In this document: piece after piece, positions 1-64,000 of the stretch
Position numbering within the stretch: the first letter of the stretch is position 1
Layout of the letters: each line of letters opens with the position of its first letter
The notes under the pieces: model-generated
The model's input: the letters and a program-made list of their open reading frames with translations, nothing else
Told to the model about the DNA's origin: nothing
Database searches by the model: none
DNA from: Acidovorax benzenivorans
GTDB taxonomy: Bacteria > Pseudomonadota > Gammaproteobacteria > Burkholderiales > Burkholderiaceae_C
Reading direction: 5' to 3'
DNA: 64,000 nucleotides
NCBI RefSeq assembly: GCF_028680575.1
Contig: NZ_JAPCKI010000001.1
Span: forward strand, 248,001 to 312,000
Program-made: the position numbers and the translations under genes

Positions 1-40
1 GCCAACCCGGCGGGCGTGCCCGTCAAACGTCCAGCGTCCT

Positions 41-1321
41 TCAGGCCGCCGTCGCCAAGGGCCTGGCAGCCCGTGCCGCAACCCCCACCCCCACGAGCGC
101 CGCCGACACCACGCTCAAGCCCAGGGTCAAGGCCGAGCCGTAGAAGATGCCCGCCGTCATGCCGTGGTCCAGCATGGCGCCGAACACCGGGGCCGCCAGG
201 CAAAAGCCCAGGTCCAGCCCCGAATACACCGTGCCATACACCCGGCCCGTGGCGCCGGGGGGGGCGGCACGCTTGATCAGCATGTCACGCGATGGGCCAG
301 CCAGGCCCGTGCCCAACCCAGCCACCGAGGCCACCACCAGCGCCGCCATGCCTGGCAGCAGCCCGGACGCCACCACCACCAGCAGCGCGGCCGAGCCGAG
401 CAGGCACACCGAAATGATCTTCTCCAGCCGCTGCACACGCCCCACCAGAAAACCGCCCACCAGCATGCCCGCCGCGCCGCACAGCATGTAGCCCGTGACC
501 ACCATGGCCGTCACGCTGAGCGGCAGGCCGTACATGGACTGCAACGCCGGGCTGGCAAAGCTCTGGATGGCGCTGAGCGCGCAGGTGCTCCAGAAGAAGA
601 ACGAGAAGCACAGCCACACCGACGGCAGCTTGAGGAAGGCCATGGGGTGCTCGGGCTTCGCCGCCGCGGCGCCGCCCTTGACCTGATGCGCCCAGGCGCC
701 TTGGCGGTCGTCAATAGCGTCACGGTTCCACACCATGATGGCCAGCACCGCGAGGGCCAGCACCGCACCACACAGACAGGCCGTGCGCCACGAGCCCGTG
801 GCCGTGGCAATGCCCGCCATGAACACCGGCGCCGTGGCCCAGCCCAGGTTGCCGCTGATGCCATGCACCGAAAAGCCGTGCCCCAGGCGCTGTGGCGACA
901 CGCGTTTGTTCAAGATGGTGAAGTCCACTGGGTGGAACGGCGCGTTGCCCAGCCCGGCCAGTGCCGCTGCCAGCAGCAGGCCCGTGTAGCCCTGCGCGGT
1001 GCCCGCCGCCAAGCCTGCGGCCGCAAAACTAGACAGCGCAAAAAACATCACCGGCCGCGCGCCCACACGGTCCACCAGAAAGCCCGACAGCGCCTGGCCC
1101 ACACCCGAGATCACGAAGAACACCGACACCAGCAGGCCCAGCTCGGAATAGCTGAAGCCGAACTCACCGATCAGCCACGGAAACAGCGGCGGCAGCAGCA
1201 TGTGAAAGAAGTGCGAGCTGCCGTGGGCCAGGCCGATGAGGCCGATGGTGCGAGCGTCCTGCCGCAGGGGGACGGGGTTGGCAGTGGTGGCGGCGCTGGC
1301 GCCGGAGGTGGAAGCAGTCAT
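41..1321 (-). CDS. MFS transporter (probable exporter)
   Basis: Predicted inner-membrane major facilitator protein of 426 residues with about twelve hydrophobic segments spread over the whole length. The loop GFLVDRVGARP, after the second or third segment, fits MFS motif A. Start placed at ATG 1321 (MTASTSG); in-frame starts at 1342 and 1372 would run into the divergent promoter of the AraC-type gene at 1387. The divergent regulator suggests that it controls this transporter. Substrate cannot be told from sequence. Family assignment is secure, start and substrate are not. Confidence 0.85.
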   Translation of the reverse strand: MTASTSGASAATTANPVPLRQDARTIGLIGLAHGSSHFFHMLLPPLFPWLIGEFGFSYSELGLLVSVFFVISGVGQALSGFLVDRVGARPVMFFALSSFAAAGLAAGTAQGYTGLLLAAALAGLGNAPFHPVDFTILNKRVSPQRLGHGFSVHGISGNLGWATAPVFMAGIATATGSWRTACLCGAVLALAVLAIMVWNRDAIDDRQGAWAHQVKGGAAAAKPEHPMAFLKLPSVWLCFSFFFWSTCALSAIQSFASPALQSMYGLPLSVTAMVVTGYMLCGAAGMLVGGFLVGRVQRLEKIISVCLLGSAALLVVVASGLLPGMAALVVASVAGLGTGLAGPSRDMLIKRAAPPGATGRVYGTVYSGLDLGFCLAAPVFGAMLDHGMTAGIFYGSALTLGLSVVSAALVGVGVAARAARPLATAA

Positions 1322-1355
1322 GGGCTTGATCTTAGGCAGCATGCCCTCGGCAGGT

Positions 1356-1384
1356 TTACGATAGACGGCCAATTTCTATCGCAA
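1356..1384. promoter_or_regulatory. Dyad in the MFS/AraC divergent promoter
   Basis: Inverted repeat with arms CGATAG (1359-1364) and CTATCG (1376-1381), eleven bases apart and flanked by TT and AA, between the divergent MFS and AraC genes. It ends three bases before the AraC start codon. Position suggests an operator for the regulator; no binding is proven. Confidence 0.4.
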
Positions 1385-1386
1385 AC

Positions 1387-2355
1387 ATGCCAAACCCGCC
1401 CGCCAGGCCCTCCACGCCTGCCTCACACCCCTCGCCCCCCGAACCGGCGGCGGAACAACACTTTGCCGCCGAGGTGGTGCCGCGCCCCAAGCCCGGAAGG
1501 TCGCGCGAGCTGTCGTACGTGGACTCGCTCACGCCCGAGCTGTTTGTGCCCACCACCGCCCGCCCGGTGCGCGCCAAGCTGCGCTGGCTGGCCGCCGACA
1601 CGCAGGTGATGCCCCACAGCCACCCCTGGGCGCAGGTGGCGATCTCGACCACGGGCGTGATCCGGCTCACGGTGAACCACGGCACCTACATCGTGCCGCC
1701 CTCGCGCGCGCTGTGGATTCCGCCCGGCGTGGAGCATGCCGTGACCATGGTGGAAGACGCCGACCTGCGCACGCTGTACTTTCACCAGCCCCGGGGGCGC
1801 TGCGGCCCCGGCGTGCCGCGCGATCAGGAAGACGCCTGGCGCCAGTGCCGCGTGCTGGAGGTGTCCGACCTGCTGCGCGCCCTGGTGCGCGAAATGCCCA
1901 CCGCGCCCGATGGCGGCCAGGCCCCCACGACCGCAGACCTGCGGCGTGAGCAGCACCTGAGCGCCCTGGTGCGCGACGAACTGGCCCGCGCCGCCGCCGT
2001 GAAGCTGGGCGTGGACCTGCCGCAGGACAAGCGCCTGCGCCACCTGTGCGAAGCCGTGCTGGCCGACCCCACGCGCCACGAAACCCTGACCGACTGGGCG
2101 CAGGACACCGGCGCCAGCCCCCGCACCGTGGCCCGCCTGTTCCGCTCCGAACTGGGCAGCACCTTCACCCAGTGGCGCCAACAGGTGATCCTGGCCAAGG
2201 CCGTGTCGCTGGCCGCCGGGCGCATGCCCATGGGCCAGATCGCCGCCGAACTGGGCTACAGCCCGAGCGCGTTCAGCGCCATGGTGCGTAAGTCGGTGGG
2301 GCAGCCGCCGGGGCGGTTTCTGGGGCAGCAGCAACCGGCGCAGGGCATTGCCTGA
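1387..2355 (+). CDS. AraC-family transcriptional regulator with N-terminal cupin
   Basis: DNA-binding regulator of 322 residues. Residues about 60-145 form a cupin-like sensor domain with a histidine-rich HSHPW start and a PPGVEH segment. Residues about 220-312 form the paired helix-turn-helix domain of the AraC family, with ASPRTVARLFRSELG as the first and GYSPSAFSAMVRKSVG as the second recognition region. It is divergent from the MFS gene by 65 bp, the usual layout of a local regulator and its transporter target. The inducer is unknown. Confidence 0.88.
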   Translation: MPNPPARPSTPASHPSPPEPAAEQHFAAEVVPRPKPGRSRELSYVDSLTPELFVPTTARPVRAKLRWLAADTQVMPHSHPWAQVAISTTGVIRLTVNHGTYIVPPSRALWIPPGVEHAVTMVEDADLRTLYFHQPRGRCGPGVPRDQEDAWRQCRVLEVSDLLRALVREMPTAPDGGQAPTTADLRREQHLSALVRDELARAAAVKLGVDLPQDKRLRHLCEAVLADPTRHETLTDWAQDTGASPRTVARLFRSELGSTFTQWRQQVILAKAVSLAAGRMPMGQIAAELGYSPSAFSAMVRKSVGQPPGRFLGQQQPAQGIA

Positions 2356-2430
2356 ATTGCCGTGGGATGTCGATGCCCTGCGCGCCGCACCGGGCCATTG
2401 CACTGAGCCCGTTTCGGTAGAGATTTGAAC

Positions 2431-2486
2431 GAAATTGGGCCCTGACGCTTGATGGTATTGCGCAAACAGCTATAAAAATAGTAGCA
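2431..2486. repeat. Dispersed repeat family A, copy 1
   Basis: Intergenic copy (inverted orientation) of the short repeat whose core on one strand reads tATAGCTg, a GCGCTT-type half, a short spacer, AAGCG and then GGCCaATTT. Diverged copy; see the copies at 14635, 32333 and 40060. Confidence 0.55.
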
Positions 2487-2563
2487 ATCTGATGCCCAAG
2501 TGCCTGCAATGCCCTCGCAGTGCCGCTAAGGTGGCGGCACATCTCCCCGCGCCGCATACACCC

Positions 2564-3199
2564 ATGACCACCACCCCACCCCCTCGCACCCTCCACAGCT
2601 ACGAGCCCCGCCAGGGCCACGGCCTGCCGCACGACCCGTTCAACGCCATCGTGGGGCCGCGCCCCATCGGCTGGATTGCCACACAAAGCGCCGCGGGCGC
2701 GACCAACCTGGCGCCCTACAGTTTCTTCAACGCCTTCAACTACGTGCCGCCCATCGTGGGCTTTGCCAGCATTGGCTACAAGGACACGGTGCGCAACGTG
2801 CAGGAGACCGGCGAGTTTGTGTGGAACCTGGCCACGCGCGACCTAGCCGAGGTGATGAACCAGAGCTGCGCCGCCGTGCCACCCGAAGTGAGCGAGTTCG
2901 ACCTGACCGGCCTCACGCCCCTGCCCTCCACCCGCGTGCGCCCGCCGCGCGTGGCCGAAAGCCCGGTCACCTTTGAATGCCGCAGCACGCAAATCCTGCA
3001 GCTGCAGGGCGTGGATGGCGCCAAGGTGGACACCTGGCTGGTGCTGGGCGAGGTGGTGGCCGTGCACATCGACCAGGCGCTGCTCAAAAACGGCGTGTAC
3101 GACACGGCGAACGCAGGCCACATCCTGCGCGGCGGGGGCCCGGCCGATTACTTCACCGTGGGGCCGGAGCAGCTGTTCAAGATGTACCGGCCCCGGTAG
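2564..3199 (+). CDS. Flavin reductase-like FMN-binding split-barrel protein
   Basis: Soluble protein of 211 residues in the flavin reductase-like family (FMN-binding split barrel). The segment NAIVGPRPIGWIATQS near residue 22 and NLAPYSFFNAFNYVPP near residue 47 are the family hallmark of FMN phosphate and isoalloxazine contacts. Start chosen at ATG 2564 (MTTTPPPRTL), because the upstream in-frame start at 2492 would encode low-homology residues from the repeat region. Likely reduces flavin or acts as an NAD(P)H-dependent oxidoreductase; the partner oxygenase, if any, is not nearby. Confidence 0.85.
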   Translation: MTTTPPPRTLHSYEPRQGHGLPHDPFNAIVGPRPIGWIATQSAAGATNLAPYSFFNAFNYVPPIVGFASIGYKDTVRNVQETGEFVWNLATRDLAEVMNQSCAAVPPEVSEFDLTGLTPLPSTRVRPPRVAESPVTFECRSTQILQLQGVDGAKVDTWLVLGEVVAVHIDQALLKNGVYDTANAGHILRGGGPADYFTVGPEQLFKMYRPR

Positions 3200-3212
3200 C
3201 CCGTGCCGCTGC

Positions 3213-3617
3213 TCAGCCTGCAGCGGTGTTCTGCACCAGATCCATCGCAAACCGACCGTGGCCCACGGACCAGTCGGAATAGTCGTTCTCGTGCATGAAG
3301 ATGAACACGTCGGCAGGAGCCACGTCCGCCGTGGCCTGCAGGTTGCGCGCGATGGCGGCGTAGAGGGCGCGCTTCATCGCATCGCTGCGTCCGCGCCGCA
3401 GCGTGATCTCGACCACCACCACGCGGTCGGAGCGCGCCACGCCGTTGAAAGTGCGGCTGCAGGCAAATTCGCCAGGGGCGTAGCCCGCCACCATGTTGAA
3501 CAGCTCGTCCGGCGGCATACCAATGGCGTCCACCAGCGCTTGGTGGATGCCTTGCACGATGGCATCGCGCGTGGCGGCGGGGGTGTCCTGCGGAACGTTG
3601 GTGCGGATAAATGGCAT
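3213..3617 (-). CDS. Tautomerase family protein
   Basis: Protein of 134 residues starting Met-Pro-Phe-Ile, which leaves Pro as residue 1 after Met removal, the catalytic base of the tautomerase (4-oxalocrotonate tautomerase/MIF) superfamily. Length and the C-terminal FIFMHENDYSDWSVGHGR segment match the longer tautomerase subfamily in proteobacteria. It is divergent from a LysR regulator at 3785, so probably its target. Substrate not predictable. Confidence 0.85.
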   Translation of the reverse strand: MPFIRTNVPQDTPAATRDAIVQGIHQALVDAIGMPPDELFNMVAGYAPGEFACSRTFNGVARSDRVVVVEITLRRGRSDAMKRALYAAIARNLQATADVAPADVFIFMHENDYSDWSVGHGRFAMDLVQNTAAG

Positions 3618-3635
3618 GGGTTCGTCCTATGTTCT

Positions 3636-3691
3636 CTTGAATCAAATAGAAAAATTGAAATGAACAGCGGCTGGCTTTCAAGTGATTCAAG
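3636..3691. promoter_or_regulatory. Long-spaced inverted repeat upstream of the tautomerase gene
   Basis: Perfect 9-bp inverted repeat, CTTGAATCA (3636-3644) and TGATTCAAG (3683-3691), with half-sites about 47 bp apart in the 167-bp intergenic region. The spacing would suit two sites on one DNA face or a looped operator. Function is inferred from position only. Confidence 0.3.
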
Positions 3692-3761
3692 CCTTATCGC
3701 CCATCAATCAACCGATTGTTGCTATCAACTTGGTCTCTGAAAAGCGATGATTTGGCTGTTT

Positions 3762-3784
3762 TTATGTGCTCTAAAATCACATAA
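3762..3784. promoter_or_regulatory. LysR-type operator abutting the LysR start codon
   Basis: Perfect dyad TTATGTG-N9-CACATAA, containing the T-N11-A pattern of LysR-type regulators. Its last base is immediately before ATG 3785. This suggests autoregulation and leaves no room for a ribosome binding site if translation starts at 3785. Confidence 0.55.
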
Positions 3785-4717
3785 ATGAGTCACCGCTTGC
3801 CCCCACTGAGTGCCCTGCGTGCGTTCGAGGCTGCCGCCCGGCTGGGCCGCATGACGGCGGCGGCGGACGAGTTGTCGGTCACGCCCGGCGCCATCAGTCG
3901 GCAAGTGCGCCAACTGGAGCAGCACCTGGGTGTTGCCCTGTTTGACGGCAGCAAGGCGCGCCCCACCCTCACCCCGGCAGCGCACGTGCTGCAGCCGGTG
4001 CTGACCAACGCCTTTGCCCACATCGCCGATGCCGTGCGCGAGGTCAGCGACCCCAGCCGGGGGCCGCTGGACGTGGCCTGCTTCAGCACCTTCACCGTGA
4101 AGTGGCTGATCCCCCGGCTGTTCGACTTCCAGGCGCAGCACCCGGGCATCGAAGTGCGCCTGCGCACCACCGACGCCGACACCGGTGCGGGCCGCATGCA
4201 CGGCGACCTGGCCATCACCGCCGAAGAGGCGACCGGAGCGCGGGATGCGAACAAGGAACGGCTGTTCCCCGAGCACCTCGGCCCGGTGCTGAGCCCCGAA
4301 CTGGCGCAGCGGCTGGCGCTGCACCAGCCCGCCGATCTGGCCGCCCCGGCCCTCGCGCCCCTGCGCCTGCACACCCGCACGCGGCGCAACGCCTGGACCA
4401 TGTGGGGGGCTGCGACGGGTACTACCGTGCCCCTGCCCCCGCCTTCACAGACGGGGCCCGAGTTTGAGCACTACTACTTCACGCTGGAGGCCGCCGTGCG
4501 CGGGCTGGGCATTGCCGTGTCCCCCTGGCATTTGGTGATGGACGACGTACAGGCGGGCCGGCTGGTGGCACCGCTGGGTTTTGTGGCCTCTGGGTATGAC
4601 TACGTGGTGCGCCGCCGCACCAGCGGTCCGCTGCCCCGGCTGGATGTGTTTTGCGACTGGCTGCTGGCGCAGGCTGCAGCGACACCGGCACCACCTGGTT
4701 GGCAGCAGTTGGACTGA
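3785..4717 (+). CDS. LysR-family (GcvA-like) transcriptional regulator
   Basis: Regulator of 310 residues. The N-terminal winged helix-turn-helix (residues 4-63) has the GcvA-type opening LPPLSALRAFEAAARLGRMT and the helix TPGAISRQVRQLEQHLG. The remaining residues form the periplasmic-binding-protein-like effector domain. The MSHRLPPLSALRAFE start is typical of the family, so ATG 3785 is favoured even though a dyad occupies the bases just upstream. Divergent from the tautomerase, its probable target along with its own gene. Confidence 0.9.
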   Translation: MSHRLPPLSALRAFEAAARLGRMTAAADELSVTPGAISRQVRQLEQHLGVALFDGSKARPTLTPAAHVLQPVLTNAFAHIADAVREVSDPSRGPLDVACFSTFTVKWLIPRLFDFQAQHPGIEVRLRTTDADTGAGRMHGDLAITAEEATGARDANKERLFPEHLGPVLSPELAQRLALHQPADLAAPALAPLRLHTRTRRNAWTMWGAATGTTVPLPPPSQTGPEFEHYYFTLEAAVRGLGIAVSPWHLVMDDVQAGRLVAPLGFVASGYDYVVRRRTSGPLPRLDVFCDWLLAQAAATPAPPGWQQLD

Positions 4718-4774
4718 TGCCAGGTTGGCCGCTGCGTTCGCCATGGCGCTGTATAGCTTGATGGCGACCCGAGG

Positions 4775-5230
4775 TTATGCCATCAAGGACTTGCTCATGT
4801 AGACGGTGACGCCACCCATGAAAGGTTCCTCGCGATCCACCACGAACCCTTGTCGGAGGTACAGACCGACATTCGACTCAAACAGCTTGTTGGTGAAAAG
4901 CCGAACCCCTTTGAGTCGCAGCCCCAACGCCGTGTTCTGCGCGTGATCCAACAGAATACGGGCACAGCCACAGCCCTGAAAAGATGGTGCGACTGCAACG
5001 TTTTCAATGAGCAACCATTCTGGCTCCGGGATCATCTCAATCAGCGCTGCAAGGCTGCCCTCCATCTCCAGCAGATCAATCAAGTGCTCTCTGACGGCCA
5101 ATTCGTAATTGGCCTTCATGGGAAGCGGCTCGCGCCCGATCACCGGAATCCACTTCGCATAGGCGGCGTGAGTCAGCGATCTCACGGCCACCGCGTCCTT
5201 CTCTGCCGCTCGCCTGAATTGGAAGTTCAT
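4775..5230 (-). CDS. GNAT-family N-acetyltransferase
   Basis: Protein of 151 residues with the GNAT fold. VAVAPSFQGCGCARILLDHA (residues about 85-104) is motif A, the acetyl-CoA pyrophosphate loop, with a Cys in place of one usual Gly/Arg-flanking position. LYLRQGFVV near the C terminus is the usual motif B. Start placed at ATG 5230 (MNFQFRRA), which begins the first beta strand; the longer frame upstream is not GNAT-like. Acceptor substrate unknown. Confidence 0.85.
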   Translation of the reverse strand: MNFQFRRAAEKDAVAVRSLTHAAYAKWIPVIGREPLPMKANYELAVREHLIDLLEMEGSLAALIEMIPEPEWLLIENVAVAPSFQGCGCARILLDHAQNTALGLRLKGVRLFTNKLFESNVGLYLRQGFVVDREEPFMGGVTVYMSKSLMA

Positions 5231-5428
5231 AGTGCAAAGTCTATGGCAGTCAACGAGCAGCCCACGGTCGATAACACTTGCGTGCGCACCCCGGCAAGTC
5301 GATCGCGCGTTTGCTGAGCGCCCACCATACGGTTTGTGCAAGCTCTGGCCGAACGGTAGCGGGATTCATCACGGAACCGGATGAGGCGCGACGACAGGCG
5401 TCGGGAACCGAGCCTTACCGTACGGACA

Positions 5429-6448
5429 TCACGGCGACCGCAACAGCGGCCCGCACAGGCCAGAGGCGGGCGCTCGTGCCCACTGCTCGGTCCAGGCCCA
5501 CAGCTGCTGCACGCCATCCACACCGGGGCGCTGCAGGCCGTGGTCGGCACCGTCGATGCGCCGTGCGCAATAGGGCACGGTGCGCAAGGAGGCCAGCTCT
5601 GCAAAACGCTCGTAGGCAGCAAGGGGCACCAGCGCATCGTCGGCGCCCCACACCTGCATCAGCGGCCAGGGGCTTCGCAGCAGCGGCAGGGTCAACGGCC
5701 AGTTGCGCAGGTCACGCCAGTAGCCCAGGCTGCGCCCCTGCACCACCACAGTGTCGGGCGGAGCCCCCGCCACGATCTGCGACAACGCGGCCCAGTCGGC
5801 CTCCGCGCCCAGGCGGTGGGCCTGCAGCGCGCCTGCCTCCTGCGGGTCGATCCCGCTGGAGCCGATGAGCACCAGGCCCGCCAGGTGCGGCACCTCGGGG
5901 GCCAGGGCGGGCAGCAGCTCCGCACCTTCGGAGATCCCCACAAGCAACTGCGGCACCGCCGGTTGCCCCTGGTGCTGCTGGGCATCGGCGCGCAGCGCGG
6001 CGCGTGCGTGTGCGAGCCAGGTGGAGTGGCGGTCTTGCAGCACAAACCGGTGGGGGCAGTCGGCAGGCTTCGTCTGTGACTGGGGGGCCACCCCTGGCTT
6101 GTGCAGCACCAGCACCTGGGCGTGCAGCAGGCCCGCAAAATAGCGGCCCGCAATCGGTCCCATGCCCGCGCAGCCCGAGCCGGGGATAACGATCACGCGG
6201 TAGCGCAGCGGTGCGGTGCGTTCGCCACGCTGCAGGGCCTGGAGGGTGGCGCCGCCAACGCCGGGCAAGGTCTGCAGTACAAAACCTGCTGTGTCCTGCA
6301 CCGTGGCGGGCGCCTCTGGGTCTGCCGATACGAAAGGGATGGCCTCACCCGCGACCGGTTGCGCGGCCGAGCACCCGGCCAACACAAAGGCCAAGATGCC
6401 AGACGCAAAAAAGGCCAGCAGAACGCTGGCCTTGGAGAGGGGCCGCAT
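5429..6448 (-). CDS. Lipoprotein alpha/beta hydrolase, last gene of the LpoB-type cluster
   Basis: Predicted secreted lipoprotein of 339 residues. The N terminus has a hydrophobic signal ending in the lipobox-like LAGC. The mature part contains VIVIPGSGCAG (oxyanion loop region), the nucleophile elbow GISEG and a late DGADHG histidine motif, consistent with an alpha/beta hydrolase. Start set at ATG 6448 (MRPLSKAS), directly before the signal peptide; GTG/ATG codons to 6496 are possible. It follows the CsgG/LpoB-like gene by 54 bp on the same strand and may be cotranscribed. Substrate unknown. Confidence 0.75.
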   Translation of the reverse strand: MRPLSKASVLLAFFASGILAFVLAGCSAAQPVAGEAIPFVSADPEAPATVQDTAGFVLQTLPGVGGATLQALQRGERTAPLRYRVIVIPGSGCAGMGPIAGRYFAGLLHAQVLVLHKPGVAPQSQTKPADCPHRFVLQDRHSTWLAHARAALRADAQQHQGQPAVPQLLVGISEGAELLPALAPEVPHLAGLVLIGSSGIDPQEAGALQAHRLGAEADWAALSQIVAGAPPDTVVVQGRSLGYWRDLRNWPLTLPLLRSPWPLMQVWGADDALVPLAAYERFAELASLRTVPYCARRIDGADHGLQRPGVDGVQQLWAWTEQWARAPASGLCGPLLRSP

Positions 6449-6502
6449 CGCGCAAGCGATGGCCCGCAAGGGCTGGTGGTGCACAGCGATGCGCACTGCG
6501 GC

Positions 6503-7465
6503 TTACTTGAGGATCAGCACCTGCTCGGGCTGCTGCGGCTGCGGCACAGGCATGGGCTGGCCGCCCTGCTGGTACACCACGGGTGGACGCACGCCGCGCG
6601 CCAGGTTGGCGTCGGTGTAGCCCAGCTGCACGGCGAGCTGCTGGTACACGTCCTGTGCCAGCGACAGCGAGGTTTCACGCATCACCTTGGCCCGGTTGGG
6701 GGGCGCAATATCGCCACGGATCGACAGGATCTTGGTGTCGTTGCCCTCGCCCTGGGCGGAGAACGCGGCCTTGATCTCGTAGGTCTTGGTGTTGATGAGC
6801 GAGAAGTCGGTCAGCAGCTGCAGGCCATACTGGCGCGTGGCACTGGTGGTGCCTTGCAGGGGCGAGAGCGCATCGGTGAACTCGATGCTGGACACCACGC
6901 CAAACAGCACGTAGTCGGCGCCGTTGAACTCACCCTTCTTGATGCGGGTGATCACGTCGTTGACCTGGGGCTGCGCCTGGGGCGTGGCCATCTTGCCGCC
7001 CTGCACCTGGTTGAGCACCTGCTCGGCCTTGGAGGGCTGGGGCTTGCCCGCATCAAAGCCCTTGCCCTGCACCAAGCGGAAGTACGTGCCCTGCAGGATG
7101 GCGCCCTTGATGTCGTTGGTGTAGCCACCCAGCTCGCGCTGCTCGATGTAGCTGTAACGACCCGCCACGTAGGTGCCGCTAGCCTGCTCTGACGCCTGCA
7201 TGGACTGCTGGCCCGAGTACGAGCCCCCGCCGCCATACATACCGTGGCTGTGGCTACCGCCCTGGCTGCCCTGCGCGCTCATCTGGCTGCTGCGCTGGTA
7301 GGTACCGGCCAGGAAGTATTCGGACACGCGCTGGGCGTAGGCCAGGTCGGTCACGGCGATCTTGGGCGCCGCGCCGGGCTGCTGCGCCTGGGCGCCCGTG
7401 CCCCAGGCCATGGTGGTGGCGGCGATCACGGCCAGGGCCGTGTGGAGGGTGATTCTGCGTTGCAT
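6503..7465 (-). CDS. CsgG/LpoB-superfamily secreted protein
   Basis: Exported protein of 320 residues with a signal peptide cleaved near AQAQQ. The mature part starts KIAVTDLAYAQRVSEYF. The stretch GADYVLFGVVSSIEF followed by a pattern of beta strands and SLAQDVYQQLAVQLG is the CsgG/LpoB-type fold (a periplasmic alpha/beta domain). A Gly/Ser-rich loop lies near residues 75-95 and a Pro/Gln-rich tail near the C terminus. Start at ATG 7465 precedes the signal peptide. It is directly downstream of the LpoB-like gene (20 bp) and looks like a second, larger paralogue. Confidence 0.7.
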   Translation of the reverse strand: MQRRITLHTALAVIAATTMAWGTGAQAQQPGAAPKIAVTDLAYAQRVSEYFLAGTYQRSSQMSAQGSQGGSHSHGMYGGGGSYSGQQSMQASEQASGTYVAGRYSYIEQRELGGYTNDIKGAILQGTYFRLVQGKGFDAGKPQPSKAEQVLNQVQGGKMATPQAQPQVNDVITRIKKGEFNGADYVLFGVVSSIEFTDALSPLQGTTSATRQYGLQLLTDFSLINTKTYEIKAAFSAQGEGNDTKILSIRGDIAPPNRAKVMRETSLSLAQDVYQQLAVQLGYTDANLARGVRPPVVYQQGGQPMPVPQPQQPEQVLILK

Positions 7466-7485
7466 GGTGTGCTCCTTGGAAAAGA

Positions 7486-8100
7486 TCAGCGCTTGCTGGT
7501 CTTCCGGATTTCCTTTTCGTCCTGCCACTCGATCGTGCCTTCCTGCACATCAAACAGCTTGAGCGTGAACTTGTAGTACACGTCCTTGGTCGCATTGTTC
7601 TGCTTGACGATGCTGGTCAGCTCGCCTTCCATGCTGTACTTGGCGGCCGTCATCTGGCCGACCTTGGCGGTGGTGCCTTGCTTGTACAGACCGCTCTGGT
7701 TCTGGCGCTGCAGCTCATCCACCCCGGCCTGCATCTCATTGATGGAGCGCACGAAACGCACCTTGCCCGACTTGACCAGCGAGGTCTGGATCGAGTTCAT
7801 CACGTTGGTGGTGTCGATGTACTCGCTGGTCTTGTTTTTCACGGTGGAGATCGTCACCGTGGGGCGGCCCTGGAAGATGCCGGTTTCGAGCAAGCCGCCG
7901 GTCATCTTCTCGGCAATCATCTGCAGGTCGGTGGAGCCGAACTCGTTGGTCACCAGCTCGACCGCCTTGGCGTCGCCGTAGTTGACCTGGCGGTCAAAAC
8001 GCACGGTGGGCGAAGACAGGTTCTGGCAGGCCGACAGAGCCAGGGTGCTGGCTGCGAAGGCCAGGATGAGCGCGCTGCGCTGGATGGTGTGCTTGGTCAT
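7486..8100 (-). CDS. lpoB: LpoB-like penicillin-binding protein activator lipoprotein
   Basis: Outer-membrane lipoprotein of 204 residues with signal ending LALSAC (lipobox). The mature domain matches the LpoB family: IAEKMTGGLLETGIFQGRPTV (in parts), a conserved IDTTNVMNSIQTSLVKSGKVRFV region and YKFTLKLFDVQEGTIEWQDE near the end. In Enterobacteria LpoB activates PBP1b for peptidoglycan synthesis, and its gene follows ycfL, as here. Start at ATG 8100 precedes the signal; a much longer open frame to 8760 overlaps the upstream genes and is not credible. Family call firm, role inferred. Confidence 0.8.
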   Translation of the reverse strand: MTKHTIQRSALILAFAASTLALSACQNLSSPTVRFDRQVNYGDAKAVELVTNEFGSTDLQMIAEKMTGGLLETGIFQGRPTVTISTVKNKTSEYIDTTNVMNSIQTSLVKSGKVRFVRSINEMQAGVDELQRQNQSGLYKQGTTAKVGQMTAAKYSMEGELTSIVKQNNATKDVYYKFTLKLFDVQEGTIEWQDEKEIRKTSKR

Positions 8101-8144
8101 AGTTTTCAACTCCTCACTCAACAATTTCGAGGGGGCGGCGCCGT

Positions 8145-8558
8145 TCAGCGCGGCTCCACGTTCATTTCCAGGCGCAGATCGACAGCGGCACTGGTGGGCG
8201 CGACGCTCTTGACGGTCTGCTGGCCCAGGCCGAGCACGCTCATCTGCTTCCAGGACTCGCCATCGCCCACCTGGTTGCCCACGTTGTCCAGCCACTTGAA
8301 GCGGTAGAACACGGTACGGTCGGTGCGGCCCATGTTGGCCATGTCGGCCTGCACCACCAGGATGTCGTTCTTGCGCACGATGCGCATCTCGCGCACGGCG
8401 ATGCTGTTGGCTTCGCCACGCAGCGCCACCTTGGAGGCCACGGCCAGCGGGGTGGCGGGGTCGTGCAGCTGGGCGCGGGCAGCGGTGGCCAGGGTCATCG
8501 CGAGGACCGCGCACGCAACGGCGGGTGCGGCGGCGGCAAGGGCAAAACGGGTTCTCAT
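8145..8558 (-). CDS. ycfL: YcfL-like (DUF1425) secreted protein
   Basis: Exported protein of 137 residues with a signal peptide ending about ATAARAQ. The mature part, IVRKNDILVVQADMANMGRT and then VFYRFKWLDNVGNQVGDGESWKQM, follows the YcfL pattern of a beta-sandwich with a W-x-D-x-x-G motif. In Escherichia coli ycfL lies just upstream of lpoB and the same pairing is seen here. It lacks an obvious lipobox Cys, unlike some homologues. Start at ATG 8558. Function of the family is unknown. Confidence 0.75.
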   Translation of the reverse strand: MRTRFALAAAAPAVACAVLAMTLATAARAQLHDPATPLAVASKVALRGEANSIAVREMRIVRKNDILVVQADMANMGRTDRTVFYRFKWLDNVGNQVGDGESWKQMSVLGLGQQTVKSVAPTSAAVDLRLEMNVEPR

Positions 8559-8593
8559 GCCAGAGGCTCCTTGAAAATGGGACATGTTCGGTT

Positions 8594-10123
8594 TCAGTTC
8601 TTGGCGGCAGGCGTGGCCGAGGTGGACTTGACCGCCGACTTGGGCACCGAGCGCGTGCGGGTGGTGGTGGTCGTCGTCGTCGTGCGCACGGTGGTGGCAG
8701 GCTCTGCGGCGGGCTGCGGTGCCGCCGCCACGGTGGGCAGCTGGCCCAGCATGGCCACATCGCCGATCAGCACGCTGTTGTCATACATGCGCAGAGGCAC
8801 CAGGGCGTACTGGCCGTCGATCTTGATCGGCTGGGGCAACTGGCGGCCATTGATGGTGACGGTGTGCTCGCCAGGGGGCAGGTAGCCACGGGCCACATAC
8901 ACGCGGCCCGGCAGCATGCGCCACAAGCGGTCGTCCGCCTGCTCGGTGGCCACCGAGGCGGCAGCACCAATCAGGCCGCCAATCAGGCCGCCACGCTTTT
9001 GCAGCTCGTTTTGCAGCACGCCCTTGGCCACGGCGCGGGTGAAGCCACGCAGCACCATGCCGGGCATTTCGTCCTTGAGCGCACGGCGGGCCATCACGTT
9101 CACATCCACCACGTTTTCCAACTTGAGGTCGGTGCCAGCCGCCGAGACCACCGTCAGGGGGGCGTCCTTGGAGGGATCGATCACCGGGTAGGAGATGCTG
9201 GCGGTGACCAGACCACGGCCGGTGGGCACAGGGATGGTGAAAGCCTTGGGCTTGCGTGCGGGGGCGTCACCCGCTTCGACGATAAAGAGCACGTCGGTCA
9301 TGCGCTGGCGGCGCTTCCAGGTGAAGCCGGTGCGGTTGTCCAGGCCGCGCAGGCCTTCTTCCAGCACCGGGGTATCAGGCTTGAGCTCGATGGCCTTGCG
9401 GTAGCCGGGTGCAGCCAGGCCAGGCTCATTGAGCATTTCGTACAGAAAGCCGGCCAGGTAGTGGCTCAGGGCGTTGGAGTAGCCGTTCTTGAGGGCCAGC
9501 ACCTCGGGGTCGTTGAGCGTCTCGACGGGGTAGCCGTTGAGTTCCTTGCCGCCGGACGTGGCGCCCTTGGACTTGGCTTCTTCTTCAGCCGCCAGGGTTT
9601 CCTTGGCGCGGAACTCGGCAATGATGGCTTCGCGCTCATGCGTGCGCTTGATGTCCACGCGGGCGTTTTCAAAATCACCCACAGCCATGCGGTTGAGCGC
9701 CAGGCGCGTGGTCAGCCACACCTTTTCATAGTCCTGGCCTTCATAGGTCTTGAGGCGTTCGCTGATGAGCGCAGCACCCACGGTGCCCATAAGCTTGGAA
9801 GGGTTGGTCTTGGCGGTTTCCTCCCATTCCTTGACCTTGTTGTCGGCCAACAGGAAGGCATTGGTGCTGTCGGGGTAGCGGCGGTCCATGCGCAGCAATT
9901 CGCCGCGTTCCATGTTGTAGAGCAGCGCCGTTTTTTCTTCTTCGGTCTTGGCCGTGCTCTCCAGGCTGGCCAGCGCGGCAGGGATGCCGCCACTGCGCCC
10001 AGCAGTTTGCATGTCGGTGGCCAGCTTGTCGTGGCTCTGCATGGTGGCGCAGCCGGTGAGGGCTGCGCTCAGCGCCAGGGCCCACAGCAGGCGCGGACGG
10101 AAACGGGTTGGGTGGGCGGTCAT
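8594..10123 (-). CDS. COG3014-type lipoprotein, first gene of the LpoB cluster
   Basis: Lipoprotein of 509 residues with signal ending ALTGCATM (lipobox). The N-terminal half (residues 40-260) is helical and TPR-like, with LYNMERGELLRMDRRYPDS near residue 65. The middle holds beta-rich segments, and the C terminus carries a Thr/Arg-rich low-complexity stretch before SVPKSAVKSTSAT. This protein type is commonly next to ycfL and lpoB in gammaproteobacteria. Start at ATG 10123 opens the signal peptide. It probably heads an operon running to 5429, with a 35-bp gap to ycfL. Confidence 0.75.
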   Translation of the reverse strand: MTAHPTRFRPRLLWALALSAALTGCATMQSHDKLATDMQTAGRSGGIPAALASLESTAKTEEEKTALLYNMERGELLRMDRRYPDSTNAFLLADNKVKEWEETAKTNPSKLMGTVGAALISERLKTYEGQDYEKVWLTTRLALNRMAVGDFENARVDIKRTHEREAIIAEFRAKETLAAEEEAKSKGATSGGKELNGYPVETLNDPEVLALKNGYSNALSHYLAGFLYEMLNEPGLAAPGYRKAIELKPDTPVLEEGLRGLDNRTGFTWKRRQRMTDVLFIVEAGDAPARKPKAFTIPVPTGRGLVTASISYPVIDPSKDAPLTVVSAAGTDLKLENVVDVNVMARRALKDEMPGMVLRGFTRAVAKGVLQNELQKRGGLIGGLIGAAASVATEQADDRLWRMLPGRVYVARGYLPPGEHTVTINGRQLPQPIKIDGQYALVPLRMYDNSVLIGDVAMLGQLPTVAAAPQPAAEPATTVRTTTTTTTTRTRSVPKSAVKSTSATPAAKN

Positions 10124-10456
10124 GGATGCTCCTTGCAGATCGGTCAATTGCTCACCAGAAACACCCCGCGCTCCCCGCGCGCAGCCGCGCAGCGGCCACC
10201 CTGAGGGTGGCGCGCTACAGATACGGCGTGCGTGGTGGAAATCCGGTCAAGGCGGGTGCTGGCAGCCCGTGCGCCCCCTCCCGGTGCGCATACGTGCTGT
10301 GTGCGGCCCCCTCTGGCTGTGAGTTTCTTGGTTGTTGTGTATGGGGTTGTAGCCAGCCGCGCAATGTAGCAAAAGCTTGTATCTTTTCTGTAACCGTGTG
10401 GGGCCCGCGACACGGACGGATACATGGACCCGCGCACTGAATGCATGGTGTGCATG
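10124..10456. other. Intergenic region upstream of the LpoB-type operon
   Basis: No credible gene. It contains a perfect hairpin, GCCACCC-tga-GGGTGGC (10195-10211), with no T run. An AT-richer stretch lies near 10360-10395 and includes TACATT on the minus strand, a possible -10 for the downstream minus-strand operon. No known factor binding site was recognised. Confidence 0.4.
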
Positions 10457-11197
10457 TCATTTCTCCTGCTGCTGCGGCATGCGGTACAGCCACACAACCC
10501 TCCCACCGGGGGGTCGTAGCTGGGCGCTGGGCAGCCAGCCGGGCACCGCAAACTCCAGGCTCACCAGCCAGGCGCCGGGGGCCAGTTCGGCCTGGGCCTT
10601 GGCGGCCGCGCGGGCCATGCTCTCGGGCCGCTGGAACAGGTACACCATCTGGTAGGCGCTCCAGTCGGCCTTCCACATATCGGCGCGCCGCACCTGGGCC
10701 CAGGGGCAGCGCGAGGCGCACAGCAGGCGCAGCGGCCAGCTCCATTCCAGCCCGTTGAGCTGGGCTGCGGGGTAGGCAAGGCGCAGGGCCTTGAGGCCAT
10801 CGCCCAGGCCACACCCGGCGTCCAGCACCCGTGCGCCCAGGGGCAAAGGCGCCTGCACCGCCAGGGCCTGCAGCGCATGGCGCGGTGTGGGAAACAGCGG
10901 CGCATCGCGCCACGCATTGAGCGGATAGACCAGCAACAGCAATACCAAGGGCACCAGCCACGCCCAGGTGGGCAAGCTGGCCGCACCGAGCAGTGCCAGC
11001 GACAGCGGAAAGCCCGCCGCAATCAGCCCGCGCCGCCACCAGCTGTCGCCCAGCACACTGGCCGCCGTACCCAGCAGGCAGGCGACCAGCAAGGCGGCCA
11101 CAGGCGAGACCGCGCGCTGCAGCGCCACGAAGATCAGCCACGCGCACGCCCACGCAACCAGCGCGGGCAGGGGCCAGGGCATACGCAGGGCCAGCAT
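10457..11197 (-). CDS. Membrane-anchored class I SAM-dependent methyltransferase
   Basis: Protein of 246 residues. The first 95 residues are strongly hydrophobic, giving three or four membrane segments. From about residue 120 a Rossmann-type methyltransferase domain follows: VLDAGCGLGDGLKAL is motif I (S-adenosylmethionine binding), WSAYQMVYLFQRPESM is around motif IV, and PGAWLVSLEF is around motif VI. The active domain is short. Lies 9 bp downstream of the secreted protein at 11207-12550 and is probably cotranscribed with it. Methyl acceptor unknown. Confidence 0.75.
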   Translation of the reverse strand: MLALRMPWPLPALVAWACAWLIFVALQRAVSPVAALLVACLLGTAASVLGDSWWRRGLIAAGFPLSLALLGAASLPTWAWLVPLVLLLLVYPLNAWRDAPLFPTPRHALQALAVQAPLPLGARVLDAGCGLGDGLKALRLAYPAAQLNGLEWSWPLRLLCASRCPWAQVRRADMWKADWSAYQMVYLFQRPESMARAAAKAQAELAPGAWLVSLEFAVPGWLPSAQLRPPGGRVVWLYRMPQQQEK

Positions 11198-11206
11198 GGG
11201 GGGTTC

Positions 11207-12550
11207 TCAACGGCCCAAAATGCCGCGCAGCAGATTGACGGGGTTGACTACGTTGCCTGCGTCCGTGCCACCGTCGCCAGCAGGCGGCTGGCCTGCGGGC
11301 GCACCGCCCATGCCGCTGGAATAAGCGCCTGTGCCGCCCGATGGTGCGCCGGGTGCCGCGCCCATGCTGCCACGGCGCCCTTGCATCTCCTCGCCCAACA
11401 TGGCCATGGTGTGCGACTTGACGCGCACGCGCACGGCCCATTCGGGCTCCCACGCGGCCTTGGGGTCAGCTGGACGGGGCGGGTACACGATGTGGCTTTC
11501 GCCGCCGTAGGCCATCATGCGCAACATGGGCGTGGCATCGCGCCCACCGCCCGCAAAGATGCCCTGTGGAATGGCGCACTGCGTGGTCTCGGGCTGCAGC
11601 AGCACACGCTCCTTGAGCCAGCGGTCGATGGTGGCGGGCGACAGGTAGTCGAACAGGCCCATGCCCGTGTCGGGCGTCTCGGCGCTGGACCACATGATGA
11701 GGTCGTCCCCGCTTTGCGACATGGCATGCAGGTAGTAGGCGCGCGCATTGCGCACGGGCTGCCAGCTGGTGCCCATGCTGTCCTGCGGCTTGCCGGTGGT
11801 GCGCAGGTCGATGGCAGGCATGAGGTCTTGTGCCGCACCCAGCGTGAACTTCATGGACGCGGGCACGCCGTCGCCGCGCACCTGGTGTTCGCCCACCAGC
11901 GAGGCGTCACGCGACAGGCTCACCTGGTTGCGTTCGTTGGGGTACAGCGCGTAGGCCGGGCCCACGCGCGGCCCCCGGTCGGGCACGGCGCGGCCTGCAA
12001 AGGCCTGGGCATAGTCCGTGGACTTGGCGCGCGCCAGGTCGATCACGCGGGGCTGGCCCGCACGCACCGAGGCGCCACAACCCCAGTACAGCAGGATGCG
12101 GCCCTTGGGCTGGTGCTGCTGGTATTCCTGGGGCACCTCGCCCGGCTCAGTCTGGGTGGGCTGGGCACGGGGCGGGATCAGCGGAAGGGATTCACCCATG
12201 CGCATGCCAGGCGGTATGGCCTGGCTGGCTTCGACGCCAGGGCGCAGGCTGTTGTGCAAGGCGATGTCGATGACACGCGGAGGCATGATGGACATGGCAC
12301 GGGCGTTGCCGTACGACGTATTGCCACTGCCCGCCCTGCCCTGCGCGCCGCCGCCCATGAGACCGCCGAGCATGCCGCCGCCACCGGGCAGGCTGTCCAT
12401 CTCGGGCATACCCGCCATGGTGCCGGTGGAAACATCCATCCACAGCTGGACTTTTGGGGCTTTGGTGGTTTGGGCCTGGGCGCCCAGGCTGGCGATGCTC
12501 AGGCCAACGGCCAGGCAGGCGGGGGTCAGGACGAAGCGCAAAGAGGTCAT
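11207..12550 (-). CDS. Secreted protein of unknown function, Gly/Pro-rich ends
   Basis: Exported protein of 447 residues with a clear signal peptide ending GAQAQTT. Just after it come VQLWMDVSTGTMAGMP and a Gly-rich stretch (GGGGMLGGLMGGG). The middle region has a YWGCGASVRAGQPRVIDLAR segment and the C terminus is Gly/Ala/Pro-rich. I do not recognise a family with a known role. Start at ATG 12550 opens the signal peptide. Likely cotranscribed with the membrane methyltransferase. Confidence 0.6.
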   Translation of the reverse strand: MTSLRFVLTPACLAVGLSIASLGAQAQTTKAPKVQLWMDVSTGTMAGMPEMDSLPGGGGMLGGLMGGGAQGRAGSGNTSYGNARAMSIMPPRVIDIALHNSLRPGVEASQAIPPGMRMGESLPLIPPRAQPTQTEPGEVPQEYQQHQPKGRILLYWGCGASVRAGQPRVIDLARAKSTDYAQAFAGRAVPDRGPRVGPAYALYPNERNQVSLSRDASLVGEHQVRGDGVPASMKFTLGAAQDLMPAIDLRTTGKPQDSMGTSWQPVRNARAYYLHAMSQSGDDLIMWSSAETPDTGMGLFDYLSPATIDRWLKERVLLQPETTQCAIPQGIFAGGGRDATPMLRMMAYGGESHIVYPPRPADPKAAWEPEWAVRVRVKSHTMAMLGEEMQGRRGSMGAAPGAPSGGTGAYSSGMGGAPAGQPPAGDGGTDAGNVVNPVNLLRGILGR

Positions 12551-12787
12551 GAGGGTCTGCTCCAGGAGATACATGGATCACCCGGCAAACCATCGTGGGC
12601 CACAAAGCGGCATCGTCGCCGCCCTGTGAAAAGGCCTTGCGGTCAACCCGGGTGTGTTGAACGCAGCGCAGTGTAGGCCCCGCAACGACGCATTTTGCCC
12701 GCGCAAGTTACTTGTGGAAACCGTTTGTGTGCGCTATTTCACGCAGTCTTGCGCGGCGACAGAACCGCACCCCGGACCAACGACCGG

Positions 12788-13705
12788 TCAGCCCCGTAGG
12801 CGATCGATCAAGCCGTTGAGCGCCTCCAGCGAACCAAACTGAATCGCCAGCTCGCCCATGTCCTCCACCCGGCCATGGCGTTTGACGCGTTTTTTGACGC
12901 GCACCTCGACCTCGGCCATGAGCAGGTCCGACAGTTCTTCTTCCACGCGCTTCAAGTCGCGCGACTTTTCCTTCTGGGGCTTTTGTGGCACCAGGCTGAA
13001 CTCAGCGCCGATCTTCTTGACCAGCGCCTCGGCCTCGCGCACCGACAGCTTCTTGGCCGCGATCTGGTTGCCCGCCGTGATCTGCGCGGCGCGGTCCAGC
13101 GACAGCAGCGCGCGTGCGTGGCCCATGTCGATGTCGCCCGCCATCAGCATGGTCTGCACCGGCTCGGCCAGGTTCAACAGGCGCAGCAGGTTGCTGGCGG
13201 CGCTGCGCGAGCGGCCCACGGCCTGCGCGGCCAGCTCGTGCGTCAGGCCAAACTCCTTGACCAGGCGCTGCAGGCCATGGGCTTCTTCCAGCGGGTTGAG
13301 GTCTTCGCGCTGGATGTTTTCGATGAGCGCCATGGCGGCCGCCGACTCGTCGGGCACGTCGCGCACCAGCACCGGCACCTCGGCCAGGCCCGCCAGGCGC
13401 GAGGCCCGAAAGCGCCGCTCGCCCGCGATGATTTCGTACTTGCCCGCGTGCTCACCGCCCGTGAGGCGCCGCACCAGGATGGGCTGCATGATGCCCTGGG
13501 CCTTGATGCTTTCGGCCAGCTCGTACAGCGCGCCTTCGTCCATGCGCGTGCGGGGCTGGTACACGCCGGGCACCAGTTCGGACAGCGGCAGGCTGCTGGG
13601 CAGCCCGGCTTCGGCCGCCTGGGCCTGCTCCACTTTTTCTTCGACCTTGGGGCCCAGCAGGGCTTCGAGGCCTCGGCCGAGGCCCTTGGGTTTTTTGGTG
13701 ACCAT
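12788..13705 (-). CDS. parB: Chromosome partitioning protein ParB
   Basis: ParB of 305 residues, a CTP-dependent DNA clamp that loads at parS and spreads along DNA to organise the origin region. The N terminus KPKGLGRGLEALLG is the ParA-contact peptide. GERRFRAS (residues about 95-102) is the CTP-binding ParB-box II, and LTHELAAQAVGRSRSAASN is the helix-turn-helix that reads parS. The C terminus is the dimerisation domain. Its targets, four parS sites, lie at 16286-19132. Last gene of the segregation block. Confidence 0.97.
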   Translation of the reverse strand: MVTKKPKGLGRGLEALLGPKVEEKVEQAQAAEAGLPSSLPLSELVPGVYQPRTRMDEGALYELAESIKAQGIMQPILVRRLTGGEHAGKYEIIAGERRFRASRLAGLAEVPVLVRDVPDESAAAMALIENIQREDLNPLEEAHGLQRLVKEFGLTHELAAQAVGRSRSAASNLLRLLNLAEPVQTMLMAGDIDMGHARALLSLDRAAQITAGNQIAAKKLSVREAEALVKKIGAEFSLVPQKPQKEKSRDLKRVEEELSDLLMAEVEVRVKKRVKRHGRVEDMGELAIQFGSLEALNGLIDRLRG

Positions 13706-13744
13706 GAAATGCGTCTCGCGAAAGGGAAAAAGGAATGGGAAGAA

Positions 13745-14041
13745 TCAGCGGTCGATGATGACCAGCGTGCCATGGCTGCCAGGCGCTACGGCGTGGGGGA
13801 CACCTGCGGGCACGATGAACGCCTCGCCCGCCTGCACCTCGGTGACTTGTCCTTGCAGGTCCAGGCGCATGCAGCCGTCCAGCACCAGCAGCGCTTCGTC
13901 AAAGTCGTGCGATTCGTCGGGGTAGGCGGCGTCGTCCATGCGCAGCACCTTGACGTTGGCGCCCGCCGCCTGACCCACCACCGTGGAGTTCCAGGCGCGG
14001 GGCAGTTGGTCGGCGATGCTGGACAGCTTGATTTTTGACAT
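13745..14041 (-). CDS. Small cupin-domain protein
   Basis: Single-domain cupin of 98 residues. The cupin motif 1 region is ESHDFDEALLVLDGCMRLDL and motif 2 is GEAFIVPAGVPHAV. One usual metal-binding His of motif 1 appears as part of SHDFDE, so metal binding is plausible but incomplete. Start at ATG 14041 (MSKIKLSS); an upstream GTG/ATG at 14053 is possible. It sits between parB (39 bp away) and the hydrolase in the segregation block. Function unknown. Confidence 0.75.
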   Translation of the reverse strand: MSKIKLSSIADQLPRAWNSTVVGQAAGANVKVLRMDDAAYPDESHDFDEALLVLDGCMRLDLQGQVTEVQAGEAFIVPAGVPHAVAPGSHGTLVIIDR

Positions 14042-14090
14042 GGGTCGGATCACTCAAGAGAAAGGGAGTGGGCGGCAATGGCCTAGCGGT

Positions 14091-14633
14091 TCACGCCGGT
14101 GGTGCCAGCCGCATCAACCAGCCATGCCCCTCGTCCCAATCGCCCAGGCCCGACTCGGCATTGATGTGGCCGCGCTCGCCGTAGTCGACAAAACGCGCAC
14201 CCCAGGCCTGCGCCAGACCTTCGGCGCGCTCCAGGCTGCAATACGGATCGTTGCGGCTGCCCACCAGCACGGCAGGGAACGGCAGCAGCTGGCGCGCAAT
14301 GGGTGCCCAGCCGTGGATCTGCGCGGCCAGGTCGGGGCGCTCCACATCGCCCGGCGCTACCAGCAGCGCCCCCACCACGCGGTGCGCGTTGGCCGAGTGC
14401 GCGGCCCACCAGGCGGTGAGGACACAGCCCAGGCTGTGGGCCACCAGCACCACGGGGCCGTCGGCATCGACCACGGTTTCCTCCAGCCGCGCGGACCAGT
14501 CGCCGCGCAGCGGGCGCATCCAGTCGTGCTGCTCCACGCGGTGGTAGCCGTGGCGGGCCTCCCACAGGCTTTGCCAGTGGCCGGGGCCGGAGTTCTGCCA
14601 GCCGGGTAGCAGCAGGGTGTTGGAAGCATTCAT
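14091..14633 (-). CDS. RBBP9/YdeN-family alpha/beta hydrolase
   Basis: Serine-hydrolase-like protein of 180 residues. LLLPGWQNSGPGHWQSLWE opens the domain with the RBBP9/YdeN pattern; VLVAHSLGC is the nucleophile elbow (G-x-S-x-G variant HSLG); GSRNDPYCSLERAE carries the likely acid; a late RGHINAESG carries the catalytic His. Start at ATG 14633. It lies in the mnmG-parB block between parA and the cupin gene, and its start is flanked by a repeat-family-A copy. Substrate unknown. Confidence 0.8.
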   Translation of the reverse strand: MNASNTLLLPGWQNSGPGHWQSLWEARHGYHRVEQHDWMRPLRGDWSARLEETVVDADGPVVLVAHSLGCVLTAWWAAHSANAHRVVGALLVAPGDVERPDLAAQIHGWAPIARQLLPFPAVLVGSRNDPYCSLERAEGLAQAWGARFVDYGERGHINAESGLGDWDEGHGWLMRLAPPA

Positions 14634-14634
14634 C

Positions 14635-14692
14635 ACTATCAATTTAATAGCTATCAGCGCTTATATATCAAGCGCCAGGGGTCATTTTGGCC
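14635..14692. repeat. Dispersed repeat family A, copy 2 (encodes the ParA C terminus)
   Basis: Copy with TAATAGCTATCAGCGCTT, an AT-rich spacer, AAGCGCCAGGGGTCATTTTGG. It separates the hydrolase gene from parA. Read on the minus strand it encodes the last residues of ParA, including KMTPGA and the stop codon, so the repeat has been taken into the coding sequence. Confidence 0.75.
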
Positions 14693-15480
14693 ATGGAAGA
14701 TGCTGCCGCAGGCATGGTTTGCACGCGCTCGACCATCTCCTGCGCAAACTCCACAAACGCCTGGCTGCCCTTGGCGGCCGGGTCGAACACCACACCGGGC
14801 AACCCGTAGCTGGGCGCCTCGGCCAAGCGCACGTTGCGCGGGATCACGCTGTTGAACACCTTGTCGCCGAAGTGGCCCTTGAGCTGGTCGCTCACCTGCT
14901 GCTGCAGGGTGATGCGCGGGTCGAACATCACACGCAGCAGACCGATGATCTGCAGGTCGGTATTGAGGTTGGCATGCACCTGCTTGATGGTGTTGACCAA
15001 GTCGGTCAGGCCTTCGAGCGCGAAGTATTCGCACTGCATGGGAACGATCACCCCGTGCGCGCTGCACAGGCCGTTGAGCGTGAGCATGGACAGCGACGGC
15101 GGGCAGTCGATGAGCACGAAGTCGTAGTCGCCATCGGCCTCGGCCAGCGCGGCCTTCAGGCGCTTTTCGCGGTGCTCCAGCGCCACCAGCTCCACCTCGG
15201 CGCCCGCCAGTTCGCGGTTGGCGCCCAACACCCAGTAGCCACACTTTTCAGACAACACGGCAGCCTCTTTGACCGAGGCGGACTCGAGCAGCACGTCGTA
15301 CACCGTGAGGTCGAGGCTGCGCTTGTCCACACCCGAGCCCATGGTGGCATTGCCCTGCGGGTCCAGGTCCACCATCAGCACGCGCTGACCGATCTTGGCC
15401 AGCCCGGCGGCGAGGTTGACGGTGGTGGTGGTCTTGCCAACGCCACCCTTCTGGTTGGCAACGCAAAAGATCTTGGCCAT
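14668..15480 (-). CDS. parA: Chromosome partitioning ATPase ParA
   Basis: ParA/Soj-type ATPase of 270 residues. The N terminus CVANQKGGVGKTTTTVNLA holds the deviant Walker A (K-G-G-x-G-K-T). DLDPQGNATMGSG and VLIDCPPSLSMLTLNGL are the other conserved nucleotide-binding motifs. Together with ParB and parS it moves duplicated origins apart. The last residues (KMTPGA) and stop come from a copy of the family A repeat, outside the conserved domain. Order here is mnmG-rsmG-lysE-parA-hydrolase-cupin-parB, all minus strand. Confidence 0.96.
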   Translation of the reverse strand: MAKIFCVANQKGGVGKTTTTVNLAAGLAKIGQRVLMVDLDPQGNATMGSGVDKRSLDLTVYDVLLESASVKEAAVLSEKCGYWVLGANRELAGAEVELVALEHREKRLKAALAEADGDYDFVLIDCPPSLSMLTLNGLCSAHGVIVPMQCEYFALEGLTDLVNTIKQVHANLNTDLQIIGLLRVMFDPRITLQQQVSDQLKGHFGDKVFNSVIPRNVRLAEAPSYGLPGVVFDPAAKGSQAFVEFAQEMVERVQTMPAAASSMAKMTPGA

Positions 15481-15504
15481 GTGGGTGCTGCAGTTCGTGT
15501 AGTT

Positions 15505-16119
15505 TTATTTAGAGATGGCGAGCTTGATGCCAAAGCCGATCAGGAAGACGCCTGCGGTCTTTTCCAGCACGCGGCCGATGCGCGGGTTGGCGCGCATGCG
15601 CTCGGCCAGGTGGTGCGTGAGCAGCACGGCGGTCAGGCCATAGAGAAACGTCAATGCCGCCACGGTGGCCGCCATCACACCAAAGGTCAACAGGCCCTGG
15701 TGGCGCGCAGGATCGACAAACAGCGGAAAGAACGCCATGTAGAACACGATGGCCTTGGGGTTGAGCAAGGTGATGAGCCCCGCCTGCTTGAAGTAGTGGC
15801 GCGGCTGGATGTTGAGGATGGGTTGTGCCCCTGGCTTGGCAGTGAGCATCTTGAAGCCCAGCCACGCCAGGTAGGCCGCGCCCAGCCACTGCACCGCATG
15901 GAAGGCCGTGGGGTAGGTAGCCAGCAACGCCGCCACACCGGCCACTGCTGCCCACATCAACACCTGGTCACCCGCAATCACGCCCATGGTGGCCGCCATG
16001 CCGCCGCGAATGCCGCCCTTGCTGGTGGATGTGATGAGTGCCAGATTGCCGGGGCCTGGAATGAGCAGGAACAACACGATGGCGGCAACAAAGGCGCCGT
16101 AGTCTGCGATGCCGAACAT
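15505..16119 (-). CDS. LysE-family translocator
   Basis: Inner-membrane protein of 204 residues with about six hydrophobic segments. The start FLLIPGPGNLALITSTSKGG is the LysE/RhtB-family signature (P-G-P near the end of the first helix). Such proteins export amino acids or related small molecules. Start at ATG 16119 (MFGIADYG). It separates rsmG from parA in the segregation block, 24 bp before parA. Substrate unknown. Confidence 0.88.
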   Translation of the reverse strand: MFGIADYGAFVAAIVLFLLIPGPGNLALITSTSKGGIRGGMAATMGVIAGDQVLMWAAVAGVAALLATYPTAFHAVQWLGAAYLAWLGFKMLTAKPGAQPILNIQPRHYFKQAGLITLLNPKAIVFYMAFFPLFVDPARHQGLLTFGVMAATVAALTFLYGLTAVLLTHHLAERMRANPRIGRVLEKTAGVFLIGFGIKLAISK

Positions 16120-16227
16120 GAACTCTCCCGGTGTGCTGGATGGGTGCAATGAGGGACGCACCCGAAGTGAGGAGCCGAGTTTACGCGAGCCCCCCGCCCC
16201 GCCCGCTGAAAAGTCGGTGCCCAGGGG

Positions 16228-16905
16228 TCAGGCGGGCTTCATCCAAATGATGCAGCGCTCGGCGTCGAGGCTGGGCACGGCAAGCTGTTCCACGTGAAAC
16301 ACCGAGACATCGGCAGGCAAGGCCGCGATTTCTTCCTCGGGGTGTTTGCCCTTCATCGCCAACCAGACCCCGTGCGGGACCACCAGCGCAGCGCGCGACC
16401 AGGTCACAAAGTCTGGCAGCGAGGCAAACGCACGGCAGCTGATGATGTCGAACGGGGTAGCCAACGTCTCGACCCGCGCATGCACGCCATGCAGGTTGCG
16501 CAGCTTCAGCGCCACCGCCGCCTGCTGGATGAAGGCCGCCTTCTTGCCCACCGTATCCACACAGCTCACATCCACCTCCGGGCAGCAGATGGCGAACACC
16601 ACGCCGGGCAAGCCGCCGCCCGATCCGACATCGAGCAGCTTCACCGCTGCCACTCCACGCTCCTGCAGCAAGCCCGCCACGTGCCGACGCAGCGGCGCCA
16701 CGGCGGCCAGACTGTCCAGCAAGTGGTGCGACATCATCTCCTGCGGGTCGCGCACGGCGGTCAGGTTGTAGACCTTGTTCCACTTTTGCAGCAGCGCCAG
16801 AAAGTCCATCAATTGGGTGATCTGTGCGTCGCTCAAGCCCAAGGCCAGGGCGTCCGCACCAGCCTGCAGCTGTTGGCGCAAGGTATCGTTGTTCACTGCC
16901 GCCAT
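16228..16905 (-). CDS. rsmG: 16S rRNA (guanine527-N7)-methyltransferase RsmG (GidB)
   Basis: Methyltransferase of 225 residues that methylates N7 of G527 in 16S rRNA (E. coli numbering) using S-adenosylmethionine. VKLLDVGSGGGLPGVVFAI (about residues 77-95) is the SAM-binding motif; the N-terminal KVYNLTAVRDP is family-typical. Start at ATG 16905, whose A is the last base of the mnmG stop (TGATG overlap), implying translational coupling. A parS site lies inside the gene near its 3' end and is translated as FHVEQ. Confidence 0.95.
   Translation of the reverse strand: MAAVNNDTLRQQLQAGADALALGLSDAQITQLMDFLALLQKWNKVYNLTAVRDPQEMMSHHLLDSLAAVAPLRRHVAGLLQERGVAAVKLLDVGSGGGLPGVVFAICCPEVDVSCVDTVGKKAAFIQQAAVALKLRNLHGVHARVETLATPFDIISCRAFASLPDFVTWSRAALVVPHGVWLAMKGKHPEEEIAALPADVSVFHVEQLAVPSLDAERCIIWMKPA
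16286..16301. other. parS: parS site 1 (inside rsmG)
   Basis: TGTTCCACGTGAAACA, one mismatch from a perfect palindrome and from the consensus parS. It lies inside rsmG and is the site nearest parB. Confidence 0.9.
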
Positions 16906-18902
16906 CACGCTGCCACTTCGCCTTCTGCCTTGGCAGGCAAAACCGGTGCCACGGCAAACTCCCTGAACCCACCCTTTTTCAAATGCACCATCAGCAGCGA
17001 GATCGATGCGGGTGTGATGCCCGTGATGCGCGAGGCATGGCCCAGAGTTTCGGGCCGGTGGCGGCTGAGCACCTGGCGTGCCTCGATGCTCAAGGCCGTG
17101 ACCTGCATGTAGTCCAGGTCGGGTGGCAAGCGCAGTTTTTCAAAATGTGCGGCGCGTTCCACCTCGTCCTTCTGACGGTCGATGTAGCCCGAATACTTGG
17201 CCGCAATCTCCACCTGCTCCACCACAGGCTCGCTCAAGGGCCCCAGCGTTTCACGTGAAACATCATTGGACGCGTATTTACCGTCATCCATGGACATCAG
17301 GTTGGCGTAGCTCACATCCGGGCGGCGCAGCAACTCGAACAGGTTGTATTCGTGCTCGATGCTCTTGCCCAACACCCGCTCGGACTCCGCCGCAGGCAGG
17401 CTGCGCGGATTCACCCAGGTAGCTTTCAGGCGTTCTGTTTCACGTGAAACCGCATCGCGTTTGCGGCTGAAGGCGTCCCAGCGCGCATCGTCCACCAACC
17501 CCATGCGGCGCCCTGCTTCGGTCAGGCGCATGTCGGCATTGTCCTCGCGCAGCTGCAGGCGGAACTCCGCCCGGCTGGTGAACATGCGGTAGGGCTCGGT
17601 CACGCCCTTGGTGATCAGGTCGTCCACCAGCACGCCCAGGTAGGCCTCGTCGCGGCCCGGCAGCCACGCGGCTTCGCCACGGCATTGCAGCGCAGCGTTG
17701 ATACCCGCGAACAGGCCCTGGGCCGCTGCCTCTTCATAGCCCGTGGTTCCGTTGATCTGCCCAGCAAAGAACAGGCCCTGGATCTGCCGCGTCTCAAAGC
17801 TGCTCTTGAGCGAGCGGGGGTCAAAGTAGTCGTATTCAATGGCGTAGCCGGGGCGCAGGATGTGCGCGTTCTCCAGCCCAGGCATGCTGCGCACCAGGTC
17901 GTACTGGATGTCGAACGGCAGGCTGGTGCTGATGCCATTGGGGTAGAACTCGTGCGTGGTCAGCCCTTCGGGTTCCAGAAAGATCTGGTGGCTGTCCTTG
18001 TCCGCAAAGCGGTTGATCTTGTCTTCCACACTCGGGCAGTAGCGCGGCCCCACGCCTTCGATCTTGCCGGTGAACATGGGGCTGCGGTCAAATCCGCTGC
18101 GGATGATCTCGTGCGTGCGCTCGTTGGTGTGGGTGATCCAGCAGGGCATTTGTTTCGGGTGCATGGCCGCCCCTCCGTACGCATGCGCCATGAAGCTGAA
18201 CACCGGCACCGTGCCCTCGTTCACACCACCGGGCATGCCGTCGCCGGGCTGCTCGGTGCACTTGGAGAAGTCGATACTCCGCCCGTCCAGCCGGGGTGGC
18301 GTGCCGGTTTTCAGGCGTCCCTGGGGCAGCTTCAGCTCCTTCAGGCGCGCCGATAACGACACGGCGGGCGGGTCCCCTGCCCGGCCTGCGGCGTAGTTGT
18401 TCAGCCCCACATGGATCTTGCCATCCAGGAAGGTCCCGGCCGTCAGCACCACCGTACGGCTGCGAAAGCGGATGCCAACCTGCGTGACGGCGCCCACCAC
18501 ACGGTCCCCCTCCACCATCAGGTCGTCCACCGCCTGCTGGAACAGCCACAGGTTGGGCTGGTTCTCCAGCATGCGGCGGATGGCGGCCTTGTACAAAATG
18601 CGGTCGGCCTGCGCCCGCGTAGCGCGCACCGCAGGGCCTTTGGAGCTGTTGAGAATGCGGAACTGGATACCGCCCTCGTCCGTGGCCAGCGCCATGGCAC
18701 CACCCAGTGCATCCACCTCTTTCACCAGGTGGCCCTTGCCAATGCCGCCGATGCTGGGGTTGCAGCTCATCTGCCCCAGCGTCTCGATGTTGTGGGTCAG
18801 CAGCAGCGTTTTGCTGCCCATGCGCGCAGCGGCCAGCGCGGCCTCGGTGCCTGCATGGCCACCGCCGACAACGATCACATCAAATTCCTGGGGGTACAAC
18901 AT
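16905..18902 (-). CDS. mnmG: tRNA uridine-5-carboxymethylaminomethyl modification enzyme MnmG (GidA)
   Basis: FAD-dependent tRNA-modifying enzyme of 665 residues. With MnmE it forms the 5-carboxymethylaminomethyl group on the wobble uridine of several tRNAs. [20 protein letters not shown] at the N terminus is the FAD dinucleotide-binding motif, and [18 protein letters not shown] follows; later segments ([35 protein letters not shown]) are strongly family-typical. Start at ATG 18902; a longer frame reaches 19199 but is not conserved-looking. Two parS sites lie inside the gene, each translated as VSRET. Stop overlaps the rsmG start (TGATG). Confidence 0.97.
17247..17262. other. parS: parS site 2 (inside mnmG)
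   Basis: CGTTTCACGTGAAACA; core GTTTCACGTGAAAC is a perfect 14-bp palindrome. Read as VSRET in MnmG. Confidence 0.9.
17436..17451. other. parS: parS site 3 (inside mnmG)
   Basis: TGTTTCACGTGAAACC; core GTTTCACGTGAAAC is a perfect palindrome. Read as VSRET in MnmG, 189 bp from parS site 2. Confidence 0.9.
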
Positions 18903-19116
18903 GGGGTGCTCCGGGGCCGCGCGGGCCCGACATTCAAAACCGTCCGCCACCCTGCGATGGCCAGAGGATGGCCAGCCGCACGGGAGCGGGCTGCACCACC
19001 ACCGGTCAAGCGAAGTGGCAGGGGTGCAAGGGAAAACCCACGATTTTCCCACCTTTGCATGCTTTTTGTGCAAAGCCCTGCCCGCAGCGCAACCGCCTCC
19101 TCCCTGCCCCGGCATC

Positions 19117-19132
19117 TGTTCCACGTGAAACA
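19117..19132. other. parS: parS site 4 (upstream of mnmG)
   Basis: TGTTCCACGTGAAACA, identical to site 1, in the intergenic region between mnmG and the FMN reductase gene. Confidence 0.9.
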
Positions 19133-19198
19133 AACACCCGCCAATGCACAAGGAGGCGGCGGCAGCTTGCAGTATTCCTGCCCCGGCTTTGTGCTTCA

Positions 19199-19801
19199 AT
19201 GGCCCGCATGACCCAACTCCTCATCTTTGCGGGCAGCACCCGCCAGCAGTCCTTCAACCGCAAACTGGCCCACGCCACCGCCGCCATCGCGCGCGACGCG
19301 GGCGCACAGGTCACGCTGCTGGAGCTGTCCGACTTCAACATCCCGCTGTACAACGCCGACCTCGAAGCCCAGGGCACACCGGCCGACGTGATCCGGCTCA
19401 AGGAGGTACTGTGGCAGCACCCGGCCTGGATCATCTGCTCGCCCGAGTACAACGGCAGCTACACCGCCCTGCTCAAGAACACCATCGACTGGGCCTCCAG
19501 CCCCGTCAAGGGCAACCCCGACTGGCAGGACGGTGGCAAGAGCTTTCGCGGCAAGGTCGTGGGCATGCTGAGTGCCTCGCCCGGCGCCCTGGGCGGCCTG
19601 CGCTCGCAAAGCCACCTGGCCCCCCTGCTCATCAACGCCGAATGCTGGCTGGCACCCAAGGCGTTTGCGCTGGGCTCGGCCGGCAGCGCGTTTGACGACA
19701 ACGGCGCCCTCCTCCAGCAAACCCACAGCGACCGCGTGCGCGCCGTGGTGGACCAGGTGCTATGGGCGGCCAGCCGCCTGCAGCCCGCTGCCGGTCAATA
19801 A
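19199..19801 (+). CDS. NADPH-dependent FMN reductase family protein
   Basis: Flavodoxin-like protein of 200 residues. [18 protein letters not shown] (G-S-x-R) is the FMN phosphate-binding loop and [18 protein letters not shown] is the second FMN-contact region, as in NADPH-dependent FMN reductases and quinone reductases. Starts at 19199 or 19208 (both ATG). It is divergent from mnmG, with parS site 4 between them. The next gene, a Cys-cluster protein, begins 16 bp later and is probably in the same transcript. Confidence 0.87.
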
Positions 19802-19817
19802 GTAAGGCGGCCTGCCC

Positions 19818-20084
19818 ATGGACTGCCGCCCCGGCTGCGGCGCCTGCTGCACCGCCCCCTCGATCAGCTCGCCCATTCCGGGCATGCCGCTGGGCAAACC
19901 TGCGGGGGTGCGGTGCATCCAACTGGGGGACGATGCGCGCTGCCGCATCTTTGGGCAGCCGGAGCGCCCAGCGGTGTGTGGGGGGCTGATGCCGTCTGCC
20001 GAGATGTGCGGCACGAGCAACGCACATGCCATGCAGTATCTGGCGCGGCTGGAGTGGCTCACACAGCCAGGACCCAGCCTGTAG
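19818..20084 (+). CDS. YkgJ-family cysteine-cluster protein
   Basis: Small protein of 88 residues. The N terminus [15 protein letters not shown] holds four Cys, and [20 protein letters not shown] and [14 protein letters not shown] hold four more, the typical eight-Cys pattern of YkgJ/CxxCxxCC family proteins that probably bind Zn or Fe-S. Starts 16 bp after the flavin reductase. Function unknown. Confidence 0.85.
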
Positions 20085-20248
20085 CCTGTCATGCGGGGGC
20101 GCACCTGCGCTGCACGCCAGGCACCGGCCGGGGCTCTCCAGCCTCGGCGGCCCCACGGCGAAAACGGTGGGCGCCCGTCGACACCCTTCACCCCCTTTCA
20201 CCTGGCCCCAGCGTGAGTCCCGGGAGCATTGCAGGTGCTTCAAGGCAC

Positions 20249-20301
20249 AAATAGGCCTCTAGCGCTAGTGCAACATGCGCCAGCAGCTATCAAAATAGTA
20301 G
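20249..20301. repeat. Dispersed repeat family A, copy 3
   Basis: Inverted copy: AATAGGCCTCTAGCGCTAG, a short spacer, then GCGCCAGCAGCTATCAAAAT. It lies just before the ECF41 promoter of the sigma gene. Confidence 0.65.
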
Positions 20302-20318
20302 TCTGCAAGCAAGAGCGC

Positions 20319-20345
20319 TGTCACAAACCGCAGGCGTGCGCCGTC
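20319..20345 (+). promoter_or_regulatory. ECF41-type promoter of the sigma factor gene
   Basis: TGTCACA at 20319-20325, 16 bases, then CGTC at 20342-20345. This is the bipartite motif published for ECF41 sigma factors and is exactly repeated upstream of the partner gene. The predicted start is about 30 bases before ATG 20383. Confidence 0.85.
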
Positions 20346-20382
20346 TGTGCTTCACTGAAAGCACTCCACCGCCTCCACCACC

Positions 20383-21264
20383 ATGACAACCACTGCCGCC
20401 GACCCTTTCACCACCCTGCGCCCCCGCCTCTTCGGCATTGCCTACCGCATGCTGGGCGTGCGGGCCGATGCCGAGGACGTGCTGCAGGACGCCTGGCTGC
20501 GCTGGAGCCGCACCGACATCAACGCCCTACAGTCGGCCGAGGCCTGGCTGGTGACCATCGTCACGCGCCTGTCCATCGACCGGCTGCGCGCGCTCAAGGC
20601 CGAGCGCGAGGCCTATGTGGGCTGGTGGCTGCCCGAGCCGCTGGTGGAGCTGGATACGCAAACGCCCGAGTCGGCGGCCGAGCTGGCGGGTGAGCTGTCG
20701 GTGGCCTTCCTGTACGTGCTGGAGCGGCTGGGGCCCGAAGAGCGCGCGGCCTTTTTGCTGCGCCAGGTGTTTGACTATGACTACCCCGACATCGCCGCGC
20801 AGCTGGGCAAAACGGAGGCTAGCTGCCGCCAGATGGTGCACCGCGCCAGCGAGCGCGTGCAGCAGGCGCGCACGCGCTTTGAGGTGCCGCAGGCAGTGCA
20901 CCACCAGCTGCTGCAACGCTTCATGAACGCCGCCCAGAGCGGCGACCGCTACGCCATCCAGGCCCTGCTGAGCGAAGACGCCCAGCTCATCGGCGACGGC
21001 GGCGGCATCGTGCCCTCGTTCCCCAAGCCGCTGGTGGGGCCGTTTCGCATCACCAACCTGTACTGGGCGCTGTTCCGCCGCCTGGGTGCGCAGGTGGTGT
21101 ACCGCATGGTGCTCATCAACGGCGAGCCGGGCCTGCTGCGCTACGTGGACGGGCGCATCGAGTCGGCCCAGGCGTTTGTGACGGATGGCGAGCACATCGT
21201 GGCCATCTACACCGTACGCAACCCGGACAAGCTGGCGAGCATCCCGGCCACGCTGTCGCAATGA
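20383..21264 (+). CDS. sigJ: ECF41-family RNA polymerase sigma factor (SigJ-like)
   Basis: Sigma factor of 293 residues. Region 2 (residues 10-75) includes RLFGIAYRMLGVRADAEDVL and DAWLRW; region 4 (about 115-165) includes DIAAQLGKTEASCRQMVHRA. The C-terminal SnoaL-like extension (residues 175-293) contains DGGGIVPSFPKPLVG and a late RNPDKLAS, close to the DGGGK and NPDKL motifs that mark ECF41 sigma factors and tune their activity without a dedicated anti-sigma factor. A TGTCACA-N16-CGTC promoter precedes the gene, suggesting autoregulation. Partner gene is at 21434. Confidence 0.93.
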   Translation: MTTTAADPFTTLRPRLFGIAYRMLGVRADAEDVLQDAWLRWSRTDINALQSAEAWLVTIVTRLSIDRLRALKAEREAYVGWWLPEPLVELDTQTPESAAELAGELSVAFLYVLERLGPEERAAFLLRQVFDYDYPDIAAQLGKTEASCRQMVHRASERVQQARTRFEVPQAVHHQLLQRFMNAAQSGDRYAIQALLSEDAQLIGDGGGIVPSFPKPLVGPFRITNLYWALFRRLGAQVVYRMVLINGEPGLLRYVDGRIESAQAFVTDGEHIVAIYTVRNPDKLASIPATLSQ

Positions 21265-21324
21265 CTGAATGGCGCCGCTCGCCCAAGCCACCGCGCGCGG
21301 GCGGCTGAAAAAACACAGGCGCCC

Positions 21325-21351
21325 TGTCACAACCCGGCAGGGCGCGGCGTC
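21325..21351 (+). promoter_or_regulatory. ECF41-type promoter of the carboxymuconolactone decarboxylase-family gene
   Basis: TGTCACA (21325-21331), 16 bases, CGTC (21348-21351), the same motif and spacing as upstream of the sigma gene. The -35 lies inside the loop of an inverted repeat, GCGCCCTG and CAGGGCGC, which might also end the sigma transcript. Confidence 0.85.
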
Positions 21352-21433
21352 TTGAAGGGTAGGAAGACGGCAACACACGCACGCCGTCTTTCACACCCGT
21401 GTTCAACCCATTGCCATGACCCAGGAGTTCTCC

Positions 21434-21889
21434 ATGTCACAACACAGCGCCCGCCTGCCCTACCACCAGCTCTCGTCCAAGGCCTTCATGGGCCTGGTCA
21501 ACGTCTCTGAAACCATCAAGAAAGGCCCCCTGGGCACACGCCTGGCCGAGCTGGTCTTCTTGCGCGTCTCGCAGATCAACGGCTGCGCCTATTGCATGGA
21601 CATGCATTGGAGCGCGCTCGTCAAGGACGGCGCCGACCCACGCCACCTCAATGCCGTGGCCGGCTGGCGCGAGGCACCGTTCTTCAGCGAGCGCGAACGC
21701 GCCGCCTTCCGCTGGGCCGAGATCATCACCGCCACGCCCCACAGCGATGCGAGCGATGACGAGTACACCAAGCTGAAGGCCCTGTTCTCCGACGCGGAAA
21801 TTTCCGACCTGGGATTTGCCATTGCGGTGATCAACGCCTGGAACCTGCTGAACGCGGGCATGCGCGCACCGATTCCGCAGGCCGGTTGA
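21434..21889 (+). CDS. Carboxymuconolactone decarboxylase-family protein (AhpD-like), ECF41 target
   Basis: Protein of 151 residues. NGCAYCMDMHWSALVKDG holds the Cys-x-x-Cys plus downstream His of AhpD/carboxymuconolactone-decarboxylase domains, pointing to redox activity (peroxidase-like). CAGGAG seven bases upstream favours ATG 21434 over an in-frame ATG at 21416. It sits directly after the ECF41 sigma gene behind an identical promoter, the classic arrangement in which the CMD-family gene is the main target. Exact substrate unknown. Confidence 0.9.
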   Translation: MSQHSARLPYHQLSSKAFMGLVNVSETIKKGPLGTRLAELVFLRVSQINGCAYCMDMHWSALVKDGADPRHLNAVAGWREAPFFSERERAAFRWAEIITATPHSDASDDEYTKLKALFSDAEISDLGFAIAVINAWNLLNAGMRAPIPQAG

Positions 21890-21900
21890 CCGCTGGCGGG

Positions 21901-21931
21901 CACGGGCCGATGAAGGACACGTCGGCCCGTG
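21901..21931 (+). terminator. Hairpin after the carboxymuconolactone decarboxylase-family gene
   Basis: Perfect 10-bp stem CACGGGCCGA/TCGGCCCGTG with an 11-base loop, starting 11 bp after the stop codon. No T run follows, so terminator function is only likely. Confidence 0.5.
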
Positions 21932-21999
21932 GGTCCGGCCACAGGGGGTGGCATCACAAAATTAAGTAAAAATGGCCGGTTTCTCCCATGGGTTATGCC

Positions 22000-22022
22000 T
22001 TTATTGCTATCAATATAGAAGC
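22000..22022. repeat. Possible partial repeat family A copy
   Basis: TTTATTGCTATCAATATAGA resembles one edge of family A; the rest is absent or decayed. Low confidence. Confidence 0.3.
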
Positions 22023-22128
22023 AACAAACACCCCACACCAGGCCCCAGGTGTAGCCTGCCTGACAGACCCGGCGGCGGCCCCACCCTACAGTGGTGTCTT
22101 CCCACCCCACAACAACGGAGACACCACC

Positions 22129-22902
22129 ATGCTCAACATCCCCTCGCTGCAGGGCAGCGTCAGCCCCGAAGAATGGCAGCTGCGCTGCGACCTGGCCGCG
22201 TGCTACCGGCTCGTCGCGCTGTACGGCTGGAGCGACTTGGTCTTCACCCACATCAGCGCCAAGCTGCCCGAATCGGTGTCGGGGCCGGGTGAGCACCATT
22301 TCCTCATCAACCCCTACGGCCTCATGTTCGACGAGATCACGGCGTCGAGCCTGATCAAGGTGGACATGGCGTGCAACAAGCTGCATGACTCGCCCTTCCC
22401 GGTGAACCCGGCGGGCTTCGTCATCCACAGCGCCGTGCACGAGGCACGGCCCGAGGCAGGCTGCGTGCTGCACACCCACACGCGTGCCGGTGTGGCCGTC
22501 AGCGCGCAAAAGGGCGGCGTGCAGCCCATCAGCCAGCAAAGCACCTTTGTGTTGGGCTCGCTGGCGTACCACGAGTACGAGGGCGTGGCCTTCCGCGACG
22601 AAGAAAAGCCGCGCCTGCAGGCCGACCTGGGCGAGGCCAACTTCCTCATGCTTCGCAACCATGGGCTTCTCACCGTGGGCAAGACCATTGCCGACGCCTT
22701 CCTGTCCATGTACACCTTCGAGAACACCTGCCGCATCCAGATCGACGCGCAGGCCGGTGGCGAACTCACCCAGGTCAACCCCCAGATCGTGAGCGGCGTG
22801 GCCCAGGCCATGCGCGTGCAGACCGGCGGCCTGGGCGGTGCGTTTGCCTGGCCTGCGCTGCTGCGCAAGGTGCAGCGCGACCTGCCAGGCTACGACAGCT
22901 AA
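22129..22902 (+). CDS. Class II aldolase/adducin-family protein
   Basis: Protein of 257 residues in the class II aldolase/adducin family. Zinc ligands are visible in VLHTHTRAGVAVSAQKGG (H-x-H) and LRNHGLLTVGKTIADAF (His); the acid is plausible in QADLGEANF. Members act as L-ribulose-5-phosphate epimerases or fuculose-phosphate aldolases, or remain uncharacterised; this one belongs to the commoner uncharacterised branch. ATG 22129 with a GGAG nine bases upstream is the start. Next to a GST gene. Confidence 0.85.
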   Translation: MLNIPSLQGSVSPEEWQLRCDLAACYRLVALYGWSDLVFTHISAKLPESVSGPGEHHFLINPYGLMFDEITASSLIKVDMACNKLHDSPFPVNPAGFVIHSAVHEARPEAGCVLHTHTRAGVAVSAQKGGVQPISQQSTFVLGSLAYHEYEGVAFRDEEKPRLQADLGEANFLMLRNHGLLTVGKTIADAFLSMYTFENTCRIQIDAQAGGELTQVNPQIVSGVAQAMRVQTGGLGGAFAWPALLRKVQRDLPGYDS

Positions 22903-23018
22903 CGCGGCACATCCACGCGGCACCACACAGCGGACGCCGGGGTGGTGCCCCGGCGCCTGCAAGAACCCGGTACAGCGCATAGCATCGGCGGTTTTCGACC
23001 GTTTTCAAGGACCGACCC

Positions 23019-23627
23019 ATGAAGCTCTACTACTCCCCCGGCGCTTGCTCCCTGTCTCCCCACATCGCCCTGCAAGAGGCCGGCCTGGCCTACACCCCCG
23101 TGCTGGCCAGCACCAAGAGCCACAAGCTGCAGGACGGCACCGACTACTACACCATCAATGCGCTGGGCTACGTGCCCGTGCTGGAGCTGGACAACGGCGA
23201 GCGCCTGCGCGAAGGCCCGGCCATCGTGCAATACATTGCCGACCAGGTGCCCGACAAGCAACTGGCCCCCGCCAACGGCACCCTGGCACGCTACCGCCTG
23301 CAGGAGTGGCTGACCTTCATCGGCACCGAGCTGCACAAGGGCTTCAGCCCCCTGTTCAACCCCGCCACGCCTGAGGACTACAAGCCGCTGGTGCGCGAGC
23401 GGCTGCTGCAGCGCCTGCAGTGGGTGGATGGCCAGCTCGCCGGCAAGCAGTACCTGATGGGCGACCCGTTCACCGTGGCCGACGGCTACCTGTTCACCGT
23501 GACCAACTGGACCAAGCCCACTAACCTGGACATCTCAGGCCTGGCGAATCTGGCGGCCTACCGCGAGCGTGTAGGTGCGCGCCCTGCGGTGCAGGCGGCC
23601 ATGAAGGCCGAAGGCCTGCTGAAGTAA
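23019..23627 (+). CDS. gstA: Glutathione S-transferase, GstA type
   Basis: Cytosolic glutathione transferase of 202 residues. The thioredoxin-like N domain begins MKLYYSPGACSLSPHIALQE, with the beta-class Tyr5/Cys10-type arrangement near the glutathione site. NALGYVPVLELDNGERLREG contains the cis-Pro loop. The helical C domain carries GDPFTVADGYLF, the family N-capping box. Conjugates glutathione to electrophiles. Ends 2 bp from the convergent MFS gene. Confidence 0.93.
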   Translation: MKLYYSPGACSLSPHIALQEAGLAYTPVLASTKSHKLQDGTDYYTINALGYVPVLELDNGERLREGPAIVQYIADQVPDKQLAPANGTLARYRLQEWLTFIGTELHKGFSPLFNPATPEDYKPLVRERLLQRLQWVDGQLAGKQYLMGDPFTVADGYLFTVTNWTKPTNLDISGLANLAAYRERVGARPAVQAAMKAEGLLK

Positions 23628-23629
23628 GG

Positions 23630-24856
23630 CTACAGCGGCTTCTGCCGCCACGCCACCAGCGCCCCCACCCACAACGCGCAGGCCGAGAACACCAGCCCGC
23701 GCGCCAAGCCGCCAGGGCCATCGGCGATCCAGCCAACCACCGTGGGCCCCACGATCTGCCCGGCCGCAAACACGATGGTGAACGCACTGATGCCGCTGGC
23801 CCACAGCGCCAGCGGCAGGTTGTGCCGCACCAGCGCCGTGGTGGAGGCCACCACCGACAGGAACACCCCGCCAAACAGCAGCCCCGAGGCCAGCACCACC
23901 GGCCAGGCCCCCGTGATAGCTGGCAGGATAGTGGCCACGCCCAGCAGCGCATTGAGCCGCGCCAGCGCCTCGCCGCCCCGGCTGCGGTCCAACAGCCCGG
24001 CCCAGATGCGCGACGACAGCACCACGGCCAGCCCCAGCAGGGCATAGAACAGCGTCACCTCGCCCGCACCACGGCCCTGCTCGCGCAGCAGCGCCACCAC
24101 AAACGTCATGTAGCCGATGTAGCCCACCCCAAACAGGCCATAACCCAACAGCGCAGGGGCAAGGGCCTGCCAGCGCACCCGTTCGGGCACTGCAGCCGCC
24201 GGTGTGGTCCCGGATGCGGCGGCCACAGGCGCAGCCAACCCGTTCAACACCCGCGCGGGCCACAGCAGCGCCGCCGTGGCCGCCACGCAGGCCAGCGCCA
24301 GCGCCCACCAGGCCCAGGTCCAACTGTGGGGCGCTGGTGCTACCGCCAGCACCGCAGGCACCAGCAAGGCCGACAGGCTGATGCCCCAGCCCGTGCCGCC
24401 GTAGTACAGGCCCAGCAGCAAACCACTGCGCCCCGGCACCTGGGCGCCCAGCCGCGCCGCCAGCAGGCCACCCGCAATGAACACCAGTGCACTGGCCCCA
24501 CCGGCCAGCAAGCGTTGCACCAGCAGGGGCGCCGCCTGCGTGAAAAAGCCGCTCAGGCCCATGAACACCGTGGCCATCACCGCGCCAGCCACCAGCACCG
24601 CCCCCGGTGCCACACGCCGCAACAGCAAGGGCGTGGCCAGAGCCCCCAGCAGATAGCCCAGCGCGTTCACCGTGTTCATGCCGCCCGCCAGCGTGTACGA
24701 CCAGCCCAGGTCTTCACGCATGGGTGGCAGCAGCAAGGCATACGCAAACCGTGTGATGCCCAACGAGATGGCCGCGCCCATCGACAAGGCCACGGCCAGC
24801 CACAGGCTGCGCAAAGGGGAGACGGGGTGCGGGGCGACAGGTGGTGGCGAAGGCAT
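23630..24856 (-). CDS. YbfB/YjiJ-family MFS transporter
   Basis: Integral membrane protein of 408 residues with about twelve hydrophobic segments. The start GAAISLGITRFAYALLLPPM and GMNTVNALGYLLG are characteristic of the YbfB/YjiJ branch of the MFS. Start at ATG 24856 (MPSPPPVAP); upstream in-frame starts reach 24913. Divergent from an old-yellow-enzyme gene. Substrate unknown. Confidence 0.88.
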   Translation of the reverse strand: MPSPPPVAPHPVSPLRSLWLAVALSMGAAISLGITRFAYALLLPPMREDLGWSYTLAGGMNTVNALGYLLGALATPLLLRRVAPGAVLVAGAVMATVFMGLSGFFTQAAPLLVQRLLAGGASALVFIAGGLLAARLGAQVPGRSGLLLGLYYGGTGWGISLSALLVPAVLAVAPAPHSWTWAWWALALACVAATAALLWPARVLNGLAAPVAAASGTTPAAAVPERVRWQALAPALLGYGLFGVGYIGYMTFVVALLREQGRGAGEVTLFYALLGLAVVLSSRIWAGLLDRSRGGEALARLNALLGVATILPAITGAWPVVLASGLLFGGVFLSVVASTTALVRHNLPLALWASGISAFTIVFAAGQIVGPTVVGWIADGPGGLARGLVFSACALWVGALVAWRQKPL

Positions 24857-25017
24857 GGCGGTCCATTCTCGTGCAACCCGCGCCGAGCCGTCGCACACAC
24901 CATGAGCTAACACAAAACCTTAGCCTTTGTAGACGCGGGTGTGCTGCACGTTTTGCGCCGCAGCATTAAGCTGGAAGGCTGCTTTGTTTGCACGTACCTC
25001 TTCAGGACACCCTCACC

Positions 25018-26124
25018 ATGACCTCTTTGTTTGAAACCACCCGCGCGGGCGACCTCCAGCTGGCCAACCGCATCGCCATGGCACCGCTCACGCGCAACCG
25101 CTCGCCCGAGGCCATCCCCACCGACCTGGTCGCCACCTACTACGCGCAGCGCGCCAGCGCCGGTCTCATCATCTCCGAGGCCACGGCCATCAGCCCGCAA
25201 GCCCAGGGCTATGCCGACGTGCCCGGCCTGTACGGCACCGAACAACTCGACGGCTGGAAGAAAGTGACCCACGCCGTGCATGCAGAGGGCGGCAAGATCG
25301 TGGTGCAGCTGTGGCACGTGGGCCGCGTGTCGCACACCGACCTGCAGCCGGGCAACGCCCACCCCGTGGCCCCCTCGGCCATCCGCGCCCACACCAAGAC
25401 CGTGCTGATCAAGGACGGCGTGCCCACGTTCACCGAGACCTCGCAGCCGCGCGCGCTCGACGCCGAAGAGATCCCCGGCATCGTGCAGGACTACCGCCAC
25501 GCCGCGCGCAATGCCATTGCCTCGGGCTTTGACGGTGTGGAGATCCACGCCGCCAACGGCTACCTGATCGACCAGTTCCTCAAGACCGGAGCCAACCAGC
25601 GCACCGACGACTACGGCGGCAGCATTGCCAACCGCGCCCGCCTGCTGCTGGAAGTGACCCGCGCCATCGTCGAAGAAATCGGCGGCGGCCGCACCGGCAT
25701 CCGCCTGTCGCCCGTCACGCCCGCCAACGACATCGTGGACACCGACCCCCAGCCGCTGTTTGACCACGTGGTGCGCCAGCTCGCGCCCCTGGGCCTGGCC
25801 TACATCCACGTCATCGAAGGCGCCACCGGCGGCCCGCGCGAAGTCGAAGGCCGCCCGTTTGACTACGCCGCCCTCAAGGCCGCCTACCGCGCAGCCGGTG
25901 GCAAGGGCGCGTGGATGGTCAACAACGCCTACACCCGCGAACTGGCCGATGCGGCCCTGGCCAACGGCGCCGACATCGTGGCCTTTGGCCGCCCCTTCAT
26001 CGCCAACCCCGACCTGGTGGCGCGCCTGAAAGCCAACGCCCCGCTCAACGAAGTGAACCGGGCCACGCTGTACGGCGGCGGTGCGGAGGGGTACACGGAC
26101 TACCCGGCGCTGCAGGCGAGCTGA
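25018..26124 (+). CDS. nemA: Old-yellow-enzyme alkene reductase (NemA-like)
   Basis: FMN-dependent enoate/nitroester reductase of 368 residues. MTSLFETTRAGDLQLANRIA opens the TIM barrel, and FDGVEIHAANGYLIDQFLK, near residue 175, carries the substrate-binding residues. The HVGRVSH and DYGGS segments are typical of the family, with the flavin phosphate site in the late IVAFGRPFIANPDLV. Reduces activated alkenes with NAD(P)H, a detoxifying role. Start ATG 25018. Divergent from the MFS gene. Confidence 0.92.
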   Translation: MTSLFETTRAGDLQLANRIAMAPLTRNRSPEAIPTDLVATYYAQRASAGLIISEATAISPQAQGYADVPGLYGTEQLDGWKKVTHAVHAEGGKIVVQLWHVGRVSHTDLQPGNAHPVAPSAIRAHTKTVLIKDGVPTFTETSQPRALDAEEIPGIVQDYRHAARNAIASGFDGVEIHAANGYLIDQFLKTGANQRTDDYGGSIANRARLLLEVTRAIVEEIGGGRTGIRLSPVTPANDIVDTDPQPLFDHVVRQLAPLGLAYIHVIEGATGGPREVEGRPFDYAALKAAYRAAGGKGAWMVNNAYTRELADAALANGADIVAFGRPFIANPDLVARLKANAPLNEVNRATLYGGGAEGYTDYPALQAS

Positions 26125-26159
26125 ACACCCCCCCGCTGCGGATCTGCTCCACAACGGTG

Positions 26160-26264
26160 GATACCGGCGCGCCCCAGGCCAGGGCCGCCGCGCTGGCGGC
26201 GTCCCACTTCCCGAATCGCGCAGCGATTCGAGAGAAGGGGGAAGGCGCGCAGCGCCTCAGGGGG
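26160..26264. repeat. GC-rich intergenic repeat family B, copy 1
   Basis: Starts GATACCGGCGCG, contains AGGGCCGCCG, then two hairpins: CGAATCGC-GCA-GCGATTCG (26213-26231) and GGCGC-GCA-GCGCC, ending CTCAGGGGG. A second, clearly related copy lies at 54526-54650. Located after the reductase gene. Confidence 0.75.
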
Positions 26265-26267
26265 TTG

Positions 26268-26846
26268 TCAACCGAGCCCGATCGGGCTCGGCGCCCGCAT
26301 CACGATGCGGGTGAACAAACGGTCATACGCCGCATCGCGCGGCTTGCCAGGGGCCAGTGGGTTGGTATTGCTGGCAAACGCCGCGTCGATGGCAGCCCAG
26401 TCGTCTGGCAGCAGGGTCTCCTGGGCGGCGGGCAGCACCACGGTTTCTTCCAGGCGCATGTGCTCCAGGTAAAAGCGGATGTAGCGCTCCAGCGCCAATG
26501 CAAACGCTTCGCGGCGCGCATCGCCCATCAGCTCCCAGCCCAGCAGCAGGTGCTGCAACTCGCGCACTGCTGCTTCGCCACCATCATGGTCGCGATCCAG
26601 CTGCGCGATGACTTCGGCCGCCTGGGATGAACGCTCGGCCACCTTGGGGAACAGCCACTGCGACTCCTTGGGGTGGTGCTGGCGCTCAGGAAACTCGTCG
26701 ATGTAGAACAGCATGGCCCGCATCACATCAAAGAACGCAGCGGGCTCGTCGCCCGGGCCCTGGTCCAGCATCAGGCGCAGCGAGTGCAGCACCGCCGCGA
26801 GTGACGCATGCTCCTCGCGAATGGTTCGCAGACAGATCGACGGCAT
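26268..26846 (-). CDS. Hemerythrin-domain protein
   Basis: Four-helix protein of 192 residues. The iron-ligand pattern is visible: His in REEHASLAAV, ERQHHPKE, DRDHDGGE and EHMRLEE. Such domains bind a di-iron centre and O2, or act in iron or stress responses. Start at ATG 26846 (MPSICLRT). The gene end lies just beyond a family B repeat. Role unproven. Confidence 0.88.
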   Translation of the reverse strand: MPSICLRTIREEHASLAAVLHSLRLMLDQGPGDEPAAFFDVMRAMLFYIDEFPERQHHPKESQWLFPKVAERSSQAAEVIAQLDRDHDGGEAAVRELQHLLLGWELMGDARREAFALALERYIRFYLEHMRLEETVVLPAAQETLLPDDWAAIDAAFASNTNPLAPGKPRDAAYDRLFTRIVMRAPSPIGLG

Positions 26847-27032
26847 GGCGCACTCCCCAGGGTGATACGGGGTTCCAAGATTGCCACGATGTGCGCCTAT
26901 ACGGCCTGACACAGATCAAGAGATACAAGGGCTACCCACGCCCCGAGCCACAAGACGCCTCACTCACCTGAACTCACTCACCTGAAGCCAGGATCATCCG
27001 ACCTATCAGCGGCGGCCCGGATACTCGGTCCC

Positions 27033-29027
27033 TCAAAGGCTGCTGCGCAGCTGGATGATGGCAGCCCCGACCGCGCTGGATGCCTGCGAGAACGGGGTGT
27101 TGCCAGCCAATGCCTGCTCGGCGTCCGCATAATTTCCCCGGTTAATGGTTTGAGCAATAGCGCCCGCCACTTCGTGGAACTCGCGATGCTTGTCCACCAG
27201 CGACTGGAAGGCTGGCACAGCGCCATAAGACCCCTGTCCCTTGCCATGCAGCCAACGGCCCAGCTCGCAGCAGTCATCGCGCCTGATCGTGTCGGCATCA
27301 AGCTGCTGATGCTTCTTGGCGGCGTCGCGCAACTTGGTGCGCCACTGCGCATGGGCCTTGATGGCCGAATCAAGGTCGACACCCTGGATAGATGGAGCAG
27401 CCAGCGCCATGGATGTACCGTGCTGCAGGGCGACCGTCTGCCGCACGCCGACGGCATGCTGATCGTTGGCCAACCGGAACTGCTGCACCACCTGCGACAA
27501 GCGCGCGGCCTGCTCGCGCAGCGACTCGGCCGCAGCGGCGGACTCTTCCACCAGCGCGGCGTTCTGCTGCGTCATGCGGTCGATCTCGCCCACCGAGCTG
27601 TTCACCTGGCCAATGCCGGCCGACTGCTCGGAGGCTGCCGCCGTGATCTCACCAATGATGTCGCCCACGCGCTGCACGCTGCTCACGATGTCCTTCATGG
27701 CCGTGCCCGCTTCTTCCACATGGCGCACGCCGCCGTCCACCGCCGTCACGCTGCTCTGAATCAGGCCCTTGATGTCGCTAGCCGCCGCCGCGCTACGCTG
27801 CGCCAGGCTGCGCACCTCGCTCGCCACCACGGCAAAGCCCCGGCCCTGTTCGCCCGCGCGGGCCGCTTCCACGGCCGCGTTCAGCGCCAGGATGTTGGTC
27901 TGGAAGGCGATGGAGTCGATCAGGCCAATGATGTCGCCGATCTTGCGGCTCGATGTCGAGATCTCGTGCATGCTGGCCACGGCCTGCTGCACCACGCCAC
28001 CGCCGTGCGTGGCCATCTGCGACGCCGACGCCGCCAGCTGGTTGGCCATCTGCGAGGACGATGCCGTCTGCTGCACGGTGGATGTGAGCTGCGACAGCGA
28101 AGACACGGCCTCCTGCGCATTGCTGGCCGTCTGCTCGGTGCGGTGCGACAGGTCCTGGTTGCCCGTGGCGATCTCCTGGCTGGCCGTGGCGATGTTGCCG
28201 CTGGCATCACGCACCTGCGCCACCAGCGAGCCCAGGCCTTGCTGCATGTCGCGCAATGCGCGCTGCAGGTCGGCCACTTCGTCCTTGCCCTCGGCGGCAA
28301 TGTGCTGCGACAGGTCGCCCCCGGCAATGGCCTGCGCCATCTTGCGTGCATCTTCCAGCGGGCGGCAGATAGAGTTCATGTTCATCAGCGTGGTGGGCAC
28401 CACCACCACCACCGTGATCAGCACGGCCAGCACAAACAGCCACTTGGTCTGGTCGGACACCAGGCCCTGCTGCTCCACCGACTTGGCGACCTCGGCATGC
28501 AACACGCTGTCCAGTTCAGTCATCAGCTTGTCGGCCTCGGCAAACTCGGCCACGGCCTTGCCGCTCATGCGGTTGGCAATGGTGGCCGTGTCGTAACCAC
28601 TGGCCTCCAGCTGGCGCGCCACGTGCGCAAACAGCTCGCGGTAGCTGTCCAGGCGCTTGACGATGTTGCGCACCACGGGGTTGTCAGAGTCTTCTTCACC
28701 GTCCAGAAACTTGTTTGCCGTCTTCTTGGCCTTGTCCTGGCTCTCCAGCCATTTGGCATGTGCGGCCTTCACGGCTTCGGGCTTCTCGTAACCGATGATC
28801 ATGTCCTTCTCGAACTGGCGGATGGCGCCCATCTCGCCCCGCAACTCGGCCATGTAGCCCACCTTGGCAAACGAGTGGTCCATGAAGTCCTGGCTCATCG
28901 CATGGATGCGGAACATGCCCAGCATGCCCGCGCCCCCCAGCAGCCCCAGCAGTCCCAGCACCACGCCAATGGCACCCAGCATGCGCAAACGTATGGTGAA
29001 CTGCCGCATGAGCGAGAAAAGATTCAT
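27033..29027 (-). CDS. Methyl-accepting chemotaxis protein with C-terminal CZB domain
   Basis: Chemoreceptor of 664 residues. A first transmembrane segment lies near residues 14-36, a periplasmic four-helix region follows to about 190, then a second segment (residues about 195-215) and HAMP. The signalling domain (about 275-510) has the hairpin tip [20 protein letters not shown], then [19 protein letters not shown]. After residue 540 a CZB domain follows, with the H..C..H..H pattern ([31 protein letters not shown]). The CZB domain binds zinc and senses hypochlorous acid in characterised cases. The gene is single and not beside other chemotaxis genes. Confidence 0.94.
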
Positions 29028-29145
29028 GATCTGTCGTCCTTGGTATAACTATGCCGATGCGGTCACCGCACCTCCCCCGAGGCCACGGATTCGCAACAAA
29101 TCGTTGCAGTTTGCCAGACATCGATGACCGAGCCGTACGTATTTA

Positions 29146-31398
29146 TCACATGCGCCACCGCTTGAGTAAGAGGGCGTTCGCCATCACGCTGACCGAACTG
29201 AGCGCCATCGCCGCCCCCGCCACCACGGGGCTCAGAAAGCCCAGGGCCGCCAGCGGGATACCCGCCACGTTGTACGCAAATGCCCAGAACAGGTTTTGGC
29301 GGATCTTCATCACCGTGCGGCGCGAAATATCCAGCGCCGCCGCCACCAGCATCGGGTCGCCCCGCATCAGCGTGATGCCAGCCGCGTGCATGGCCACGTC
29401 CGTGCCGTTGCCCATGGCCATGCCCACATCCGCCGCCGCGAGCGCGGGGGCATCGTTAACGCCGTCGCCCACCATCGCCACTTGATGGCGCTTGCCGTCC
29501 GGCCCCTGTTGCAACGCAGCCACCTTGGCGGCCTTGTCACCCGGCAATACCTCGGCCATCACCTCGCCTGCGTCGGAGTCCAGCCCCAGGCGCCGGGCCA
29601 TGGCCTCGGCAGCGCCCCGGTTGTCGCCCGAGATCATCACGGTGCGGATGCCACGCGCCTTCAGCGCCGCCAGCGCCTCGCGCGCGCCGGGCTTGGGTTC
29701 GTCGCCAAAGGCCATCAGCGCGCGCAGCGCCAGCCCTTCAGTGACACGCTGAGCCACGGCCGACACGGTGGCGCCTTCACGTTGCAAAGCATCGGCACGC
29801 TCGGCCAGCGGGCCCAGGGGCACACCCAGCTCCTGCATCCAGCGCAGGCTACCCACCAGGTAGCTCTGGCCGTCCACCTCCCCCTCGGTGCCGCGCCCGG
29901 GCACGGCGCGCACGTCCTGTGCGGTGGCCACGCTGATCTGCCGCTCGCCCGCCGCCGCCACCACCGCGCGGGCCAGCGGGTGTTCGCTGCCGCTTTGCAC
30001 CGCCGCCACGGCCGCCATCACGGCGGCTTCATGAAGGCCGGGCACCACCTCGAACGCGGTCAGCCGGGGCTGGCCCACGGTCAGCGTGCCGGTCTTGTCA
30101 AAGGCCACCGTGTCCACCTTGTGGGCCAGCTCCAGCGCCTGCACGTCCTTGATCAAGATGCCGTTCTTGGCCGCCACGCCCGTGCCCGCCATGATGGCCG
30201 CCGGTGTGGCCAGGCCCAGCGCACAGGGGCAGGCAATCACCATCACCGCCACGGCGTGAATCAGTGCGGCCTCCATGCCCACGCCCATCCACAGCCAACC
30301 CAGCAGCGTGACCACCGCCACCACCAGCACCACGGGCACAAAGACGGCCGACACCTGGTCCACCAGCCGCTGGATGGGCGCCTTGGCCGCCTGCGCGTCT
30401 TCCACCAGCCGGATGATCTGGGCCAGCACCGTCTCGGCCCCCACGGCCGTCACGGCCATCACAATGCGGCCGTCACCGTTGATTGAGCCGCCCGTCAGCG
30501 CCGCGCCCACATCGCGGGCCACCGGCAAGGGCTCGCCCGTCAGCATGGATTCATCCACCTGCGTGTGGCCCTCGTGCACCGTGCCATCCACCGGAATGCG
30601 CTCGCCGGGCCGCACCACCAGCTGGTCGCCCACCAGCACCTCAGACACCGGCACATCCACCTCGCCAGACTTGGAGAGCAAATGCACCACATCCGGCCGC
30701 AGCGCATGCAGCGCGCGGATGGCTGCCGTGGTCTGCCGCTTGGCCCGCGCCTCCAGCCACTTGCCCAGCAGCACCAGCGTGACCACCACGGCCGACGCCT
30801 CAAAGTACAGATGCGGCGCGTGTCCTTCGTGCGCGGTCAGCCACAGCCACATCGACAGGCCCCAACCTGCACTCGTGCCCATGGAAACCAGTAAATCCAT
30901 GTTGCCCGACAGCGCCTTGAGCGCGTGCCAGCCCGCCTTGTAAAAGCGCGCACCCAGGATGAATTGCACCGGCGTGGCCAACACAAACTGCACCCAGGCC
31001 GGCAGCATCCAGTGTTGGCCAAACAGGTCACCGATCATCGGCAGCACCAGCGGCGCCGACAGCAGCAGGCCAATGCCCACAGGCAGGAACCCCGCCCAGG
31101 GCGAGAGGTCCTCCGGTGCATCCTCCTGCCCCGCCGCTCGCGGCTCGTAGCCCGCGTTGCGCACCGCACGGCGCAGCAAAGCCTCCATGGCGGCAGCGTC
31201 GGAGCCGACCTGCGTGGCAAAGGCAATGCGGGCGGACTCGGTGGCCAGGTTGACCGAGGCTTCCTGCACACCCGGCACCTTGCGCAGCGCACGCTCCACG
31301 CGGCCCACGCAGCTTGCGCAGGTCATGCCAGAAATGCCCAGGTCCAACGAGTGAACGGACTCGGGCGGGGTGTTGGGGGTTGTAGTGATGGTGTTCAT
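29146..31398 (-). CDS. copA: Copper-translocating P1B-type ATPase CopA
   Basis: Copper-exporting P-type ATPase of 750 residues. One N-terminal heavy-metal domain has GMTCASC. Transmembrane helices follow, with [16 protein letters not shown] holding the CPC metal-binding motif, then [13 protein letters not shown] (phosphorylated Asp) and a late [18 protein letters not shown]. The copper type is supported by the CPC motif and by the divergent copZ-cueR genes. Start ATG 31398 (MNTITTTP); a longer frame to 31446 would cover the CueR-type operator. A predicted CueR promoter puts the transcript start at or near this codon, so a leaderless mRNA is possible. Confidence 0.94.
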
Positions 31399-31405
31399 GG
31401 CGGGG

Positions 31406-31436
31406 ATAGTGATCCTTGACGTGATGGCAAGGTCAA
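31406..31436 (-). promoter_or_regulatory. CueR-type promoter of copA
   Basis: On the minus strand: -35 TTGACC (31431-31436), a 19-bp spacer and CACTAT (31406-31411). The spacer region holds the CCTTG-N9-CAAGG dyad (31414-31432). A 19-bp spacer with a central dyad is the hallmark of MerR-family activated promoters. Confidence 0.65.
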
Positions 31437-31483
31437 GCATTGACATTGATCAACCCTCACATCATGAGTGTCTTGAACAACGT

Positions 31484-31514
31484 TTGACTCTGCCACGATG
31501 TCAAGCTTCATCAT
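31484..31514 (+). promoter_or_regulatory. CueR-type promoter of copZ-cueR
   Basis: Plus strand: TTGACT (31484-31489), 19 bases, CATCAT (31509-31514), with dyad TTGAC-N11-GTCAA. Same 19-bp geometry as the copA promoter, pointing the other way. Dyad is less close to the usual CueR box, so confidence is lower. Confidence 0.5.
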
Positions 31515-31565
31515 TCATTTCGGTCAATACAACGACCCTCTTGAAAACCAACCCAAGGACACCCG

Positions 31566-31769
31566 ATGACAACCACCACTACGTTCCAAGTTCAAGGCAT
31601 GACCTGCGGCCACTGCGAACGCGCCGTCACCCAGGCGGTGCAACAGGTCGACCCCAACGCCCAGGTGCGCATCGACCGCGCCAGCGGCAAGGTGGATGTA
31701 GACAGCACCGCGCCACGCGAGGCCTTGGCCGCCGCCATTGCCGAAGAAGGCTACACGGTCGCGGCCTGA
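31566..31769 (+). CDS. copZ: CopZ-type copper chaperone (heavy-metal-associated domain)
   Basis: Single heavy-metal-associated domain of 67 residues with the metal-binding loop GMTCGHCERAV near residue 9, as in CopZ/Atx1-type cytoplasmic copper carriers that deliver Cu(I) to CopA. Lies between copA and cueR and is likely transcribed with cueR. CueR-type promoter elements lie just upstream. Confidence 0.92.
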   Translation: MTTTTTFQVQGMTCGHCERAVTQAVQQVDPNAQVRIDRASGKVDVDSTAPREALAAAIAEEGYTVAA

Positions 31770-31805
31770 GCGCTGCGCAACCATTCACCCAGCGAGGGCC
31801 ACCCC

Positions 31806-32345
31806 ATGACCACGCCCCACCCCACGCACACCACGGCGCCCCCCCCCGCCCAAGGCAGCTCGAGCGCCAGGACCACTGCGATGCCCCGCGCCACATCCTG
31901 GCCCGTGCCCATCGGCGTCGCCGCCCAGCGTGCGGGCATCTCGGCGCGCATGGTGCGGCATTACGAATCGCTGGGCCTCATCAGCGGCGTGGCGCGCACC
32001 GACAGCGGCTACCGCCAGTACACCGAGGCCGACGTGCACGCCCTGCACTTCATCCGCCGCAGCCGCGACCTGGGCTTCTCGATGGAAGAAATCGCCGAAC
32101 TGCTGGGCCTGTGGCACGACCACAGCCGCGCCAGCAGCCAGGTCAAGCGCATCGCGCAGCAGCACATCGACAACCTGAGCGAACGCATCGCGCAGATGCA
32201 GGCCATGCAGCGCAGCCTGCAAACGCTGGTGTCCTGCTGCCAGGGCAACGACCGGCCGGACTGCCCGATCCTGGACGACCTGGCGGCGGGGCAGGCGGAA
32301 CACCCTGCCCCCAGGGCTTCACGCAAGACGCTACCAAATCAATAG
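31806..32345 (+). CDS. cueR: Cu(I)-responsive MerR-family regulator CueR
   Basis: MerR-type activator of 179 residues. The winged helix begins near residue 33, PIGVAAQRAGISARMVRHYE, followed by a long dimerisation helix. Near the end CCQGNDRPDCPI contains the two Cys that hold Cu(I) in CueR. Start 31806 has an upstream GAGGG; ATG 31881 (MPRATS) is an alternative, nearer to the length of E. coli CueR. The last codons and stop (PNQ*) are formed by the edge of a family A repeat. Controls copA and copZ. Confidence 0.92.
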   Translation: MTTPHPTHTTAPPPAQGSSSARTTAMPRATSWPVPIGVAAQRAGISARMVRHYESLGLISGVARTDSGYRQYTEADVHALHFIRRSRDLGFSMEEIAELLGLWHDHSRASSQVKRIAQQHIDNLSERIAQMQAMQRSLQTLVSCCQGNDRPDCPILDDLAAGQAEHPAPRASRKTLPNQ

Positions 32346-32389
32346 CTGCCATCGCTTATCCATCAAGCGCTACAGGCCAATTTGGCTTA
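32333..32389. repeat. Dispersed repeat family A, copy 4
   Basis: CAATAGCTGCCATCGCTTAT, a short spacer, CAAGCGCTACAGGCCAATTT. It lies between cueR and the convergent TetR gene and includes the CueR stop codon. Confidence 0.8.
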
Positions 32390-32411
32390 AATTCTGGCCT
32401 GACAAGGCGCA

Positions 32412-33272
32412 TTACCCCCCGCTGGGCCGGGCTGATGACTTGGCTTTGCCGCTCACCGCCCTGCGTTTGGGGGCGGGCACGGCGGCAGCGTCCAGCGATG
32501 TGTTGTGCACAGAGCGCCGCAACACCCCATCACACAGCGTCGCAATGCACTGCTGCGCCACCTGCTCAGGCGTGTATTCGCCGCCCGGCTGGTACCAGCG
32601 GCCAATCCAGCTCAGCGCGCCAGCAATCACAAACGCCGTCATCTTCGGGTCGCAGGGCTGTAGCGATCCCTCGGCTACGCCTTCGGCCACCAGGCGGCGG
32701 AACTCCTGGTCGATGGCGGACTTCAGGCGCCGCAGCTCCTTGCGGCTCTCGGGCGGCAGCTGCTCATCGCCCACACGGATCAGGCACATGCCGAAGTCCT
32801 GCGTGACGATGCGCGCGTACACCTGCATGCAGGTCATGAGCTGGTCGATGGCCTTGCCGCCCGCGGCGCGCGAGGCATCGATGCCCTCCAGCATCATTTC
32901 CAGCCCCTTGCTCACGCACTGCAGCAGGATCTCGTCCTTGTTCTTCACGTAGTAGTACAGCGTGGGCTTGGTCACGTTCAGGCGCGCGGCAATGTCGTCG
33001 AGCGACGTGGCGTGAAAGCCGCGTTCATTGAACAGCTGGGCCGCAGCCTGCAGCACGGCGTTGCGCTTGGCCTCGCGCTGGCGCTCGCGGTGCGACACCG
33101 GGGGCCAGGGGGACGCCGCTGCGGCCTGGGCAGGCGCAGGTACGGCCTTGGCCTGCTGAGCCTTTTTGGGCGTTTTGACCGGCTTGGCCTGCTTGGCAGC
33201 GGGTGAAACAGACGGCGCTGCGGCGGTGGAGGTAGCGCTGCGGCGGCGGGGTGCCACTTTGGCGTGGGGCAT
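32412..33272 (-). CDS. TetR-family regulator of the ABC transporter/acyl-CoA ligase operon
   Basis: TetR-type repressor of 286 residues, with a long Ala/Lys/Pro-rich N-terminal tail (residues 1-55) before the helix-turn-helix. The DNA-binding part is AVLQAAAQLFNERGFHATSL, then DDIAARLNVTKPTLYYYVKNKDE. The ligand domain follows, and the C terminus is basic and probably disordered. It is divergent from the ABC transporter genes, with two strong palindromes between them. It likely senses an acyl-CoA or the transported acid. Confidence 0.9.
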   Translation of the reverse strand: MPHAKVAPRRRSATSTAAAPSVSPAAKQAKPVKTPKKAQQAKAVPAPAQAAAASPWPPVSHRERQREAKRNAVLQAAAQLFNERGFHATSLDDIAARLNVTKPTLYYYVKNKDEILLQCVSKGLEMMLEGIDASRAAGGKAIDQLMTCMQVYARIVTQDFGMCLIRVGDEQLPPESRKELRRLKSAIDQEFRRLVAEGVAEGSLQPCDPKMTAFVIAGALSWIGRWYQPGGEYTPEQVAQQCIATLCDGVLRRSVHNTSLDAAAVPAPKRRAVSGKAKSSARPSGG

Positions 33273-33330
33273 GGATGGCAGTTCCTCGGGAAAGTACGGA
33301 TGCTGATGAGGGTCGCGGCTTCCAGAATCT

Positions 33331-33359
33331 ACTTGCGAGTAAACAGTTTACGCACAAGT
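33331..33359. promoter_or_regulatory. Operator 1 between tetR and the ABC operon (TetR-type palindrome)
   Basis: 29-bp near-perfect palindrome: ACTTGCGAGTAAAC, A, GTTTACGCACAAGT (12 of 14 pairs match). Typical TetR operator length and position. Confidence 0.7.
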
Positions 33360-33361
33360 AG

Positions 33362-33391
33362 GAAATTTCTGTCGGGTCCGAGAGAAATTTC
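33362..33391. promoter_or_regulatory. Operator 2 between tetR and the ABC operon
   Basis: 30-bp palindrome with arms GAAATTTCTGTCGG and CCGAGAGAAATTTC around GT (13 of 14 pairs match). Its sequence is unlike operator 1, so it may bind another regulator. Confidence 0.6.
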
Positions 33392-33427
33392 TGCCAAAAG
33401 CTGCAGTCAACCCGTATTAGAAAACCA

Positions 33428-34291
33428 ATGGAGACAACCCTTTCCGGCCCCGCTGCTGCCACGCCCCTGCTCCAGGTGCAGGGCGTGACCCTGGCGTTTG
33501 GCGGCGTCAAGGCGCTCACCGGCGTGGGGTTTGACGTGTCGCCCGGCTCCATCACCGCCGTCATCGGGCCCAACGGTGCGGGCAAGACCTCGCTGTTCAA
33601 CACCATCTCGGGCTTTTACCGGCCCAGCCAGGGCTCCATCCGGTTTCAGGGGCAGGACATCACGCGCATCCCGGCGCCGCAGCGCGCCAAGCTGGGCCTG
33701 GGCCGCAGCTTTCAGAACATTGCGCTGTTTCGCGGCATGACGGTGCTCGACAACATCAAGCTGGGCCGCCACGCGCACCTCAAAACCAACGTGCTCGACG
33801 CCCTGTTCTACCTGGGCCGCGCGCGCCGCGAAGAGGCCGAGCTGCGCCGCGACATCGAGGAGCGCATCATCGACTTCCTCGAAATCGACCACATCCGCCA
33901 CGCGCCCGTCTCGGCCCTGCCCTACGGCCTGCAAAAGCGCGTGGAGATGGCCCGCGCGCTGGCCATGCAGCCGCAGATCCTGATGCTGGACGAACCCGTG
34001 GCCGGGATGAACCGCGAAGAGACCGAGGACATGGCACGTTTCATCCTCGACGTGCGCGAGGAGTGGGGCGTGACGGTGCTCATGGTGGAGCACGACATGG
34101 GCATGGTGATGGACCTGTCGGACCACGTGGTGGTGCTCAACTTCGGTCAAGTCATCGCCCAGGGCACGCCTGCCACCGTACAGGCCAACCCCGAGGTCAT
34201 CCGCGCCTACTTGGGTGCGGGCGATGTGGGGGATCTGCGCGCACGGCTGCGGGCCGGTGGCCAGCCCACCAACACCCAGGGAGCCGCGTGA
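33428..34291 (+). CDS. ABC transporter ATP-binding protein, LivG type
   Basis: Cytoplasmic ATPase of 287 residues. Walker A is GPNGAGKTS near residue 46, the signature region is ALPYGLQKRVEMARALAMQP, and Walker B is ILMLDEPVAGMN. The long insert after Walker A and the DHVVVLNFGQVIAQGTP end are LivG-like. First gene of the transport operon; stop overlaps the next start (TGATG). Hydrolyses ATP to power import of an organic acid or amino acid. Confidence 0.93.
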   Translation: METTLSGPAAATPLLQVQGVTLAFGGVKALTGVGFDVSPGSITAVIGPNGAGKTSLFNTISGFYRPSQGSIRFQGQDITRIPAPQRAKLGLGRSFQNIALFRGMTVLDNIKLGRHAHLKTNVLDALFYLGRARREEAELRRDIEERIIDFLEIDHIRHAPVSALPYGLQKRVEMARALAMQPQILMLDEPVAGMNREETEDMARFILDVREEWGVTVLMVEHDMGMVMDLSDHVVVLNFGQVIAQGTPATVQANPEVIRAYLGAGDVGDLRARLRAGGQPTNTQGAA

Positions 34292-35169
34292 TGGATTGGG
34301 CCTACCTGTTTGAAATCAGCCTCACCGGCATCGCGGGTGGCGGCCTCTACGCACTGGCCGCGCTTGCGTTCGTCATGGTCTACAAGGCCACACGGGTGGT
34401 GAACATCGCGATTGGCGAAATGCTGATGGTGGGCGCCTACCTGTTCTTCACTTTTGCCGCCACGTTCGCGCTGCCACTGTGGCTGGCCATCCCGGCGGCC
34501 GTGCTGGGCACAGGCCTGCTGGGCGCGGTGATCGAGCGCACCATGATCCGACCGCTGCTGGGCGAGCCACCCATCTCCGTCTTCATGGTCACCGTGGGCC
34601 TGGCCTCGGTGCTCGTGGGCTTGGTGGAAATGATCTGGACGGCCGACCAGCGCCGCCTGCCCGACTTCATGCCCAGCCAGCCCATCATGGTCGGCGACGC
34701 GTTCCTCGCGCCCAAGGTGTTCTGGGGGGCAGTGATTGCCATCGTGTTCATCGCAGCAGTGCTGGTGGTGTTCCGCTTCTGGCGCGGCGGTGTGGCCCTG
34801 CGCGCCACGGCCAGCGATCAGGCTGCGGCCTATTCGGTGGGCATCAACGTGCCGCGCGTGTTCTCGCTGGCCTGGGTGGTGTCGGCCATGATCGCCGCTG
34901 TCTCCGGGATCATCGTCGGATCGATTGGCGGCATCTCGTCCAGCATGGGCGTGTTCGGCCTGTCGGTGCTGGTCGTCGTCATCGTGGGCGGGCTCGACAG
35001 CGTGCTGGGCGCGCTCATCGGCGGCATTCTCATCGGCCTCATCGAAGCGCTGGCCGGGGCCTACCTGGGCGGCGAATACAAGCTGCTGGCCACCTTCATC
35101 GTGCTGGTCGCGGTGCTACTGGTGCGCCCGTATGGCCTGTTCGGCACCCATGAGATAGAGAGACTCTGA
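34291..35169 (+). CDS. ABC transporter permease, LivH type
   Basis: Inner-membrane permease of 292 residues with about eight hydrophobic segments. SLTGIAGGGLYALAALAFVM and VNIAIGEMLMVGAY are typical of LivH-like permeases. Start at ATG 34291 overlaps the preceding stop by one base, and the stop overlaps the next start at 35169, so translational coupling is expected. Confidence 0.92.
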   Translation: MDWAYLFEISLTGIAGGGLYALAALAFVMVYKATRVVNIAIGEMLMVGAYLFFTFAATFALPLWLAIPAAVLGTGLLGAVIERTMIRPLLGEPPISVFMVTVGLASVLVGLVEMIWTADQRRLPDFMPSQPIMVGDAFLAPKVFWGAVIAIVFIAAVLVVFRFWRGGVALRATASDQAAAYSVGINVPRVFSLAWVVSAMIAAVSGIIVGSIGGISSSMGVFGLSVLVVVIVGGLDSVLGALIGGILIGLIEALAGAYLGGEYKLLATFIVLVAVLLVRPYGLFGTHEIERL

Positions 35170-36206
35170 TGCGCATCGGAACCCTCAAGGAAACCTACAT
35201 CGCCGACGCGGCGCTGTTCGACTCGCGCACGCAAAAGGTGTGGCTGGCCGTGGGCGCAGCGCTGCTGGTGCTGTTCCCGTTCATGGCCAGCGACTACTGG
35301 CTGTACCTGGCCTGCCTGGTCAGCATCAACGTGGCCAGTGCCACGGGGCTCAACATCCTCACGGGCTACACAGGCCTCGTGAGCCTGGGGCAGGCGGCGT
35401 TCATGGGCCTGGGGGCATACACCGTGGCCGTGCTGGAAACCAAAGTGGGCACGCCCTTTGTGCTCAACCTGCTGGCGGGCGGCTTCGTCGCCATGCTCGG
35501 CGGGCTCATCGTGGGCATTCCGTCGCTGCGCGTCAAAGGGCTGTACCTGGCTATCGCCACCATCGCTGCATCGTTCATCGCGCACTTCATCTTTGCCAAC
35601 TGGAAGTTCACCGGCGGCACCGGTGGCCTGAGCGTGCCGCCCGCCAAGCTGTTTGGCATGCCGCTGGAGACCTCGTTCCGTCTGTACTGGCTCATCGTGC
35701 CAGTGACCCTCCTCATGCTGCTGGGCGCGGCCAACCTGTTCCGCACCCGCGTGGGCCGCGCCTTTATCGCCATTCGTGATCGCGACATCTCGGCCGAGGT
35801 GCTGGGCATCCCGCTGCTGCGCTACAAGCTGCTGTCGTTTGGGCTGTCGTCGTTCTATGCGGGCGTGGCGGGCGGGCTGTGGGCGTACTTCTTTCGCGTG
35901 GTCACGCCCGAGAGTTTTCCGCTGCTCATGTCCATCTTCTTCCTCGCGGCCATCATCGTCGGCGGCATGGGCTCCATCCTGGGCGGCATCCTGGGCGCGG
36001 TGTTCATGACCATGGTGCCCGAGCTGCTCAAGCTCGTGGTCGGCCTGCTGCCTGGGGGCGCGGAACTCACCGTGTTCCTCTCGCCCGTGCGCACCGTGAT
36101 CTTTGGTCTGCTCATCATCGGTTTTCTCGTCTTCGAGCCCCATGGCCTGGCCGAAGTGTGGCGGCGCATCCGTCGTTTCTTCCATCTCTGGCCCTTCCGC
36201 AACTAA
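35169..36206 (+). CDS. ABC transporter permease, LivM type
   Basis: Inner-membrane permease of 345 residues. NILTGYTGLVSLGQAAFMGL, GIPSLRVKGLYLAIATIAA and GGMGSILGGILGAVFM are LivM family landmarks. Forms the channel with the LivH-type permease. Start at ATG 35169, overlapping the previous stop. Confidence 0.92.
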   Translation: MRIGTLKETYIADAALFDSRTQKVWLAVGAALLVLFPFMASDYWLYLACLVSINVASATGLNILTGYTGLVSLGQAAFMGLGAYTVAVLETKVGTPFVLNLLAGGFVAMLGGLIVGIPSLRVKGLYLAIATIAASFIAHFIFANWKFTGGTGGLSVPPAKLFGMPLETSFRLYWLIVPVTLLMLLGAANLFRTRVGRAFIAIRDRDISAEVLGIPLLRYKLLSFGLSSFYAGVAGGLWAYFFRVVTPESFPLLMSIFFLAAIIVGGMGSILGGILGAVFMTMVPELLKLVVGLLPGGAELTVFLSPVRTVIFGLLIIGFLVFEPHGLAEVWRRIRRFFHLWPFRN

Positions 36207-36222
36207 ACCCATAGGAGACAAC

Positions 36223-37404
36223 GTGGACACACAACACACTTCCATCCAGCGCCGCCATTTGCTGCTCGGAGCCGCTGGCGCCGCAGCGCTCGCCAGCCCG
36301 CTTTCGGTGCTGGCCCAAGGCGCTGAAGAGATCGTGATTGGCGGCTCCATCCCGCTCACCGGCGTGTTCGCGTTTGCGGGCGTGGGCATCAACGCGGGCA
36401 TTGGCGACTACGTGAAGATGCTCAACGACGCAGGCGGCATCAAGGGCCGCAAGATCAAATACGTGCCCGAAGACACAGGCTACAAGGTCGATGTGTCCGT
36501 GGCCGCGTACAAGAAGATCACCAGCCAGAACAAGGTGAACCTGTATTACGGGGACTCCACGGGTTTCTCCAAAACCATCAACCCCGAGCTGGACCGCGCG
36601 GGCACCACGCTGATGGCCGGGGCCTCGTTTGCGTCAGAGCTGAACGACCCTGCCAAGTACCCGAACCAGTTCCTGGTCGGCCCCGACTACACCGAGATGT
36701 TCGGCATCCTGCTCAAGCACATTGCCAAGGAAAAGCCCGGTGCCAAAGTGGCATTCGTGTATTCCGATTCGGAGTTCGGCCGCGACCCCATCGAAAAAAG
36801 CGAGGCCGCAGCGAAGGCGCTCGGCCTGTCGGTGCCCATCAAGATCATGACGCCCGCCGGCAGCGTGGATGTGTCGGGCGAGGTCATCAAGCTGCGCCGC
36901 GCAGCCCCTGACTACACCATCTTTCACGGCTACATCCTCGCGCCCATCCCCGAGTTCATCACCCAGGGCAAGCAGCAGGGCATGACCAGCAAATGGATGG
37001 GCACCTTCTGGACCATGGACAGCTCCACCGTCATGAAGATGGGCCCGGACGGCGACGGCTTCATGGGCGTGATGCCCTACCGCTACTACTACGACACCGA
37101 GAAGGCGCCCATGCTGGAGAAGATCCGCGCGCTGCGGCCCGAGTACCAGAGCACGGCCTACATCCAGGGCTTCCTGGCCGCCATGCTGTTCACCGAAGCG
37201 GCCAAGCGCACGCTGGATGCAGGCAAGCCCCTCGATGGCAAGAACCTCAAGGCCGCGCTCAACAGCATCAAGGACTTCGACACCGGCGGGCTAATTGGCG
37301 TGCCGATCACCATCAGCGGCAACTCCATTCCTGTGGGCCGTGTCTATCGCGCCGACATGAAGGCGCAAAAAATGGTCGCCGCGTCCGACTGGATCAAGCT
37401 CTGA
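36223..37404 (+). CDS. ABC transporter substrate-binding protein, LivK type
   Basis: Periplasmic binding protein of 393 residues. Start is GTG 36223, supported by AGGAGA just upstream (36213-36218). The signal peptide has twin arginines (QRRHLLLGAAGAAALAS), suggesting Tat export, and cleaves near VLAQG. The mature part begins IVIGGSIPLTGVFAFAG, as in the Leu/Ile/Val/amide-binding family. Ligand unknown; operon partners suggest an organic acid later activated with CoA. Confidence 0.92.
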   Translation: MDTQHTSIQRRHLLLGAAGAAALASPLSVLAQGAEEIVIGGSIPLTGVFAFAGVGINAGIGDYVKMLNDAGGIKGRKIKYVPEDTGYKVDVSVAAYKKITSQNKVNLYYGDSTGFSKTINPELDRAGTTLMAGASFASELNDPAKYPNQFLVGPDYTEMFGILLKHIAKEKPGAKVAFVYSDSEFGRDPIEKSEAAAKALGLSVPIKIMTPAGSVDVSGEVIKLRRAAPDYTIFHGYILAPIPEFITQGKQQGMTSKWMGTFWTMDSSTVMKMGPDGDGFMGVMPYRYYYDTEKAPMLEKIRALRPEYQSTAYIQGFLAAMLFTEAAKRTLDAGKPLDGKNLKAALNSIKDFDTGGLIGVPITISGNSIPVGRVYRADMKAQKMVAASDWIKL

Positions 37405-37417
37405 CCCTGCTGTTGCC

Positions 37418-38236
37418 ATGACCCAGCCAACCCCGGCCAACGTCCTCGAAGTCAACAACATCGAGGTCATCTACAACAAGGTGGTGCAGGCCCTGCGCGG
37501 CCTGTCGCTGGCCGTGCCGCGTGGGCAGATCGTGGCGCTGCTGGGCAGCAACGGGGCGGGCAAAAGCACCACGCTCAAGGCCATCTCGGGCCTGCTGGCG
37601 CTGGAAGACGGCGTGGTGGAGAGCGGCAGCATCCACTTCAACGGCCTGCCCACGGCGGCGCTGGCGCCGCAGCAGCTGGTGCGCAATGGCCTGAGCCACG
37701 TGATGGAAGGCCGCCGCGTGTTTGAAGACCTCACGGTCGAAGAGAACCTGGTGGCCGCGACCTATGCGCTTACGGGTCGCAGCGGTGCCGTGCCGGACTT
37801 CGACCTGGTCTACAGCTACTTCCCGCGCCTGCATGAGCGGCGCAAGGGCCTGGCAGGCTACCTGTCGGGCGGTGAACAGCAGATGCTGGCCATCGGCCGC
37901 GCGCTCATCGCACAGCCCCAGCTCATCCTGCTCGACGAACCCTCGCTGGGCCTGAGCCCCAAGCTGGTGGAAGACATCTTCACCATCATCGCGCGCATCA
38001 ATGCCGAGCGTGGCACCAGCATGCTGCTGGTGGAGCAGAACGCCACCGTGGCCCTAGCCGTGGCGCACCGGGGCTACATCATGGAGAACGGCAAGATCGT
38101 GATCGACGGCACCGCCGAACGCCTGGCCAACGACCCGGATGTGCGCGAGTTCTACCTGGGCATGGGCGGTGGTGGCGAGGCCAAGAGCTTCAAGGACATC
38201 AAGCACTACAAGCGCCGCAAGAGATGGCTGTCATGA
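37418..38236 (+). CDS. ABC transporter ATP-binding protein, LivF type
   Basis: ATPase of 272 residues. Walker A is GSNGAGKST, the signature motif is LSGGEQQMLAIGRAL, and Walker B is LILLDEPSLGLSP. The C terminus has a short basic tail (YKRRKRW). The last bases overlap the acyl-CoA ligase gene, so the five transporter genes and the ligase form one operon. Confidence 0.93.
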   Translation: MTQPTPANVLEVNNIEVIYNKVVQALRGLSLAVPRGQIVALLGSNGAGKSTTLKAISGLLALEDGVVESGSIHFNGLPTAALAPQQLVRNGLSHVMEGRRVFEDLTVEENLVAATYALTGRSGAVPDFDLVYSYFPRLHERRKGLAGYLSGGEQQMLAIGRALIAQPQLILLDEPSLGLSPKLVEDIFTIIARINAERGTSMLLVEQNATVALAVAHRGYIMENGKIVIDGTAERLANDPDVREFYLGMGGGGEAKSFKDIKHYKRRKRWLS

Positions 38237-40032
38237 CTCTCCCTGACCTCACCCTGCCCCAGATGCTGCGCGAGCGCGCGCGCACCGATGCGCAGCGCAT
38301 CGCCATCCGGCAAAAGGACTTCGGTATCTGGAAGCCCTTCACCTGGGCGCAGTACCACCAGCGCGCCAGCCACTTCGGCCTGGGCCTCAAGGCGCTGGGC
38401 CTGCCTGCGGGCGGGCATGTGGGCGTGATCTCCGAGAACCGCATCGAATGGGTGCTGGCGCAGATGGGCGCGGGCCTGGTGGGCGCGGTGACGGTGGGCG
38501 TGTACCCCACCAGCCCCACCAACGAGGTGGCCTATGTGGTGGGCCATGCCGACATCGAGATCATGGTCTGCGAAGACCAGGAGCAGACCGACAAGCTGCT
38601 GGCCGCACTGCCCGAGCTGCCGCGCCTGAAAAAGATCGTGGTCATGGAGACCAAGGGACTGCGCAGCTTTGCGCCCGAGGTGCGCCAGTTCATCACCACG
38701 TTTGACGAGGTGGAGCAGCTGGGCGCGGCATCTGGCCAGCGGGCGCTCATTGACGACGCGCTGGCGCGGCAGACGCTGGACGATGTGGGCCTGATGATCT
38801 ACACCTCGGGCTCCACCGGCAAGCCCAAGGGCGCGATGATTTCGTACCGCAACATCCGGGGCGTGGTGCCCGGCATCGTGGACCGGCTGGAGCTTTCGCG
38901 GGACACTACGCACCTGTCGTACCTGCCGCTGTGCCACGTGGCCGAGCAGATGCTGACCACGTTTGTGCCCGTGCACATCGGCTCGCAGGTGAACTTTGGC
39001 GAATCCATCCGCACCGTGCAGGAAGACCTGCGCGAGGTCGCGCCCACCATGTTCCTGGGCGTGCCACGCATCTGGGAAAAGCTGCACGCCGCCATCCACA
39101 TCAAGCTGCAGGAAACGGGTGGCCTGCGCCGCGCGCTGTTCCACAAGGCCTACAACGCCTGCAAGCCGCTCGCCGAAAAGCCGCGCAGCGCCTGGAGCGC
39201 TGCCGACAAGCTCATTTATGCCGCCAGCTACTGGCTCATCTTCCGCGCGCTGCAGAACTTCATCGGCCTGCGCAATGCGCATGTAGCGCTTACGGGCGCT
39301 GCGCCCATTCCGCCCGACGTGGTGCGCTTTTTCCGCGTACTGGGCGTGCCGCTCATCGAGGTGTATGGCCTGACCGAATCGACCGGCATGGTCACGGGCC
39401 ATCAGCTGGACCACGTGGTGGTGGGCACCGTGGGCGCGCCCACTCTGGGCGTGGAGCACCGCATTGCCGACAACGGAGAACTCCAGATCAAAGGCGACAT
39501 GGTGTTTGCGGGCTACTACAAGAACCCCGAGGCCACGGCCAGCAGCATCATCGACGGCTGGCTGCACACGGGCGATGTGGTGCGCGAATCGCAAGGTCAG
39601 ATCCAGATCGTGGACCGCCTGAAAGACATCATGATCACGGCCGGCGGCAAGAACCTCACACCGTCCGAAATCGAAAACACCATGAAGGGCAGCCCCTTCA
39701 TCAAGGAATGCATCATCGTCGCCGAGGCGCGCAAGTTTGTCGGCGCGCTGGTGATGATCGACTACGAGACCGTGGGCAAGTGGGCCGAGGCGCGGCGCAT
39801 TCCGTTCACACACTTTCGCTCGCTGGTGGAGCACCCGGAGGTGCGCGGCCTCATTGATGCCGAAATCAACCAGGGCAACCAGCGCCTGGCGCAGGTCTCG
39901 CAGATCCGCAAGTTCCACCTGCTCACCAAAGAGCTGGACCACGACGACGGCGAAGTGACCGCCACCATGAAGGTGCGCCGTTCCAGCATCTACAAGACCT
40001 ACGCGGCCGAGATCGAGGCGCTGTACCACTAG
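38233..40032 (+). CDS. AMP-dependent acyl-CoA synthetase (long-chain fatty-acid-CoA ligase type)
   Basis: ANL-superfamily ligase of 599 residues. MIYTSGSTGKPKGAM is the phosphate-binding P-loop, YGLTESTGMV is the acyl-AMP motif, and HTGDVV with DRLKDIMITAGGKNLTP is the hinge and catalytic Lys region. It activates a carboxylic acid to its CoA thioester via acyl-AMP. ATG 38233 overlaps the LivF stop (ATGA) and has AAGAG eight to nine bases upstream; ATG 38224 is the alternative. The genes before it supply substrate uptake. Confidence 0.92.
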   Translation: MTLPDLTLPQMLRERARTDAQRIAIRQKDFGIWKPFTWAQYHQRASHFGLGLKALGLPAGGHVGVISENRIEWVLAQMGAGLVGAVTVGVYPTSPTNEVAYVVGHADIEIMVCEDQEQTDKLLAALPELPRLKKIVVMETKGLRSFAPEVRQFITTFDEVEQLGAASGQRALIDDALARQTLDDVGLMIYTSGSTGKPKGAMISYRNIRGVVPGIVDRLELSRDTTHLSYLPLCHVAEQMLTTFVPVHIGSQVNFGESIRTVQEDLREVAPTMFLGVPRIWEKLHAAIHIKLQETGGLRRALFHKAYNACKPLAEKPRSAWSAADKLIYAASYWLIFRALQNFIGLRNAHVALTGAAPIPPDVVRFFRVLGVPLIEVYGLTESTGMVTGHQLDHVVVGTVGAPTLGVEHRIADNGELQIKGDMVFAGYYKNPEATASSIIDGWLHTGDVVRESQGQIQIVDRLKDIMITAGGKNLTPSEIENTMKGSPFIKECIIVAEARKFVGALVMIDYETVGKWAEARRIPFTHFRSLVEHPEVRGLIDAEINQGNQRLAQVSQIRKFHLLTKELDHDDGEVTATMKVRRSSIYKTYAAEIEALYH

Positions 40033-40059
40033 CCCAGAACTCATTGTTCACCGCGCAGA

Positions 40060-40117
40060 TCGCTATCAAAACAGGAGCTACTAGCGCTTTATCAATAAGC
40101 GCTATAGGCCAATTTGA
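40060..40117. repeat. Dispersed repeat family A, copy 5
   Basis: ATCGCTATCAAAACAGGAGC, then TAGCGCTTTATCAATAAGCG and CTATAGGCCAATTTGAC. It is the best preserved palindromic core in the window. It abuts the start of the enoyl-CoA hydratase gene. Confidence 0.85.
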
Positions 40118-40118
40118 C

Positions 40119-40916
40119 ATGAAAACTACCGCCGCCGCCCCTACCGCCCCCCTGCTGCTGGAACGCAACGGCGCCATCGCCACGCTGCGCTTCAACCGGC
40201 CCGATGCGCTCAACGCCATCGATGTGCCCATGGCCAACGCCTTCCTCGCAGCCGTGCAGACCGTTGCTGCCGACCCTGGCGTGCGCGCCGTGGTGCTGTG
40301 TGGCAACGGCAAAGGCTTCATGGCCGGGGGCGACCTGACCACGCTGCGGGCCAACCCGGTGCAGGGCGCCATCGACATCCTCACCCCGCTCAACGCCGCG
40401 CTGCCACTGCTGGCGCAGATGAACGCACCCGTCATCGCCCAGGTGCACGGCGCCGCTGCCGGTGCGGGCCTGAGCCTGCTGCTGATGGCCGACTACGTGA
40501 TCGCCGCTGAAAGCGCACGCTTCAACCTGGCGTATATCAACCTGGGCACTAGCTGCGATGTGGGCGCCTCATGGGCGCTGCCGCGCATCGTGGGCCTGCG
40601 CAAGGCGCTGGAGATTGCGCTGCTGGGCGAGGCCTTCGCCGCCGACGACGCCCTGCGCCTGGGCATCGTCAACCGCGTGGTGCCTGCGGCGGACCTGGAG
40701 ACTGCCACCGCCGCCCTGGCCCAGCGCCTGGCCGCTGGGCCCACCGTGGCCTACGGCGCCATGAAGCGCCTGATGCGAGCATCGATGGACCGTGCGCTGC
40801 CCGAGCAACTGGCCGCCGAAAAAGACGCGTTTGTGCACTGCGCGGGCACCGAGGACTTTCGCGCGGGGGTGGAGGCGTTTCACCAGCGCCAAAGCCCGTC
40901 GTTTGCGGGCCGATAG
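40119..40916 (+). CDS. Enoyl-CoA hydratase/isomerase family protein
   Basis: Crotonase-fold enzyme of 265 residues. VVLCGNGKGFMAGGDLTT (residues about 60-77) and VIAQVHGAAAGAGLSLLLMAD (in two parts) form the oxyanion hole. Catalytic acid residues of classical hydratases cannot be confirmed by eye. Start at ATG 40119, directly after a family A repeat with no clear ribosome-binding site. Acts downstream of the ligase on an enoyl-CoA, although its reaction is unproven. Confidence 0.88.
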   Translation: MKTTAAAPTAPLLLERNGAIATLRFNRPDALNAIDVPMANAFLAAVQTVAADPGVRAVVLCGNGKGFMAGGDLTTLRANPVQGAIDILTPLNAALPLLAQMNAPVIAQVHGAAAGAGLSLLLMADYVIAAESARFNLAYINLGTSCDVGASWALPRIVGLRKALEIALLGEAFAADDALRLGIVNRVVPAADLETATAALAQRLAAGPTVAYGAMKRLMRASMDRALPEQLAAEKDAFVHCAGTEDFRAGVEAFHQRQSPSFAGR

Positions 40917-41198
40917 TTTTGAGCCCTTTCGCACACCACGCTTTCACCTGAAGGAATGCACTGCTCACGGCAGTGTCTCGCATCGCGCTTACACACCGCG
41001 AGATTGATGGGGCGCGTACACCATTTTCAGCAGACCCGTATTGGTCTCGATTCCAGAACACTCCGTCTGCGCTTCCCTGGTTTATCCAGACAGCCCCACC
41101 CGTTAAAGTTCTCACATGCCATCGTCCAGTCTGCGACAGACAGCACCAAAAAAGACTTCCAGCAAAAAGCCTTCAGCCAACACCAAGACATCTGCACC

Positions 41199-41972
41199 AT
41201 GATCACCGTCCGCGCTGCCAGCGACCGGGGCCTGTCCTCCACCGGCTGGTTGCACAGTGCCCACAGCTTTTCGTTTGGCAGCTACTTTGACCTGCGCCAC
41301 CAGGGCCATGGCAACCTCCTGGTGCTCAACGATGACACCGTGGCACCCGGCCAGGGTTTTGGCACGCACGGACACCGGGACATGGAAATCGTGAGTTATG
41401 TGCTCACGGGCGCATTGGCCCACCAGGACAACCTGCACGAACGCACCGAGCAAGGGCCCGGCACCGCCGCAACATCGGGGCCACCAAGTCCTGACCCAAC
41501 AGAAGCCCCCACAGGCATCCTGCGCCCTGGTGACGTGCAGCGCATGAGCGCGGGCTGGGGCGTGCGACACAGCGAGTTCAACGCGCTGCCAGACCAGCCC
41601 ACGCACTTTCTGCAGATCTGGATCAAGCCCCTGTTCACAGGCATCCGCCCCAGCTACGCGCAAAAAAACTTCCCGCCCTCAGACCGCCGAGGCCGCCTGG
41701 TGCGCATTGCCTCGCGCAAGGGAGAAGACGGCTCAGTGAGCATGAACGCCGACGCTTCTATCTGGGCGGGCTTTTTGGATGGCGATGAAACCGCCACGCA
41801 AGTGCTGAACCCCGAGCGCCTGGCCTATGTGCATGTGGCCAAGGGCATGCTGCAGGTCAATGGCATCGCGTTGTCCGGCGGCGATGGCGCCTTGCTGGAC
41901 GGCGAGAGCACGCTGACCCTGCACAACGGCAGCGACGCCGAGGTGCTGGTGTTTGACCTGGCGCGCCGCTAA
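41199..41972 (+). CDS. Pirin-family protein
   Basis: Bicupin of 257 residues. The metal-binding loop is PGQGFGTHGHRDMEIVSYVL (His-x-His), and the segment AGWGVRHSEFNALP follows. Pirin proteins include quercetin-dioxygenase-like enzymes and redox regulators. A Pro/Thr/Ser-rich insert (near residues 84-105) interrupts the usual loop between the two. Start ATG 41199 (MITVRAAS). Followed after 18 bp by chaC. Confidence 0.88.
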   Translation: MITVRAASDRGLSSTGWLHSAHSFSFGSYFDLRHQGHGNLLVLNDDTVAPGQGFGTHGHRDMEIVSYVLTGALAHQDNLHERTEQGPGTAATSGPPSPDPTEAPTGILRPGDVQRMSAGWGVRHSEFNALPDQPTHFLQIWIKPLFTGIRPSYAQKNFPPSDRRGRLVRIASRKGEDGSVSMNADASIWAGFLDGDETATQVLNPERLAYVHVAKGMLQVNGIALSGGDGALLDGESTLTLHNGSDAEVLVFDLARR

Positions 41973-41990
41973 GCTGATGAGACTGACTGC

Positions 41991-42734
41991 ATGACACCCG
42001 ACAACGCATTCCTTCACCTGCCCGAGCTGCGAGGCCAACTGACCCCTGCCCACGCCTCGGGCCTGCGGCTCACCGACGAGGTGCTGGCCGAATGGGACGC
42101 CCAGGCGCGCTGCGAGGGCCTGCCCGCCCACTGGCGCCTGCCTGACGGCGAGGTAGAGCGCTCCCGCAGCGAGGTGCTGGCCGCCCTCCGGGCGCAACAA
42201 GACCCCCTGTGGGTGTTTGCCTACGGCTCACTGATGTGGAACCCGGGCTTTCATTTCGACGAAGTGCGCCGCGCCCGCCTGCCCGGTTTTGCGCGCCGCT
42301 TTGCGCTGAGCACCACCATCGGCCGAGGCACACCTGATTGCCCAGGCCTGGTGCTGACGCTGCAACGCCGTGGCGAAGCAGACCCACAGGACTGCGAGGG
42401 CCTGGTATTTCGCATCCCGGCCCCACTGGTGGATGACGAATCCCGCCTGCTGTGGCGGCGCGAGATGATCACCGGCGCCTACTGCCCGCAACTGCTGCCG
42501 CTGCCAACGCCCCAAGGCGAGGTGCAGGCACTGGTGTTGGTGGCCAACACGGCCCATACCCATTACCGGGGCGACCTGTCGATGCAGGCCACGGCCGCGA
42601 CCATTGCAAAGGCCTGCGGGCGCGTTGGCAGCAACCGGGACTATCTGGAGCAGCTGGTGCGGCAGTGTGAACTGCTAGGGATTGTGGATAGGTATGTGCA
42701 CCAGTTGGCAGCGCTGGTGCGAACAAAGGCTTGA
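41991..42734 (+). CDS. chaC: ChaC-like gamma-glutamylcyclotransferase
   Basis: Protein of 247 residues. VFAYGSLMWNPGF (near residue 74) is the substrate-binding YGSLMW motif of the gamma-glutamylcyclotransferase ChaC family, with Glu in the later RREMITGAY region as likely general acid. Degrades glutathione to 5-oxoproline and Cys-Gly. Lies after the pirin gene and is likely cotranscribed. Confidence 0.88.
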   Translation: MTPDNAFLHLPELRGQLTPAHASGLRLTDEVLAEWDAQARCEGLPAHWRLPDGEVERSRSEVLAALRAQQDPLWVFAYGSLMWNPGFHFDEVRRARLPGFARRFALSTTIGRGTPDCPGLVLTLQRRGEADPQDCEGLVFRIPAPLVDDESRLLWRREMITGAYCPQLLPLPTPQGEVQALVLVANTAHTHYRGDLSMQATAATIAKACGRVGSNRDYLEQLVRQCELLGIVDRYVHQLAALVRTKA

Positions 42735-42738
42735 AGGC

Positions 42739-42766
42739 TGATCGCTGATCGCTGTTCGCTGTTCGC
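42739..42766. repeat. Short heptamer tandem repeat
   Basis: TGATCGC twice followed by TGTTCGC twice, in the intergenic space upstream of the low-GC gene. No function assigned. Confidence 0.8.
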
Positions 42767-42971
42767 CACTGCACTCCCCCCTGTTGCAAGAGGACGCCCA
42801 AGCATTCACCAGCCAAAGGCTCTCAAAGTCCATGAAACAATGATGGCCAGACGCTCTTTCTGTGTTCTCTAACAGTGCAAAACCGCTCGAGGTTCAAAAA
42901 CCTCTGCACGTCAAGTTGCATGCTGCCATACAACTAAAGCAACGCTTCGAATTCAATAAACCGCCTACCCA

Positions 42972-44831
42972 ATGAAAAAATTACTTTGCATCGCGGCTCT
43001 TCTGATTTCTTCTGCCGTTTTCGCGAGCAATCCAGTCAATGAAAGCCCCGTTTCAAGCATCATCTTGATGCCATGGGACATTTCAAACAACAACAATCTT
43101 CCCAAAGAATTGAAACAGAAGGGATTCAATCACATCACCTTCTATCTCAACTGGAATGAAATAGAAAGAGAAAAATCTCAATACGACTTTTCGCATTACC
43201 ACAAATATCTGGACAACATTGTCAACAGTGGCATGTCACTCATTCTCGTGCTAGATATGGGTGGCCGTCCATATATCAACGAAAGTGGAAAGGTGGTGAA
43301 AGATGAATACACCATGCCCACATGGATTTACGCGAAGTATCAAGACTATTTGATGAAGAACTTCTCGGAAAATCATCAAAAACAAGCCGATTTTTCAGAT
43401 GGCCCCGTCAGAAAACACTCTACAGAATTCATTGCAAACACGGTTTCTCATTTCTCCAAACGATACCAAGGAAAAATATTGGGTTTTGCCATCGGCCTTC
43501 AGGAGGAGCACGAAATCAAGTATGGACAGACAGGCTATCAATGGCGTGACTATAACGACAGAACGCAACTTGACTTCAAGCAGAAGTATGGAGAAAAACA
43601 ACCCATCATTAATTACAACAACGAAATAAAAAATGGCCTAGCCAATGCAGAACCTCTTCTGTATGCCCACAAAGAATACAGAGAAAATCGTCTCAAGGAT
43701 GCCACATGCGCCTACGCCGAGGCCATCCGAGACCAAGGTGCCTTGGCCATGGGTTATTTTGCAGAAACATTCACGTCACATGATGGCATTTACGCGACGG
43801 GGGTTGTAGAGAAACTGGCCCCCTGCATCGACATCGCCGTCATTGACTACAATTTTTACGATGGCTACCAGCTTGTCCCAGATTCCAGCGTATTGCCGAC
43901 GCTGGCAAACTACATGGGCTCTCTGGGCTACAAAAAAGTTCTGGTGGGTGCCTATGCCGAGCAGTGGGAGAGAAAAAACAAGACCCTTGATCTGGTTCCT
44001 GTGATCAACCAGACAATCAGTGAATCACTCCTTCAGAACAATGTCATTGGTTTCGAGATTGGTGGACTCCAGCAACAGCAAGCTGCAAAAAATGAGTCCG
44101 CAGCGATTGACATGAAAAATCTGGCTGCCATTTTCTCCAAGGCTTCACACCAAAAACAGCCTGAAAAAGAAAAGAAATTCAGGATTGGTATCCTGGGTTC
44201 TGCAACAAACTTCTACGTCTGGCATGGCGAACGGAGCGGTGGAAGAAATATCCATCGCGATGCACTTTTTGAATCCTTCAAACTATTGAACAGCCAACCC
44301 GATATGGATGTTCAACTGATCGGGGAAATAAACCTGCTTCAGGACGACCCCCTCATCAATGGTTTTGATGCAATACTAGTCCCGCATCAGGTTGCACTAC
44401 CAGTCAGCATCAAATCAAAACTCACCAACTACTGGAAAAATGGAGGGGCACTCATCCAGGACATGCGGCTGGGAGAGTTTGATGAAAACGGAAAACCCAC
44501 GTTCGACTGGATGCACGAAGTATTTGGTATCGAAAAAATCAACTGGAAAAAACGAGGTGGCATCTTCATGATGGGCGATGATATCTATCGCCTCAAGCCA
44601 TCGCGCCGCTTCTATACCGGTTATGCCTCCATCACCCCCCGCGCTGGCTATCAACTGCTGGCCACAGACATCATGCAACGCGACAGCGGAATCATGGTGC
44701 GGGGAGAACGGACACTGGCCTTCGGTTTGATGCCACAGCTTGTCGAGGACCATACGCAAGGGGCCTGGAGAAAACTTTTCGTCCAAGAAATCAGGAACGT
44801 TGCGCAAAAAAACAAACGCCTGTCCAAGTGA
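42972..44831 (+). CDS. Secreted glycoside-hydrolase-like protein (GH42-like), low GC, probably acquired
   Basis: Exported protein of 619 residues with signal peptide KKLLCIAALLISSAVFAS. Residues 35-385 look like a TIM-barrel glycosidase of clan GH-A (FYLNWNEIEREKSQYDFSHY, GFAIGLQEEHEIKYG as possible acid/base region, VLVGAYAEQWER as possible nucleophile region). Residues 400-530 resemble the trimerisation domain of GH42 beta-galactosidases. The gene is visibly AT-richer than all neighbours, in line with recent transfer. The exact family and the catalytic pair are uncertain. No neighbouring sugar genes. Confidence 0.6.
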   Translation: MKKLLCIAALLISSAVFASNPVNESPVSSIILMPWDISNNNNLPKELKQKGFNHITFYLNWNEIEREKSQYDFSHYHKYLDNIVNSGMSLILVLDMGGRPYINESGKVVKDEYTMPTWIYAKYQDYLMKNFSENHQKQADFSDGPVRKHSTEFIANTVSHFSKRYQGKILGFAIGLQEEHEIKYGQTGYQWRDYNDRTQLDFKQKYGEKQPIINYNNEIKNGLANAEPLLYAHKEYRENRLKDATCAYAEAIRDQGALAMGYFAETFTSHDGIYATGVVEKLAPCIDIAVIDYNFYDGYQLVPDSSVLPTLANYMGSLGYKKVLVGAYAEQWERKNKTLDLVPVINQTISESLLQNNVIGFEIGGLQQQQAAKNESAAIDMKNLAAIFSKASHQKQPEKEKKFRIGILGSATNFYVWHGERSGGRNIHRDALFESFKLLNSQPDMDVQLIGEINLLQDDPLINGFDAILVPHQVALPVSIKSKLTNYWKNGGALIQDMRLGEFDENGKPTFDWMHEVFGIEKINWKKRGGIFMMGDDIYRLKPSRRFYTGYASITPRAGYQLLATDIMQRDSGIMVRGERTLAFGLMPQLVEDHTQGAWRKLFVQEIRNVAQKNKRLSK

Positions 44832-44931
44832 TACTGGCAGCTCGGCTGTTTCACCCCTTACAGAAAATAAAGCGCACCGTTACAAACTGCGGTCCTTGCC
44901 CGCAATCCGAGCCACAGAGAGCTTGATCAAC

Positions 44932-45996
44932 TCAAAACGGCGCCGCCCCCGGATCCGTGTCCACCGGGGCCTCCTGGGGCCCGGTCACCACACCACCGCC
45001 AGCTGATTTGCGTGCAGGTGCCGTGGGCGCCGAAATCCGTGGCGTGGCGGTGGTCGGGACTGAGGCGGAAGCCGCAACAGCTACAGCCTGCGCCGCACCC
45101 GCCACCCCATTCTCGGTCTCCCCCCCCAGCGCATCGATCAGGTCCGGAATCAGCTTGACCAGCTCGCCCGTGGCAATCGCCACGTCGGTGTCAAAGCCGC
45201 CGTCATCTGCCTTGGTGCCTTCAAACACCGTGTCCAGGAACGACACTTTCTTGATCTGCAGGCCTTCGGTGAGCATGAAGCTCACGCGGTCGTCCCAGGT
45301 GAGGGCAAGTTTGGTCGGCAGCTTGCCAGCGTCGATGTGGGCCTGCACCTCCTCGATGTCGAGTGGGTGGCGGGCGTAGCGCACCACGGCTTTTTCCTCG
45401 TTGGCACTTTTCAGTTCGCACTCGCGGTCCACCGTGAAGCCCACGGGTGGCTCCTGCTCCTTGAGCCAGTGGGCCATGGCAGCCTGTGGGCTGGTCTGGG
45501 TGTCGAGCAGCGACACCGACAGGCCGGGCAGCGATTCGACCAATAAGGTCACCACTTCATCGGCACGGCCCTGGCTACCGGTGTCCAGCACCAGCAAGCG
45601 CGAGGCCGTGTCGATCCAGATCCACATCGACCCCTGCTTGGTGAAGGCCATGGGCAGCAGGTCCAGCTTGGCCTCGTCTTTCAGCTCCTTGCTTTCCTTC
45701 TTGCCGGGCTTGCGGCCGGTTTCCTTTTCGATGCGCTCGGCCTTTTCCTTGACCTTGCGCGCCAGCACGCTGCCGGGCAGCACCTTGGTCTCGACCATGA
45801 AGCGCAGGATCCACTGCCCGCCCACAGACTCGACCAGGGGGCCGTGCAGTTCGCCCCGGGGGGGCACCCAGCCCAGTGACTTCTCCTGCGTGGCACCACA
45901 TTCCTGAAACGGGGCCTTGGCCAGGACCTCTTCCACTTGCGTCAACTCGACCTGCCATTGCGGGGCAATGCGGTACACGATCATGTTCTTGAACAC
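44932..45996 (-). CDS. rdgC: Recombination-associated protein RdgC
   Basis: Ring-shaped DNA-binding protein of 354 residues that can block RecA. GTG 45996 (VFKNMIVYR) matches the family start, in which FKN-x-x-VYR opens the protein; ATG 45984 would cut into it. Internal landmarks: GWVPPRGE, LLPMAFTKQGSMWIWID, KLALTWDDRVSFML. It carries a C-terminal Ala/Pro-rich tail of about 60 residues beyond the usual length. Convergent with the glycosidase-like gene. Confidence 0.93.
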   Translation of the reverse strand: MFKNMIVYRIAPQWQVELTQVEEVLAKAPFQECGATQEKSLGWVPPRGELHGPLVESVGGQWILRFMVETKVLPGSVLARKVKEKAERIEKETGRKPGKKESKELKDEAKLDLLPMAFTKQGSMWIWIDTASRLLVLDTGSQGRADEVVTLLVESLPGLSVSLLDTQTSPQAAMAHWLKEQEPPVGFTVDRECELKSANEEKAVVRYARHPLDIEEVQAHIDAGKLPTKLALTWDDRVSFMLTEGLQIKKVSFLDTVFEGTKADDGGFDTDVAIATGELVKLIPDLIDALGGETENGVAGAAQAVAVAASASVPTTATPRISAPTAPARKSAGGGVVTGPQEAPVDTDPGAAPF

Positions 45997-46329
45997 GGAA
46001 AACCTTTGGTTGGGGTCGCTGCGAACAACGACACGGACACGGAACCCGCCATTGTCGGCGGTCGCCACCCAGGCACTGGGCCGCTGGGGAACACACCGCC
46101 CCTGGGTAACTTCGAACGCTACGCAATCAATAGCAAACAAAGCATATGACACAAGCGCATCGTCTGCTATTTGCTCAAAAACTGCCTTGTGCTGCTTTGC
46201 AAGCGTTCGCCACAACTTTACACAGCCTCACCCAACACGCACGGTGGCGACACGTAGGCGGCAGACACTGAACTCCAATCGCTGAAACGGTCGTTGCAGC
46301 GAGCTCACCACCGTGAAAGGACTCTCACC
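45997..46329. other. Divergent promoter region between rdgC and the Spy-like gene
   Basis: No gene. It includes a diverged copy of repeat family A near 46118-46174. No recognisable operator or terminator was found. Confidence 0.35.
46118..46174. repeat. Possible repeat family A copy (decayed)
   Basis: CAATCAATAGC, a middle segment with ACAAGCGC, and TGCTATTTGC, similar in order to family A but decayed. Assignment tentative. Confidence 0.4.
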
Positions 46330-46902
46330 ATGGCATCCCGCTTCTCCCACCACATCTCTCACCGTATTGCCGCCACCGCCCTGCTCGCTGCCATGGCACT
46401 GCCCGTGCTGGCCCAGCAGCCCCCTGCCACCCCACCGGCATCGCCCGCAGCCTCAGCCAAGGCCGCCGAGGGCCGCCATGAACGCCACCATGGCGACATG
46501 GCACAGCGCCACGCCAAGCGGCTGACAGACCTCAAGACCCAGCTCAAGCTGACCCCCGCCCAGGAACAGGCCTGGACCACCTTCACCACCGCTATGCAAC
46601 CCGGCGAACGCCCCGCCCGCCTGGACCACCAGGACATGGACAAGCTGACCACCCCCGAACGCATCGACCGCATGCGGGCCATGCGCTCCCAGCACGCGGC
46701 CGAAGCCGACCGCCGTGGCGAAGCCACCAAGGCCTTCTATGCCGCGTTGACGCCCGAGCAGCAAAAAACCTTTGACGCCCAGGCCCACCGGGGTCACCCC
46801 ATGGGTGGCATGCGGGGAGGCGAAGGCCGCCACGGGCACGGAGACCACCACGGCGGCATGCGCGGGGGCGAAGGCCGCCCGGCCCCCGCTCCGGCCAAGT
46901 AA
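46330..46902 (+). CDS. Spy/CpxP-like periplasmic protein
   Basis: Exported protein of 190 residues with a signal peptide ending PVLAQQ. The mature helical part has AKRLTDLKTQLKLTPAQEQA and FYAALTPEQQKTFD; both L-T-P-x-Q segments are the LTxxQ motifs of the Spy/CpxP family. Its C terminus is a His/Gly/Arg-rich repeat, GMRGGEGR twice, perhaps metal binding. Start ATG 46330. Followed 44 bp later by a strong terminator. Confidence 0.82.
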   Translation: MASRFSHHISHRIAATALLAAMALPVLAQQPPATPPASPAASAKAAEGRHERHHGDMAQRHAKRLTDLKTQLKLTPAQEQAWTTFTTAMQPGERPARLDHQDMDKLTTPERIDRMRAMRSQHAAEADRRGEATKAFYAALTPEQQKTFDAQAHRGHPMGGMRGGEGRHGHGDHHGGMRGGEGRPAPAPAK

Positions 46903-46945
46903 GGCCCCCCGGCTAGGCTGACAGTCCCACAGGCCCACACCCGCC

Positions 46946-46979
46946 AACCCGGCGTTCTTCACCGAACGCCGGGTTTTTT
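46946..46979 (+). terminator. Rho-independent terminator after the Spy-like gene
   Basis: Perfect 12-bp stem AACCCGGCGTTC/GAACGCCGGGTT with a 6-base loop, followed by TTTT. Confidence 0.92.
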
Positions 46980-47031
46980 GTTGTGGTGGCCAGCCCGATA
47001 CGGTGCTCGGGACAGCTCCACCCACCACGAT

Positions 47032-47254
47032 TGTGGATAACCCTGGGCACAGTTCCGGCACAACCAGGCAGTTATCCACAAAAAAAACCGCTGCCCAAAA
47101 GTTGTTGTCGGCGAGCCCCGCACTTTGTGCAAGCCGCCCCACATACTTTGCAGCGATGCAAGTGCGCGCCAGCATTGAAGAAAAAGCGCTTGTCCACACA
47201 AACAGGCTTGCTCTACTACTACTGCTATTTATATATAAAGCTATTAAAGAATAA
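47032..47254 (+). other. Origin-like module 1 (DnaA boxes, DnaA-trio-like, AT-rich)
   Basis: Boxes at 47032-47040 (minus), 47072-47080 and 47190-47198; spacer 47199-47212; CTACTACTACT at 47213-47223; AT-rich tract of about 29 bases at 47226-47254. Confidence 0.75.
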
Positions 47255-47290
47255 ACAGAACCCTAACTCCGGGATCCTGATCACTCCCCT

Positions 47291-47305
47291 GTGACGTCAC
47301 GTGAC
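47291..47305. other. Overlapping palindromes in the origin-like region
   Basis: GTGACGTCAC (47291-47300) and GTCACGTGAC (47296-47305) are two perfect 10-bp palindromes sharing five bases, 37 bp after the AT-rich tract of module 1. Possible protein-binding site. Confidence 0.6.
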
Positions 47306-47578
47306 ATGCCGTTTGGCCGGTGGGGAGACCTTGCCAGCAAGAACATCACCACCAGAAGATGGTGGCAACAGCATGGCCCGCCCCGCCGACAGCCCAGGCC
47401 ATCTCGGGCATCCACAGGAAGTCGTTATCGGACGAAACGGCTCCCATACCTGGCGAGGGGGATGTGTTGCCCCAAGGCAGCCCAGCGCAGCTTCAACCAT
47501 CGTCTGGGCAGGCTGAGACCATGCCGCCAATGCCCCAGAGCCATTGCGGTACAGAAGGCGGTGCGCCACAAAACGCTC

Positions 47579-47640
47579 AAATTACTATCAATTTGAGAGC
47601 AAATAAAGCACGTGATACAGGCGCTACCCGCCGTTTTGAT
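47579..47640. repeat. Dispersed repeat family A copy inside the origin-like region
   Basis: AAATTACTATCAATTTGAGAGC, then AAAGCACGTGATACAGGCGC and a GATAAAAATT end, a diverged copy. It lies between the two origin-like modules. Confidence 0.5.
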
Positions 47641-47705
47641 AAAAATTTACAGCACGCTCGCACCCGGTGCGTAAAACTGGGGATAGTTTTGGCACAACCG
47701 GGGGC

Positions 47706-47890
47706 TTATCCACAGATAAGTGCGATGCGCTGCTTTTGTCCCCGCCCGAGCGACAACGGGAGCAGGGCTTGGTGCACAGGGTTGGCGGCAGGCTAAGTGC
47801 GCGCCAATGCAGACAAAAACGCAGTTGTCCACAAGCCAGGCCGCCCTCTACTACTACGACTATATATTTATAAAAGAAATAAGAAGAAGA
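47706..47890 (+). other. Origin-like module 2 (DnaA boxes, DnaA-trio-like, AT-rich)
   Basis: Boxes TTATCCACA (47706-47714) and TTGTCCACA (47825-47833); spacer 47834-47847; CTACTACTAC at 47848-47857; AT-rich tract of about 30 bases at 47861-47890. The stretch AGTGCGCGCCA before the second box is shared with module 1. Confidence 0.75.
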
Positions 47891-48030
47891 CAGAGAACAA
47901 CTGGGGAGGGACCACCGGCCGAGGCTGATGGGCGCAACGGGTGCGCCAGACGTACCCGTCCTATCGTCCGAATCGTCCGCAATGGTCCAAATGGACTGAA
48001 GGGCCTGAAAAGGCTGTGAAGGACCGCAGA

Positions 48031-48053
48031 CAAAAAAACAGGCCGAGGCCTGT
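48031..48053 (-). terminator. Rho-independent terminator of the large GGDEF/EAL gene
   Basis: On the minus strand ACAGGCC and GGCCTGT form the stem around a tight loop, followed by seven T. It lies 42 bp after the gene end at 48095. Confidence 0.85.
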
Positions 48054-48094
48054 GGCGCGGTGCAAAGCAGGCCCGGAGGGGCCTCAGGGGGCCG

Positions 48095-51000
48095 TTATCC
48101 CTGCGAGGTGCGCAGGAAGCTGTCCAGAACGTCCACCGATAGCGCCTTACTGAACAGGTAGCCCTGGTAGAGCTGGCAACCCGCGCGGGCCAGCAGCGCG
48201 CATTGCTCGGGGGTTTCTACGCCTTCTGCGATCACTTCCAGCCCCAGGCTGCGTGACAGCCCGATGATGGTGTCCACAATGGCGGCGTCGTTGGGGTCGG
48301 TCAGCAGGTCGTGCACAAAGCTCTGGTCGATCTTGAGTTGATCGAGTGGCATGCGCTTGAGGTAGCTCAGGCTGGAGTAACCCGTGCCAAAGTCGTCCAG
48401 CGAGAAGCCCACGCCGTACGACCGCAGCGCGGTCATGGTGGCGATGGTGGTCTCCATGTCTTCCACCAGCAGGCTTTCGGTCAGCTCCAGCTTGAGCTGG
48501 GCCGATGGCGCGCCGGTGATGGCGAGCACACGCGCCACATCGTCCACAAAACTGGCATGGCGGAACTGGCGCGAGCTTACGTTGACGGCCATGGTCAGGT
48601 GCGACAGTGCGGGGTCGTTCTGCCAACTGGCCAGCAGCTTGCAGGCGGTGTGCAATACCCAGCGGCCCAGGGGCAGGATGAGGCCGGTCTCTTCGGCCAG
48701 CGGGATGAACTGGGCGGGCGGCACCATGCCGCGCTGCGGGTGGGCCCAGCGCACGAGTGCCTCCACCCCCACGCAGCGGCCTGACTGGTGGATCTGCGGC
48801 TGAAAGTGCAGCAGGAACTCCTCTTGCACCAGGGCCGAGCGCAGGTCGGTCTCCAGCCCTGCGCGTGCCGTGACCACGGCCTGCATGTCGGGGTCAAAAA
48901 AGCGCAGCGTGTTGCGCCCGGCCGTTTTGGCCTGGTACATGGCCAGGTCGGCCTGCTTGAGCAGCTCTCCCACTGTGGTCTGCTCCCCCGTGAAGGGGGC
49001 AATACCAATGCTGGGCGTGCTGCGGTACTGGTAGCCCTGTAGCGCATAGGGCACGGCCAGCATGGCCAGGATCTTTTCGCCCACCCCCCGCGCGTGCAGG
49101 GCCAGTTCGTGGGGTTTGGGGCTCAGCTCTTCCAGCATCACCACAAATTCGTCGCCGCCCAGTCGGGCCACGGTGTCCACGCTGCGCACACAGGTGTTCA
49201 GGCGCTGTGCCACCTGTTGCAGCAGCAGGTCACCCTGGTCGTGGCCCAGGGTGTCGTTCAGGGTCTTGAAGTTGTCCAGGTCGATGAACAGGAGCGCTCC
49301 GCCTTGATGGCGCCGTTGTGCCGCAGCCAGTGCCTGGTGCATGCGGTCCATGAGCAGCATGCGGTTGGGCAGGCCGGTGAGCGCGTCGTAAAACGCCAGG
49401 CGCTGGATCTCGCGCTCGTTGGCCTTGCGCTGGCGGATGTCGGTGTTGATGGCCAGGATGGACTGCGGCTGGCCGCCGTCGCCACGCACCAGCGTCCAGC
49501 GGCCTTCCACCTCGATGGTGCTGCCGTCGCGGTGGCGCTGCACGATCTCGCCGGTCCATTCGCCCTGCTCCAGCACTGCCTGCATGGCGTGCCGGAAATG
49601 GGTGGGGTCTTCGTAGAGCAGCGTTTCGATGGACTGGCCCAGTGCCTGCAGTTGAGACCAGCCGTACAGGCGCTCGGCGCTCTGGTTCCAGAAGATGATG
49701 CGGTGCTCCAGGTCACGCACCAGGATGGCGTCCTGCGCCTTGTCCAGCAGCGAGGCCTGGTGGCGGATTCGGGTGTCGGCCAGCTGGCGTTCGATTTCGG
49801 ACGAGGCGCGCGCGGCAAAAATCTGCAGCGTGGAGGTGATGAAATCCGTGTCGGCAATCGCCTGGCGGAACAGCACAAACACAATGCCCACCACCTCGCC
49901 ATCGGCATTGCACAGCTGCTGGCCCACGTAAGCCTGGGCGCCCAACTGGCGCAGCACAGGTGCTTCGGGGTAGAGCTGCTGCACCTTGTCGATCACCACA
50001 TGGGTGCGTTGCGACATCAGCAACAGGCTGGGCGTGCCCGCCAGGCTGTATTCGTCGTTGGGCAGCATCTGGCCGTCGAGCACGGCGGCCAGCGTGACCA
50101 CCCGGGGTGGCTCCTGGTCCTGCGACTGCGGTAGCAGTTGCACCAAGCAGCCTCCCTGGGCATCCAGCGCATCGGTCATGTTGCGCACCAGCTGCACAAA
50201 GAACTCGGTGCCCGTACTGGCCGATACGGCCGCCGCCACCTTGAGTACCGAGGCCTGCAGCCGCTGCTGCGCCTTATGTGCGCGCAGGCTGGTGATGCCG
50301 ATGGCCAGGTCGTTAGACAGTTCTTGCAGCAGTGCCGCTTCTTCCGGGCTGATCTGCAGCACGTCGGGCGCATACAGGTACAACAGGCCAAAGCTGCGGT
50401 CCTGGGTGTGGTCGCGCGCATGTTCTCGCAACGGCAGGCAGATCACGCCGTGAAAGCCATGATCCAGCATGCGCTCGGTCCAGTCGGCAAAGTCGCCTTC
50501 GGTGCGGATGTCTTGCACGATCACTGGCTGGCCGGTCCGCACCGCTATGCCCGCGGGCCCCCGGCCGTAGGGGTCGTCGGCCGACCAGCTCAGGTCCAGG
50601 TTTTCCAGGTAGTTTTTGTTGTAGCCCGCATGGGCCACGGGCCGGATGGACTTGCGCTCATCGTCCAGCGCAAGCCCCACCCAGCCCATGCGATAGCCGC
50701 CAATGTCCACCGCAATCTGGCAGATGGCCTGCAGCAGCGCGGTTTCAGACGTGGCGCGCACCAGGGTTTCGTTGCACGCGCTCAGCAGGCGCTGGGCACG
50801 GCCCATGCGCGCCAGCTCGCGCTCGGTGCGCAGCCGCTCGGTAACGTCGGTGGCCAGCACCTGGCGGGCTGGTTGCCCGTTGAAGCTGATGCTACCCGCC
50901 GTGATTTCCACGTCCATGAAGGTGCCGTCCTTCTTCACATGGCGGCTGATGACCGGCTTGTTGCGCTGGCTCATGGGGATGGCGTCGATGGACGCACGGA

Positions 51001-51520
51001 TGGCATCCCGCCGCTGGGCCGGCCACAGGTCGGTCATCTTCATGGTCAGCAGCTCGGCCTCGGTGTAGCCGTAGTGGGTTTCCATCGACCGGTTTACAGC
51101 CACCAGGCGCTGGGTCTCCTTGTCGTACACCCACATGGGGTGCGGGTGCTCGTCAAACAGCATGCGGTATTGCTGCTCTGACGCATGCAGTTGCCCGGCC
51201 ACATGCCGCAACTGCACCATGGCGCCCAGCGACTCGGTCAGGATCTCCAGGTGCGCCACATCACGGCGCGAAAACGCATTGACCTTGTCAGACGTGACCT
51301 TGAGCGACCCCACGATGGCATCGCCACTGCGCAGCGGCACGGCCATCACTGACCGCACGCCGTGGCGGTGGGGCATGGAGGCCATGTCCCAGCCCTCGGC
51401 CTCGGTGTCGTTACACACCACGGTCTGGCCTCTGCTGAGGGCAGGCCACAACAGGCTCTCGTCCACCGCCAGCAGGTTGCCCACGGGCCGCACATGGTCA
51501 CCGGCCGAGGCCTGCGCCAC
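48095..51520 (-). CDS. GGDEF/EAL cyclic-di-GMP enzyme, C-terminal part of a frameshifted gene
   Basis: Open frame of 1141 residues. It begins inside a GAF domain, then PAS (about 118-235), two further GAF regions (about 250-575), PAS (about 585-705), GGDEF (about 715-880; RLGGDEFVVML intact) and EAL (about 890-1135; EALVRW and DDFGTGYSSL intact). It can probably make and degrade cyclic di-GMP. The first residues follow in sense from the gene at 51346-52992 if one G is added to the G6 tract at 51530-51535, so both parts were one protein of about 1632 residues. A GTG at 51520 could start a shortened product. Confidence 0.88.
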   Translation of the reverse strand: MAQASAGDHVRPVGNLLAVDESLLWPALSRGQTVVCNDTEAEGWDMASMPHRHGVRSVMAVPLRSGDAIVGSLKVTSDKVNAFSRRDVAHLEILTESLGAMVQLRHVAGQLHASEQQYRMLFDEHPHPMWVYDKETQRLVAVNRSMETHYGYTEAELLTMKMTDLWPAQRRDAIRASIDAIPMSQRNKPVISRHVKKDGTFMDVEITAGSISFNGQPARQVLATDVTERLRTERELARMGRAQRLLSACNETLVRATSETALLQAICQIAVDIGGYRMGWVGLALDDERKSIRPVAHAGYNKNYLENLDLSWSADDPYGRGPAGIAVRTGQPVIVQDIRTEGDFADWTERMLDHGFHGVICLPLREHARDHTQDRSFGLLYLYAPDVLQISPEEAALLQELSNDLAIGITSLRAHKAQQRLQASVLKVAAAVSASTGTEFFVQLVRNMTDALDAQGGCLVQLLPQSQDQEPPRVVTLAAVLDGQMLPNDEYSLAGTPSLLLMSQRTHVVIDKVQQLYPEAPVLRQLGAQAYVGQQLCNADGEVVGIVFVLFRQAIADTDFITSTLQIFAARASSEIERQLADTRIRHQASLLDKAQDAILVRDLEHRIIFWNQSAERLYGWSQLQALGQSIETLLYEDPTHFRHAMQAVLEQGEWTGEIVQRHRDGSTIEVEGRWTLVRGDGGQPQSILAINTDIRQRKANEREIQRLAFYDALTGLPNRMLLMDRMHQALAAAQRRHQGGALLFIDLDNFKTLNDTLGHDQGDLLLQQVAQRLNTCVRSVDTVARLGGDEFVVMLEELSPKPHELALHARGVGEKILAMLAVPYALQGYQYRSTPSIGIAPFTGEQTTVGELLKQADLAMYQAKTAGRNTLRFFDPDMQAVVTARAGLETDLRSALVQEEFLLHFQPQIHQSGRCVGVEALVRWAHPQRGMVPPAQFIPLAEETGLILPLGRWVLHTACKLLASWQNDPALSHLTMAVNVSSRQFRHASFVDDVARVLAITGAPSAQLKLELTESLLVEDMETTIATMTALRSYGVGFSLDDFGTGYSSLSYLKRMPLDQLKIDQSFVHDLLTDPNDAAIVDTIIGLSRSLGLEVIAEGVETPEQCALLARAGCQLYQGYLFSKALSVDVLDSFLRTSQG

Positions 51521-52992
51521 CAGCTGGGACCCCCCTGCAACAGCTCCACCATGGCACCACGCGCTGCTGTCTGGCGCAACACGGTGTCAGCCACCAGTTG
51601 CAGCACCTCGGGCAGCGGCATATCCAGTGACGAGATGCGCTGCTGCACCTGCAACAGTTCGGCATGGTTTTGTGCGTCGCGCTGGGCGTCCAGGTCGGCC
51701 AGCTTCTGGGCGCTGATGTCGGTCATGCCGCCCACCATGCGCACCGCCTTGCCCTGCAGGTCGCGGATCAGAAAGCCCCGGTCCAGCACCCAGGCGTAGC
51801 TGCCATCCCGCCGGCGAAACCGGTATTCGTCCGACCAGTGGTTGGCCGTGCCATCGATGGCGGCATGGATGCCCTGGAGCACCGCGTCGCTGTCATCGGG
51901 GTGCAGCCGCAAGGTCCACGATGTGCTGTCGGACGGCAGCTGGTCCAGGGGCTCGCCAAACAGAGTTTGCATGCCCTCGTTCCACCACATGGCATCGGTG
52001 TGCAGGTTCCAGTCCCACACGGCATCGGCCGTGGCGCGCGATACCAAGTGAAAGCGCTCTTCGCTTTCGCGGCGGGCCTGCTGGGCCTGGTGCTGGGCGG
52101 AGATGTCCTGAAACGCGCCCTGCACCTGCACGATGCAGCCCTCACCATCACGCACCGCCTGGCCCGTGGTGCGCACCCAGAAATGTTGTGAACCCGGCGT
52201 GACGAGTTCGGCCTCCAGGTCAAACGGCGTGCCGTGGCGGATACAGTTTTCAAACGCCGTCTGCATCGCCTGCCGGTGAGGTGGCAGGTACAGCCCCAGG
52301 ATCTGCTCCACCGAACCCATGCGCCCCGTGATGCCAAAGGCAACGGCGATCTCCTGCGACCAGTTCAGCTGCAGGCTGGGCAGTTCCACGATCCATCCAC
52401 CGATGCGGGCCACCTGCCCGGCTACGCGCAGGGTTTCGCTCTGGACCACCAGCTCGGCATGCATCTGGTCGCGCTGCTGCACCAGGTCGGCCAGCACCTG
52501 CTTTTGGCGGCGCAACTCCAGTTGCACCATGGCCTGTTCGGCCAGAATGCGCAGACCCTCCAACTGCTCGGCCTTGATGTGCCGGGGGATGGAGTCCAGC
52601 ACCGCCAGAGTGCCTAGTGCCAGCCCTTCGGGCGTGACCAGCGGCACGCAGGCGTAAAACCGCACATGCGGATACTGGGTGACCAGCGGGTTGTGGGCAA
52701 AAACGGGGTGCTCACGCGTGTCGTTGATCACCAGGGGCTCGCGGCTGCCGCTGAGCGCATGCGCGCAGAACGCGATCGCGCGTTCGGTTTCCTTGAACGG
52801 CACACCCACTGCGGCCTTGAACCACTGCCGGTCGCTGTCCACGAAGTTGACCACCGCCATCGGGCACTGGCATACACGTGCTGCCAGCGTGGCCAGTTGG
52901 TCAAAGCTGTCTTCTGCTGGAGTGTCGAGGATCGCGTAAGACTGCAGTGCCTGGAGCCGTGCGGCTTCTGCGGTGGCTTGCGCTGGCGGCAT
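51346..52992 (-). CDS. GAF/PAS sensor part of the frameshifted GGDEF/EAL gene
   Basis: N-terminal 548 residues. Residues 15-160 are a GAF domain (ILDTPAEDSFDQLATLAARV), then a coiled coil (EQLEGLRILAEQAMVQLELR), PAS (about 205-310) and PAS (about 335-450), then the opening of a second GAF. The in-frame coding ends meaningfully at about 51535; after the G6 tract the residues (WWRRPRPVTMCG onward) are out of frame and Trp/Arg/Pro-rich. Start ATG 52992 (MPPAQATAE). Adding one G joins it to the frame that continues to 48095. Confidence 0.8.
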   Translation of the reverse strand: MPPAQATAEAARLQALQSYAILDTPAEDSFDQLATLAARVCQCPMAVVNFVDSDRQWFKAAVGVPFKETERAIAFCAHALSGSREPLVINDTREHPVFAHNPLVTQYPHVRFYACVPLVTPEGLALGTLAVLDSIPRHIKAEQLEGLRILAEQAMVQLELRRQKQVLADLVQQRDQMHAELVVQSETLRVAGQVARIGGWIVELPSLQLNWSQEIAVAFGITGRMGSVEQILGLYLPPHRQAMQTAFENCIRHGTPFDLEAELVTPGSQHFWVRTTGQAVRDGEGCIVQVQGAFQDISAQHQAQQARRESEERFHLVSRATADAVWDWNLHTDAMWWNEGMQTLFGEPLDQLPSDSTSWTLRLHPDDSDAVLQGIHAAIDGTANHWSDEYRFRRRDGSYAWVLDRGFLIRDLQGKAVRMVGGMTDISAQKLADLDAQRDAQNHAELLQVQQRISSLDMPLPEVLQLVADTVLRQTAARGAMVELLQGGPSWWRRPRPVTMCGPWATCWRWTRACCGLPSAEARPWCVTTPRPRAGTWPPCPTATACGQ

Positions 52993-53369
52993 GGTCAGTC
53001 CACCGTGGCGCCGCTGCATGCGCACCCACCCAGCCTGGTCAGTGTGACCAGTCCATCAGCAGCGGGGCGGTGAGGCAATGTTGGCAAGGCAATCGGGTAG
53101 TAGGTGGGTGCGCGCAATGCTGCCGCACCGCGCGCATGAGTCCTTGGCACAGCCAGTGTGGCAAAGAACGTCAATGCTACACCGCACAGCCCTCGCTTGC
53201 GATGCGCGCCCATGGGGGTTTTCCCAAAAGACACGGTGTTCTGATCTGGGGCAGTCACCCACGCAACCTTCGCGCAGCACGAGGCTTGCTAACGTGGCCC
53301 CATGCAGATTCAGAACTCGCACACTTGGGGGCTACATGCCCCTCAGGGCTGATCGCTTCGCGGCGCCCG
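52993..53369. other. Intergenic region between the large GGDEF/EAL gene and aroG
   Basis: 377 bp without a convincing gene. It contains a small dyad, GGTCA-GTG-TGACC (53037-53049), near the large gene's start, and a hairpin GGGGC-tacat-GCCCC (53328-53342), downstream of aroG on the minus strand with no T run. No clear promoter recognised. Confidence 0.4.
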
Positions 53370-54470
53370 TCAGGCCTTCTGGCGCCGCGCTCGCACCGCT
53401 GCCGCCAGCCCTTCAAGCACCGGCACGGTCTGCGCCAGGCTGATGCAGGCATCCGTCACCGACACGCCGTGCGCCAGCGGCTGGCCGGGCACGATGTCCT
53501 GGCGGCCTTCCTGCAGGTGGCTCTCGATCATCAGACCGGTGATGCGTGCATCGCCAGCGGCAATCTGCTGGGCCACTTCTGCCGCCACGGTGATCTGGCG
53601 CTGGTGTTGCTTGCTGCTGTTGGCGTGGCTCACGTCGATCATCACCTGCTCGCGCAGGCCCGCGGCCTTCAGCAGCGCACAGGCTGCGTCCACATCGGCC
53701 TTTTGGTAGTTGGGCTGCTTGCCACCCCGCAGGATCACGTGGCAGTCCTGGTTGCCACGGGTCTCAAAAATGGCCGCCTGGCCCATCTTGGTCATGCCCA
53801 TGAAGGCGTGCGACGCTTGCGCCGCCTGGATGGCGTCGCTCGCGACCTTGATGCCACCGTCGGTGCCGTTCTTGAAGCCCACCGGGCAGCTCAGGCCGCT
53901 GGCGAGCTGGCGGTGGCTCTGGCTCTCGGTGGTGCGCGCGCCAATCGCGCCCCAGCTCACCAGGTCGCTGATGAACTGCGGTGACAGCAGGTCCAGAAAC
54001 TCGGTGCCCACGGGCAGCCCGGTGGCCAGCACGTCCAGCAGCAGCTGGCGCGCCAGCTCCAGCCCCTCGTTGATGGCAAAGCTGCCGTCCAGGTGCGGGT
54101 CGTTGATGTAGCCCTTCCAGCCCACGGTGGTGCGGGGCTTTTCAAAGTACACCCGCATCACGATGAGCAGGTCGTCCTGCAGCGCGTCGGCCAGTACCTT
54201 GAGCTGGTGCGCATATTCCATGGCCTGGGCATGGTCGTGGATGGAGCAGGGGCCCACCACCACCACCAGCCGGTCGTCCTGCCCGTGCAGCACGCGCGAG
54301 ATGGCGGCGCGGCTGGATTCAACCAGCGTCAGGGCCGCATCGGGCGTGGGCAGCCACTCTTGCAGCAGGGCGGGCGTGATGAGGGGGCGCACGGCCTTGA
54401 TGCGCGTGTCATCAATGCGGGTGGTGTCGTGGGTGGAAATGGGGGTGGCGGAGCGGTGTGCGTGGGTCAT
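53370..54470 (-). CDS. aroG: 3-deoxy-7-phosphoheptulonate synthase (class I DAHP synthase)
   Basis: Enzyme of 366 residues that joins phosphoenolpyruvate and erythrose 4-phosphate in the first step of aromatic amino acid synthesis. VVVVGPCSIHDHAQAMEYA (near residue 70), VYFEKPRTTVGWKGYINDP (residues 107-125), FKNGTDGGIKVASDAI and VMIDVSHANSSKQ are the active-site landmarks of the AroAI type. Start ATG 54470. Which aromatic amino acid inhibits it cannot be told by eye. No attenuator was seen. Confidence 0.95.
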   Translation of the reverse strand: MTHAHRSATPISTHDTTRIDDTRIKAVRPLITPALLQEWLPTPDAALTLVESSRAAISRVLHGQDDRLVVVVGPCSIHDHAQAMEYAHQLKVLADALQDDLLIVMRVYFEKPRTTVGWKGYINDPHLDGSFAINEGLELARQLLLDVLATGLPVGTEFLDLLSPQFISDLVSWGAIGARTTESQSHRQLASGLSCPVGFKNGTDGGIKVASDAIQAAQASHAFMGMTKMGQAAIFETRGNQDCHVILRGGKQPNYQKADVDAACALLKAAGLREQVMIDVSHANSSKQHQRQITVAAEVAQQIAAGDARITGLMIESHLQEGRQDIVPGQPLAHGVSVTDACISLAQTVPVLEGLAAAVRARRQKA

Positions 54471-54525
54471 GGTGGCCCCGATTGTCGCGGAGCCCGGTCA
54501 CAGGCTGAATCGAGGCACGTTGCTA

Positions 54526-54650
54526 GATACCGGCGCGGCCCTCGCGCGAGACGCAGAGCAAGGGCCGCCCCGCAGCGAGTGCGTCGTCCCCCCGCCCGCA
54601 TTGCGCAGCGATGCGAGAGCAGGGAGAAGCGGCGAAGCCGCTCAGGGGGG
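54526..54650. repeat. GC-rich intergenic repeat family B, copy 2
   Basis: GATACCGGCGCG start, AAGGGCCGCCC, then hairpins CGCATTGC-GCA-GCGATGCG and GCGGC-GAA-GCCGC, ending CTCAGGGGG. Same order as the copy at 26160-26264. Confidence 0.75.
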
Positions 54651-54660
54651 GTGTCCGAAT

Positions 54661-55173
54661 TCAAGGTCTTCGGAACGCCGCATTCTGCCGTGCCCAATGG
54701 CGCGACTGCAGTTGGTCCAGCCGCACGGTGCCGCCCGTGGACGGTGCGTGCACAAAGCGCCCTTCGCCCACGTAGATGCCCGCATGGCTGGGCTGGCGGC
54801 CGGTGCCAAACACCACCAGGTCACCCGCGCGCAGTTCGCTGCCATCGATGGGGTAGCCCCAGGCGTTGAGCTGGGCCACCGTGCGCGGCGGCGGCGTACC
54901 CACCTGGTTGCGGTACACGTAGCCGATCAGGCCGCTGCAATCAAAACCCGAGTCGGGGGTGTTGCCGCCGTAGCGGTACGGCGTGCCCACCAGGCCCAGC
55001 GCGTGGATGGCAATGTCGTGCGCCTGCTCGGGGGTGAGCGGCGGAGCGGTGCGTGGAGGGGCAGAGGCCGAGGGCGGCGAAGACGGTGACGGAGGCCGCG
55101 ATGTACCGCAGCCGACCAGCACCAGCAGGGCGGCGGTGCAGGCGGCAAGGCTCAAGCTGTGAAAGGCGCGCAT
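54661..55173 (-). CDS. NlpC/P60-family (C40) lipoprotein peptidase
   Basis: Lipoprotein of 170 residues, signal ending LLVLVGC. A Pro/Ser linker leads to an NlpC/P60 domain with the catalytic Cys in FDCSGLIGYVYR, His in SHAGIYVGEG and a third residue in FVHAPSTG. Cleaves peptidoglycan peptide stems in the periplasm. The start ATG 55173 directly opens the signal peptide. Confidence 0.92.
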   Translation of the reverse strand: MRAFHSLSLAACTAALLVLVGCGTSRPPSPSSPPSASAPPRTAPPLTPEQAHDIAIHALGLVGTPYRYGGNTPDSGFDCSGLIGYVYRNQVGTPPPRTVAQLNAWGYPIDGSELRAGDLVVFGTGRQPSHAGIYVGEGRFVHAPSTGGTVRLDQLQSRHWARQNAAFRRP

Positions 55174-55239
55174 GGGCCGAAGGGTAACGGATGGCGCGCG
55201 GTGCTGGCCCCTACTCCACCGGCTGCCTGGGGATATTGG

Positions 55240-55292
55240 TCAAAAGTGCCGCCAGCGCTTGTCCTTAAAGCGCCAGCAGCTATCGTTTTTAA
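55240..55292. repeat. Dispersed repeat family A, downstream of leuA
   Basis: CAAAAGTGCCGCCAGCGCTT, a short spacer, AAAGCGCCAGCAGCTATCG. It lies 14 bp past the leuA stop. Confidence 0.65.
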
Positions 55293-55305
55293 CAATGCAC
55301 CGAGC

Positions 55306-56985
55306 TTACGCCATTGCCTCGGCTTGGGTCACTGTGCGCCGTGCCATCAAGCGATTGGCCACGTTCACGATGGCCAACACCGAGGCCGTCACGATGTTGT
55401 GGCTGGCGCCCGCGCCAAAGGTGGAGCCCGCCACGCCGTCCATGGCGGCTTCCACAATGGCCATTGCTTGGGCGTTGGCGCCCGTGCCGGTGGCACGTTC
55501 CTCGTAGTGATCGACGCGCAGCGGCAGGCCGAGGGCATCCACCGTGGCGGCGATGGGTCCGTTGCCCTGGCCGCGCAAATGCTGGCGCATGTCGTCGATG
55601 GTCACATCCAGCTCGATGCCCTGGCCGTCCTCATCGATTTTGTGGCCGTGGCAGACGATGGAGGGTTGTGCGGGCGCCTGGATGTAGGTGGCCTGGAACA
55701 GGCTCCACAGCGCGTCGCCCGTCATCTCGCTTTCGCTCGCGTCGGTCTGGCGCTGCACCACAGCGCTGAACTCCACCTGCATGCGGCGCGGCATCACCAC
55801 GCCATGCTCACGTTCGAGCAAGAAGGCAATGCCGCCCTTGCCCGACTGGCTGTTCACGCGGATCACGCTGTCGTAGGTGCGGCCGAGGTCGGCCGGGTCG
55901 ATGGGCAAATACGGCACTTCCCACAGCGCGTTCGGGTCCTGCGCGGCAAAGCCCTTCTTGATCGCATCCTGGTGCGATCCCGAGAACGCGGTGAACACCA
56001 GGTCGCCCGCATAGGGGTGGCGCGGGTGCACGGGCAGCGAGGTGCATTCTTCTGCGATGCGCGCGACCGACGTGATGTCCGAAAAGTCGAGGTCCGGGTG
56101 CACGCCCTGCGTGTACAGGTTGAGCGCCAGGGTCACGATGTCCACGTTGCCGCAGCGCTCGCCGTTGCCGAAGAGGCAGCCTTCCACGCGGTCGGCACCG
56201 GCCATCATTGCCAGCTCTGCCGCCGCCACGCCCGTGCCTCGGTCGTTGTGCGGGTGCACCGACAGCACGATGTGCTCGCGTGGCGACAAGTGGCGGTCCA
56301 TCCACTCGATCTGGTCGGCAAACACGTTGGGCGTGGCGTTCTCCACCGTGGTGGGCAGGTTGATGATGATGGGGCGGCCGGGGCCCGCGTTCCATGCGGC
56401 GATGGCTGTCTGGCAGGCCTTGAGAGACACGCTGAGCTCGGTGGCGCTGAAGGTCTCGGGCGAATACTGCAAGGTCCATTGCGTGGCAGGCTGCGCGTCG
56501 GTGAGCTGCTTGAGGTAGCCCACGTGGTGCGCGATGAGCTGCATCACCTGCGTCACGTTCATGCCAAACACAATGCGCCGCCATGCGGGCGCGGTGGCGT
56601 TGTAGAGGTGCACGATGGCGCGCGGTGCGCCCTGGACGGCCTCTACGGTGCGCGCAATCAGGTCTTCGCGCGACTGGGTCATGACCATGATGGTCACGTC
56701 GTCGGGGATCAGGTTTTCATCGATGAGGCGGCGCACAAAGTCAAAGTCGATTTGTGACGCGGCGGGAAAGCCGACCTCGATCTCCTTGAAGCCGATGCGC
56801 ACCAGCTCATGAAAGAGCTTCATCTTGCGCTCGCCGTTCATGGGCTCGAACAGCGCCTGGTTGCCGTCGCGCAGGTCGGTGGAGAGCCACACGGGCGCGT
56901 GGGTGATGCTGCGGTTGGGCCATTGGCGGTCGGTCAATGCCACCGGGGCAATGGGCTGGTATTTGGTAGCGGGCTTGGCAATCAT
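55306..56985 (-). CDS. leuA: 2-isopropylmalate synthase, type 2
   Basis: Enzyme of 559 residues for the first committed step of leucine synthesis, condensing acetyl-CoA with 2-oxoisovalerate. LSTDLRDGNQALFEPMNGER carries the divalent-metal site (D-x-R-D-G-x-Q), and the mid region has HPHNDRGTGVAAAELAM. The C terminus contains the allosteric LeuA dimer domain. The length and N-terminal extension are those of the type 2 (about 550-residue) LeuA. Start ATG 56985. A leader peptide and attenuator precede it at 57072-57227. Confidence 0.96.
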   Translation of the reverse strand: MIAKPATKYQPIAPVALTDRQWPNRSITHAPVWLSTDLRDGNQALFEPMNGERKMKLFHELVRIGFKEIEVGFPAASQIDFDFVRRLIDENLIPDDVTIMVMTQSREDLIARTVEAVQGAPRAIVHLYNATAPAWRRIVFGMNVTQVMQLIAHHVGYLKQLTDAQPATQWTLQYSPETFSATELSVSLKACQTAIAAWNAGPGRPIIINLPTTVENATPNVFADQIEWMDRHLSPREHIVLSVHPHNDRGTGVAAAELAMMAGADRVEGCLFGNGERCGNVDIVTLALNLYTQGVHPDLDFSDITSVARIAEECTSLPVHPRHPYAGDLVFTAFSGSHQDAIKKGFAAQDPNALWEVPYLPIDPADLGRTYDSVIRVNSQSGKGGIAFLLEREHGVVMPRRMQVEFSAVVQRQTDASESEMTGDALWSLFQATYIQAPAQPSIVCHGHKIDEDGQGIELDVTIDDMRQHLRGQGNGPIAATVDALGLPLRVDHYEERATGTGANAQAMAIVEAAMDGVAGSTFGAGASHNIVTASVLAIVNVANRLMARRTVTQAEAMA

Positions 56986-57071
56986 GAGAGGCTCCACGAA
57001 CGGTGTGTGCGGCGCGCCGGAAAGAAAAATGCGCGGTGCACAGGTCAAACGAAATCAAAAACGAATGACAT

Positions 57072-57179
57072 CCCCTGCAGCCCTTTGCGTGTGCAAAGGC
57101 TGGTTCGCGGGCCGGGGTCAGGGGGAGATCAGGTGTTGCGCAGAACGGCAACGGTGGCGAACGCAGGCAGACCCCGGCC
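57072..57179 (-). promoter_or_regulatory. leuA attenuator structures
   Basis: On the minus strand segment 2, GGCCGGGGTC (57170-57179, inside the leader peptide gene), is a perfect complement of segment 3, GACCCCGGCC (57110-57119). Segment 3 together with the preceding CCCCTG (57119-57124) can instead pair with CAGGGG (57072-57077), forming a larger hairpin that contains an AGCC/GGCT stem-loop and is followed by a T-rich stretch. The two pairings exclude each other, as in an attenuator. Confidence 0.65.
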
Positions 57180-57227
57180 AGGCACTAGGCCTAGCGATAG
57201 GGTGGGTAGGAGCATGCTGCGTTGCAT
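57129..57227 (-). CDS. leuL: Leucine-rich leader peptide of leuA
   Basis: Short open frame of 32 residues upstream of leuA. Residues 6-14 are LLPTLSLGL. Four of its seven leucines are CTA, a codon expected to be rare at this GC, clustered together as in leucine attenuator peptides. Its end overlaps the antiterminator segment of the downstream RNA. Ribosomes slowed at the Leu codons would free segment 2 to pair with segment 3. Confidence 0.75.
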   Translation of the reverse strand: MQRSMLLPTLSLGLVPGRGLPAFATVAVLRNT

Positions 57228-57300
57228 AGGGGGTCGAAGATAGCACAGGCCTGCTGCCGGGCGCAACAATTTGCATGAAATCTGCCTATGGTGCCCGTGG

Positions 57301-57340
57301 TATATGCGCTATTAGCTATAAAAACAATAGCGAATGCGGC
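57301..57340. repeat. Possible repeat family A copy between leuA and the YciI gene
   Basis: TATATGCGCTATTAGCTATA, then AACAATAGCG, sharing the TTAGCTAT half of family A. Partial. Confidence 0.4.
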
Positions 57341-57411
57341 TGGTAGCATGGCGGGCTTGCAGGCCTGTGCCGGTGGTGGCTGGCACGATTGGCCCCGATT
57401 CAGGAGACCCC

Positions 57412-57777
57412 ATGCCGTATTTGTTGCTCATCATGGAACCCCACGGCCAGCGCGCCGAGCGGGGCCTGGCCGGAGGCCAGGAGGCCTATGCCCGCATGCA
57501 GCGTTTTGGCGCAGGATTGCAGGCCCGGGGCCTGCTGCGCGCCAGCGAGTCGCTGGCCTCGACCGAGCAGGCGGTGCGGCTGCAGGTGCGCGAAGGGCAG
57601 ACCCGTCTCACCGACGGGCCGTTTGCCGAGACCAAGGAAATGGTGGGCGGCTTTTTTCTCATCGACTGCGCTACGCGCGACGAGGCCATTGCCATCGCTC
57701 GCGAATGCCCGGCCGCCGAGTGGGCCACCGTGGAGGTGCGCGAGCTGGCGCCCTGCTACCACGGCGCGATGGGCTGA
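57412..57777 (+). CDS. YciI-family (DGPF-motif) protein
   Basis: Protein of 121 residues, start ATG 57412, with AGGAGA upstream. It starts MPYLLLIMEPHG and contains DGPFAETKEMVGGFFLIDC, the DGPF motif of YciI-like proteins (ferredoxin-like fold, often encoded with ECF42 sigma factors). A second DGPF protein is at 62601. Enzymatic role unknown. Divergent from leuA, convergent with the GGDEF/EAL gene (1-bp gap). Confidence 0.87.
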   Translation: MPYLLLIMEPHGQRAERGLAGGQEAYARMQRFGAGLQARGLLRASESLASTEQAVRLQVREGQTRLTDGPFAETKEMVGGFFLIDCATRDEAIAIARECPAAEWATVEVRELAPCYHGAMG

Positions 57778-57778
57778 A

Positions 57779-59695
57779 TCAGGCCGACGTGCATGCCTGC
57801 AGCGCGAGAAACTGCGGCGCAGGCATGGGGCGTGCAAGCACATAGCCCTGCAGTACATCGCAGCCTTGCTGCACCAGATAGTCGGCCTGCTCCTGCGTTT
57901 CCACCCCCTCGGCGGTCACGTGCAGCCCCAGGCCGTGTGCCAGCGCCACGATGGCGGTGACGATAGCTCGGCTGTGTTCCTGCCCCGGCAGGTCTTTGAC
58001 AAAGCTGCGGTCGATCTTCAGGCGCCGCATGGGCAGCTGGCGCAGGTACGCCAGGGACGAGTAGCCCGTGCCGAAGTCATCGATGGCCAGGTGAATGCCC
58101 AGCTGGCTCAGCCGGTGCAGCGTGTGTGCGCCGGCCTCCATGTTTTCCATCAGCACGGTTTCGGTCAGCTCGATTTCGAGCTGGTGCGCGGGCAGGCCTT
58201 CTTCGCGCAGGATGTCCATCACGCGCTCCAGGAACTGCGGGTCGCCCAGCTGCCGTGCCGAGATGTTCACGGCCACGCGCAGCGGCTTGCCGCCTTTCCA
58301 CCCTGCGGCGTCACGGCAGGCGGTGCGCATCACCCAGTAGCCCAGCGGCGCGATGAGGCCGCAGTCCTCGGCCACCGACACGGCCTCAAGTGGCGACACG
58401 GAACCCAGCTCTGGATGCGTCCACCGTAGCAGGGCCTCGGCGCCCACCATGGACCGGTCGCTGGCGGCAAACAGCGGCTGGTAGTGCAGCGCCAGCCCGG
58501 TGCCGTGCTCCAGCTCGGCACGCAGCGCCTGCTCGATGGCCTGGCGCCGCACCACGGCCAGGTTCATCGAGGCGTCAAAGCGTACCCAGCGGTTCTTGCC
58601 CATCTCCTTGGCGCGGTACATGGCGGTGTCTGCATTGCTCACCAGTGCGTCCATGTCCAGGGCATCGTCAGGAAACGTGGCAATGCCTGCGCTGCAGGTC
58701 ACGTTCACTTGCTGGCCGACTTCGGTGTAGGCGGCCTGGAAGACGCTCACGATGCGCTGCGCGTATTTCTCCAGCGCGGCGTCATCCATGTCCAGCCGCA
58801 GGATCAGCGCAAACTCGTCGCCTCCCAGGCGCGAGATGGTGTCGGTGCCGCGCACCACGGACCGCAAACGCCGGGCCACCTGGCGCAACAAGCCATCCCC
58901 GGCTGCGTGGCCGAAGGTGTCGTTGAGCGTCTTGAAGTTGTCCAGGTCGATATACACCAGCCCCACCCGATAGTCCGCATTGCGTGCGTTTTGCAGCTCC
59001 GCGGCCAGCTGCTCGTTGAACGCGTGCCGGTTGCCCGTGCCGGTGACGGCGTCGGTGTGGGCCAGAGTGTGCAGGCGGTTTTCAGCCTCGCGCACGGCGG
59101 CGCGGCTGCGCAGCACCATGGCCGCAGCCATGGCCATCACACAAATGGCGATCAACAACGCTGTGGCAAACCGGATGCCCAGGCGCATGTACACCGCAGC
59201 CATCGACTTGCGGATGTACAACGTTCCCCAGGTGGTGGTAGACGCCTCAATGGGTCGGGCGATCTCCAGAATGCGCCACCCTGCGCGCTCCGCCTCGCCA
59301 TCCAGGCCTATCGCGCGCAACGTGGTGGGAAAGTCCGGGTCGCGCCCGCGCGCATAGTGCGCAAACAGTACGCCGTCCTTGTCGTACACCCCGGCGCTGA
59401 TCACCATGGACGATGACCGCAGCGCGCCCAGCATTTCGTTGGCGGTGCTGGTGTCGCGGAACACCACGGCCGCAGAGATGTTGTCGGCCACGATGGCGGC
59501 TTCCACCCGGCTGTCTTGCAGCATGGACGCGCGGGTGCTCCAGTAGTCCACGCCGGTGAGCGCCAGCACCACGGTCAGCAGCGCCAGACCTGCGGCCAGG
59601 ATGCCGGTGACCACCAGGCGCGATGACAGCAGGGCATGCGCTGCCGGGCTTGCTGATGCTGCTGCGGCGGCGGCTTTGGTAAGGCGCTTTTTCAT
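57779..59695 (-). CDS. Membrane CHASE8-GGDEF-EAL protein (YfiN-like partner of YfiR)
   Basis: Inner-membrane protein of 638 residues. A signal-anchor segment lies near residues 28-50, a periplasmic CHASE8-like domain follows to about 160, then a second segment (about 172-195). GGDEF (about 215-375; RLGGDEFALIL intact) and EAL (about 385-630; EALLRW and DDFGTGYSSL intact) follow. It may both make and hydrolyse cyclic di-GMP. YfiN of Pseudomonas aeruginosa, repressed by periplasmic YfiR, has CHASE8-HAMP-GGDEF; here an EAL domain is added. It overlaps the YfiR gene by four bases (ATGA). Confidence 0.92.
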   Translation of the reverse strand: MKKRLTKAAAAAASASPAAHALLSSRLVVTGILAAGLALLTVVLALTGVDYWSTRASMLQDSRVEAAIVADNISAAVVFRDTSTANEMLGALRSSSMVISAGVYDKDGVLFAHYARGRDPDFPTTLRAIGLDGEAERAGWRILEIARPIEASTTTWGTLYIRKSMAAVYMRLGIRFATALLIAICVMAMAAAMVLRSRAAVREAENRLHTLAHTDAVTGTGNRHAFNEQLAAELQNARNADYRVGLVYIDLDNFKTLNDTFGHAAGDGLLRQVARRLRSVVRGTDTISRLGGDEFALILRLDMDDAALEKYAQRIVSVFQAAYTEVGQQVNVTCSAGIATFPDDALDMDALVSNADTAMYRAKEMGKNRWVRFDASMNLAVVRRQAIEQALRAELEHGTGLALHYQPLFAASDRSMVGAEALLRWTHPELGSVSPLEAVSVAEDCGLIAPLGYWVMRTACRDAAGWKGGKPLRVAVNISARQLGDPQFLERVMDILREEGLPAHQLEIELTETVLMENMEAGAHTLHRLSQLGIHLAIDDFGTGYSSLAYLRQLPMRRLKIDRSFVKDLPGQEHSRAIVTAIVALAHGLGLHVTAEGVETQEQADYLVQQGCDVLQGYVLARPMPAPQFLALQACTSA

Positions 59696-60240
59696 CGGCC
59701 CCCCTTGGCCAGCCGCAGCAGCCGCGAGCTGATGATGAGCCCGGCCTTGGTGGCCGCGTCGGGGCTGATGCCAAACACCACGCGCCCCTCCTGCTGGGCC
59801 AGGGCGATGACGATTTCGGGGTTCACAAAGGTGATGTCATCCGACACGGTGAGGATGCCGTGTGACGCAGGCAGGGTGCGCAACACCCGCAGCACAGGCT
59901 CCACTTCGGCGTTGTGGACGATGACCACGCGGCAGCCGCGAATCGCCTGGAGGTCCAGCAACCGCACACGCACGGTGCGGTCCTTGGTGGCCTGTTTGCC
60001 ATCCAGTGCGGCCAGGGAGCGCTTGAGCGGGCTGAAGGCTGACACACACACGGTCACCTCATTGCCGGGCGTGCCGTCGCTGTCAGGCCAATCGATGAAC
60101 TGGATGAAGTTGAAAACGTAGGCGGCCTTGAGGTCCAGGTCGGCCACGGGCTCATTGGCGCGGGCAACACTGGTGCCCACCCCGCACGCCACCCACCAGC
60201 AGATCGCTAGCAGCGTGCGCAATCGCGGGATATAGGCCAT
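59692..60240 (-). CDS. yfiR: YfiR-family (DUF4154) periplasmic protein
   Basis: Exported protein of 182 residues with a signal ending about VARAN. LKAAYVFNFIQFIDWPDSDG is the hallmark start of YfiR/DUF4154, and later AALDGKQATKDRTVRVRLLD and GCRVVIVHNAE fit. In P. aeruginosa YfiR binds the periplasmic domain of the diguanylate cyclase YfiN and holds it off; Cys redox state affects it. Here it sits between a TonB receptor (3-bp gap) and the CHASE8 enzyme (ATGA overlap), one operon. Confidence 0.9.
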   Translation of the reverse strand: MAYIPRLRTLLAICWWVACGVGTSVARANEPVADLDLKAAYVFNFIQFIDWPDSDGTPGNEVTVCVSAFSPLKRSLAALDGKQATKDRTVRVRLLDLQAIRGCRVVIVHNAEVEPVLRVLRTLPASHGILTVSDDITFVNPEIVIALAQQEGRVVFGISPDAATKAGLIISSRLLRLAKGGR

Positions 60241-60243
60241 GGT

Positions 60244-62265
60244 TCAAAACGCGTAGGTCAGCTTGACGCGGTAGGTCCGTCCGTCCTGCCGGATCGCATC
60301 TTCCCGCACTTCAAACGAAGCTGGGTCGGCGTACCGGCGGTTGAACAAGTTGTACACCCCCAGCGATACATCCACGTCCGCGATGCGCGTGGAATAGGTC
60401 AGGTGGGTCAGCACATGTCCGGGAAGGCGGGCATTGAGCACCGTGTTGCGCGGGCCGATGCCGATGGCCTCGATGGCGTAACGGCCCGGGTTCCAGCCCC
60501 AGCCTGCAGGGGCGTGCAGCACGTCGGACCACTGGAGCTTGAGCAGGTGCCGGGGGGAGTTGGTCAGCTCCCCGTCCATGGACGGGTCCCGCGCCTTCTG
60601 CCACCCATAGGCCACGCGCAGGCGCCGCCCGCCCGCCCAGCGTTGTTCAGCCTCAGCTTCCAGACCATGCACCTTGACCCTGCGGGTGTTGTTGAAGGTG
60701 AGCCGGTCTGATTGATTCGCGCTGTCCAGCGAGATCAGGTTGCTCACCCCCGACCGGAAGGCGGTCAACAGCAGGCGCGTGGTCCCGGTGGGTGCGTGTT
60801 CCACGGCCAGTTCGGTGGTGCGCACGCGCTCGGACCGGAGGTTGGCGGTATCCACCACGCCGCCGGGCAGGTCCACGCGGTAGTCGCGTTCATAGGCGTT
60901 GGGCGGCCGGTAGGCCGTGCCATGCAGCAGCTTGACCGCGGTGGCAGCGTTCCACCAGTACACCAGCCCCAGGCGAGGGTGCAGGGCGCCCGTGCTGCCC
61001 GACTGCTGCCCCCAGCGCAGGCCGGTGTGCAGCGTGAGGTCGGGGCGCAGCGCAAACTCGTCCTGCACATAGACGCCCAGCACATTGCCCTGGCGGCGTG
61101 TATCGAGGTACTGGGCGGGTGGGTCCAGGTCGTCGTTGCGTTGCGTGATGTGCGTGTCGCGCCGGTAGTCCAGACCCCAGGACAGCTTGTGGCGCTCAAA
61201 GGCCGTACTCACCCATTGCCACTCAGTGCCCCACCACTGCCCTGTGCCCACGTCGCGGTTCACCGTCACGGGCGGGTAGTCGTACACGTAGTCGCCCACA
61301 TACTGGTAGCGCCCGGCATGCAGGCGCGCGGTGAAGGCCAGTGTGGGCTGCCACTGCGCGGCGTATTCGGCGGCCACGCGGGTGCTGGTGTCGGTGTACC
61401 GCGAGCGTGGGTCGTTGAAGACCTGCGAGAACGCAGCGGTCGGAACGCCCTTGGTGCGCTCGCCATGGGCCAGCGTGAGCGTCAGCCCATCGCGTCGCAT
61501 GCGTGCGAACAACTGGGTGCTGCGGTCATAGTCCAGGCCCTGTGCCACACCCTGGTTGCTGGTGGGTGCATCGAACGCGGGGTAGTACTGGTCTGCTCCG
61601 CGCGTGGTGGACCGCGTGGCCGCGAGCAGCCAGTCGCCCCCCTGCGCATCGACAGTGCCTACGGAAAAACGCAGCTTGGCGTAGCCATGGCTGCCGGCCT
61701 CCGCGCTGACCTGGGGCCCGCCCAGATGGCGGCCGTCGCGGGTGATGACATTGACCACGCCAAAGAAGGCATTGGCCCCATACACCGCCGACCCCGGGCC
61801 GGGCACAAACTCCACCCGTTCCACCAGGTCCAGGTCAATCGGAAAGTCCGTGCCGATGCTCGCTTGGTCGTAGAGGTTGTCGTTGAAGCGCACGCCGTTG
61901 ACCAGCAGGAGCACCCGCGTGTTGTAGTCGCCCGGTGTGGCAAAACCTCGCGTGCCCAGATAGTGGTAGCTGCGGTCGTACGACACATACAGCCCGCGCA
62001 TGCTGGCCAGCACATCGGCCAGCGTGCGGTAGCCAAACAGCTGGATGTCATCGGCCGTGACCACGCTCACGGCCGCAGGGGCCTCCAGGGCCGTCTGTGT
62101 ATACCGGCTGGCCGTCGTGACCTGCATCTGCATGAGCTGCTCCAGCGGCAGGTCGGCCATGGCGGCGATGTGGGACTGCGCGTGGGCCGTTGCCATGCCG
62201 ACGCACAAGCCCAGCGCCACCCACCTGCGGGGTGGTCGCTGTTGATGTGTCGGTCCTCGTTTCAT
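60244..62265 (-). CDS. TonB-dependent receptor, first gene of the YfiR operon
   Basis: Outer-membrane receptor of 673 residues. The signal peptide ends about AHAQSH. Residues near 36-160 are the plug, with ADLPLEQLMQMQVTTASRY and VSVVTADDIQLFGYRTLADV. The rest is a 22-strand barrel with alternating Tyr/Trp-rich strands, ending YRVKLTYAF, the outer-membrane insertion signal. Such receptors import siderophores or other ligands. It probably supplies an outside signal to YfiR and the GGDEF/EAL enzyme. Ligand unknown. A hairpin (62316-62336) lies upstream. Confidence 0.92.
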   Translation of the reverse strand: MKRGPTHQQRPPRRWVALGLCVGMATAHAQSHIAAMADLPLEQLMQMQVTTASRYTQTALEAPAAVSVVTADDIQLFGYRTLADVLASMRGLYVSYDRSYHYLGTRGFATPGDYNTRVLLLVNGVRFNDNLYDQASIGTDFPIDLDLVERVEFVPGPGSAVYGANAFFGVVNVITRDGRHLGGPQVSAEAGSHGYAKLRFSVGTVDAQGGDWLLAATRSTTRGADQYYPAFDAPTSNQGVAQGLDYDRSTQLFARMRRDGLTLTLAHGERTKGVPTAAFSQVFNDPRSRYTDTSTRVAAEYAAQWQPTLAFTARLHAGRYQYVGDYVYDYPPVTVNRDVGTGQWWGTEWQWVSTAFERHKLSWGLDYRRDTHITQRNDDLDPPAQYLDTRRQGNVLGVYVQDEFALRPDLTLHTGLRWGQQSGSTGALHPRLGLVYWWNAATAVKLLHGTAYRPPNAYERDYRVDLPGGVVDTANLRSERVRTTELAVEHAPTGTTRLLLTAFRSGVSNLISLDSANQSDRLTFNNTRRVKVHGLEAEAEQRWAGGRRLRVAYGWQKARDPSMDGELTNSPRHLLKLQWSDVLHAPAGWGWNPGRYAIEAIGIGPRNTVLNARLPGHVLTHLTYSTRIADVDVSLGVYNLFNRRYADPASFEVREDAIRQDGRTYRVKLTYAF

Positions 62266-62315
62266 GGAAAAAGCGCTGCGGGTAGCTGGCGATGGTCGCC
62301 GTGGGGGACATGTGA

Positions 62316-62336
62316 TCCGGTCACTTTACGACCGGA
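62316..62336. promoter_or_regulatory. Inverted repeat upstream of the TonB-YfiR operon
   Basis: Perfect 7-bp arms TCCGGTC and GACCGGA around ACTTTAC, 51 bp before the TonB receptor start. Candidate operator. Confidence 0.4.
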
Positions 62337-62500
62337 CTCTTGAGAACGAGGGGAAATTTTTACAAATTGTATCAATTAAGGGGTGCAAAAACCAAGTGCT
62401 GCCGTTTCGGCGTCTCCCCACGAGGGCTCTGCCCCTCTCCGTGCGCGAATCACCCGAGGGCAGGTGTTAACCCTAGGCGGCTTAGATATGCACACCCAGA

Positions 62501-62527
62501 TGTCGATTTCGGCCGCTCCCGTTCGTC
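62501..62527 (+). promoter_or_regulatory. ECF42-type promoter candidate for the DGPF gene row
   Basis: TGTCGA (62501-62506), 17 bases, CGTC (62524-62527), similar to the motif described for ECF42 sigma factors. The sigma gene itself is not in the window. Confidence 0.5.
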
Positions 62528-62600
62528 GTCGTAGTGAAGCAACCGGCAAGGACCGCTGGCATTTCACTTTCACGCCTTTCAATACCCCAAGGAGAACCCC

Positions 62601-63017
62601 ATGCGCTTCATGATCATCATCCAGGCCACCGCCGAATCCGAACAAGGCTGCATGCCGACTGCAGCCCTGATGACCGCGATGGCCCGCTACCACGAAGAAC
62701 TGGCGCGCGCAGGCGTGTTGCTTGACGCCAGTGGCCTGCAGCCCTCCTCCAAGGGCTGGCGCGTGGGCTACGGCGCCAGTGGCACCCGCACCGTCACCGA
62801 CGGCCCGTTCACCGAGACCAAGGAGCTGATTGCGGGCTACACCCTGATCCAGGTGCGCAGCCGCGACGAAGCGCTGGAATGGACCCGCCGCTTTCCCAAT
62901 CCACGCGGCGAGGGCCTGGATGCCGAGATCGAAGTGCGCCAGCTCTATGAGATGGAGGACTTTGCCGGGGTCGATGGTGTCGAGCAGTTCCGCGACCTCG
63001 AAGCCCTGCGCGGCTGA
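62601..63017 (+). CDS. YciI-family (DGPF-motif) protein
   Basis: Protein of 138 residues with DGPFTETKELIAGYTLIQV in the middle, the DGPF pattern, similar to the gene at 57412. It begins MRFMIIIQATAESEQG, typical of the family. CAAGGAG lies upstream of ATG 62601. Its stop overlaps an ATG of the next gene (TGATG). The gene row with SRPBCC and VOC proteins recalls ECF42-linked operons. Confidence 0.9.
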   Translation: MRFMIIIQATAESEQGCMPTAALMTAMARYHEELARAGVLLDASGLQPSSKGWRVGYGASGTRTVTDGPFTETKELIAGYTLIQVRSRDEALEWTRRFPNPRGEGLDAEIEVRQLYEMEDFAGVDGVEQFRDLEALRG

Positions 63018-63043
63018 TGCCCAGCGTGAAGGACAACATCCCC

Positions 63044-63580
63044 ATGATCAAGACCATCGCCCTCGTGCTGCTGGCGGCCCTGGCACTGCTGCTGGCGTTT
63101 GCCGCCACCCGCCCCGACACCTTCCGCGTAGAGCGCAGCCGCGTGATTGCGGCACCGCCCGAGCGCCTGTATGGACTCATCCACGACCTGCGCCAGTTCA
63201 ACACCTGGAACCCTTACGAGCGCAAGGACCCGGCCATCCAGGGCGAATACAGCGCTACCACCACCGGCCCTGGCGCGCGCTACGCCTGGCGGGGCGACAA
63301 GGTGGGTGTGGGCAGCATGGAGATTGTGGAGGCCACTGCACCCCGGCGCGTGGGCATGAAGCTCGACTTTGTGAAGCCTTTTGAAGCGCACAACCAAGTG
63401 GAATTCACCTTGCAGCCCGAAGGCACCGGCGCCACCCGCGTCACCTGGGCCATGCAGGGCCCCGTGCCCTACCTGGCCAAGATCGCCCACCTGGTGTTCA
63501 ACATGGACCGCATGGTAGGGCAGGACTTTGAGGATGGCCTGGCCAACCTGCAGGCGGTGGCGCAAAAGCCCGCAACGTGA
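63044..63580 (+). CDS. SRPBCC-family protein (signal-anchored)
   Basis: Protein of 178 residues, one N-terminal hydrophobic segment (MIKTIALVLLAALALLLAFA) and then a SRPBCC/START-like domain beginning VERSRVIAAPPERLYGLIHD. AAGGA upstream favours ATG 63044; ATG 63017 overlaps the preceding stop and would add nine residues. The N-terminal segment may anchor it in the membrane. Ligand unknown. Confidence 0.83.
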   Translation: MIKTIALVLLAALALLLAFAATRPDTFRVERSRVIAAPPERLYGLIHDLRQFNTWNPYERKDPAIQGEYSATTTGPGARYAWRGDKVGVGSMEIVEATAPRRVGMKLDFVKPFEAHNQVEFTLQPEGTGATRVTWAMQGPVPYLAKIAHLVFNMDRMVGQDFEDGLANLQAVAQKPAT

Positions 63581-63656
63581 ATGCCGTCCACCGCCCCTCC
63601 ACCTTTTGCCAAACGCTCCGTTTCCCATTACCGTCCTCACCCTTCAGGAGTCCGTC

Positions 63657-64000
63657 ATGCACCAACAGATTTTTGTGAACCTGCCCATCGAGAACATGGC
63701 CCGCTCGCAGGCGTTCTTCCGCGCCCTGGGCTATGAATTCAACCCCCAGTTCACCAACGACCAGGGCGCCTGCCTGGTGGTGGGCGAGAACCTCTTCGTG
63801 ATGCTGCTGGTCAAGAGCTTCTACCAAACCTTTACCGACAAAACGATTGCCGACGCACGCACCACGTCGGAGGTGCTGGTGTGCTTCTCGTGCAGCAGTC
63901 GCGAAGAGGTCGATGCGCTGGTGGACAAGGCCGTGGCCGCAGGCGGCACCACGCCACGCCCGGCGCAAGACCTGGGTTTCATGTACTCGCGCAGCTTTGA
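63657..64000 (+). CDS. VOC-family (glyoxalase-like) protein, cut by the window end
   Basis: First 114 residues of a VOC-family protein (glyoxalase/bleomycin-resistance fold), preceded by CAGGAG. Begins QIFVNLPIENMARSQAFFRA, with the repeat structure GYEFNPQFTNDQG. VOC proteins of this type are often encoded beside DGPF and SRPBCC proteins, as here. The stop codon lies beyond 64000. Confidence 0.87.
   Translation, partial: MHQQIFVNLPIENMARSQAFFRALGYEFNPQFTNDQGACLVVGENLFVMLLVKSFYQTFTDKTIADARTTSEVLVCFSCSSREEVDALVDKAVAAGGTTPRPAQDLGFMYSRSF

Follow-up and report, generated by a model that had tools for sequence, protein, structure and literature searches.

A probable Acidovorax chromosome origin with two tandem DnaA-trio modules, located away from dnaA

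The non-coding gap between two convergent genes of Acidovorax benzenivorans that we describe here is, judging from its sequence, quite likely the oriC of the Acidovorax chromosome, and it consists of two tandem, same-facing candidate unwinding modules, M1 and M2. Both modules are probably usable within the one oriC, M1 being the fuller of the two: M1, with three DnaA boxes including a box at -158 that its class usually keeps, is probably the main opening site, and M2, in whose class that box is mostly missing, probably serves the same origin as a second site that is weaker or an alternative. An initial annotation of this DNA had proposed an origin-like region with two cores and no dnaA gene nearby, and the proposal is supported by a switch in A/T composition at the modules in this genome, by a dnaA locus free of modules, and by conservation of the modules in the family and the genus, although GC-based measures do not favour this position. 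The window is the whole stretch of DNA analysed, 64,000 nucleotides in length.

Independent gene calls (46330-46902 on the plus strand, 48095-51520 on the minus strand) give the non-coding space between the convergent genes as 1192 bp, in agreement with the initial annotation, and the elements that it listed within this space are all in place, namely three exact TTATCCACA boxes at 47032 (minus strand), 47072 and 47706 (both plus), two TTGTCCACA boxes at 47190 and 47825 (both plus), and exactly 14 bases between each TTGTCCACA and a CTACTACTAC block (47213-47222 and 47848-47857), with an AT-rich run coming next and the two cores lying 635 apart, start to start. The gap is made of two tandem same-facing copies of a single 242-bp unit, the limits of which were set from matches to a relative (G004), and these direct repeats are 71-74% alike in their aligned parts, i.e., 26-29% diverged. 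At 242 bp the module exceeds the one first described, because it takes in the conserved boxes at -118/-119 and the reversed -158 box of M1. The features of the gap and its surroundings are listed below.

44932..46215, minus strand: rdgC (Pfam PF04381, E 9e-108; NCBIfam RdgC)
46330..46902, plus strand: LTXXQ-motif gene, left flank (PF07813)
47032..47273, plus strand: M1, full unit (reversed box at -158, forward box at -118, core box, spacer, trios, AT-rich tail)
47032..47040, minus strand: M1 DnaA box at -158, TTATCCACA reversed (box search)
47072..47080, plus strand: M1 DnaA box at -118, TTATCCACA (box search)
47190..47198, plus strand: M1 core DnaA box, TTGTCCACA (box search)
47213..47222, plus strand: M1 DnaA-trio block, CTACTACTAC (trios read 3'-GAT-5' on the complementary strand; spacer of 14 nt from the core box)
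47214..47253, no strand: M1 candidate unwinding element (rank 1 in predicted instability among 40-bp stretches, 742-kb contig)
47665..47906, plus strand: M2, second unit (same orientation as M1; direct repeat)
47667..47675, minus strand: decayed counterpart of the -158 box in M2 (not a box even with 1 mismatch allowed)
47706..47714, plus strand: M2 DnaA box at -119, TTATCCACA (box search)
47825..47833, plus strand: M2 core DnaA box, TTGTCCACA (box search)
47848..47857, plus strand: M2 DnaA-trio block, CTACTACTAC (14 nt past the core box)
47849..47888, no strand: M2 candidate unwinding element (rank 2 in predicted instability among 40-bp stretches, 742-kb contig)
48095..51520, minus strand: PAS/GAF-GGDEF-EAL gene, right flank (domains; same neighbour in several genera, family F3)

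The motif TTRTCCACA occurs at six sites in the window against an expectation of 0.58, the sixth lying at 15323, beyond the gap, and the five boxes of the gap form the densest TTRTNCACA cluster of the 742-kb contig (5 in 0.8 kb, intergenic). The pattern TTGTCCACA-N10-18-CTACTACTA has two matches in the 5.49-Mb genome, both in the gap, and the reversed-pattern control has 0 matches across the same 5.49 Mb. A chance origin of the box cluster was considered and rejected, as 0 of 100 shuffles of the window reached six sites, the pattern is found twice in the genome, and the reversed control is empty. In terms of predicted duplex stability, calculated as nearest-neighbour energy over 40-bp stretches of the 742-kb contig, the trio stretches of M1 and M2 rank as the first and second weakest.

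Both modules have a DnaA box within 16 nt of three or more trios, which corresponds to the sequence description of a BUS as a DnaA box, a spacer of at most 16 nt and at least three trios of the 3'-GAT-5' type, given in PMC8287927. The order of box, spacer, trios and AT-rich DNA is shared with the BUS of the B. subtilis type, as are upstream boxes at helix-compatible distances, and what distinguishes Acidovorax is the presence of two complete copies per origin. In the published BUS search nearly every genome is brought down to a single candidate (PMC8287927), a design by which a paired arrangement would be hidden.

The layout of the boxes was compared across 153 modules from 107 loci, which were chosen by the box and trio pattern with an AT-rich tail and come in part from related, and thus not independent, genomes; the core box and the trios are present in all of them by construction, since the choice was pattern-based, which is not the case for the boxes at -118 and -158. 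A forward DnaA box is found between -123 and -114 of the core box in 146 of the 153 modules (77 at -119, 67 at -118), against 1 in a control window. A reversed box is found between -162 and -154 in 75/153 and about one helical turn closer, between -148 and -145, in 36/153, with 5 modules having both, and one or the other position is occupied in 106/153, against 3 and 1 in two control windows, while an extra forward box at -89 is seen in 15/153. There is also a motif at -31, which we take to be an IHF-like consensus, exact in 12 of the 153 modules and found at up to one mismatch in 42; it is absent from both modules of the window and present in some relatives, which is a point against the origin reading.

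Work on B. subtilis (PMC6669920) reports that activity was regained with a distal DnaA box set 132, 297 or 462 bp upstream, subject to helical phasing, and its authors propose a DNA loop by which DnaA is delivered to the trios. The boxes of our modules at -118/-119 and at -158 or -147, the latter two being about one turn apart, can be compared with those distal boxes, and because these fixed positions fit the B. subtilis loop scheme, we propose a load-loop-open scheme for each module. DnaA would occupy the upstream boxes (-158, -118) and the core box, and looping from the upstream boxes would, by analogy with B. subtilis, hand DnaA to the core box; DnaA would then extend over the 14-nt spacer onto the DnaA-trios and open the AT-rich tail of that module, and helicase loading would follow the opening.

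As had been pointed out in the initial annotation, the window is without dnaA, dnaN and rpmH. All three are on the same contig, where dnaA (348.2-349.5 kb) is about 53 kb from the modules (295.0-295.9 kb); dnaN and rpmH beside dnaA were named by reading and not by family search. Adjacency to dnaA and dnaN is common for an oriC, without being defining, and is not found for the modules here. The search that had been suggested for dnaA or a canonical origin elsewhere turned up the dnaA locus of this contig, which is without a module, and both the above pattern and the sequence profile R1 introduced below hit the genome only in the gap. Upstream of dnaA, the gap between rpmH and dnaA (L001:2410-2475) has one exact and one one-mismatch DnaA box, which perhaps serve in autoregulation. 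The distance of about 28 kb from parS also holds, there being four parS-like sites, each with one mismatch, at 16286-19132, and the genes parB, parA, rsmG and mnmG are found with these four sites in the region 12788-19199 of the window. The oriC of E. coli is likewise tens of kb from dnaA, is about 245 bp long, and has its unwinding element at one end and boxes in both orientations; it is like a single module in its distance from dnaA, its size and its layout, and unlike the pair in being a single unit.

A module and dnaA are on one contig in 43 of 62 genomes, with 37 of these having the two at 15-260 kb from each other (median 56). At one extreme is G002, alone among the near-complete Acidovorax genomes in having a single module, which lies about 1.13 Mb from dnaA (C2:1135.2 kb) and is still beside rdgC; at the other are five of the 62 genomes (G100, G203, G341, G119 and G414), in which the module is within about 0.15 kb of dnaA and the DNA past the trios enters the start of a gene read as dnaN. 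These five dnaA-adjacent modules, with their trio-side DNA entering the putative dnaN start, tie the module to the standard oriC position, and the comparison suggests that the module has moved away from that common position.

Strand composition was assessed by a two-sided model of base use at fourfold sites, with gene strand as covariate. For A/T in this genome (G000), the best break is at 295.3 kb of the contig, with a 2-unit interval of 292.3-297.3 kb, and the fit stands at 0.0 units for the modules, -25.8 for dnaA and -14.1 for the gid locus; in 200 gene resamplings the break fell within 10 kb of the modules 174 times and within 10 kb of dnaA 0 times. The genes in the roughly 54 kb between the modules and dnaA have an A/T skew nearer to that of the right arm than to that of the left, on both strands. 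Three further genomes were fitted over about 400 kb each: for G024 the best break is at 49.3 kb, which is the position of one of its modules (the middle one), with an interval of -27.7 to 62.3 kb and dnaA at -7.8; for G007 it is at 307.7 kb, beside the modules, with an interval of 207.7-321.7 kb that contains dnaA (modules -0.7, dnaA -1.9); and for G004 it is at -25 kb (modules -2.6, dnaA -4.4). The A/T fit thus puts the modules ahead of dnaA in all four genomes, clearly so in two (G000 and G024). The three modules of G024, at 40.1, 49.3 and 69.4 kb of its C1, are spread over 29 kb of one chromosome.

The G/C signal at fourfold sites is overdispersed, and its break is off the modules in all four genomes: the best positions are 365 kb in G000 (modules -3.1, dnaA -2.1), 4.8 kb in G004, near dnaA (modules -5.5, dnaA -2.7), 275.7 kb in G007 (modules -3.3, dnaA -2.0), and -57.7 kb in G024 (nearest module -2.4, dnaA -3.1), which makes dnaA the better fit by 1.0 unit in G000, 2.8 in G004 and 1.3 in G007, and the worse one by 0.8 in G024. 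The skew check that the initial annotation had called for therefore gives a divided answer, with the A/T switch falling at the modules and the raw cumulative GC skew of the contig reaching its minimum elsewhere, at 392.9 kb. Whole-codon usage breaks at the modules in G000 (dnaA -51) and at 9.8 kb in G024, 442 kb in G007 and -87 kb in G004, and is not counted towards the origin claim because gene expression perhaps confounds it; the polarity of KOPS/Chi-like motifs has no clear flip that would locate an origin.

These data bear on the alternative that the true origin is at dnaA-dnaN, the modules being relics or secondary DnaA-box sites. The exact and one-mismatch boxes in the gap between rpmH and dnaA speak for such a reading, as do the GC-skew fits, which favour dnaA by 1-3 units in three of the four genomes, but dnaA has no module nearby, the A/T fit in G000 excludes it by 25.8 units, the 54-kb interval resembles the right arm on both strands, and a relic would hardly be expected to give hits in 47 of 47 genomes of the genus (see below), so that we consider an origin at dnaA very improbable and retain the gap as the probable oriC.

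The extent to which the modules are conserved was followed with R1, a sequence-only profile built from 51 of 52 modules (a pattern match at L080 was omitted from the alignment as a likely chance match) and used at a cut-off of E<=1e-3; hits in the window genome and in several relatives are partly by construction, because their modules are in R1. M1 scores 91.7 bits, against a profile that includes its own sequence, and M2 scores 76.4 bits. R1 matches are found in 371 of 399 family genomes, of which 252 have one, 106 two, 12 three and a single genome four, with 28 having none, and the multi-hit counts are probably low, since strict filters lose weak matches. Among the 119 genomes that have multiple hits, both places are known for 39; the two hits face the same way in 37 of these, and across the 39 they are separated by 0.3-1.6 kb (20 genomes), 2.8-4.5 kb (13) or 9.1-10.6 kb (6). 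All 47 Acidovorax genomes (genus taken from record names) have R1 hits, exactly two in 44, with single hits in G002 (2 contigs, complete), G604 (1080 contigs) and G624 (72% complete, with the hit cut at a contig start). The strict pattern, for its part, finds two modules in 41 of 72 named stretches, most of which were cut to 8 kb.

In a sample at the level of the order, 27 of 200 genomes have R1 hits, 5 of the 27 being from the same family as Acidovorax. Close pairs or triplets outside the family are seen in G019, G463 and G582, which belong to one family, and in G561, which belongs to another; G525, G563 and G461 have two hits that are far apart or on different contigs, and a double hit is for that reason not always a paired origin. 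The three R1 hits of G463 (L318) coincide with three tandem box pairs, in each of which a reversed box is 158-159 bp ahead of the forward box.

With a 1-kb query from the window, 11 of the 12 relatives searched within the genus give two distinct aligned segments, each 205-248 bp long, and the twelfth (G002) gives one; 8 genomes of other families have no match. In G004, M2 is 90.9% identical and M1 is inside a longer match of 81.8% that includes the left flank, with no alignment over the 391 bp that separate the two modules; by sequence alignment, then, both modules are conserved and the intervening DNA is not. The neighbourhood is shared as well, with an rdgC relative (family F0) in 19 of 22 compared stretches, and with the LTXXQ gene, PagL, the PAS/GAF-GGDEF-EAL gene, DAHP synthase, a Gate-domain gene and DUF3297 as the other shared neighbours in these 22. 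Where the modules are more than 2.5 kb apart, the pair flanks an rdgC-LTXXQ(-PagL) block in 11 of 15 loci, with one module on the side of the Gate gene; L233, L236, L238 and L240 depart from this layout, and G023 and G139, each with three modules, place a single one on the side of the Gate gene and the remaining two in tandem on the other side.

Three observations concern the genes around the gap in their own right. The LTXXQ-motif gene at 46330..46902 is presumably Spy/CpxP-like. The PAS/GAF-GGDEF-EAL region at 48095-53025 is read as two overlapping frames (1141 and 559 aa; overlap 51346-51520), and in relatives the gene is one frame of 1047-1612 aa, the split in the window being a frameshift or an assembly error. 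Further to the left, the gene at 42972-44831 is in a stretch of 47-54% GC, compared with about 65% for most of the window, has weak glycosyl-hydrolase similarity, and has perhaps been acquired recently.

Two diverged copies in a single non-coding gap could also be produced by a mobile element, an integrated plasmid origin or a repeat family situated beside the real origin. This is scarcely credible, however, as there are only two hits genome-wide, the modules are conserved across genera together with their neighbours, no replication-initiator domain is found among the six annotated window proteins, and Rfam has nothing at gathering score between 44.5 and 50 kb of the window. The mobile-element and relic readings were accordingly rejected on the two genome hits, the 371/399 matches in the family, the 47/47 in the genus and the shared neighbours.

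The relationship between M1 and M2 was examined in 44 tandem pairs, which remain from 48 (41 two-hit stretches, the window and six tandem loci) after omission of 4 wider than 1.7 kb, and of which 27 come from one group; 12 of the 71 modules listed for the module tree dropped out, their box or trio falling outside the pattern used. For 76 of the 88 modules, the nearest match beyond the module's own group belongs to the same class (53/58 in Acidovorax and Paracidovorax, 23/30 in the others), a figure that becomes 78/88 once Acidovorax and Paracidovorax are merged. Identity between groups over the variable columns is 0.567 for M1-M1, 0.534 for M2-M2 and 0.498 for M1-M2, compared with 0.536 for M1 and M2 within one genome. 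On the strength of these class-wise matches and of the between-group against within-genome identities, M1 and M2 look like separate old lineages, that is, old paralogues kept in parallel, with a small margin for M2.

The two classes differ in the -158 box, which is kept by 38 of 52 M1-like modules and by 6 of 35 M2-like ones, so that its loss tends, in these sequences, to be a trait of the M2 class. This difference lends itself to another explanation, in which opening is confined to M1 and M2 would modulate initiation by binding or titrating DnaA, a role comparable to that of the half of a bipartite origin that does not unwind; for B. subtilis and H. pylori, each half is reported to be essential in vivo and only one to be required for in vitro unwinding (PMC6669920). 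Such a role for M2 is possible, if on the whole doubtful, for M2 keeps the features expected of an opening site, namely the 14-nt spacer (retained in 35/35 M2-like modules), the trios and the second weakest duplex of the contig, whereas boxes alone would suffice for pure titration. The likeness to the bipartite origins lies in the two DnaA-box clusters within one origin region, and the unlikeness in that there only one half is needed for in vitro unwinding (PMC6669920), whereas in Acidovorax trios and a predicted weak duplex are found in both halves and no dnaA gene is found between them. Instead of two clusters sharing one unwinding region, the sequence has a trio block and a predicted weak duplex for each cluster.

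Elsewhere in the genome, two further loci combine DnaA boxes with a motif that we again assume to be an IHF-like consensus. The first (L322; C14:68650-69020 of G000) consists of three tandem units with the IHF-like consensus, TTATCCACA 40 bp on and TTGTCCAGT 12 bp later; with one mismatch allowed, the unit is matched 1-4 times in 37 of 47 Acidovorax genomes, and in three complete genomes whose size is known the cluster is separated from the modules by 0.62-0.64 of the half-chromosome, appearing farther away, at about 0.9, in G617 and G619, for which sizes are rounded. From its sequence, L322 looks like a DnaA-regulating locus, presumably of the DARS/datA kind. The second (L323; C41:101999-102490) lies in a region with no called gene, where both of its TTATCCACA boxes have the IHF-like consensus about 40 bp further on.

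A Vibrio cholerae chromosome with two oriCs arose by chromosome fusion. It is recorded as a natural chromosome with two functional oriCs in the text on Ori-Finder 2022 (PMC10225481). The idea of more than one origin-like element per chromosome is common to the two ARS of Pseudomonas aeruginosa and to the putative double origins that Gao (2015) described for Ralstonia pickettii, Ochrobactrum, Dehalobacter and Acidaminococcus (PMC4403523). The four examples in the table of Gao (2015) each concern one strain, the elements being separated by 150-882 kb or situated next to a duplicated dnaA (PMC4403523), whereas the tandem pair of Acidovorax is conserved in the genus and its M1 and M2 classes recur across genera. 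For the related Burkholderia cenocepacia, the main origin has been described as uncertain in position because of dispersed elements (PMC4948915), and for the genome of Acidovorax citrulli an origin predicted by OriFinder has been reported (PMC6595937). In the open-licence PMC literature we found no description of a paired-module arrangement.

Taken more broadly, the data allow a tentative reading, which in our judgement falls not far short of even, in which many Comamonadaceae-type bacteria would naturally run their chromosome from two DnaA-dependent opening sites: these would be adjacent alternatives within one origin in Acidovorax and 3-10 kb apart in other genera, where initiation might take place at either of two physically separate, old, co-maintained and mostly same-facing cores arranged about rdgC and the genes next to it. 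The general assumption for a bacterial chromosome is a single origin with a single opening site. With a genus that has two complete predicted unwinding modules, and relatives that have one to four, the existence of multiple DnaA-dependent opening sites per chromosome becomes testable, and the question arises of what a second opening site buys a natural chromosome. The modules also make up a comparative series, from a module beside dnaA, through one away from dnaA and two that are adjacent, to two that are about 4 or 9 kb apart, which is useful for studying the movement and duplication of origins.
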